DNA from: Bacteroidaceae bacterium | GTDB taxonomy: Bacteria; Bacteroidota; Bacteroidia; Bacteroidales; Bacteroidaceae | Assembly (NCBI GenBank): GCA_017464815.1 | Contig: JAFTYI010000001.1 | Location: forward strand, 1 to 36,960 | Reading direction: 5' to 3' | DNA: 36,960 nucleotides | Shown here: one piece after another, positions 1 to 36,960 of the stretch | Position numbering within the stretch: position 1 is the stretch's first letter | Layout: every line of letters begins with the position of its first letter | Translations under genes and position numbers: made by a program | Notes under the pieces: generated by a model | Told to the model about the DNA's origin: nothing | Seen by the model: only the letters and a program-made list of their open reading frames with translations | Databases searched by the model: none

Positions 1-2760
1 AATATCCCAATCCTTTAGTGGAGTCCCTACGGCTTCAATCTTTCGTTTGATGCTTTGCTCTATGGGAGAAAGAATCACCCAGCTATCGGATGAAGAGAAG
101 TCGCAAATGGTATGCTGTTGCTGCACAAAAAGGCTCAAATTATTAACATGCTTTTTATTCTGTTTATCTACAATAGCACATTTTGTTGAGTGCCGATTTT
201 TACCCTTTGCCAATAACAATATATTTGTTTCAACTGTAGCACTTTCAAAAATCTCCACACCCGCAAAGTCTATAACAAAAAGCGGGTTTGTTTTAGAGGC
301 AAAGAATCCCCTAATGTTTTCTCCATAACCAGCACGCATCCATTTGTTGGATGTAATATAACATAAATGACCTCCCTTTTTTAACAAATGCCAACCTCGC
401 TCATAAAATAGACAATAAATATCTCCAGTTTTTGCAAAGGTTTCAAAATTGAGCGGTTGATATATCGCTGCTAATTCACCACTATTATTCTGCAATTGAA
501 TATACGGCGGATTCCCAATCACCACATCAAAGCCATCCTTAATCCCAAACATCCAATCGGCATCAAAGAATGAAGCAGCGGAGTTTTGGTCAAACATATC
601 CCATGAAGCCAATTGATTAGCTGCATCAGTGGTAAGGAAACCATTTTCAGCCAATAGACTTGCCATTTCTGTGCGAAGTTCTATCAAACGGTCTTTCCAT
701 TTACGCTTGGTGCGAACCGTCTTGGCACTAAAGATTTTGTGATTGGCTTCTTTGAGCTTGTTTTCCAACGCTATAATCTCAGGTGTACGACCTAATTCGC
801 CATCCGATTTTGTCAATGGGATCAATGAATTGGCAGCTACAAATTTGGCTTCGAGGTTTGGCAATGGACGAATACCAAAATTCTTTGTCGGGTCATTCGT
901 TGTCTTTTGGTCAACCACTAACGAAATAAAGAATCGGAGTTTGCTAATCTGTATGGCAATGGGTTGAATATCGACACCATAAATGCAATTCTCTATCAAG
1001 TAGAGTTTTCGGGCATAATCAGGATTGTTGAGGCTCTCGTCAAACGAGGCTTCAACATCCTTCAAACGTTCCTCCCGCTCTTCTTTAGACTCCGCTTGGA
1101 AAGCGTCACGACTTTCATTGACTGCTTCGTCAAGCATCATCTTTTTCCATTGTTCGTTAGTGGGGTCAAGTTGTGAAAGGATGTGTACCATCTGTTGAAG
1201 CATACCCACAGGGAAAGCTCCCGAACCACAAGCAGGGTCGAGTACCTTGCAGTGATAAACGGCTTCCATTACCTGTATTTTCTGTTCGTTGGTCAGTAAG
1301 ATTTCTTCATCTACATAACTGATGAGTTTACGGTATTCCGCTTCCAACTCTTCGCCAACAATACGTTTAAGATGTGCCACAAGACTTTCATCTACCATAT
1401 ATTGCACAATATCACGCGGAGTATAGAACGAACCGGTCTGCTTACGGGCTGTAGTTTGCGTTTCAGGGTTGTAAGAAGCCAACAGGTTTTCAAACACTTT
1501 ACCCAACAGTTCCGGGTCGAGCGACACTTCTTGATCAAAGGGAGTATTCTCTTCAACGGTGAAGTTGTACCGTTTCAGAATGTCTATGATACCTCGTGCA
1601 CTGACTTTCTTCTTTTTCTTATCTCCATACCATTCGGAGAGGTCGATGTTCTTGCCTGCCTCTTCACCAAAGAAAAGGAAGTCAGGAACAACCAAAGATT
1701 TCTGTACAATTTCGCGATCAGAAAAGCCATCTATATAGTTGCTTTTGTCCTTATCGTCCAAGCAATCGAACAAACCACCATTGAGGAAAGGAACTGTCTG
1801 GTTGGCCAAATCGATAAAAAGTTGTGGATCCTTGAACATTGATTCGTAACGCATCAACTTATTATTATCATAGTCTCCACGTCCCGAACGGAAATGACGT
1901 TCGCTCAACTCGCTTTCACCTTCTTTTGTGATAGGACTATTGAGCATGGCAAAAAACAGATTTTGCAAAATAGCTTTGTAGTATTTGCTTTCCAATGATT
2001 TGTGTCCGAACAACCCGGTTTGAAGATTGGGATTAAAATCCTCCAATAAGTTCTCCGATATGTATTGTTCGTCAAAAAATTCATTAGGAATCAAATGCTT
2101 CTGTTTCAAGAACCAGACAAAGATAAGACGAGTCACTAAACGGATAGCCGCTTCATGGTTATACTTGTCATCATCGGTTTCGTCATCCAGTTTATTTGGG
2201 AAACGAACCACCTTGACCGCCCAAGCATACCAATCGGAGAGTTCCTGATAAAAGGCTTTGGTCAAAACTTCTACGGAGAAGCGTTCAGTCAAGTCTTTCT
2301 CATTCGTTACACGTCCTTTCTTATTCAAATATTCATTAGCTGTATAATAGGCTATTCCTTCTCCCAAGTAGTAAGAATAACGACGAGGATTAGAGTATAT
2401 CTTTTGAAGTTTTCCCTCCTCCGTTTCATTCAAATCTATGGTGATAAGCGAGAAACGGTAGTTGGCATCGTCACCTTCGGGTACAAAAAGAACCAATGCC
2501 TTGCTTTCCCATTCATCAGCAAGGAAACGAAATGCCTCTTTAGATAATCCCACACGGGCATCGTGTGTGGAGGTGTGTCGTACTTCATACACTACAAGGT
2601 CAAGAGATTTGCAAGCCCCCAGTTTGGTAACGGTGCGTATATACTTGGTTTGTCGGTCAATATCTATATCAGTGAAGTCTACTACAAAATCTTCCGGCAA
2701 AAACTTATGTTGCAGGAAACCAACGAACTCTGAGCGATTGTATCTTTTATTAAATTCCAT
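1..2760 (-). CDS. Eco57I-type N6-adenine DNA methyltransferase, partial (3' end outside window)
   Basis: The minus-strand frame is open from an ATG at 2760 to the window edge, giving 920 visible codons. Methyltransferase motifs appear in order: TGSFYTP near residue 442, the SAM-binding DPACGSG near 508, and the catalytic NPPY at about 750. This is the gamma-type order of Eco57I/type IIG and PglX-like enzymes, which methylate adenine N6. At the cut edge the sequence reads like the beginning of a TaqI/Eco57I target-recognition domain, so that domain should lie outside. The first 430 residues hold a region with LDLVVYEVR near residue 53 that could be a degenerate nuclease core, but this is weak. 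It starts 23 bp after the upstream nuclease gene and shares its strand, so it is probably the last gene of the helicase-nuclease-methylase operon. Base composition is AT-richer than the starch genes. Methylase identity is firm; specificity and whether it also cuts are unknown. Confidence 0.9.
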   Translation of the reverse strand, partial: MEFNKRYNRSEFVGFLQHKFLPEDFVVDFTDIDIDRQTKYIRTVTKLGACKSLDLVVYEVRHTSTHDARVGLSKEAFRFLADEWESKALVLFVPEGDDANYRFSLITIDLNETEEGKLQKIYSNPRRYSYYLGEGIAYYTANEYLNKKGRVTNEKDLTERFSVEVLTKAFYQELSDWYAWAVKVVRFPNKLDDETDDDKYNHEAAIRLVTRLIFVWFLKQKHLIPNEFFDEQYISENLLEDFNPNLQTGLFGHKSLESKYYKAILQNLFFAMLNSPITKEGESELSERHFRSGRGDYDNNKLMRYESMFKDPQLFIDLANQTVPFLNGGLFDCLDDKDKSNYIDGFSDREIVQKSLVVPDFLFFGEEAGKNIDLSEWYGDKKKKKVSARGIIDILKRYNFTVEENTPFDQEVSLDPELLGKVFENLLASYNPETQTTARKQTGSFYTPRDIVQYMVDESLVAHLKRIVGEELEAEYRKLISYVDEEILLTNEQKIQVMEAVYHCKVLDPACGSGAFPVGMLQQMVHILSQLDPTNEQWKKMMLDEAVNESRDAFQAESKEEREERLKDVEASFDESLNNPDYARKLYLIENCIYGVDIQPIAIQISKLRFFISLVVDQKTTNDPTKNFGIRPLPNLEAKFVAANSLIPLTKSDGELGRTPEIIALENKLKEANHKIFSAKTVRTKRKWKDRLIELRTEMASLLAENGFLTTDAANQLASWDMFDQNSAASFFDADWMFGIKDGFDVVIGNPPYIQLQNNSGELAAIYQPLNFETFAKTGDIYCLFYERGWHLLKKGGHLCYITSNKWMRAGYGENIRGFFASKTNPLFVIDFAGVEIFESATVETNILLLAKGKNRHSTKCAIVDKQNKKHVNNLSLFVQQQHTICDFSSSDSWVILSPIEQSIKRKIEAVGTPLKDWDI

Positions 2761-2783
2761 AGTCCTTAATTCTTTGTTGCAAT

Positions 2784-3812
2784 TTATTTTGTCATCAATC
2801 CATCAACCAAACGTTTCAATTCTTCTTTGTTAGGTAAATACAATTCGTATTTTGAGACGAACAGTTGCGAATCCATTCCATATGTAGCATATTCTACCAT
2901 CAATTCATCTTTAGTTCGACTTAAGATGATACCAATTGGCGGGTTATCATCAAAAGAATTTTCTTCTTTAGCGAAGTAGCCCATATACATATTCATCTGA
3001 CCAATATCTTTATGCTTCACCGCATTCCTTTTTAAATCAATCAATACAAAACATTTCAGGATTCGGTGATAAAAAACCAGATCAATATGATAATGATGAT
3101 TATTGATAGTTAGCGAGTATTGTCTTCCGACGAAAGTAAAACCTTTCCCCAACTCCAGCAAAAAGGTTTGAAGATTATCTATCAAACGTTGTTCTAAATC
3201 CTGTTCACTATATCGCTCCTTTTCAGGAAAACCAAGAAATTCGAGAGTATAAGTGTCTTTTATAATATCCTCAGGTTGCTGAATGACAATTCCTTTTTGA
3301 GATAATTGAAGAATTCCTTCTTTATCTTTGCTTGCAGCTAATCGGAGGTACAAAGCACTATCCATCTGGCGGCGAAGTGAACGCACATTCCAATGTGACG
3401 CAATACACTCTTTTTCATAGAAGTTACGTTCCAACTCGTCATCTATAGTTATCAATTCACAGATATGCGACCAACTTAATTTATCAGACACTGTCTGAAA
3501 AATTGGGTAATATAAATAAAACTTGCGCATATTGTTTAGGTTTGGATGACTATATCCCTTCCCTAATTTTACCCGTAACAACTTGGCCAACGACGATAAT
3601 AAAGCCGTTCCATATCGAGCTTTCCGATTTCCTTGTTGTTCAAATTCAATAATATATTTCCCTATATTCCAATAGGTTGCAACCAGTGTTGTGTTGACAG
3701 CTTGCATCAATTGGGACTTCGACTGGTTGACTATGTTTGCTATATTGTCTGCCAGTTTATCTAATTCAGAGTCGACCATTACTGAAGGATATTTAATGTT
3801 TTTCTCGCCCAT
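2784..3812 (-). CDS. DUF1016 / YhcG-type PDDEXK nuclease
   Basis: This 342-residue protein has the YhcG architecture: an N-terminal DUF1016 region (about residues 15-170, containing the family-like stretch around YWNIGKYI) followed by a PD-(D/E)xK nuclease domain. The likely catalytic residues are D244 in HIDLVFYH and the D259-L-K261 pair, with a downstream Q272 in the GQMNMY stretch, which fits the PDDEXK core. Family members often sit inside or beside restriction-modification loci in Bacteroidales. The gene begins 9 bp after the helicase stop and is followed 23 bp later by the methylase, so the three are probably co-transcribed. Its role as the cutting component is an inference from the motif and context. 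There is no sign of truncation. Confidence 0.9.
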   Translation of the reverse strand: MGEKNIKYPSVMVDSELDKLADNIANIVNQSKSQLMQAVNTTLVATYWNIGKYIIEFEQQGNRKARYGTALLSSLAKLLRVKLGKGYSHPNLNNMRKFYLYYPIFQTVSDKLSWSHICELITIDDELERNFYEKECIASHWNVRSLRRQMDSALYLRLAASKDKEGILQLSQKGIVIQQPEDIIKDTYTLEFLGFPEKERYSEQDLEQRLIDNLQTFLLELGKGFTFVGRQYSLTINNHHYHIDLVFYHRILKCFVLIDLKRNAVKHKDIGQMNMYMGYFAKEENSFDDNPPIGIILSRTKDELMVEYATYGMDSQLFVSKYELYLPNKEELKRLVDGLMTK

Positions 3813-3821
3813 AACTTTTCT

Positions 3822-6800
3822 TTATTTTAATTGTTCTGCAAGAATCAGAGTTTCATCACCCTCCGTCACTTTATTCATTTTTTCGACGATACGGTTCAGA
3901 TAATCTTGCGTAATCTTTTCCGTTACCTTATTTGCGGTTTTACTTGTCTGCTTGTTGATGAACCGGATTTCTTCGCCAGTCAAACCGTCATTTTGTATAA
4001 TCAAGAGCAAATCATTCAGATAATCCTTAGGCAATGCTTTGGTCTTGCCCCAAAGCTTTATCTTATCAACGGCTTCAAGACGAGATTTTTCGTTTTCATC
4101 TTTAGCGATACTACGATAAAGATGTGCCTTGACATGCTGATATATCTTATCAAATTGATTGTCCGTAGCGACAGCTTCCTCTTCAATAGTAGCCTCAAAA
4201 AGGCTCAATGCCTGTTCTGAGGTCAACATCATCGGCATATCCTTTGCATTGTCACCTATCTTAAACACAAAGTCGTTTCCCTTCTTTCCGAAAAGCAACA
4301 CACCCTTACAAGGCTTTTCCACTTCGCGACCAGTACGGGCACGGTGCGGTATCTGCAATGCTTTTGAATGGATTTCCGTACCTTTCACTTGATTCAACAG
4401 ATTTCGATATGGGGTGTCCCATGAACGTTCTTCACTCTTGACCAATTCCGCTTGATAACGTTCCTTGAAAAATGCATTCAGTTCCTCTTCATCGGTCAAT
4501 GCCTTGGTATCTTCACCCATGATGGCGTGAATCATAGCCATTTTAAGGGTTGATATCTGTTTGGTACGAGTCTCGGCTTCGCCTATATCTGTAGGGAAGT
4601 AGTTGTAGATATAGAGTTTGTCGAACATCTTTTTATTGATACGATTGATACGTCCGATACGCTGGATAACGCGAGTCGGATTGTAAGGTATATCGTAATT
4701 GAAAATAGTACCGGCTCGATGCAAGTTGTAACCTTCGGAAATGGCATCGGTAGCGATTAATATCTGATAATCGTCCTTCTGATATTGAGGTTTCAGACCT
4801 GCATCAAAATTGGTCCGAATGGTCGATTTGTTAGCTGTCGATGCCTCTTTCGAAGTATATTTGAATACGCCTAAACCATCGCCAACCAATGCTTCACCCA
4901 AATAGTTGGCCGTATCGGCGAACTCGGTGAAAACTATTATCTTGCGTGCAGGGTCTTTTTCACGTTGTTCTTTCAATAGTTTGCGGAACGCATCGAGTTT
5001 GTAGTCAAACTTCATACCGTAAGTAATGACTGACTTTCCTTTCACCACCTCTCTTTTTGCCACAAACCATTCGTCACGAATATCTTTGAGCAGCTGAAGG
5101 TCATCCTCTATATCTTTCAAGAACTCTTCGCGTTTGATGTATTTCATATCAATCTCAAAGAAACCACGTTCATGATACTTTTCAAAAGCTTCGGCAATCT
5201 CCTCGCTAAGGTCATCATCAGTAGTTTCGTAGAAATCCTCTACATAAGGAAGAGCTCCTTTCTTATATACCGGCACCTTATCGCGTTTCTCTATCCACTT
5301 CAATATGTGTTCTGAGGATTCTATCATGGAGTTGAGCGAATCACGGAAAGCTGCCACCGAACTCTCGTAACGGCGCACCAGCATACGGCGCATAAAAAGA
5401 GATACGTTGACTTGTCGTCCAATCAACATTCCCAAGTCTGTACCCATCTTCTCCTCCAACTCCTGATCCAATTCTTTTTTCAAAGTCTCATCATCAACGA
5501 GGTATCTTGTTGGTTTATAACGGGCACCTTCGTAATAATGTACATCCGGATTCTGCTCCTTTTCCGTGTCTGTCGGGGAAATCATATTCAAAGTACGAAG
5601 ATAAAGTTCCCTTATGTTCCCCAAATAATAGCCCAACTGTACAGGCGGTTCAGGAATCACAGGATTTATCTTCTGACGTTTTAAGTCCTCTTTATATTCA
5701 GGTATTTCTTCGAGATCGAGGCGTGAACGACGGACAACCAAAGGTGAGATAATAGAACGAATGCTCTTGGCTATGGAGTCAGCCTCTGCTTTTATCTCTG
5801 CTTTGGAAAGTGTATTTTTCCGTTGCCCCTCTGCCAAATCTTTATAACGGGAAATCAGATTCTTGAATGCTGCTCCCAGATTTTCTACAGTCTTCAAAGT
5901 TGATTTACTGGGTATCTGAAAAAGTTTCAGCATGGAATAAATGTCTTCCGGACGGTTATTGAAAGGGGTAGCAGTCAGCAACATCACTTTATTGCCCATA
6001 CATAAATCATGCAGGATACTATAATCCAAAATGAACTCGTTCTTATACTTATGTGCTTCATCCACGATGATGAGGAACTTCTCATCAGTACGGGCAATCA
6101 TCCGATAATGCTCCAATGCAGCTTCTACCTTACCAGCACTGAACACGGTGGCAGTAAAACCAAACTCATCCTTATACTCCTCCCATTGTTGTTTCAAGTG
6201 AGGCGGACAAACAATAATGGTACGCAGACGAAGGTTACGCGCTACAGTGGATGCAATGATACTCTTTCCCAATCCTACCACGTCGGATATGATTACCCCT
6301 TCGTGATTCTTTATAGAATTAAGAGCCAACTGAACAGCATCTGTCTGGTACTTCAAATCAGTATAAACGCCATCTGTAATATCACTCGGGGTCAGAATAT
6401 TATCATCAGTAGGAGTGTTGAAATATTCATGTAGCACGCGAATGAACATGGTATATGGAGAATACAGTTTTTCAAACCAAATATGTTTGATGACCTTTTC
6501 TTTGAAATCTGCAATGTGTTCTGTATCAACTACTGCTACGGCAGTTTCCCACAATTCATCAAAGACAGCCTTACCTTCAGTGTAACTTGGTTTGTCACGA
6601 AGTATCACATTCAGTTCCAAACGTTGCTTCAATCCCGTTACGGAAAGATTACTGGAACCTGTAATCATTGTACCCGGAAACGTGCCACAAACATTTTCCT
6701 CCTCCCGATTCTGAAACAGATAGAGCTTGGCGTGGTTTGGGTCAAGTGTCTTACGCACTTCCAAAGTCCCATTTTCCAATTTCTCCAAGAATAACTTAAA

Positions 6801-7127
6801 TTTTTCTATTTGCTCTTCTGAATCAAAGAAATCGGTATTGTTGTATATTTCGACAAGACTTTTATAGAACTCCTCTCGCAATTGTCCACGTGACTTAGCA
6901 GAAGATGTAAAGTGTTCCACTTCCTTAATGCCATTCACTATATTCCGTTCCACCTCTAAGCCTACAAGTACCTTCAGATTTACATTCTTCAACTTTTCGC
7001 AAAGTTCAGCAAAACCAGAGAAATAGAAATAGCCTACCAAAAAATAGGCATTATCGCACTTTGGCAGAATGGAGTTAATCACATCCGATAATATCAGTTC
7101 TTTGTTTGTTATGAATTGGCCGTCCAT
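3822..7127 (-). CDS. SNF2-type helicase with N-terminal phospholipase-D-like domain
   Basis: The 1101-residue protein begins with a PLD-like domain (about residues 1-200). Its half-site is H132-A-K134 followed by TGSSNLS near 157, as in PLD-fold nucleases. An SF2/SNF2 ATPase follows: Walker A GLGKS at 285-289, DEAH at 356-359, TATPFNNRPEDI near 385, and a helicase C-terminal lobe with DAISEGYNLH and QRIGRINRINK (motif VI). One HxK motif means the PLD domain would need to dimerise to be active. A long charged C-terminal region has no family I can name. It is the first gene of the three-gene cassette, with a good promoter 24 bp upstream. The combination resembles the helicase and methylase pair of class 1 DISARM, but no drmA, drmB or drmC is visible. 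The likely role is ATP-driven DNA translocation in phage or foreign-DNA defence. Confidence 0.9.
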   Translation of the reverse strand: MDGQFITNKELILSDVINSILPKCDNAYFLVGYFYFSGFAELCEKLKNVNLKVLVGLEVERNIVNGIKEVEHFTSSAKSRGQLREEFYKSLVEIYNNTDFFDSEEQIEKFKLFLEKLENGTLEVRKTLDPNHAKLYLFQNREEENVCGTFPGTMITGSSNLSVTGLKQRLELNVILRDKPSYTEGKAVFDELWETAVAVVDTEHIADFKEKVIKHIWFEKLYSPYTMFIRVLHEYFNTPTDDNILTPSDITDGVYTDLKYQTDAVQLALNSIKNHEGVIISDVVGLGKSIIASTVARNLRLRTIIVCPPHLKQQWEEYKDEFGFTATVFSAGKVEAALEHYRMIARTDEKFLIIVDEAHKYKNEFILDYSILHDLCMGNKVMLLTATPFNNRPEDIYSMLKLFQIPSKSTLKTVENLGAAFKNLISRYKDLAEGQRKNTLSKAEIKAEADSIAKSIRSIISPLVVRRSRLDLEEIPEYKEDLKRQKINPVIPEPPVQLGYYLGNIRELYLRTLNMISPTDTEKEQNPDVHYYEGARYKPTRYLVDDETLKKELDQELEEKMGTDLGMLIGRQVNVSLFMRRMLVRRYESSVAAFRDSLNSMIESSEHILKWIEKRDKVPVYKKGALPYVEDFYETTDDDLSEEIAEAFEKYHERGFFEIDMKYIKREEFLKDIEDDLQLLKDIRDEWFVAKREVVKGKSVITYGMKFDYKLDAFRKLLKEQREKDPARKIIVFTEFADTANYLGEALVGDGLGVFKYTSKEASTANKSTIRTNFDAGLKPQYQKDDYQILIATDAISEGYNLHRAGTIFNYDIPYNPTRVIQRIGRINRINKKMFDKLYIYNYFPTDIGEAETRTKQISTLKMAMIHAIMGEDTKALTDEEELNAFFKERYQAELVKSEERSWDTPYRNLLNQVKGTEIHSKALQIPHRARTGREVEKPCKGVLLFGKKGNDFVFKIGDNAKDMPMMLTSEQALSLFEATIEEEAVATDNQFDKIYQHVKAHLYRSIAKDENEKSRLEAVDKIKLWGKTKALPKDYLNDLLLIIQNDGLTGEEIRFINKQTSKTANKVTEKITQDYLNRIVEKMNKVTEGDETLILAEQLK

Positions 7128-7142
7128 GGTTTTCTTTTACTT

Positions 7143-7206
7143 TTCGCCCACAAAATTACCATAAAGTAATCAGAATACAAAACATATCAGTTGTTTTTTA
7201 TAGAAA
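7143..7206 (-). promoter_or_regulatory. promoter of the helicase-nuclease-methylase operon (copy 1 of a duplicated promoter)
   Basis: Read on the minus strand there is a -33 element TTTTG (7178-7182), a 19-bp spacer and a -7 element TAATTTTG (7151-7158), matching the Bacteroidales TTTG/TAnnTTTG consensus. The expected transcription start is about 15-20 bp before the helicase ATG at 7127. The 64-bp block is repeated at 8111-8174 with nine differences. Confidence 0.75.
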
Positions 7207-7342
7207 TCAATTGTAAGAATAAAAGGTTCTTCTGCAGTTTGGTTGAAAAACTGTTAGTCTTCGGCATTATAGGTTCATCGGCCAAGTATCTTAGGATACT
7301 TTCCACTTTATCTTAACTTCTCGGGACATTTATCTTAAGAAT

Positions 7343-7382
7343 AAAAAAGAAAAGGGCAAAGCCCCTCAGCCTTACCCTTTTC
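7343..7382 (-). terminator. intrinsic terminator downstream of the RhuM-Fic remnant
   Basis: On the minus strand an 8-bp stem, GAAAAGGG paired with CCCTTTTC (7375-7382 and 7349-7356), encloses a shorter G/C-rich pairing and is followed by six T residues (7343-7348). It would end transcripts coming from the RhuM-Fic region before they reach the helicase promoter. Confidence 0.6.
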
Positions 7383-7388
7383 CTTTTT

Positions 7389-7484
7389 CTACCCTTCCAA
7401 CTCTTCAGCAATGATACGAAGAGTTTCTTTCTTGTAATCTCGGCGATTGTATGATTTACCCCGACAAATTGTACCAGATTTCAA
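7389..7484 (-). pseudogene. possible 31-codon gene remnant
   Basis: The minus strand carries a short open stretch ending at a TAG (7389-7391). It reads as coding-like, charged sequence, including SYNRRDYKKETLRIIAEE, but has no start codon and is preceded by stop codons. It lies directly after the broken RhuM-Fic gene and directly before a terminator, as the tail of a deleted gene would. I do not recognise the parent protein. It could equally be chance. Confidence 0.25.
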
Positions 7485-7492
7485 CTATCACC

Positions 7493-8087
7493 TTACAAAT
7501 TATTCTTATTTATCAGATTCACCACGACCTTTACCATCACATCCTTTTCCTCTGTGCGGCTTTCGGCTATCATCAATGTGAGTGCGACCAAAGTATTGTC
7601 GGCAATACGCTTTCTGCCGTCTTCACCATAGAGGATACCGTTCTTTTCCATGAACCAGAGAAACAGCATGGCAGCTATGCGCTTGTTTCCATCGCTGAAC
7701 GTATCGTTCCACCTTGATGTCTTCGTTAATGGCATAACCTTTCACCAAATATTCCTTCAGTACACGGTTTGCCCATTGGCGGAACTGTACACCTCGCTTG
7801 CTTTTTACTCGGTATCCCACAGAGATAATGACATCAAGACTATAGACTGAGGTTGGTTTATACTTAGAAAGAGTATTATGCAAAATTTGCATATTACTTC
7901 CTTTCTCCAATTCTCCTTCCTTGAAGACATTGGAAATATGTCGGGCTATTACAGACTGATCTTTATGAAAAAGTTCCGCCATCTGACTTTGCGTAAGCCA
8001 CACTGTTTCGTTCTCCATCTTCACCTGAAGATTTGTACTGCCATCTTCAGTAGTGTATATGATAATTGATGATTCTTTCTTTTCCAT
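7493..8087 (-). pseudogene. RhuM-Fic/DOC family protein, internally deleted and frameshifted
   Basis: Two overlapping minus-strand frames encode the two ends of one protein. The first (from ATG at 8087) gives a typical RhuM N-terminal domain: LTQSQMAELF, VIARHISNVF, DVIISVGYRV and FRQWANRVLKEYLVKGYAIN. It then runs into nonsense and stops near 7623. The second frame carries a Fic/DOC C-terminus beginning TFSDGNKRIAAMLFLWF, which is the Fic motif without its catalytic His, and ends at 7493. The junction lies near 7700, directly after the end of the RhuM domain, so the linker and the front of the Fic domain are missing and the frame changes there. Intact relatives run both domains in one chain of about 330 residues. 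Family members are AMPylator-type or toxin-like proteins often found near restriction systems. This copy should be inactive unless the RhuM domain works alone. Confidence 0.75.
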
Positions 8088-8110
8088 GACATCTTTTCAT
8101 TAAAGAGGTA

Positions 8111-8174
8111 TTCGCCCACAAAGTTAATGTAAAGCAATCAGAACACAAAACATGTCGGTTGTTTTTTACAGAAA
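8111..8174 (-). promoter_or_regulatory. promoter of the RhuM-Fic gene (copy 2 of a duplicated promoter)
   Basis: On the minus strand a TTTTG -33 element (8146-8150), a 19-bp spacer and TAACTTTG -7 element (8119-8126) precede the ATG at 8087. The block aligns without gaps to 7143-7206 with about 86 percent identity. Both promoter elements and their spacing are retained although the spacer sequence has drifted. Confidence 0.7.
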
Positions 8175-8201
8175 CATTCTAATCCTGTCGGATTCGACAC
8201 T

Positions 8202-8251
8202 ATTAACTCCGTTCACGAACCGTGTGTATTCGGTTCGAGAACGGAGTTAAT
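8202..8251. repeat. 50-bp inverted repeat, 21-bp arms
   Basis: Arms at 8202-8222 and 8231-8251 are complementary at 20 of 21 positions, with an 8-base loop. It begins ATTAACTCCG and ends CGGAGTTAAT. There is no T-run on either side, so it is not a standard terminator. It stands between the RhuM promoter and the CTTAAG array. Confidence 0.8.
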
Positions 8252-8279
8252 ACTTATCAGTTTCTTTTACGGAATAAGG

Positions 8280-8452
8280 CTTAAGCGTAATGTTGCCACG
8301 CTTAAGAGTTGTCGGACGACGCTTAAGCATGGCTGGATATCTCTTAAGACTTACTGTGCTAACGCTTAAGAGTTACCGAGCTATCTCTTAAGAGATTTCC
8401 CGCTAACGCTTAAGAGATTTTTCAGCGGGCTTTAAAGGCTCAAGAATGCACT
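8280..8452. repeat. phased CTTAAG array (8 units, 21-22 bp period)
   Basis: CTTAAG hexamers begin at 8280, 8301, 8322, 8343, 8365, 8387 and 8409, with a degenerate eighth (TTTAAA) at 8431. The intervals are 21, 21, 21, 22, 22, 22 and 22 bp. The hexamer is palindromic; the 15-16 bases between copies vary, though several units share AGAGTT or AGAGATTT after the hexamer and GCTAACG or GCTATCT before it. The period is two turns of B-DNA, so all hexamers face the same side of the helix. No gene covers it. Confidence 0.9.
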
Positions 8453-8889
8453 AATTATCAATAGATTACAGATGAAAGGCTGTGAAGGGGGTATTGAAGG
8501 AGTTAGAGGAGTTAATCGCTTCGCTAAGGAATTAAAGGAGTTAAAACCATTCGGGCTGATACTATATAGTATGAGGGCGCAACGAATATAGTGTGAAGGC
8601 GAAAGCTGTGAATGAAGGTTTAGGGATTATTGTTTAGGGTGTAGGGTGCTGGTTTTTAGGCGATGGTGATGGCTGTTGGCTATGTTTGACATACGGTCGA
8701 TGAGGCTTGAAGATACGGATGTTAAGCGGTGAAGATTTAAATCTTCCGGGCGTTTCAACCCTTTCTGCAAACACTCATTGGTTGACCACGGGGCACACGG
8801 CTTACACAGAATGGGAGGGGCGGTGTCCATCCGTGTGTTCAGTGTGCTCCGTGGTCAAAAATGGAAAGTGCAGATCTGTGTCTGAGAAT
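8453..8889. other. non-coding stretch with a hairpin repeat (8782-8858)
   Basis: I see no convincing gene here. Around 8490-8545 there are short GGAGTTA-type direct repeats. A 17-bp inverted repeat (8782-8798 and 8842-8858, one mismatch, starting TTGACCACGG) encloses a loop with partial further pairing; its ACCACGG/GCACAC units resemble the ACGGATTACAC-type hairpins found later in the window. The two short open frames across this stretch show no recognisable protein. Confidence 0.5.
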
Positions 8890-10791
8890 TTACAGTTCCA
8901 CCACCAACGACTCGCGTGGAGCGAGCTTGAGTGTGCCCGTCAGATTGACGGACTTGCCGGTGAGGATGTCCCTTGCTGATGCTTTGCCGGAGGTGATTTC
9001 GGCATAACGCTCCATGGGAAGCTCGGCGGGCTTGGTGTTGCCGTTGAGGATGACGAGCACCGTCTGTCCTTCGTGTTGGCGGGCGTAGACGTAGCATCCG
9101 TGGAAGGGGATGAAGTGGGTGAGCGTTCCTTGGTGGATGGCCTTACAGCCCTTGCGCCAGTTGAGCAGTGTCTTGCACCAGTTGAACATGTCGTTTTGAG
9201 CCTTGCTGCGTCCTTGAGCGGTGAAGCAGTTGTGCTTGTCGCCGGGCCATCCGCCGGGGAAGTCTTTGCGCACGTGGCCGTCGGTCACTTGCTTGGTGCC
9301 GTTCATCAGCACTTCGGTGCCGTAGTAGAGCTGGGGGATGCGGCGCGTGGTGAGCAGCAGTGTCAGTGCCTGCTTCAGCATGGGCACGTCCTGTTCGTTG
9401 CGAAGGAAGCGGTCGGTGTCGTGGTTCTCGATGAAGGCCATCACACTGGCCGGGTTGGGATAGAGGTAGTCGTAGACAAAGTTGTTGTAGATGCGGTTCA
9501 ATCCCGTCCACCAGTCGTCGGTCTCTTCGGAGGCTGCTTGGTTAATCTTGTCGTAGAAACTGAAATCCATCACTGTCTTGAGGTTGCTGTTCAACTCTGC
9601 TACGGGGCTGTTCTGTTGCCAAGCGGCGGTGTAGGCAGGCTCGGTCACCCACGTTTCGCCCACCACGTTGAAGTGGGGATACTCTTCGTTCAGCTCGGCC
9701 ATCCAGTCGGCCATGGCACGTGCGTCGGCATAGGGGTAGGTGTCCATGCGGATGCCGTCGATACCAACGGTCTCAATCCACCACTTGCTGTTCTGTATGA
9801 GGTAGCGCATCACATGGGGATTCTTCTGGTTGAGGTCGGGCATGGTGGGGACGAACCATCCGTCCACCGTCTCGCGCAGGTCGGCTTTCGAGGCATAGGG
9901 GTCGAGCACGGGAGTCAGCTTGTACGATGTCTGCAGATAGGGTGTGTTCTGCACATTGTTGAGGCAGTCGGGGGTGTTGAGCCACTCGGGTTCGTTGAAC
10001 CAGTCCTTTGAGGGCATGTCCTTCACCCACGGATGTTCAAAGCCGCAATGGTTGAAAATCATGTCCATCACCAGCTTGATTCCTCGGGCGTGGCAGTCGT
10101 CGGCCAGTTGGCGGTATTCGTCGTTGGTGCCGAAACGGGGGTCAACGCGGTAGTAGTTGGTGGTGGCGTAGCCATGATAGGTGCTGTTGCCGCCGCGGTC
10201 GGGCGAGTTGTTCTCCAACACGGGAGTGAACCACAGGGCTGTGACGCCCAGCTCGGTAAAGTAGTCGAGGTGTTGGCGCAGACCTTCGATGTCGCCTCCG
10301 TGGCGCAGGCTCGGCTCTTCGCGGTTGACGGTGTAGTCGGCCATGCCGGGCTGCTGGTCGTTTTCGGGTTTGCCGTTGGCGAAACGGTCGGGCATGAGCA
10401 TGTAGAGCACGTCGCTGGCATCAAATCCTTGGCGGGCACTGCCTTCCATGCGGCGGGCGCGAAGTTCGTAACCGACCGTCTGTTTCTTCTTCCCCTTGGT
10501 GAAGGTCAGCTCCAACGTGCCCGGATGTGCCTCTTCATCGACATTCAGGTAGACAAGCAGGTAGTTGGGTGAATCAAGTTTTACCACACTACGCAGTGCC
10601 ACACCGTCGTAGTCGGCCAGCGAAACGTCGGCTTTGGCAATCCCTTTACCATAGACCATCAGCTGGAGTTCGGTCTGTTTCATTCCGGCGTACCAATATT
10701 CGGGTTCGATACGTTCGATGCTCTCCACCGCCTTGGCAGAGAGTCCTAAGCAGGACAAAAGAAGTCCCATGATGAGTGATGTCTTTTTCAT
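8890..10791 (-). CDS. susA: neopullulanase / alpha-amylase, GH13, SusA-like
   Basis: This 633-residue glycoside hydrolase should cut alpha-1,4 (and pullulan) bonds of imported maltooligosaccharides in the periplasm. An N-terminal signal peptide ends around SAKA (residue 21). A cyclomaltodextrinase N-terminal domain (about 22-115) is followed by the GH13 barrel. Catalytic residues are visible: nucleophile D350 in DGIRMD, acid/base E379 in VVGETW, and D458 in FIENHD; FNH at 246-248 is the first conserved region. Length and domain order match SusA of the Bacteroides starch system (about 617 residues). A possible lipobox LLSC (Cys14) leaves a small chance that it is a lipoprotein. It is the last gene of the malQ-pulA-susB-susA operon, 73 bp after susB with a hairpin in between. 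Confidence 0.88.
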   Translation of the reverse strand: MKKTSLIMGLLLSCLGLSAKAVESIERIEPEYWYAGMKQTELQLMVYGKGIAKADVSLADYDGVALRSVVKLDSPNYLLVYLNVDEEAHPGTLELTFTKGKKKQTVGYELRARRMEGSARQGFDASDVLYMLMPDRFANGKPENDQQPGMADYTVNREEPSLRHGGDIEGLRQHLDYFTELGVTALWFTPVLENNSPDRGGNSTYHGYATTNYYRVDPRFGTNDEYRQLADDCHARGIKLVMDMIFNHCGFEHPWVKDMPSKDWFNEPEWLNTPDCLNNVQNTPYLQTSYKLTPVLDPYASKADLRETVDGWFVPTMPDLNQKNPHVMRYLIQNSKWWIETVGIDGIRMDTYPYADARAMADWMAELNEEYPHFNVVGETWVTEPAYTAAWQQNSPVAELNSNLKTVMDFSFYDKINQAASEETDDWWTGLNRIYNNFVYDYLYPNPASVMAFIENHDTDRFLRNEQDVPMLKQALTLLLTTRRIPQLYYGTEVLMNGTKQVTDGHVRKDFPGGWPGDKHNCFTAQGRSKAQNDMFNWCKTLLNWRKGCKAIHQGTLTHFIPFHGCYVYARQHEGQTVLVILNGNTKPAELPMERYAEITSGKASARDILTGKSVNLTGTLKLAPRESLVVEL

Positions 10792-10815
10792 GTTTCTATA
10801 TAAATTTCAAATAGG

Positions 10816-10860
10816 AGACCCATCCCATCCCTCCCTCACAGGGAGGATGCAGGTGGGTCT
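10816..10860. repeat. intergenic hairpin between susB and susA
   Basis: The outer stem AGACCCA/TGGGTCT (10816-10822, 10854-10860) encloses an inner perfect CCTCCCT-CAC-AGGGAGG hairpin (10830-10846). In the operon's direction there is no T-run, so it is more likely an mRNA-stability or processing element, or a dispersed repeat, than a terminator. A shorter CTCCC/GGGAG hairpin stands near 30600-30619. Confidence 0.6.
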
Positions 10861-10864
10861 TATT

Positions 10865-14984
<4,120 letters not shown>

Positions 14985-14988
<4 letters not shown>

Positions 14989-17666
14989 CTTCCACTACGT
15001 TTTATTAAGGTTGAAATTTTGTCGTTCAGCGCCTGCTCGTTCATCAGTTGCTCGATAGTCAGGTGCATGCGATAGCGCCAATAGTGGCGCGGGTTGGCCG
15101 GTACGTTGATGCGTTCGAAGTCGGCGTCGGGATAGCGCAGCTGTTCGTCCATCGAAAGCCAATCCTGCAAACTGAGCAGGCAGAGCATCGAGGGGCAGAA
15201 GAGATGACGCGCCACCACTTCCTCGCAAAGCCATCCGGGCATGGGGTGGGGGGCTGTCCCTGCTTTTTGCAACACGTGGTTGTAGAAGCGTTGCGTGCGT
15301 TCGGTATCCTCGTCCCACCAACCGCGCAAGGTGGCCATGTCGTGAGTCGAGATGGTGGCAACCGAACGGTAGGGGTTTTCTTCCAAGTGGGCGAATTCGT
15401 ATTCGGGTTTCTTTGACATGCTCTGTATCTCCAGAGTCAGGATGCGCAGGTCGTTCATCACCCAAGGCACACAGGTGGGCACCATGCCCAAGTCTTCGGC
15501 GCAGACGAGCATACGGGTGGCGCCGGTGAGGACGGGCAGTTTCTTCATGGCCTCTTCGTACCAGAATTGGTTGTGGCGATGATAGTAATAGTCGTTGTAG
15601 AGGCGGTTGAATGCTTCCTTGTCGGCCCAACTGAGCGATTGGTAGAGATAGTCGTTTTGTGCGCTGATGCGTGGATGATACGCTCCCGGCACTTTACGGT
15701 CGGGGACAAAAAGGACGTTGCTGATGAGTGAGTAGAGACCGTCGCGCACCCAAACACTGTCGCTATCGGTGCGGCCTTGGAAGTGAGCCTCTACCTTGCG
15801 TTGGGTGTCAAACTCGGCTTTCATCTCATAGGTGCCGTCGCCCAAGCGGTTGAGGTAGGTGGTGCGCACCTCGTCGGCATGGCGACCAAAGAGGGTGTCG
15901 AGCATACCTTCAGCAATGTAGGGACGGGTGAAGAACTCTTTGCGGAAGTAGAGGCCGTAGCTCTCAATCTCCTCGGGCGTCATAGGCATGGCGGGCGAGA
16001 ATTGTCCTAAAAGTCCGTGTACGCTATGCAGGGGTATTTCCCAGATGCGGAAGAAGCCCAGCACGTGGTCGATGCGGTAGGCATCAAAGTATTCGGCCAT
16101 CTTGCTGAAGCGGCGAATCCACCATTGGTAGCCGTCGGCCGCCATGGTGTCCCAGTTATAGGTGGGGAAACCCCAGTTTTGTCCGTTCACGCTGAAGGCA
16201 TCGGGGGGTGCACCAGCTTGTCCGTTCATGTTGAAATAGTGAGGCTCTACCCATGCTTCCACGCTATTGCGGCTGATGCCGATGGGGATGTCTCCCTTGA
16301 TGACAACGCCCTTTTCGCGGGCATAGCGTCCGGCTTCGAGCAGTTGCACGTGGAGGAGGTATTGCACGTAGTAATAGAATGCAATCTCGGCTGCAGCTTC
16401 GCCGGTGGTCAGTGAGGCCACTTCGGCTGCGTTGTACACGGTGTGCGACGTCCAGGTGCGGAAGTCGGCCGTATGGTTAAGGTCGCGCAGGTAGCTGAAG
16501 GCGGCATAGGGGCGCAACCAATGTTGGTTGTCGGCGTAGAAGGTCTTGTATGCCAGTGTGGCCAGTGTCTTTTCACCTTGTTCCTTATATAATTGGCACA
16601 GATAGGCACGCTTGGTGTTGTTCACCGCCTCGTAGTCGATTTGTGCGAGGGCGTTCAGCTCTGCTCTTTTTGCTTCAAACTCGTCGCGCATCTTCTTGCT
16701 CTTCAAGGCAGGAAGCTGGCGCACATCCACGTATTGGGGATGGAAGGCGTAGATGGAGATGCTGTTATAGGGGTAGGAGTCTGTCCACGTGTGGTTGATG
16801 GTGGTGTCGTTGATGGGCAGAATCTGGATGACGCGTTGCCCCGTTGAAGCCGCCCAGTCAATCATCTTCAGCAGGTCGCCGAAGTCGCCCACGCCGAAGC
16901 TCCCCTCGGTGCGGAGCGAGAAGATGGGAATGACGCATCCGGCGCCTTTCCAGTCGCCCATGGGCAGAATGGCCGGCTCGTCGCTCAACACGTGCACTTC
17001 GTCCTCCTCCATATAGGGATAGCCCAACCGGCGGTTGTCGCGTGCCTCCCATGCCACCACTTGCCCCGTCTCTCCGTCCAAGGCCAGGTATTTGTAGTCG
17101 GCCACTCCTTGAATGGCATCCACGTCCACGGGAGTCATCCACACGTTGGGCGCCGTCTCCACCATGCGCACGGCACGGCTGGTGTCCCACTCTCCCCACA
17201 TGGGGTGGCTGCCGCTGATGGCCAACACCTGTCCGCGGCCCAGTCGGGGAGCCTCGGTGCGCAACACCAGCGTACGTCCGCCATAGGTCAGCTTGGGAGC
17301 AGCACCTGTGTGGCGGGTGAAACTTTCGGTGAAGGCCGAGGTGTAGAGGTAGGCATCCACGGGGATGTCGCGCCAGTGGTCACACAAGGTGTAGAGGCGC
17401 TCCTTCGCATCCAACGGGAGCTGGCGGACACCAGCAGCTATCCATTCACGGCGCACCACCTGGCCATCGTTCACCACTTGGTAGTAATACTCCATGCGGC
17501 GAGCCGACTTGGGAAGCTCCACTTCGCCGCTCCAGCAATAACCGTCCGTGGTGGTCATGGCCACCTCCTTCGTGCTCAATTTTGAGGCCGAAGAGCCATA
17601 GGTGAGCTTCACGCCCAACGCTTCTCCCCAATGAGTCCTATAAGCAATCAGAAAACGTATTTTCAT
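14985..17666 (-). CDS. malQ: 4-alpha-glucanotransferase (amylomaltase), GH77, with two N-terminal CBM20 domains
   Basis: The 893-residue protein transfers alpha-1,4-glucan segments between maltooligosaccharides. Two CBM20 starch-binding modules occupy about residues 1-100 and 128-230. The GH77 barrel follows with YRIDHVLGFF (nucleophile D533), KGDIPIGI, GAPPDAFS and, further on, CAEDLG (acid/base Glu) and STHDMATLRG. There is no signal peptide: the first CBM20 strand begins at residue 2, so the enzyme should be cytoplasmic, unlike the next three gene products. This length and CBM20-GH77 arrangement are usual for Bacteroidetes and plant DPE2-type enzymes. It is the first gene of the hydrolase operon, divergent from susC. 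Confidence 0.95.
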
Positions 17667-17722
17667 CGTATCAATATGGGTTTAATATGTTTATTATCTG
17701 CTTTTTAAGTTTATATCGCTGC

Positions 17723-17730
17723 CAAAGGTA
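17723..17730 (-). promoter_or_regulatory. putative -7 element for the malQ-pulA-susB-susA operon
   Basis: On the minus strand TACCTTTG matches the TAnnTTTG -7 consensus 57 bp before the malQ start. No TTTG -33 element is found at the expected 19-21 bp distance, so the promoter may need an activator. The palindrome at 17784-17799 is just upstream. Confidence 0.45.
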
Positions 17731-17783
17731 CGACAAAAATACAACCGTTATCGCATAGAATTGCAATTTAAACTGTTAAATAG

Positions 17784-17799
17784 TTGCAAACGTTTGCAA
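17784..17799. promoter_or_regulatory. LacI-family-type operator palindrome
   Basis: TTGCAAACGTTTGCAA is a perfect 16-bp palindrome with the central CG typical of LacI-family operators. It lies in the divergent malQ/susC intergenic region, about 54 bp upstream of the malQ -7 element. By position it could control both starch operons. No LacI-type or SusR regulator gene is present in the window, so the binding protein is unknown. Confidence 0.6.
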
Positions 17800-17821
17800 A
17801 TTTGCCTCAAAAGTTAATAAA

Positions 17822-17909
17822 CCTTAGCCTTGGGTTAAGGCTGCCTTAACCTTGGGAGGAATCGACCTTAGCCTTGGGATGAATCAGCCTTACTCCCCGA
17901 CTGGATTGG
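17822..17909. repeat. phased CCTTAGCC array (4 units, 22 bp period)
   Basis: CCTTA begins at 17822, 17844, 17866 and 17888, exactly 22 bp apart. The first three units share CCTTARCCTTGGG and the second and third also share GGRWGAATC; the fourth is diverged. A GGATTGG/CCAATCC palindrome follows at 17903-17918. The array lies between the operator and susC. Period and style match the arrays at 8280 and 25733, but the unit sequence differs. Confidence 0.85.
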
Positions 17910-18220
17910 CTCCAATCCCCGAGTGAACCGATTTGGGTCATCGAATGAGATTCGGCCTTGTCTCATCAACCATGTCTGTTGCTTCTTCATTTCAGTTGCA
18001 GAAGGTGTTTTCACGGCTCCTGCATGCCGCAATCGTTTGCACTCTTTATTGATAACATTTTTTGGCATAGTTTTCCCCTTTCCTGCCGAAAGGCATACTT
18101 TTGTCCCGTCGGAGAGTTTCCGAACGTTGCGTGTGCCCCCTTTTGACAATGGACAGACGCCTGATACTAAGGAAAATTCTATCATTCATTATTATTATTA
18201 TTAACTTTAATTAAAGACGC

Positions 18221-21200
18221 ATGAAGCAAGTTGATTCAAGAATCTTTCGATTGATTCTTACCCTGTTGTTCGGGGTATTCTTGTCAGTGGGCGCTTATGC
18301 ACAGAGCATCACCGTGAAAGGTCACGTGAAGGACGCGTTGGGCGAAGTCATAGGTGCCAATGTAGTTGAGAAAAGCAATCCGGGAAACGGTACTATCACC
18401 GATGTGAACGGAAACTTCTCTCTCAAGGTAAAGCAAGGTGCAACGCTTGTTGTATCCTTCGTTGGTTATGTCACTCAAGAGGTGAAGGCCGCTCCCAATG
18501 TCACCATCACATTGGAGGATGATGCCGAACTTCTGGAAGAGGCCGTAGTCATCGGTTACGGTGTGGCGAAGAAGAGCGACCTGACGGGTTCTGTTATCGC
18601 CATGAAGCCCGACTTGAAGAACAAGGGTGTGGTCATCAACCCACAAGACATGATGGTGGGTAAGATTGCCGGTGTGAACGTAACCAGCAGCGACGGTACA
18701 CCTGGTGGTGGCACACAGATACGTATCCGTGGAGGTTCGTCACTGAACGCCAGCAACGACCCCCTTATCGTCATCGACGGTGTGGCCATGGATAACAACG
18801 GTATCAAGGGTGTGGCCAACCCCCTTTCACTCATCAATCCGCAGGATATCGAGAGCTTCAACGTGTTGAAGGATGCCTCTTCAACTGCTATCTATGGTTC
18901 TCGTGGTTCTAATGGTGTTATCATTATCACCACCAAGAAGGGAAGCAAGGGACAAAAGCCTCAGGTTTCATACGCAGGAAGCTTGACTGTCAGCACTAAG
19001 AAAAACTCCATCGACGTAATGGATGCTAACGAATATCGTGCTTTCATCAAGGATATTTGGGGTGAAGAAAGCGATGCTTATCGTGCATTGGGTACGGCCA
19101 ACACCGATTGGCAGGACGAAATCATGCGTACTGCTATCAGCCACGACCACAATGTGACATTGTCCGGTTCATTCAAGAATCTGCCTTATCGTGCATCTGT
19201 GGGTTATACTGATCAAGAAGGTATTATCAAAACTTCAGAATTCCAACGTGTGACAGCTTCGTTGAATCTTAATCCTACATTCCTCGACGACCATTTGACC
19301 ATGAACCTCAATGCCAAGGGAATGTATTCAAGAAGCCAGTATGCTGATGGTGAAGCTATCAGCGATGCTATCGTATTTGACCCTACACAGGATCCTTACG
19401 ATTATACTTCAGATTTCCACAATGCCATGTTCAATAAGTATGACGAAGAGCATGGATATCCTGTCGGAACTACTTTGGCTGCAACTTGGGAGAATATGGG
19501 ACACTATTTCGAGTGGCCTATGGCTGGTGCATACAATGATGATACTTGGCCTTATACTTATAATAACTTGGCTCAGAAGAACCCCTTGGCAATCCTTAAT
19601 GAGAAACACAATGTGGCTCATAGCCGTGCTTTCATCGGTAGTGCTGATGTTGATTATAAAGTACATGGTTTCGAAGATTTGCGTCTGCACATGACATTGG
19701 GTGCTGACATCTCTAAGGGTCGTCAGCAGACGAATACAACACCGGTTTCACCGCAAGCTGTTTATTACGGAAACTATGGTGCTGATGAAATCCTGAAGCG
19801 CAACCTTTCGTTGAATGCTTATGCACAGTATTACAAAGACTTCAACAAGAACCACCATTTCGACATCATGGGTGGTTACGAATGGCAACACTTCTGGAGA
19901 AGCCAAAACAACGACTATGTAGGCTATTATCCTACTACGAATAACGATGCCTCGTTGGCAGGTACAGAGCGTCCGCACACTCCTTACAAGTTCAAGACCG
20001 AGAACTATTTGGTATCATTCTTCGGACGTGCCAACTACATCCTTAACAACCGTTACTACCTGACCGGTACCATCCGTTACGACGGTTCTTCACGCTTCTC
20101 TGACCACTGGTCGCTCTTCCCCTCTGCCGCTTTTGCATGGAAGGTGAAGGAAGAAGCCTTCTTGAAAGATGCCGATTGGCTCTCTGACTTGAAACTCCGC
20201 CTTGGTTATGGCCAGACGGGTCAGCAGGATGTGAACAACGACTATGCATGGGTTCCCACCTATTCAATGTCAACCGGCACAAACAGTTTCTATCCGCTGT
20301 TGGGCAACGGCACACTCTATCGTCCCGACAACTATACACCCGACCTCAAGTGGGAGACTACTACGACTTACAACGTAGGTCTTGACTTCGGTTTTGCCAA
20401 CCAACGCCTCACCGGTAGTGTGGACGTGTACTATCGCGAAACAACCGACCTGTTGAACTACGCACCCACCGTTTCCATGTCAGCCTTCCGTAACCAGGCT
20501 TGGCAGAACATCGGTTCACTGGAAAACAAGGGTGTCGAGTTGACATTGGATTGGAAGGCCATCCAGACGAAGGATTGGTTCTGGACACTTAGCTACAACG
20601 TGACTTACAACCAGAACGAAATCACCGACCTCAGTGGCGTTTCTACCGACGGCGAGCCTGTTGCCAATACGGGTATCACCATCGGCACCGACAAGTACTT
20701 GCAGTACAATCAGGTGGGACAACCCATCAACTCATTCTACGTTTACCAGCAGGTTTACGACCAGAATGGAAAGGCTATCGAGAACTGCGTGGTTGACCGC
20801 AATGGTGACGGACAGATTACCGAAGGCGACCGCTACTTCTATAAGAGCCCGGCTGCTCCTGTCACTATGGGGTTGACTTCACGTTTGGAGTATAAGAACT
20901 GGGACTTCGGCTTCTCGCTCCGTGCCAGCTTCGACAACTATGTGTTCAACAACATCGAATCAGGTTATGCCAACTTGAACAAGAATGAGATTTGGGCCTC
21001 TACCCAATTCCTTTCCAACCGTCCGACATGGACAGTTGCTGACAATTGGCAGACTTATTCTCCTACCGCTTTGCTCTCTGACCGCTACGTACACAATGCT
21101 TCATTCTTGAAGTGCGACAACATCACCTTGGGTTACAGCTTCAAGAACCTCTTCAAGGGTGGCTCATACAAGGGACTTGCCGGCCGCGTGTATGCTACAG

Positions 21201-21322
21201 CGTCTAACGTGTTCACTATTACCAAATATGACGGTCTCGATCCCGAAATCTCCAATGGCTATGACAACGAACTCTATCCGCGTCCGTTCTCATTCCTCGT
21301 GGGCTTGAACCTGAATCTTTAA
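18221..21322 (+). CDS. susC: SusC-like TonB-dependent outer-membrane transporter
   Basis: This 1033-residue protein is the outer-membrane pore for starch oligosaccharides, working with the SusD lid. A signal peptide ends at AYA (residue 27). A carboxypeptidase-D-like regulatory domain (about 30-105) is followed by EEAVVIGYG, the TonB-box/plug junction typical of SusC/RagA, then the plug domain with IRGGSSLNASNDPLIVIDG and a long beta-barrel ending in a hydrophobic strand (FLVGLNLNL). It is the first gene of a plus-strand operon: susD follows after 21 bp. The regulatory domain and SusD partner place it in the SusC family rather than among siderophore receptors. Starch specificity is inferred from the neighbouring hydrolases. 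Confidence 0.95.
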   Translation: MKQVDSRIFRLILTLLFGVFLSVGAYAQSITVKGHVKDALGEVIGANVVEKSNPGNGTITDVNGNFSLKVKQGATLVVSFVGYVTQEVKAAPNVTITLEDDAELLEEAVVIGYGVAKKSDLTGSVIAMKPDLKNKGVVINPQDMMVGKIAGVNVTSSDGTPGGGTQIRIRGGSSLNASNDPLIVIDGVAMDNNGIKGVANPLSLINPQDIESFNVLKDASSTAIYGSRGSNGVIIITTKKGSKGQKPQVSYAGSLTVSTKKNSIDVMDANEYRAFIKDIWGEESDAYRALGTANTDWQDEIMRTAISHDHNVTLSGSFKNLPYRASVGYTDQEGIIKTSEFQRVTASLNLNPTFLDDHLTMNLNAKGMYSRSQYADGEAISDAIVFDPTQDPYDYTSDFHNAMFNKYDEEHGYPVGTTLAATWENMGHYFEWPMAGAYNDDTWPYTYNNLAQKNPLAILNEKHNVAHSRAFIGSADVDYKVHGFEDLRLHMTLGADISKGRQQTNTTPVSPQAVYYGNYGADEILKRNLSLNAYAQYYKDFNKNHHFDIMGGYEWQHFWRSQNNDYVGYYPTTNNDASLAGTERPHTPYKFKTENYLVSFFGRANYILNNRYYLTGTIRYDGSSRFSDHWSLFPSAAFAWKVKEEAFLKDADWLSDLKLRLGYGQTGQQDVNNDYAWVPTYSMSTGTNSFYPLLGNGTLYRPDNYTPDLKWETTTTYNVGLDFGFANQRLTGSVDVYYRETTDLLNYAPTVSMSAFRNQAWQNIGSLENKGVELTLDWKAIQTKDWFWTLSYNVTYNQNEITDLSGVSTDGEPVANTGITIGTDKYLQYNQVGQPINSFYVYQQVYDQNGKAIENCVVDRNGDGQITEGDRYFYKSPAAPVTMGLTSRLEYKNWDFGFSLRASFDNYVFNNIESGYANLNKNEIWASTQFLSNRPTWTVADNWQTYSPTALLSDRYVHNASFLKCDNITLGYSFKNLFKGGSYKGLAGRVYATASNVFTITKYDGLDPEISNGYDNELYPRPFSFLVGLNLNL

Positions 21323-21343
21323 TTCTAATAAAGTAAAATAGTC

Positions 21344-22951
21344 ATGAAGAAATATATGAAGAATATTATCCCGATGGCGGCCATTGCCCTGTCGTTAGGA
21401 ATGGCATCATGTACGAGTGACTTGGATGTTGAACCTATCAACCCCAATCTCTCTCTTGATTACGATGTCAACGGATTATTTAATAAATGCTATGCAAACA
21501 TTGCTCTTGCCGGTAACGGTGGTGCAAATGGCGATTGCGATATTGATGGTCTTGATGGAGGTACTACCGGTTTCATCCGTCAGATGTGGAACTCCAACGA
21601 GTTGACCACCGATGAGGCCATCTGCCACTGGGGCGACGATGGTATCCAGAGCTTTTGCTACAATACCTACGATGCCTCGCATCCGATGCTCAACGGCTAC
21701 TATGCCCGTTTGACAACAGGTATTTCATATTGTAACCAATATCTGAATGTGGCATCAGGTCATGATGCTACGATGACGGCCGAAATCCGTTTCATCCGCG
21801 CCTTGCATTACTATATGCTGATGGATGCGTATGGAAACATCCCCTTTGCAACTTCGCTGACTCAGCCCTCACGTATGACACGTGCCGAGGCTTACGCTTG
21901 GTTGGAGACCGAATTGCTCGACCTCGAAGCTGACCTCTCCGATGCTAAGGCAAAGAAGTCAACCGATGCCAACTATGGCCGTGTGGACAAGGCAGCCTGC
22001 TGGATGTTGCTCTCACGCCTCTACTTGAATGCCGAAGTTTACACTGGTACTGCCCAGTGGCAAAAGGCTGCTGACTATGCTCAGTTGGTAATGCAGTCTT
22101 CATACAAACTTCACACAGCGGGAGTGAATGGTTGGAGTGCTTACCAAATGCTCTTCATGGGTGACAATGGTGAGTCTGACGCTGCTTACGAAGGTGTGTT
22201 CCCCATCTTGCAGGATGGCTTGACCACCACCAGCTGGGGTACTTCACTCTATTTGATTGCTGCCACTTATGATGCTGACATGCACTCTAATCCCAACGAT
22301 CCCGTTGCCACCAATGGCACCGATCAGAACTGGGGTGGAAACAAGGCACGTCCCGACCTCATCAAGAAATTCTTCCCCAATGGCAATGCTCCTCAGGTGA
22401 ACGCTTATAACATGACCGAAGCTGCTGGCGACGACCGTGCACTGTTCGATGGCGTTGGTCGTGAAAGCATCGAGAATACCAAAGGTTATCTGGGTGACTT
22501 CAAGGATGGTTACGCCGTGGCTAAGTTTGTCAACTTCAAGAGCGATGGTAGTGCCGGACACGATGCAACGTTCCCCGACATGGACTTCTTCTTCTTCCGT
22601 GTGGCCGAGGCTTACTTGACCTACGCCGAAGCAACCGCCCGATTGAACAACAACACGGCAACTGCTGAAGGCATCCAAGCCATCAACGACTTGCGCGCTC
22701 GTGCCAATGCTGCCACTAAGGCCGGTTATTCGATGAACGACATCTTGGACGAGTGGAGCCGCGAGTTCTACTTCGAAGGTCGTCGTCGTGTTGACCTCAT
22801 CCGCCATGGTAAGTTCGGTGGTAACAACGACTACACTTGGCAGTGGAAAGGTGGCGTGAAGGAAGGCCGTAACATTGATGCCACCAAGAACATCTTTGCT
22901 ATCCCCGCCGCTCAGGTGAAGGGTGCTATCACTCAAAATCCCGGTTATTAA
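21344..22951 (+). CDS. susD: SusD-like starch-binding surface lipoprotein
   Basis: This 535-residue protein is the SusD/RagB partner that closes over SusC and binds the glycan at the cell surface. The signal peptide ends in GMAS before C23 (lipobox). SusD hallmarks include helical TPR-like segments (IRFIRALHYYMLMDAYGNIP near residue 145) and the C-terminal signature EWSREFYFEGRRRVDLIR. Acidic residues after the Cys fit the Bacteroidetes surface-export signal. It lies 21 bp after susC and 7 bp before the susE frame. Confidence 0.95.
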   Translation: MKKYMKNIIPMAAIALSLGMASCTSDLDVEPINPNLSLDYDVNGLFNKCYANIALAGNGGANGDCDIDGLDGGTTGFIRQMWNSNELTTDEAICHWGDDGIQSFCYNTYDASHPMLNGYYARLTTGISYCNQYLNVASGHDATMTAEIRFIRALHYYMLMDAYGNIPFATSLTQPSRMTRAEAYAWLETELLDLEADLSDAKAKKSTDANYGRVDKAACWMLLSRLYLNAEVYTGTAQWQKAADYAQLVMQSSYKLHTAGVNGWSAYQMLFMGDNGESDAAYEGVFPILQDGLTTTSWGTSLYLIAATYDADMHSNPNDPVATNGTDQNWGGNKARPDLIKKFFPNGNAPQVNAYNMTEAAGDDRALFDGVGRESIENTKGYLGDFKDGYAVAKFVNFKSDGSAGHDATFPDMDFFFFRVAEAYLTYAEATARLNNNTATAEGIQAINDLRARANAATKAGYSMNDILDEWSREFYFEGRRRVDLIRHGKFGGNNDYTWQWKGGVKEGRNIDATKNIFAIPAAQVKGAITQNPGY

Positions 22952-22958
22952 ATTCTAA

Positions 22959-24176
22959 ATGACAATGATTATGAAAAATATATTTAAATCATCATTGCTG
23001 TTGTTGTGCGGTGTGTGTCTGTTCACCGCTTGCGAGGATGACAATGACTCCAATCCTACGTTGCAACAGCCCACAACCTTTGTGCTGAATACACCTTCGT
23101 ATGCGGCATCGGCCATCGACTTGGCCACCTCTACTGAGATTCCTTTCACGTGGTCACAGCCCGACTACGGTTTCCCTGTGGCTGCTCAGTATCAGTTGCA
23201 AGTGTCGCTGACCGAGTCTTGGACAGTGTCTGTCGATCAGGCTTCAGCCGATGAGAGTGGTGCTACCGTGGCCGATTATGCGACTATCGAAGATGTCTTC
23301 TCTCAGACTAAAGGCGCACTCAATGCTGCCAAGTTGGCAAAGGCTTTGCAGCAGGTGGCCCTTTGGCCGGCCGAAGCTGTTCCTGCCACACAGCTTGTAC
23401 ATGTAAGAGCTATTTCAGTGCTCAATGCAGATACTGTCTACTCTAATTGCGTAGAGGTGAATGTGATTCCTTACTACGTAGAGTTGAAGGATGCAGCCCC
23501 CGTATTGTGGTATCTGGTAGGTAGCTGTATTGGTGATGGCTCATGGGGCAACAGTGCCGATGGTATCGGCAAGGGTCTGATTCCTTTGATGACCATTGCT
23601 GGTGAGGAATATGACAAGGCCACCGGTACAGGTAAAGTTTCTTACACTGGATTCTTCCCCGCAGGTGGTCAGTTCAAGTTGGTTGAAGTGCCCGGAAGCT
23701 GGGATTCACAGAAGAACTTCGATTCATTTACTGGCATCGACGCCACATTGTTCGAAGGTAACACTGACGGCAACGTGGTTATCAAGGATGGTTGCGCAGG
23801 TTACTACACCGTGACTCTCGACACCAAGTCGGGCGACATCACCATTGAACCCTACACTGCAACCACTCCGAATGTGTTCTCTTCAATGGCTATACCTGGA
23901 GGACACAATGAATGGAATGCCGCAGGTGACCCGATGACCGCTACGTTCACTTACGATGGAGCCGAGAATCACTTGTGGACCACCACGTTGACACTGGGTG
24001 CCGATGCTGAAATCAAGTTTGCAGCCGATGGTGCTTGGGACTTCAACTGGGGTGCAACAGAGTTCCCCTATGGAACCGGTACACAGAACGGTAGCAACAT
24101 TCCTGCCAAGGCGGGCGTATACACCGTATTCTTGAATGACATCACAGGTCAGTACATGTTTATTGCTAACGAATAA
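22959..24176 (+). CDS. susE: SusE-like outer-membrane lipoprotein, two starch-binding modules
   Basis: The 405-residue lipoprotein begins with a SusE N-terminal domain (about 30-170, with FTWSQPDYGFPVAAQYQLQVS) and carries two carbohydrate-binding modules of the SusE/F type, starting near APVLWYLVG and TPNVFSSMAIPGG. Two modules is the SusE number; SusF has three. Lipidation is expected at the Cys of LFTAC, followed by EDDND, a surface-export-like acidic tract. The true start may be the internal ATG at 22971 (MKNIFKSS), which gives a tighter signal peptide. It binds starch on the surface without catalysis. Confidence 0.88.
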   Translation: MTMIMKNIFKSSLLLLCGVCLFTACEDDNDSNPTLQQPTTFVLNTPSYAASAIDLATSTEIPFTWSQPDYGFPVAAQYQLQVSLTESWTVSVDQASADESGATVADYATIEDVFSQTKGALNAAKLAKALQQVALWPAEAVPATQLVHVRAISVLNADTVYSNCVEVNVIPYYVELKDAAPVLWYLVGSCIGDGSWGNSADGIGKGLIPLMTIAGEEYDKATGTGKVSYTGFFPAGGQFKLVEVPGSWDSQKNFDSFTGIDATLFEGNTDGNVVIKDGCAGYYTVTLDTKSGDITIEPYTATTPNVFSSMAIPGGHNEWNAAGDPMTATFTYDGAENHLWTTTLTLGADAEIKFAADGAWDFNWGATEFPYGTGTQNGSNIPAKAGVYTVFLNDITGQYMFIANE

Positions 24177-24191
24177 ATCAGTTAAAGAAAT

Positions 24192-25586
24192 ATGAAAAAG
24201 ATAGTTTATACACTGGGCCTCGCTTTGCTGGCTGCAAGCTGCTCAGAGGATTATAAGGATTGGTCTGTTCCTCAGACCAATCCGCAGGAGGATGCCAAGA
24301 GTGTAGCTATGGAAACTGCTACTGCTGCCGACGTGGATTATGCTACATTGGACAGCTCATTGGTTCAGATTTTCAAACCTACGGTTACCTCCGTGGACGA
24401 AGGTGCCACCTCTTATAAGGTGACTCTTTGGAACGATGGTAAAACGGCAAACGGCACATTGGCTGCTAACGACAGTGGATATGTTTCTGCCGACGAATTG
24501 AAGACCGTGGTAGAAACCATCTATGGCAAGCGTCCTGTAGCACGCAAGTTGTATCTCGACATTGCCGGATACACCGTCATCAACGGACAGAGCATCATGA
24601 CCACTGCTGAGGATTCAGTGAATGTGACCCTCAAGGCTCCCTTTATCTCTAATGCTTATTACCTTATTGGTGATATGTTGGCTTGGAGCAAAGAAGGTGC
24701 AAAAGCCTTTACTCAGAAAGGTTCGGGAGATGTTTATGATAATCCTGAATTTGAGATTATCTTTACCATTACTGCAACAGAGGAAAAAACCAACGATTGG
24801 TATTGGAAAATTGTTCCTGCGACCAACTACGATGGAGAAAACTTCTGGTATGAGGGTGAAGATGGTATCGTGGGTGTTGCTGTAGATGGCGACGACAGTT
24901 TTGAGGGTAGCTTGGTGACAACGACTCCTCAGGCTGGTAAGATTGTGAACCCTGGTATTTACAGAATGACAATCAACATGATGCAATATACCTACAAATT
25001 GGAAGAACTGAACTTTGGTGAGTTCATCTACGAAATCGGTAATGAATCTGGTTGGGGTACTTCTCACGCTCTCCGTGGCCAAAACTTCGACGGTAAGTAT
25101 CAGGGTTACTATTGGATGAATGGTGAGTATAAGTTCAAGCCCAATGCCGACAACTGGGATGGCGACTGGGAAAACGACGGTGAAGGCAAGATTGCCGATA
25201 ACGGTGGTTCCAATATGCCGGGCCTCGAAGCAGGCTTCTATCAGATTGATGTAGACCTTGCTGCTATGACTTACGCTGCTACTAAGGTAGAATGCATCAG
25301 CATCATTGGCACCGTGAATGGAAATTGGGACACTGATACCGATCTTACTTACAACCAAGAGACTGGTGCATGGGAAGTAATTGCCGACTTGAACGCCGGT
25401 GAGATGAAGTTCCGCATGAACCACGATTGGGCTGTAAGTTGGGGTGGGGCCAATGGCGATGCCACAAACTATGGTGATTTGACACAGAATGGTGGTGCTA
25501 ACTTGCAAGTGGCTGCCGGCAAGTATCTTGTTCAACTCTATATCCAGTACGAAGGAGTTAACAAGGTTGTGCTCACTCCGCAGTAA
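24192..25586 (+). CDS. susF: SusF-like outer-membrane lipoprotein, three starch-binding modules
   Basis: This 464-residue lipoprotein has a lipobox at LAASC (C17) and an acidic SEDYKD tail after it. An N-terminal Ig-like region (about 20-145) precedes three carbohydrate-binding modules, starting near residues 152 (FISNAYYLIGD), 275 (FGEFIYEIGN) and 368 (ECISIIGTVNG). Three modules and about 470-485 residues match SusF of the Bacteroides starch system. It is the last gene of the susCDEF operon, 15 bp after susE, and a strong terminator follows 27 bp downstream, where SusG would stand in the classical operon. Confidence 0.87.
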   Translation: MKKIVYTLGLALLAASCSEDYKDWSVPQTNPQEDAKSVAMETATAADVDYATLDSSLVQIFKPTVTSVDEGATSYKVTLWNDGKTANGTLAANDSGYVSADELKTVVETIYGKRPVARKLYLDIAGYTVINGQSIMTTAEDSVNVTLKAPFISNAYYLIGDMLAWSKEGAKAFTQKGSGDVYDNPEFEIIFTITATEEKTNDWYWKIVPATNYDGENFWYEGEDGIVGVAVDGDDSFEGSLVTTTPQAGKIVNPGIYRMTINMMQYTYKLEELNFGEFIYEIGNESGWGTSHALRGQNFDGKYQGYYWMNGEYKFKPNADNWDGDWENDGEGKIADNGGSNMPGLEAGFYQIDVDLAAMTYAATKVECISIIGTVNGNWDTDTDLTYNQETGAWEVIADLNAGEMKFRMNHDWAVSWGGANGDATNYGDLTQNGGANLQVAAGKYLVQLYIQYEGVNKVVLTPQ

Positions 25587-25613
25587 GCATTCTTCCCCAT
25601 TGAATAACATCCT

Positions 25614-25650
25614 GCACGCCTCGGAGTCTCACTCCGGGGCGTGCTTTTTT
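25614..25650 (+). terminator. intrinsic terminator of susCDEF
   Basis: A G/C-rich hairpin pairs GCACGCC...CGGAG with CTCCG...GGCGTGC (25614-25644) across a 5-base loop with one mismatched pair, followed directly by TTTTTT. It lies 27 bp after the susF stop. Confidence 0.9.
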
Positions 25651-25732
25651 CTTCTGCATCGCCATGCGTTACTGCCTTATCCCATTACCGTATACACCTT
25701 TACCGCATTAACATCCTAATCTTGCAACCTTA

Positions 25733-25820
25733 TCACATCTGTGATGAAGTCTGCTCACATCCGTGATTAAGTTTGCTCACAGATGTGATTAAGTATGCTC
25801 ACAGATGTGATAAGGTCTAT
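25733..25820. repeat. phased TCACA array (4 units, 22 bp period)
   Basis: TCACA begins at 25733, 25755, 25777 and 25799, exactly 22 bp apart. Each unit holds a TCACA..TGTGA palindrome followed by TKAAG or TAAGG; units 1 and 3 are each other's reverse complement in that 12-bp core. Weaker ATTAMC/TTATCA units about 23 bp apart precede it (25684, 25707, 25730). It sits after the sus terminator, in the same style as the arrays at 8280 and 17822. Confidence 0.85.
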
Positions 25821-25835
25821 AAATCCTATAGTTTA

Positions 25836-25892
25836 GCGGGTAAAGATGCGTGTCGTGGCGGATAAAGATGCTTTTCGTAATGCCTTTATCTG
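25836..25892. repeat. two-unit 22-bp repeat plus inverted third unit
   Basis: GCGGGTAAAGATGC at 25836 is repeated as GCGGATAAAGATGC at 25858, exactly 22 bp later. A third element, TGCCTTTATC at 25881, is the same core in the opposite orientation. It adjoins the TCACA array but is out of phase with it by 15 bp. Confidence 0.6.
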
Positions 25893-25942
25893 AGGAGGTC
25901 TTATGGACATGATGAATAGTGAAAAAAAAGTTTCATTTAGCC

Positions 25943-26184
25943 GAGATGAAGAGGCTATGCCAAAAAACTGACGAATGGCTTCGTCGCAGAATCCGCATGT
26001 GTATTTGGAAAACTTGGAAGCCCTCAAGATCAAGGTTGCAAACCTTATCAAATGTGGTATAGACAGATGGCGAGCCTATCAATGGGGCAACACCCGTAAA
26101 GGTTATTGGCGAATAGTTGACAATGTGGTGTTGAAACGGGCGATTCCTAATACATCTCTAAAGTTGGCAGGTTATCCAGTCTGA
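25943..26184 (+). pseudogene. group II intron reverse transcriptase/maturase, C-terminal fragment with frameshift
   Basis: One frame reads EMKRLCQKTDEWLRRRIRM then CIWKTWK, and a second frame, from about 26020, continues KVANLIKCGIDRWRAYQWG then NTRKGYWRI and stops at 26184. Together these are the well-known end of LtrA-type maturases, split by a frameshift between 26018 and 26030. The reverse-transcriptase domain is absent. Confidence 0.85.
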
Positions 26185-26303
26185 TGGATTTATATTTCGA
26201 GTGGAATCGAAAATAGGAACCGCCGTATGCCGAACGGCACGTACGGTGGTGTGAGAGGTCGGAAAACGAAAGTAGGAAGAAAACTACTTCGTTTTCCTCC
26301 TAC
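25943..26303 (+). mobile_element. degraded group II intron, 3' end only
   Basis: This is the tail of a group II intron: the maturase C-terminus is followed by ribozyme domain V at 26217-26250 (34 bases, AACCGCCGT pairing with ACGGTGGT) and a domain VI hairpin at 26261-26297 (GGAAAACGAA/TTCGTTTTCC, with an unpaired A). The intron end should be near 26300. The 5' half, including domains I-III and most of the reverse transcriptase, is missing, so it cannot splice or move. It stands between the sus terminator and the promoter of the next operon. Confidence 0.85.
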
Positions 26304-26326
26304 TCGATTAATAAAAAAGGTGATTC

Positions 26327-26358
26327 TTTGTTTTTTCTGAAATAAATGTCTACTTTTG
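26327..26358 (+). promoter_or_regulatory. promoter of the lipoprotein/DUF5723 operon
   Basis: TTTG (26327-26330), a 20-bp spacer and TACTTTTG (26351-26358) match the Bacteroidales -33/-7 consensus in both sequence and spacing. Transcription should start near 26365, giving a leader of about 90 bases before the ATG at 26453. Confidence 0.8.
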
Positions 26359-26452
26359 CAAAGATTTGTAAAATAAAAGGTGGATTGAGACACCTTTGTG
26401 TGCAAAGAGGACACAGAATCAAAAAATAACATAAAACCTAAAAAAGAAAATT

Positions 26453-28330
26453 ATGAGAAAGAGAACTTTGCATTCCTTGGCGTTGTGTGCAGTGGGTGCG
26501 TTCCTGCTCTTACCTTCGTGTGTGGAGGTGAACGACGATTACGACTTGAGTGGCGACATTGACATGACCATCAATGCCGGTGGTGACCTGACCTTGCCCA
26601 CAAGCGGCACGGTGAAACTGAAAATGAAGGATATCCTTGACTTGGAAGAGGACGGTATCATCCAGCCCATTGGTGAGGATAGCGTCTACTACCTGGAAAA
26701 AGGTGCTGACAAACCGTCGACCTTCGAATTTGAATTGCCAAGTATTACGGTGGATGATCCTACGTTGGAGCCGTTTGAACTGAAGTTTACGGTGCCTACG
26801 TTGGAGACGTTGCTTGGTGCATTTGGATTCCCTCAACAGACCATAGACTATGTTGTTGCAAACAAAAACAATGTGGCATTGTTGGAAACCCTTTTGGGTG
26901 ATAAAATGTATGAAGTGCAGGAATCACCCGAAATCGAATTGGACAAGGGGTTCAATGTGCTGAACTATGATTTTACCATGCCCGAGGAAGTTACAGGATT
27001 GAAAGAGATTGGTTTCTCGGTGCCGATGCAACCCGATTTTGATCTGACTACGAACATGCCTACAGGACAGCTAGGATTGCATGACGTGAATGCTGAATTT
27101 CCGGCTATGTTGAATCACGATAATATCACATTTGGTGGTACTTGGCTCGGTCACTTGAATGAACATGGTCGTCACCAATACAATTTGCCAAAAGATGTGT
27201 GGTTGAAGAATGGAGATCATACTCGCCTTGAACTAGAATTTGTGTCTATTGACTTGTCTGCAAATCCTTGGGAAAGAGCCGCAAATCCGAATGGAATGTT
27301 AACGATTGCTGAAGAGGTGGCTATGCATGGAACTGTAACGGTAAAGGGTTCTGTCGTAGACTTTCTGGCTTTGGCTGGTGAAACATTTACATTGACGGCC
27401 ACAATCAACATGAAAGCTCCTGAAATCGGCGAAGTAACCGTGATGGTCAATCCCGAAATCAATCCTGAATCAACAACCATTGAGTTGAACGACTTGCCCG
27501 ACTTCCTGACCGAGAATGATGTGACGGTGGTGTTGCAGCAACCGGCCATCCGATTGGACATCATTGCTGAAGAGACAACTACGCACGAGCCTCTGCCTGT
27601 GATTGTTGAGTGTTGGGGAGCCTTGGATACCGACAAAGGCATCAATGTGAACCTTGGTAGTGAGGCTGCTCCTGAAATCACCATCGGTGGCGAAGTGAAC
27701 TCCAGCTGGTGCATCTGGGATGGAACGTCGCAGCCTGCTTGGGGTAGCGAGTACGCCTATTACCAGGCTGAGAACCTGGTGAACATCATCAGAGAGATTC
27801 CCGAACGGATAGACTTGAGCTTCGAAGCCCGTGTGAAGCAGGAGTACATAACAATCCCCTTGGGCACATCATACAAGGCAAGCATCGACTACAACGTAGA
27901 GTGTCCCTTAGCCTTGGCCAACGGTTCTCAGATTGTCTATAGCGAAACGGTGGATGAACTTGGGGCAGACTTGGACGGCATCGAGGTGAAGGAACTGAGG
28001 ATTACCGCCATGTTGCACGTGCAGGATGTCGATGGTGGCGACAACATCCCGTTTGACAAACTCGACCTGACAGTGATTCCCCTTGACAAAAACGGAAATC
28101 CGATTAACGGTATAAACGTTGATCCGTTGGAAAATGTAAATAGTGGTGATAAGATTGTGTTGCACTTGACTTGTGAAGAGGGGGCTATGGAGAACCTGGA
28201 TGCTCTTACCTTCGAAGTGGCAGCCAAGGTGACCACTGACAGTGCTGCTCCGTTGAGCGCCAAGACAACTGTTCAGTTGACCAACGTCAGCGTAGGAATT
28301 ATCGGCGGTGTGATTGCCGACTTGAACTAA
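26453..28330 (+). CDS. large lipoprotein of unknown function
   Basis: The 625-residue protein has a lipoprotein signal peptide (LLLPSC, Cys23) followed by VEVNDDYD, an acidic stretch that fits surface export. The rest is rich in beta-strand and in acidic residues, with repeated amphipathic segments such as FELPSITVDD and FELKFTVPT; I recognise no catalytic motif. It overlaps in arrangement with the next gene (7-34 bp gap) and probably forms an operon with that outer-membrane barrel protein. A partnership at the outer membrane is an inference from synteny only. Confidence 0.8.
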   Translation: MRKRTLHSLALCAVGAFLLLPSCVEVNDDYDLSGDIDMTINAGGDLTLPTSGTVKLKMKDILDLEEDGIIQPIGEDSVYYLEKGADKPSTFEFELPSITVDDPTLEPFELKFTVPTLETLLGAFGFPQQTIDYVVANKNNVALLETLLGDKMYEVQESPEIELDKGFNVLNYDFTMPEEVTGLKEIGFSVPMQPDFDLTTNMPTGQLGLHDVNAEFPAMLNHDNITFGGTWLGHLNEHGRHQYNLPKDVWLKNGDHTRLELEFVSIDLSANPWERAANPNGMLTIAEEVAMHGTVTVKGSVVDFLALAGETFTLTATINMKAPEIGEVTVMVNPEINPESTTIELNDLPDFLTENDVTVVLQQPAIRLDIIAEETTTHEPLPVIVECWGALDTDKGINVNLGSEAAPEITIGGEVNSSWCIWDGTSQPAWGSEYAYYQAENLVNIIREIPERIDLSFEARVKQEYITIPLGTSYKASIDYNVECPLALANGSQIVYSETVDELGADLDGIEVKELRITAMLHVQDVDGGDNIPFDKLDLTVIPLDKNGNPINGINVDPLENVNSGDKIVLHLTCEEGAMENLDALTFEVAAKVTTDSAAPLSAKTTVQLTNVSVGIIGGVIADLN

Positions 28331-28364
28331 TGTATTCATGAACGCAGAAAAAAGGATAATCGAT

Positions 28365-29756
28365 ATGAAATCTATTATAAAGAAAACCGCGTTATCGTTG
28401 ATGATGGCTTCTTTCGCGGGAGGAGCTTTGGCACAGCAGACACTGAATTCTGCTTACTTCGTGGATAATTTCACCTATCGTCACGAGATGAACCCGGCCT
28501 TCATGGGTGACTCTTACTTCAGTTTCCCCGTGTTGGGTCAGTTGAACATGAGCACTCGTGGTAATGTGGGGTTGGAGAACTTCTTGTTCAACACCGACCG
28601 CTACGGATTGACCACCTTCATGAATCCCGATGTGAGCAGTAGCGAGTTCTTGGGCGACTTGGACGATGACAACAACCTTTCGTTCAACCTCAAGACCAGC
28701 ATCTTCTCACTGGGCTTCCGTGGATTCGGCGGCTACAACACGTTGGGACTGAACCTGCATGTCCACACCGGTTTGAACATCCCTTACGGGCTGTTTGCTT
28801 TTGCCAAGAATGGAATGCAGGGTGACACGAATTACAGCCTGGATGAATTTTCTATCCGTGCCCGTGGCTATGCCGAGTTGGCTTTGGGACATGCCCGCCA
28901 GATAAACAAGAACTTGACCGTGGGTGCCAAGTTGAAGGTGTTATTGGGTGGTGCGGCCTTTGATGCAACAGTGGAGGATATGGATATAAACATGACCCAA
29001 CAGCAATGGTTGATACGTGCTCATGCCAAGGTGAATGCTTCAATGAAGGGGGCTTATTTTACAGAGGACGAAGAAGGCATCGTTGATGGCATGGAGGTTG
29101 AGTCTCCCGGATTGGGTGGCTTGGGCTTCGGAGTGGACTTGGGTGCCACCTATAAGTTTGACGAGGGACCGTTGAAGGGACTGACCCTCTCGGCTGCTGT
29201 GCTCGACTTGGGCTTTATCAACTGGTCCGACAATGTGACGGCCTACAACGAGGGCGAAGACTTTGTGTTCGACGGATTCAAGGACATTGCCATTGATGAC
29301 GAAAATGGTGGCCGTAAGTTGGAAGACCAGGCTGATGACTTGGCCGACGACTTGGAAAAACTCTACAATGTGCGCACCGATGGTAAGGTCGAGAGTCGCA
29401 AGACCTCGTTGGCAACCACGTTGAACCTGGGTGCTGAGTATGCCTTCCCTCTGTATGACAAACTGAAGTTCGGCGTGCTCTACTCCAAACATTTCGATGA
29501 CATGTTCAGTTGGCAGGAGACTCGCGTGTCGGCCAATGTGAACCCCACCCGTTGGTTTGGCGCAGGCATCAACTATGCCTTCTCTACCTACGGTTCTTCT
29601 ATGGGATTTGTCTTGAACTTCCACCCGACAGGATTCAACTTCTTCATTGGCACCGACTACATGTTGAGCGAGGTGAACTCCCAATTCATTCCCTTGAACT
29701 CAAATGCCAATGTCTCCATGGGTGTGAACATCATTTTGGGTAAGAACAAGAATTGA
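28365..29756 (+). CDS. DUF5723-type outer-membrane beta-barrel protein
   Basis: From the ATG at 28365 the protein is 463 residues with a clear signal peptide ending GALA before QQ; the frame also has an upstream ATG at 28338 that would put ten polar residues ahead of the signal, so I prefer the later start. The mature sequence alternates polar and aromatic/hydrophobic residues in long strands (NPAFMGDSYFSFPVLGQ, GLNLHVHTGLNIPYGLF, FGAGINYAFS) and ends in a strand, as in FadL/PorV-like barrels and the Bacteroidetes DUF5723 family. Function unknown. It follows the lipoprotein in the same operon. Confidence 0.75.
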   Translation: MKSIIKKTALSLMMASFAGGALAQQTLNSAYFVDNFTYRHEMNPAFMGDSYFSFPVLGQLNMSTRGNVGLENFLFNTDRYGLTTFMNPDVSSSEFLGDLDDDNNLSFNLKTSIFSLGFRGFGGYNTLGLNLHVHTGLNIPYGLFAFAKNGMQGDTNYSLDEFSIRARGYAELALGHARQINKNLTVGAKLKVLLGGAAFDATVEDMDINMTQQQWLIRAHAKVNASMKGAYFTEDEEGIVDGMEVESPGLGGLGFGVDLGATYKFDEGPLKGLTLSAAVLDLGFINWSDNVTAYNEGEDFVFDGFKDIAIDDENGGRKLEDQADDLADDLEKLYNVRTDGKVESRKTSLATTLNLGAEYAFPLYDKLKFGVLYSKHFDDMFSWQETRVSANVNPTRWFGAGINYAFSTYGSSMGFVLNFHPTGFNFFIGTDYMLSEVNSQFIPLNSNANVSMGVNIILGKNKN

Positions 29757-29775
29757 TTTTATAGAAATTACCTAT

Positions 29776-29846
29776 TAGGCATGGGTTGCACGAATTACAC
29801 GTTTTCTGATGAAAAAAGACGGTGTAATCCGTGTAATCCGTGCCTA
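29776..29846. repeat. dispersed hairpin repeat, copy 1
   Basis: Arms of 25 bp (29776-29800 and 29822-29846) pair with four mismatches around a 21-base loop. The right arm is built from GTGTAATCC units and ends GTGCCTA. Related sequences stand at 32231-32255 and 33860-33985. It lies between the DUF5723 gene and the LysE-type gene and could act as a transcription boundary. Confidence 0.75.
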
Positions 29847-29906
29847 AAACGTAAAAAAGTGTAAAGAGATAGCTGTCATATCACAAAAAAGTGGCATCTT
29901 TGCAAA

Positions 29907-30572
29907 ATGAATTGGTTTGAACATATCACCGTACTCGATATTATTGTAAAAGGCTTTATTGTGGGAGTCGTAGTGTCGGCACCTCTGGGGCCTGTGGGTG
30001 TACTCTGTATCCAGCGTACGCTCAATAAGGGCAGGTGGTATGGTTTCGTTACGGGATTGGGTGCTGCGCTCAGCGACATCATCTATGCCTTGATAACAAG
30101 TTATGGCATGAACTTCGTGGCCGAGTTTATCGAGAATCCCCAAACCATGTATTACTTCCAGTTGATTGGCAGTGTGATGCTCTTCTGTTTCGGAGTGTAC
30201 ACCTTCCGCAGCAACCCTGCGGCCAGCATTCGTCCCATTTCAGGAAACAAGGGAAGCCTGGTGCGCAATTTCGTGACAGCCTTCTTTGTCACCCTTTCCA
30301 ATCCATTCATCATTCTGTTGTTCATCGGTTTGTATGCGCGCTTCTCCTTTGTCTTCCCTGATGAGTTTGCATACGAACAGTCGTTGGGCTATCTGGCAAT
30401 CGTTGTAGGAGCAATCACTTGGTGGTTCCTGATTACCTATCTGGTAGATAAACTTCGTGCTCGTTTCGACCTGCGTGGCATCTGGATATTGAACCGTGTA
30501 ATTGGTATTGTGGTGATGCTGGCCTCTGTCATCAGTGCCGTCTTCACGCTGATAGGCAAGACGTTGTACTGA
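29907..30572 (+). CDS. LysE/RhtB-family amino-acid exporter
   Basis: This 221-residue inner-membrane protein has about six hydrophobic segments and the family's N-terminal motif region: FIVGVVVSAPLGPVGVLCIQ with the conserved G-P-x-x, then GRWYGFVTGLGAALSD. LysE/RhtB members export amino acids or related small solutes by proton antiport; the substrate cannot be told here. CATCTTTG, close to the -7 consensus, ends 4 bp before the ATG (29895-29902), so the transcript may be leaderless or nearly so. It stands alone between hairpin repeats. Confidence 0.88.
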   Translation: MNWFEHITVLDIIVKGFIVGVVVSAPLGPVGVLCIQRTLNKGRWYGFVTGLGAALSDIIYALITSYGMNFVAEFIENPQTMYYFQLIGSVMLFCFGVYTFRSNPAASIRPISGNKGSLVRNFVTAFFVTLSNPFIILLFIGLYARFSFVFPDEFAYEQSLGYLAIVVGAITWWFLITYLVDKLRARFDLRGIWILNRVIGIVVMLASVISAVFTLIGKTLY

Positions 30573-30672
30573 CGGCGACCGGATTTCCTCCTGCTCAAGT
30601 CTCCCCTATGTCAGGGAGAGTCGGGCACCTCTTATTCACAATTTATAATTCATAATTCATAATTAAACAGTC

Positions 30673-31218
30673 GTGTTTGTATCAAAGCAACTCAAGGAAA
30701 ACAATATGGCCGAATACCTGCTTTACATGTGGCAGGTCGAGGATATGATACGTGCCAATGCGCTGGACATGGAACGCATCAGGCAGACGTTGGTAAAGCC
30801 GGCAAATCTGGATGCCGAGCGTGAAGCACAATTGGTGGACTGGTACGAAAACCTGATTGAGATGATGCGCTTGGAGGGAGTCGCAGAGAAGGGCCATTTG
30901 CAAATCAATAAGAATGTCATAACCCTGTTGACCGACCTTCATCTGCAATTGCTCAAGTCAACGAAGCATCCCTTCTACAGTGCGGCCTATTACAAGGCCC
31001 TGCCTTTCATCGTCGAACTCCGCACCCAAGGCGACAACCGGAATCTGTCAGAACTGGAGAATTGCTTCGATGCCCTATACGGCGTGTTGCTCCTCAAGTT
31101 GCAGAAGCGTGAAATCAGTGAGGGCACCCTTCAGGCCGTCAAGGCCATCAGCCAATTGCTCGGCATGTTGAGCGACTATTATAAAAAGGATAAGGCAGGC
31201 GACTTGGAGTTAGAATAG
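30673..31218 (+). CDS. DUF4924 family protein
   Basis: The 181-residue soluble protein begins with GTG at 30673 (MFVSKQLKENNMAEYLLYM). The residues before the internal ATG at 30706 belong to the conserved start of the family, so the GTG start is preferred. It is largely alpha-helical, with no signal peptide, membrane segment or catalytic motif that I can see. The family is confined to Bacteroidetes and commonly sits beside rfbD and prfC as here. Function unknown. Confidence 0.75.
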   Translation: MFVSKQLKENNMAEYLLYMWQVEDMIRANALDMERIRQTLVKPANLDAEREAQLVDWYENLIEMMRLEGVAEKGHLQINKNVITLLTDLHLQLLKSTKHPFYSAAYYKALPFIVELRTQGDNRNLSELENCFDALYGVLLLKLQKREISEGTLQAVKAISQLLGMLSDYYKKDKAGDLELE

Positions 31219-31347
31219 CTCCTCATCCCTGCGAGAAAATGTGGAGTGCTTATATATATATAAATAGGTATAAGAATAAGAAGAAGAAAATCATACCTCC
31301 GTCCCTCTTCTTTCAGGAGAGTTTGAGGAGGCGCTAAAGGAATCGTG

Positions 31348-32199
31348 ATGAAGAATATTTTGATAACAGGAGCCAACGGACAACTTGGCAACGAGATGCG
31401 GGTGCTCGCAGCCGGGCATCCCCAGTATACCTACTTCTTTACCGATGTAGAGGAATTGGATATTTGTGACGAACAGGCCGTCATGGACTTTGTGCAGGCC
31501 AATGCCATCGATTGCATAGTCAACTGTGCAGCTTACACTGCTGTGGATAAGGCCGAGGAGAATGTGGAATTCTGTGATAAGCTGAACCACCTTGCACCAG
31601 GCTATTTGGCCAAGGCCGCAGCCTCGCGTGGGGCGGCATTGATTCAGGTCTCCACCGATTATGTGTTTGATGGAACCAACCACATACCCTATCGTGAGAC
31701 CGAGCCCACCTGCCCCAATTCCGTGTATGGTCGCACCAAACTGGCTGGCGAGCAGGAGGCTGCCCGTTTGTGCGGGCGCACCATGGTTATCCGCACAGCG
31801 TGGTTATATTCAACCTTTGGCAACAATTTTGTGAAGACCATGATTCGCCTTGGCCGTGAGAAAGAGCAGTTGGGTGTCATCTTCGACCAGATTGGCACTC
31901 CCACCTATGCCCGCGATCTTGCTTGTGCCATCTATGCCGCTATAGCCAAGGATGTGCCTGCCGGCATATTCCACTTCAGCAACGAGGGCGTCTGCTCGTG
32001 GTACGATTTCACCCGTGCCATCCATCGCTTGGCGGGCATCACCACCTGCCGTGTGCGTCCGCTCCACACCGAGGAATATCCCACGCCTGCTGCCCGTCCG
32101 CATTACTCCGTACTGGATAAGACCAAGATAAAAGAGACCCTTGCCATCGAGATCCCCTATTGGGAGGATTCGTTGCAGGAGTGCATCAGGCAATTGTAA
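31348..32199 (+). CDS. rfbD: dTDP-4-dehydrorhamnose reductase
   Basis: This 283-residue short-chain dehydrogenase makes the last step of dTDP-L-rhamnose synthesis, reducing dTDP-4-keto-rhamnose with NAD(P)H in the cytoplasm. The Rossmann motif GANGQLG (8-14), STDYVFDG (102-109) and the catalytic Y127-x3-K131 are present. ATG at 31348 directly follows an in-frame GTG and is taken as the start. rfbA, rfbB and rfbC are not in this window, so the pathway is split. Rhamnose would feed surface polysaccharides such as the capsule encoded to the right. Confidence 0.95.
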   Translation: MKNILITGANGQLGNEMRVLAAGHPQYTYFFTDVEELDICDEQAVMDFVQANAIDCIVNCAAYTAVDKAEENVEFCDKLNHLAPGYLAKAAASRGAALIQVSTDYVFDGTNHIPYRETEPTCPNSVYGRTKLAGEQEAARLCGRTMVIRTAWLYSTFGNNFVKTMIRLGREKEQLGVIFDQIGTPTYARDLACAIYAAIAKDVPAGIFHFSNEGVCSWYDFTRAIHRLAGITTCRVRPLHTEEYPTPAARPHYSVLDKTKIKETLAIEIPYWEDSLQECIRQL

Positions 32200-32230
32200 T
32201 CCGTGTATTCCCAGTGCCGCATGGAAAACC

Positions 32231-32255
32231 GTGTAATCTGTGTAATCCGTGCCTA
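32231..32255. repeat. dispersed repeat half-element, copy 2
   Basis: This 25-bp GTGTAATCT/GTGTAATCC sequence ending GTGCCTA matches the right arm of the hairpin at 29822-29846 with one difference. The left arm is degenerate or lost. It lies 16 bp before the prfC ATG. Confidence 0.6.
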
Positions 32256-32271
32256 AAACAATAAAAAAGAA

Positions 32272-33840
32272 ATGAACCAAGAAATAGAAAGAAGAAGAAC
32301 CTTTGCGATTATCGCCCACCCCGATGCGGGTAAGACATCGTTGACCGAGAAACTCCTCCTCTTCGGAGGTCAGATACAAGTGGCAGGAGCCGTCAAGAGT
32401 AACAAAATCAAGAAAACAGCCACTTCTGACTGGATGGACATCGAGAAACAACGTGGAATCTCGGTGACCACCTCTGTGATGGAGTTCGACTATCACGACT
32501 ATAAGATCAACATCCTCGACACACCGGGTCACCAGGATTTTGCCGAAGACACCTACCGCACACTCACCGCCGTAGACTCAGTAATCATCGTGGTGGATGG
32601 TGCCAAGGGTGTGGAGACACAGACGCGCAAACTGATGGAAGTGTGCCGCATGCGCAACACGCCCGTCATCATCTTCGTCAACAAGATGGACCGCGAGGCC
32701 AAAGACCCTTTCGACCTGTTGGATGAATTGGAGGAAGAACTCCACATCCATGTGCGCCCCCTGACATGGCCCATCGAGAGCGGCGAGCGCTTCAAGGGAG
32801 TCTACAATCTCTACGAACACAACCTCAACCTGTTCCAGCCCTCCAAGCAAGTGGTGGCCGAGAAGGTGGCGGTGGATATCAATACCGAAGAGTTGGATAA
32901 CCAGATAGGTTCCGACCTTGCCGACCGCTTGCGTGGCGAGTTGGAATTGTTGGAAGGTGTTTATCCTGAGTTTGAGACAACAGAATACCTTAAGGGAGAG
33001 TTGGCCCCCGTCTTCTTCGGTTCGGCATTGAACAATTTCGGTGTGGAGGAACTCCTTAACACATTCGTCGAGATAGCCCCCAGTCCCCGTCCCACCAAGA
33101 CGGAGGAGCGCGAGGTCAGTCCCGATGAAGAGAAGTTCACCGGCTTCATCTTCAAGATTACGGCCAACATCGACCCCAACCACCGTTCCTGCATTGCCTT
33201 CTGCAAAGTCTGTTCAGGCAAGTTCTCGCGCAACACACCCTACTATCATGTGCGCCACGACAAGACGATGCGTTTCTCTAGCCCCACGCAGTTCATGGCT
33301 CAGCGTAAGACCACGGTGGACGAGGCTTGGGCAGGCGACATCATCGGTCTGCCCGACAATGGAACCTTCAAGATTGGCGACACACTCACCGAGGGCGAGA
33401 AACTCCACTTCCGTGGTATTCCCAGCTTCTCGCCCGAGATGTTCAAGTACATCGAGAATGCTGACCCCATGAAGCAGAAACAGTTGGCCAAGGGCATCGA
33501 CCAATTGATGGACGAAGGTGTGGCCCAGCTCTTTGTCAACCAGTTCAACGGCCGCAAGCTCATCGGCACCGTCGGCCAGCTTCAGTTCGAGGTCATTCAG
33601 TATCGTCTGGAGAACGAGTACAACGCCAAGTGCCGTTGGGAACCCGTCAGCCTCTACAAAGCCTGTTGGATTGAGAGCGACGACCCCGCTCAGCTCGAAG
33701 CCTTCAAGAAACGCAAGTATCAGTATATGGCCAAAGACCGCGAAGGCCGCGACGTCTTCCTGGCCGATAGCGGATACGTACTTCAGATGGCTCAGAACGA
33801 TTTCGAGCACATCCGCTTCCATTTCACCAGCGAGTTCTGA
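32272..33840 (+). CDS. prfC: peptide chain release factor 3
   Basis: The 522-residue translational GTPase recycles RF1/RF2 from the ribosome after termination. All GTPase motifs are present: G1 AHPDAGKT (15-22), G2 around RGIS, G3 DTPGH and G4 NKMD. Domains II and III follow at full length, and the size matches bacterial RF3 (about 525-530 residues). It is a housekeeping gene that anchors this part of the window to the core chromosome, next to the recombinase and capsule start. Confidence 0.97.
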
Positions 33841-33859
33841 TGCTTTTTAGGCGGCTTCT

Positions 33860-33985
33860 TTAGGCACGGATTGCACGGTTTTTCTTTTAGACATAAGAAC
33901 ATAAGACCATAAGTTGATTTTGTTCTTTTGTTCTTATGTCTAATATAAATCTGTCTAAAAGAAAAACCGTGTCATCCGTGCCTAA
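33860..33985. repeat. long nested hairpin repeat after prfC, copy 3
   Basis: Outer arms of 34 bp (33860-33893 and 33952-33985) pair with two mismatches; an inner pair AGACATAAGAACA/TGTTCTTATGTCT (33889-33901 and 33929-33941) is perfect. The outer arms contain the GGCACGGAT unit of the other copies. It separates prfC from the recombinase gene and could end transcription in both directions. Confidence 0.85.
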
Positions 33986-33998
33986 TATTCGTCCAAAT

Positions 33999-34042
33999 AA
34001 TAGTTAATTATGAATGTTCATTACTCATATTAATTAACTATT
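33999..34042 (+). promoter_or_regulatory. hairpin abutting the recombinase start codon
   Basis: A perfect 12-bp inverted repeat, AATAGTTAATTA (33999-34010) and TAATTAACTATT (34031-34042), ends immediately before the ATG at 34043 with a 20-base loop. If transcribed, the stem would cover the ribosome-binding region, which could limit recombinase synthesis. Confidence 0.6.
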
Positions 34043-35014
34043 ATGGAATCAGTAAAATCAAAATTCAATTCCTCCACAATGTGGGGGAACAGTGGACGTG
34101 TTTACCGTCGTTTGCGAGGCAAGTGTACAGTGTTTGGCTACATGCAGAAAGTGATAGCCCGATACGTAAGTTTGGGACAATTCCGCACGAGCGAGACCTA
34201 TTCCTCCACGCTCAATAGTTTTCGTCGGTTTCGCGAAGGTGTCGACTTGGACATGCAGGATGTTGATGCCAGGCAGATGGAGGCATACGAGACTCATCTC
34301 AGACACAATGGTCTGTCGCCCAACACCGTCTCTTTCTACCTGAAACATTTGAGGGCGGTTTACAATCGTGCTGTCGACGAAGGGCTTGTGATCGACAGGC
34401 AACCATTCAAGCGGGTTACCACTTCCGTTTCCAAAACCCCCAAGCGTGCGCTTTCCCTGCAGGTCATCAGGCAGCTCAAGGCCATGAATCTTTCCCATGA
34501 TTCCCCCCGATGTTTCGCACGCGATATATTCCTGTTCAGTTTCTACACCCGTGGCATGTCATTTGTCGACATTGCTTACCTTCAAAAGAAGAATCTCAAG
34601 GGCGGAATCTTGTCCTATTGTCGGCGGAAGACCCACCAACGGCTCTCCATCCATTGGGAGGACTGCATGCAGGAGATCGTTGACCGTCATAGTGCCGACA
34701 ATGATTCCCCCTATCTTTTCCCCATACTATCTCCCTGTGGTGGAAGTTCCAGAAAACGTTATCTGAGTGTGATGTGCCGTGTCAACAGGCATCTCAAGCA
34801 ATTGGGAAAAGAGTTGGGTGTGCACCAACCGCTCACCATGTATTGTGCCCGCCATTCATGGGCAAGCATTGCTCACGAAAGAGGAATTCCCCTTTCCGTC
34901 ATCAGCGAGGGTATGGGCCACGATTCCGAGAAGACCACACAGATATACCTCGCCTCACTCAAGACAGAGGTGATTGATAAAGCCAACAGGAAAATCCTGA
35001 ATTTGCTGTGTTGA
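34043..35014 (+). CDS. tyrosine recombinase, likely invertase of the adjacent promoter
   Basis: The 323-residue protein has a SAM-like core-binding domain (about 30-125) and a catalytic domain with R170 (YTRG), K196, Y267-x2-R270 (YCARHSW), H293 (GMGHD) and nucleophile Y302 (IYLAS). Tyr in place of the first His of the usual HxxR is normal in Bacteroidetes recombinases. It lies 45 bp before an inverted repeat flanking a promoter, as do the locus-specific recombinases of Bacteroides capsule loci. It is not next to attachment sites or phage genes, so a resident invertase is more likely than a mobile-element integrase. Confidence 0.88.
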   Translation: MESVKSKFNSSTMWGNSGRVYRRLRGKCTVFGYMQKVIARYVSLGQFRTSETYSSTLNSFRRFREGVDLDMQDVDARQMEAYETHLRHNGLSPNTVSFYLKHLRAVYNRAVDEGLVIDRQPFKRVTTSVSKTPKRALSLQVIRQLKAMNLSHDSPRCFARDIFLFSFYTRGMSFVDIAYLQKKNLKGGILSYCRRKTHQRLSIHWEDCMQEIVDRHSADNDSPYLFPILSPCGGSSRKRYLSVMCRVNRHLKQLGKELGVHQPLTMYCARHSWASIAHERGIPLSVISEGMGHDSEKTTQIYLASLKTEVIDKANRKILNLLC

Positions 35015-35059
35015 AGAGAGGGGGGTAAACTGGTAAAGTGAAGGCCTTTTTCCTTTTGA

Positions 35060-35257
35060 CAATCTTCTCGGAGAAGATTGATATATCTTGTTTATGCACT
35101 GAATAATAATTGCTTAGAGGTGCAAGATGGGAAAATTAACATTTTTCCCTAAACAAAAAGATTCAAAAAGCCGCATATTTTTTCTTTAAAAGGTACATTG
35201 TTTGAACTATTTTTCTTACCTTTGCGGCAGATATATCAATCTTCTCCGAGGAGATTG
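35060..35257. promoter_or_regulatory. invertible promoter segment of the capsule locus
   Basis: Inverted arms of 28 bp (35060-35087 and 35230-35257, one mismatch) flank 142 bp. Each arm contains a near-perfect 10+1+10 palindrome, CAATCTTCTC-G-GAGAAGATTG, suitable as a recombinase core site. Inside, TACCTTTG (35217-35224) is a -7 element reading rightward to upxY; the -33 element is unclear. As sequenced, the promoter faces upxY, the expressed orientation. Inversion would turn it toward the recombinase. Confidence 0.85.
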
Positions 35258-35272
35258 ACAGATGAACGTGAT

Positions 35273-35392
35273 ATGGTAACGGCCAAAGTTCAAAGTCCTT
35301 TTATTGGGGATTTTGAAATCGGGAAAAGAGTTAACGTCCTGATGCTTAGAGGGATAATCGAGCGTCGGGGAGCCAAAGGAACGCTCTTTTAA
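35273..35392 (+). CDS. possible 39-codon leader ORF upstream of upxY
   Basis: ATG at 35273 opens a short frame (MVTAKVQSPFIG at its start) in the transcript leader. Its TAA (35390-35392) falls in the T-run of the hairpin at 35360-35390. The sequence has no recognisable family. It may be a regulatory leader peptide or chance. Confidence 0.3.
   Translation: MVTAKVQSPFIGDFEIGKRVNVLMLRGIIERRGAKGTLF
35360..35390 (+). terminator. putative attenuator in the upxY leader
   Basis: GAGCGT (35360-35365) pairs with ACGCTC (35381-35386), followed by TTTT. It lies about 130 bases after the expected transcription start and 40-50 bases before upxY. UpxY proteins are known to prevent early termination in the leader of their own operon, so this is a candidate target. 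The stem is only 6 bp. Confidence 0.45.
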
Positions 35393-35441
35393 TTCGGAAA
35401 GGCCACCTGTAATCTTCTGAAATTTTGTATTGATTCCTAAG

Positions 35442-36020
35442 GTGAGTGAAGAAAAGTCATCAGTGAGCGGTAGTGAGAAATCTGCATGGTTTGCCATGAG
35501 TGCAACTTTTGGCAGAGAGCTCAAGGCTAAAGATTATCTCGACAGTCACGATGTCGAGTGCTTCATTCCCATGAAGTACACGATGGTGGGTGACAAGAAA
35601 AAGGTGAAAGTCCGCAAACTGGTTCCCGCCATTCACAATCTCCTGTTTGTCCATGCAACCAAACAGCGTATTCAGGCATTAAAGTCCGGCTTGAGCTATC
35701 TTCAATACCTCACAATGCCCGTGGATGGGCGTAATGTTCCCATCACAGTTCCTGAAAACCAGATGCAGCAGTTCATCACCGTCTGCAACACCTACGACGA
35801 CAAATTGGTTTATCTTTCTCCCGATGAGATTAATCTCGATGAAGGCACACCCGTAAAAATCATCGGTAGTGCCTTCGATGGAGTAGAGGGCACCTTTGTC
35901 AGGGTGAAAAAGGGGCGCAAAAAGCAAGTCGTCGTGTCGGTACAAGGTGTCGCTGCCGTAATGATAGCTAAGTTCACGGATGGATATTTGCAACTTTTAG
36001 AACCCACATCAAACCAATAA
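35442..36020 (+). CDS. upxY: UpxY-family transcription antiterminator
   Basis: The protein (192 residues from GTG 35442; a TTG at 35430 adds four) is a NusG-like factor. The NusG N-terminal domain begins at AWFAMSATFGRELKAKDYL, and a KOW-type end is seen in GTPVKIIGSAFDGVEGTFVRVKKG. The start must lie upstream of the ATG at 35497, because the tryptophan strand before it is part of the domain. UpxY proteins, as first gene of Bacteroides capsule operons, let RNA polymerase read through the leader in cis. Its place right after an invertible promoter and before upxZ is diagnostic. Confidence 0.93.
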   Translation: MSEEKSSVSGSEKSAWFAMSATFGRELKAKDYLDSHDVECFIPMKYTMVGDKKKVKVRKLVPAIHNLLFVHATKQRIQALKSGLSYLQYLTMPVDGRNVPITVPENQMQQFITVCNTYDDKLVYLSPDEINLDEGTPVKIIGSAFDGVEGTFVRVKKGRKKQVVVSVQGVAAVMIAKFTDGYLQLLEPTSNQ

Positions 36021-36024
36021 TTTT

Positions 36025-36426
36025 ATGAATACATCTTCCTGTAGGCACAATGCTTCGTTGGTCAGTCTCAACACCCTGTTGACCACCCGTTTGGGTAAAA
36101 TCATGCAGAAAGAGTCACACAACGACAACCGCATCCACCTCTACGAAACGGGTGAATACTGGGTAGGGTTCGACAAGTCAGCTTACACGCTGGAACAGTT
36201 TGGTCGCGGTTTCAGCCAGACGACCGTCCTTCGTGTCCCTGGTTTCTCATTGCCCATTGTCATGTGCAGCATTCATCACAATCAGATTGACGACATACAT
36301 CGCAAGCATGTGATGGCCAAGAGCACCTTGAACTACCTTCAGTTCATCACCCGTCCCATCGACACCCCTTCTTACGACAAGTGGTACAACAACTACCTTC
36401 TCGAAAGCCTGGCATTGTATGAGTGA
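36025..36426 (+). CDS. upxZ: UpxZ-family inhibitor of heterologous UpxY proteins
   Basis: The 133-residue protein matches UpxZ, the second gene of Bacteroides capsule operons, in size, position (4 bp after upxY) and sequence style (GEYWVGFDKSAYTLEQFGRG, FITRPIDTPSYDKWY). UpxZ proteins block UpxY of other capsule loci in the same cell, so usually one polysaccharide is made at a time. No signal peptide or membrane segment is visible. Confidence 0.9.
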   Translation: MNTSSCRHNASLVSLNTLLTTRLGKIMQKESHNDNRIHLYETGEYWVGFDKSAYTLEQFGRGFSQTTVLRVPGFSLPIVMCSIHHNQIDDIHRKHVMAKSTLNYLQFITRPIDTPSYDKWYNNYLLESLALYE

Positions 36427-36823
36427 TGAGGCGTTGCAAGGGCAAGGTCTCAGGTTTCAAGTTCAATCATCCGCATGAGCTAACTGCCGCATGGCCCCCG
36501 GCATTTAGCGAAGAAACGTTAAGAAAATCGTATATTTTTTCGTTAAGAACGAGAAACCGTTAATGAATCTTTTATGTACTCGCGCCGCATGGGATAACGC
36601 GCCGCATGGCCTCCGGCATTAGGCGAAATGGCGTTAAGCGAGGAGGTACAAAATCCGTTAAAAACGAGGTTCCGTTCAAGCGCAGCGCGTTTAAGCTCGT
36701 TTAGGATTTTGTGCCGACGAGTAGCCATTTCGGTGTAGCCGGCAGTTTTCCTTCTTTGTTATCTTTCTTTCTTTTGCTGCCAAAAGGAAGAAAGTAAAGA
36801 GTAAAATAATAAACTTACAACTT
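36427..36823. repeat. repeat-rich non-coding gap after upxZ
   Basis: GCCGCATGGCCYCCGGCATT occurs at 36486 and again at 36601, 115 bp apart, each followed by GCGAA and a CGTTAAG. From 36624 to 36731 the sequence forms a long interrupted inverted repeat: CGAAATGGC with GCCATTTCG, CAAAATCC with GGATTTTG, and AACGAG with CTCGTT. CGTTAA recurs six times. An open frame of 61 codons on the minus strand here looks spurious. No gene is supported. Confidence 0.6.
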
Positions 36824-36960
36824 ATGCAAAACACCTTCTGCAACCTCTTTGGCAAAGAGGCCCAACACCATATCTTCTCCCCCTACCGTGTCTGCCCCTT
36901 AGGCGCACATGTCGACCACCAACACGGTCTTGTCACCGGTTTTGCCTTCGACATGGGAGT
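36824..36960 (+). CDS. galactokinase-like GHMP sugar kinase, partial (5' end only)
   Basis: From ATG at 36824, 45 codons are visible before the window ends. The segment FSPYRVCPLGAHVDHQHG is the N-terminal galactokinase signature (usual form APGRVNLIGEHTDYNGG), with Arg, Gly, His and Asp at the sugar-binding positions conserved. It would phosphorylate a galactose-type sugar, probably as a precursor for the polysaccharide of this locus. The rest lies outside, so the substrate cannot be judged. Confidence 0.75.
   Translation, partial: MQNTFCNLFGKEAQHHIFSPYRVCPLGAHVDHQHGLVTGFAFDMG

Follow-up and report, generated by a model that had tools for sequence, protein, structure and literature searches.

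Intergenic arrays with a step near 22 bp at a Bacteroidaceae starch locus: dispersed palindrome rows and a putative role of spacing

The locus studied here raises the question why arrays of unlike sequence around one set of starch genes share a period of 21–22 bp. A sequence-only reading of the window, the whole stretch of 36,960 nucleotides analyzed, had placed such arrays at three sites and attributed the shared period either to repeated generation by one process or to a common protein reading the spacing. Tandem Repeats Finder confirmed that the arrays at all three sites are real, and two further 22-bp stretches adjoin them. A1, A2, A3a and A3b are all four intergenic (Table 1). The CTTAAG cores of A1 span 8280 to 8414 by eye and follow each other at 21, 21, 21, 22, 22 and 22 bp on the + strand, which reads as 22, 22, 22, 21, 21 and 21 bp on the – strand. 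Tandem Repeats Finder called A2 at 17844–17892 with 22 bp and only 2.2 copies, and A3a at 25733–25818 with 22 bp and 3.9 copies. A 22-bp step is also visible by eye at about 8558–8605 (ACTATATAGTATGAGGGCGCA / ACGAATATAGTGTGAAGGCGAA), in the left part of the dispersed repeat adjoining A1. The best four other copies of this repeat in the source genome are 85–93% identical, and a lag-22 array at C39:149648 is related to it. The unit of A3b is by eye not palindromic; it accompanies A3a-type DNA at C56 and C40 and occurs alone at C10. The right-hand neighbor of A3 is the 3' end of a group II intron, which lies outside the array.

Table 1. Arrays and neighboring features, in positions of the window.
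Feature	Position	Strand	Description
A1	8280..8422	-	CTTAAG cores, variable spacers; Tandem Repeats Finder 8343-8420, period 22
Short 9-bp-type repeats	8494..8549	.	GGAGTTA / AAGGAATTA; adjoin A1; Tandem Repeats Finder 8526-8545, remainder by eye
Dispersed repeat	8558..8740	.	Adjoins A1; 32 own-genome matches, self included
A2	17814..17897	+	Leader TTAATAAACCTTA, then ~22-bp units CCTTA(G/A)CCTTGGG(A/T)...; divergent promoter region
A3a	25727..25819	+	ACCTTATCACA...TGTGATAAGGT with TCACAnnTGTGA palindromes each 22 bp, ~4 units
A3b	25836..25878	+	GCGGATAAAGATGCGTGTCGTG, 22 bp, 2.0 copies (Tandem Repeats Finder); unit differs from A3a
Group II intron 3' end (domains V/VI)	26218..26308	+	RF00029, 45.8 bits, gathering score 40

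All of these families have relatives elsewhere in the source genome. A1 recurs at six other places at E <= 1e-11, plus one weaker, and A2 has at least 38 matches, self included (40 of 55 candidates scored). For A3a 15 matches were found at nine places, own site counted, and some of these places match on both strands. The proposed recurrence of a TTAAG/CTTA core holds for A1 (CTTAAG), A2 (CCTTA...TAAGG) and the A3 linker; by eye it does not extend to most other array families of this genome.

We determined the repeat lags of intergenic DNA in the source genome, which is 78.7% complete and of which 32% was sampled, and in non-randomly sampled stretches of other genomes. Gene calls were home-made with a hexamer score, and identity thresholds were set by hand, varying between 66% and 72% from one analysis to another. 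An excess of 21–23 bp periods in unlike sequences is present between genes, both in the sampled third of the source genome and in the stretches covered from other genera of the family. The sequence-only reading had named a missing excess, or equal frequency inside genes, as results that would speak against it; the arrays showed neither. In the source sample the density of lag-22 regions between genes is 36 times that within genes, and at 70% identity intergenic and coding regions number 29:3 in the source genome, 6:0 in G009, 4:0 in G019 and 3:0 in G022. At 72% identity a 435-kb sample held 25 intergenic regions versus no coding region at lags 21–24, and one shuffle of this sample within 100-bp blocks gave no region at lags 20, 21, 22, 23 and 44, lag 24 being left out. 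Under a crude frame mask five family lag-22 hits fell inside 'ORF' and one fell outside; better gene calls were used for the comparison of 11 genomes.

In this comparison lag 22 was the strongest intergenic repeat lag between 12 and 60 in eight of the 11 family genomes sampled and the second strongest in one, with the peak in some genomes depending on one to three arrays in 34–60 kb. The units of arrays from different genomes showing the peak are mutually unrelated. Lag 22 was not raised in G015 and G020, and a further family genome, G018 (3.5 kb), enters the pooled figure only. Pooled stretches from 14 genomes of other families of the order, several of them shorter than 10 kb, showed no lag-22 signal (z = 0.0), z-values of the family comparison being set against an ad hoc background with harmonics of short periods left out. 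Fifty public loci pooled gave 400 at lag 21, 366 at lag 14 and 301 each at lags 22 and 24, with z = 4.1 at lag 22. Since periods of 21, 22, 23 and 24 bp are all present in the source genome, the step is not strictly helical. Other short periods are plentiful too, among them 9-bp CTATAGNNN and TCTAGANNN arrays.

In our reading each array family is a row of short palindromes, with cores some 6 to 14 bp long, centers about 22 bp apart (21 to 24 in some) and variable spacers. At 68% identity and p<0.05, 67 of the 131 arrays with a period of 21–23 had a palindromic unit, versus 5 of 37 arrays with other periods. These other periods exclude 18, 27, 33, 36 and 39, and any array overlapping one of period 21–23 was assigned to the 21–23 group only; the remaining 64 of the 131 had no detectable palindrome. 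The arms of the 67 palindromic arrays hold about 1.5 bits of information, and at 8–10 bp from the center the value is about 1.0, a contrast that is partly expected because the test favors conserved symmetric columns. Palindromic hexamers of the source genome are mostly CTTAAG at lag 22 (16/27) and lag 21 (10/15); G019 has none at lag 22. A script that recorded palindrome spacing irrespective of the letters gave an excess at 9, 11, 18 and 22 bp. At 22 bp the pairs mostly join alike palindromes (25 pairs in the source genome, 11 of them unlike; 21 in G009, none unlike), so we do not take this result as proof.

Family A1 allowed a closer look at the spacing. Eighteen copies from six genomes, taken from 21 loci after excluding L007, L139 and L149, aligned gap-free over 126 columns, with nearly invariant cores and variable spacers. 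Three consecutive 22-bp spacings occur in 20 of the 21 loci although the spacers have diverged; the loci were collected by BLAST with one query, a route that may favor gap-free copies, and represent 21 of the places behind the 75 matches listed, near-duplicates included (L144/L148, L145/L149). The order of spacings is identical among copies at dispersed places. G.U and A.C mismatches within units are about equal in number (38 versus 44), as expected of a site that is read as DNA. Matches to a CTTAAG trio with 22-bp steps were found in 10 viral contigs, and an AAACANNNNTGTTT pair matched none; phage carriage was set aside.

The arrays had been described as bracketing and dividing the starch locus. 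By their coordinates they literally do so, but this is not unusual given their density: the source sample held 60 arrays (68% identity, lags 21–24, intergenic regions of 60–2500 bp) in 835 kb, or one per 14 kb, which gives an expectation of 1.27 per 17.6 kb, with P = 0.13 for three or more and P = 0.04 for four or more. The association with the starch locus looks coincidental, and since array density makes the clustering non-significant, the starch genes appear to be incidental. Marking of the locus or of operon borders was not borne out either, as placement in the source sample follows intergenic length: 10 arrays lie between convergent, 19 between divergent and 31 between co-directional genes versus 13.3, 13.1 and 33.6 expected by length, without a bias towards operon borders or terminators. 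The nine arrays of G009 (5, 4 and 0 versus 2.1, 2.9 and 4.0 expected by length) form too small a set to carry weight, and genes may have been missed in its divergent gaps, which measure about 2 kb. We rejected a starch-specific regulatory role in view of the dispersed families, the non-significant clustering and a sister locus, L044, which encodes a SusF 84% identical and is without A2 and A3. A tie of the A2-type leader TTAACAAACCTTA to stop codons or gene starts was also dropped: among seven true leaders, picked by eye from 25 loose hits, five face a divergent gene start and two follow a stop.

Comparison of orthologous sites showed both conservation and turnover. In an array between soj and parB 62 of 68 columns are identical in four species versus 154 of 306 third codon positions; these orthologues were found by matching an A2 query, so that conserved copies are favored. 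A second array, in region I, was compared in three species through its flanking genes and gave 54 of 82 columns versus 92 of 250 third positions. At both sites the spacers are conserved between orthologues. The soj-parB array sits between two co-directional genes, and the leader of the region I array ends about 15 bp ahead of a start codon. An A2-type array is present in region I of the source genome, G013 and G005 and absent from that of G012, G014, G002 and G006. At orthologous sites in other species arrays are lost or replaced by another array type; at one site the number of units differs between species (4, 2 and 5), as do the cores of a neighboring array (8, 3 and 0, by eye). The only clean difference between species amounts to a single 22-bp unit, and in one set the palindrome center flips between orthologous units. 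Among 15 loci fetched from relatives, an orthologous locus was found for four of the 19 A2 loci of the source genome. Array-less sites exist, and their flanks align too poorly to show a junction.

We tentatively read the arrays, with a likelihood approaching but not reaching an even chance, as several dispersed families of intergenic palindrome rows, about two helical turns apart, that are held in register through one or more putative DNA-binding proteins. Fixed spacing beside diverged spacers, together with conservation above the neutral level, favors a possible protein reading the spacing over repeated generation by one process. Each palindrome would be the binding site of a protein dimer, and neighboring dimers would lie on nearly one face of the helix and contact each other. 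If adjacent dimers touch, the spacing would be constrained and the letters of the spacer would be free. Separate proteins may serve separate families, or one sequence-tolerant protein may serve them all. Many unrelated families occur in one genome, which one reader protein would not easily cover. The bound row could act on neighboring genes or on local DNA packing.

A more mobile origin is possible but rather unlikely: MITE-like or REP-like hairpin repeats, non-autonomous elements depending on a putative transposase, whose units would fold in single-stranded DNA or RNA and whose 22-bp step would be a by-product of growth, as in BrickBuilt. This would fit the dispersal of the families, the varying number of units at one site, the predicted folding of several arrays into one long hairpin, inverted flanks that by eye bracket some arrays (L058, L249–L251) and a P-Q-P order of units at two G009 loci (66% identity). 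It would also fit A1, where 9 of 500 shuffles attain the covariation within units, the dyad at unit 3 is matched by 16 of 500 shuffles and G.U exceeds A.C along this dyad (89 versus 58), although related sequences can outscore shuffles without structure. Covariation is, however, absent from hairpins of adjacent A1 units, and the 21 A1 loci show no convincing target-site duplication; a 6-bp match between the flanks occurs in seven of them and none longer up to 9, where a rough count predicts about 3.5. Over 130 arrays hairpin order beyond the unit palindromes is weak at 68% identity (rank <=1 of 40 permutations was reached by five, where 6.3 would be expected, and the mean z was –0.42), and one global hairpin, striking in single arrays, was discarded as the defining feature. 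Further points against mobile repeats are the sole clean species difference of one unit, the A2 positions common to relatives, the distance of BrickBuilt terminal repeats from the arrays of the window, and a RAYT-like gene that no A1–A3 array adjoins.

Neutral tandem duplication, in which slippage or template switching acts on unconstrained intergenic DNA, palindromes promote slippage and the step reflects polymerase or repair geometry without function, seems quite improbable. Confinement of the arrays to intergenic DNA, variable unit number, abundant other short periods, the exchange of one array type for another and the flips of the palindrome center would all follow from it; two sites more conserved than third codon positions, conserved cores beside unconserved spacers, exact spacing in 20 of 21 A1 loci, a spacing order kept at dispersed places and a step common to different genera whose units are unrelated would not. 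The probability is lowest for elements acting as RNA, that is rows of hairpins transcribed in untranslated regions and serving stability, attenuation or protein binding, which we regard as highly improbable. Predicted folds, the positions of the soj-parB array and of the region I leader, and the G.U excess along the A1 dyad are consistent with such a role. Against it, G.U does not exceed A.C within A1 units, A3 lies by eye beyond a hairpin-plus-T-run after susF, and rows of hairpins need no 22-bp step. At gathering scores Rfam matched the group II intron only in the window and nothing in five 20-kb stretches of G009 and G019; with no array match and no G.U excess within A1 units, an RNA family was rejected.

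The protein-reading proposal can be widened to the whole family, in a form that we consider unlikely. Each genome would hold rows of palindromic sites numbering from tens up to about two hundred, a range extrapolated from the array count of the source genome, in many fast-changing sequence families that keep a two-turn step. A putative spacing-reading protein, or a set of paralogues that differ in the letters they read, would form short filaments on them controlling genes or chromosome folding, and the spacing rule would be inherited, not the sequence. Intergenic repeats are usually sorted by sequence. Since the sequence varies by family or genus while the 22-bp step is common, sequence-based surveys would miss such a class. 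If a protein sets the step, the arrays would represent a widespread unexplained layer at which a major family of gut bacteria organizes or regulates its DNA, and the lag-22 test would offer a simple route to the gene that goes with the step; if a mutational process does, they would be a clean signature of that process.

Among described repeats BrickBuilt is similar, a minisatellite-MITE of Porphyromonas gingivalis, also found in P. gulae; its single unit family comes with a leader, a tail and IS5-like terminal repeats, and some sites show target duplications. Tandem repeats of 22 and 23 nt had already been observed in strain W83 (PMC4596501). The arrays share with BrickBuilt an intergenic and dispersed position, separator-free tandem units near 23 nt, units that are imperfect and divided into a conserved and a variable half, predicted long stem-loops and a changing number of units at conserved loci (PMC4596501). 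Compared with the single 23-nt consensus given there, we found periods of 21–24, mostly 22, many unrelated units, palindromic units in about half of the arrays and an occurrence in several genera of another family. No terminal repeat common to the arrays was found, and BrickBuilt-type terminal inverted repeats (GAGACCTTTGCA) gave four matches in the window at <=2 mismatches versus 3.66 by shuffling, none flanking an array and the nearest at 26461. STAR elements of Staphylococcus are, according to their abstract, intergenic direct repeats with internal spacers at loci that expand and contract; the spacers are conserved by locus and lineage, and selective or molecular forces are thought to maintain them (PMC3532100). 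The arrays resemble them in the alternation of a conserved core with spacers conserved between orthologues at two sites, but the host differs and the abstract describes neither a palindromic unit nor a helical step (PMC3532100).

REP, BIME and REPIN sequences are extragenic palindromes of 20–40 bp in many copies, associated with RAYT transposases (PMC3733652, PMC3116915). Short extragenic palindromes in many copies are likewise seen here. A RAYT-type domain (PF01797, Y1 transposase) was found in 5 of 15 genomes of the genus, and the RAYT-like gene of the source genome, on C11, is flanked by tandem repeats of another kind, with no A1–A3 array beside it among the matches listed; RAYT-driven REP elements were rejected on this ground. 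Unit order, step and sequence families of the arrays depart from the REP pattern. Plasmid iterons, e.g. the 22-bp repeats of R6K, are tandem protein-binding sites of about 17–22 bp that are read in helical register and sit at the replication origin next to the rep gene. Unlike iterons, the arrays described here are spread over the chromosome and fall into many sequence families.

Tandem Repeats Finder resolved four arrays in the window, all of them intergenic and built from unlike units, so the repeats of this period that had been noticed by the sequence-only reading are borne out. According to Pfam, the neighbouring genes make up a starch locus: those on the minus strand encode GH13 cyclomaltodextrinase, GH97, pullulanase and GH77 proteins, and those on the plus strand encode SusC-type (TonB-dependent), SusD-type and SusF-type proteins. 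Beside A3 we also found the 3' end of a group II intron (26218-26308, Rfam RF00029), and by eye an apparent truncated intron-encoded protein upstream of it (25900-26200). A short ORF at 7623-8087 is likely a RhuM-family fragment, judging from a partial match (PF13310, positions 16-65 of 252).

Tandem arrays detected in the window by Tandem Repeats Finder
Array	Position	Period (bp)	Unit
A1	8343-8420	22	CTTAAG cores
A2	17844-17892	22	CCTTA...TAAGG around CCTTGGG centre
A3a	25733-25818	22	TCACAnnTGTGA
A3b	25836-25878	22	GCGGATAAAGATGCG, non-palindromic by eye

The period is a property common to arrays of unlike sequence. We scanned 178 kb of intergenic and 657 kb of coding sequence from the source genome for the distance (lag) at which sequence recurs, using 44-base windows and 70% identity. 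Lag 22 was found in 29 intergenic versus 3 coding regions, a 36-fold higher density, lag 21 in 17 versus 2 and lag 23 in 12 versus 0, which agrees with the excess of 21-22 bp periodicity outside genes that had been proposed. In 200-kb samples of G009, from the same genus, and of G019 and G022, from other genera, lag 22 occupied 6, 4 and 3 intergenic regions, respectively, and no coding region; the only other lags below 44 were 6, 7, 11 and 12, with one or two regions each and only in G009. A threshold-free count of hexamers recurring in intergenic DNA at lags 12-60 ranked lag 22 first in the source genome and in G009, G016, G017, G019, G022, G023 and G024, and second in G021, the peak being carried by one to three arrays in some of these genomes; lag 22 was not high in G015 and G020, the latter being led by lag 21. 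In 269 kb of pooled stretches from 14 genomes that belong to the order but to other families, lag 22 stood at background (22 counts, mean 21.9, z = 0.0) and lags 23 (47) and 21 (43) led. Lags 21 (400) and 14 (366) led in 50 pooled public loci, followed by 22 and 24 (301 each).

Palindromic units are frequent. Tested against columns shuffled within the unit, they were present at p<0.05 in 67 of the 131 arrays with a period of 21-23, versus 5 of 37 whose period lay elsewhere between 15 and 40; the 131 were drawn from the source sample, G009, G019, G022, other stretches of the family and the 50 public loci. Public examples of arrays are found in CAJOEI010000021.1, CACYYG010000005.1, JAFXDL010000185.1 and JAFUZD010000030.1. 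G009 has a row in which AAACAATATTGTTT, AAACACTTGTGTTT and AAGTATAATACTT, all palindromes, succeed one another every 22 bp, separated by spacers of about 8 bp. A gap of about 2.2 kb in the same genome (locus L205, ~13220-15495) holds a 22-bp array and no convincing gene, and segments of it turn up again close to other arrays there. Ten viral contigs (L280-L289) each carry a trio of CTTAAG hexamers spaced exactly 22 bp apart, where a rough count would expect one or two such contigs by chance.

Within the A1 family spacing is held while spacers change. When steps of 19 to 24 were permitted between cores, 20 of 21 loci showed three consecutive 22-bp spacings, mostly with a 21-bp spacing at one end or at both; L139, the only locus from G007, did not. 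Leaving out L139 (short), L007 (longer) and L149 (near-identical to L145), 18 copies from the source genome, G002, G005, G006, G012 and G013 align without gaps over 126 columns, with varying spacers and almost invariant cores. Covariation in A1 is modest: that of the palindrome within units was reached by 9 of 500 shuffles and that of the unit-3 dyad by 16, and hairpins between adjacent units did not exceed shuffles (434/500 and 375/500).

Between soj/parA-like and parB-like genes (names read from the translated sequence) lies an array of A2 type. Four species agree at 62 of its 68 columns; the corresponding figures are 154 of 306 for third codon positions and 48 of 112 for the rest of the spacer. 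These orthologues were picked via similarity to A2, which tends to select conserved copies. Flanking genes led to the orthologues of a second array, in which 54 of 82 columns are identical in three species (third positions 92/250); it is missing in four other species examined, two of which carry 9-bp arrays there by eye. Unit numbers also change. The soj-parB spacer of the source genome contains one extra unit, a clean 22-base difference, and at another site we counted by eye 4, 2 and 5 units in the source genome, G013 and G012, with 8, 3 and 0 cores in a neighbouring array. At one orthologous site (L161 and L026) two A2 palindrome centres are flipped between species, CCTTGGG against CCCAAGG.

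Queries with the window arrays against the whole source genome (2.63 Mb, 58 contigs, 78.7% complete) gave, own arrays included, 13 matches in eight places for A1, 15 in nine places for A3 and at least 38 for A2 (40 of 55 candidates scored); a single-copy control adjoining A2 (17930-18090) gave one. The segment 8560-8740 beside A1, meant as a second control, is itself a dispersed repeat with 32 matches including its own, the four best others 85-93% identical, and its left part has a 22-bp step too. Among 15 same-genus genomes including the source, A1 is present in 7, A2 in 6 and A3 in 2, and none occurs in 26 others. The window arrays are thus not about starch, and the proposed link to that locus is abandoned: each has relatives elsewhere, and A2 and A3 are absent from the nearest public locus found (L044), where susC-F genes are collinear and SusF is 84% identical. 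The 835-kb source sample contains 60 intergenic arrays, therefore 1.27 are expected in the 17.6-kb starch stretch and P(>=3) is 0.13.

We tentatively favor rows of dimer-type protein sites, in which putative dimers would bind the palindromes and the sites would be kept two helical turns apart. A MITE-like hairpin element, a less likely reading, accounts for the dispersal and for striking long hairpins, but it could be linked to neither terminal repeats nor duplications nor a transposase, and hairpin order beyond the unit palindromes is weak across 130 arrays. Neutral tandem duplication does not easily explain either the conservation or the fixed step and seems improbable. An RNA-level reading may hold but is not favored, since within A1 units G.U mismatches (38) are about as numerous as A.C mismatches (44), whereas along the dyad G.U outnumbers A.C (89 to 58). 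Tandem repeats of another kind (units of ~70-90 bp by eye) lie on either side of a RAYT-like gene (Y1_Tnp, 345 aa) on contig C11 of the source genome (locus L238, 760-1170 and 2300-2530).

P. gingivalis belongs to a different family of the same order. Its BrickBuilt element (PMC4596501) is, in the literature searched, the closest published element found, then STAR (PMC3532100), then REP/REPIN. PMC4596501 also points to tandem repeats of 22 and 23 nt that had been noted before in P. gingivalis. The main text of PMC5771137 mentions BrickBuilt and contains neither '22-bp' nor 'tandem repeat'. In the titles and abstract starts of the open-licence matches listed, no intergenic 22-bp step that is independent of sequence is described for this group.

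The source genome also contains 9-bp arrays (CTATAGNNN, TCTAGANNN) and their harmonics; 21 and 24 are multiples of 7, 8 or 9, and 22 and 23 are not. Lag 9 was found in 15 intergenic and 2 coding regions of a 435-kb sample of the source genome. On contigs C39 and C42 (e.g. C42:40324-40389 and C42:56678-56745) these units consist of a 6-bp palindrome and 3 variable bases, and two neighbouring units would give a stem of 6 and a loop of 3.
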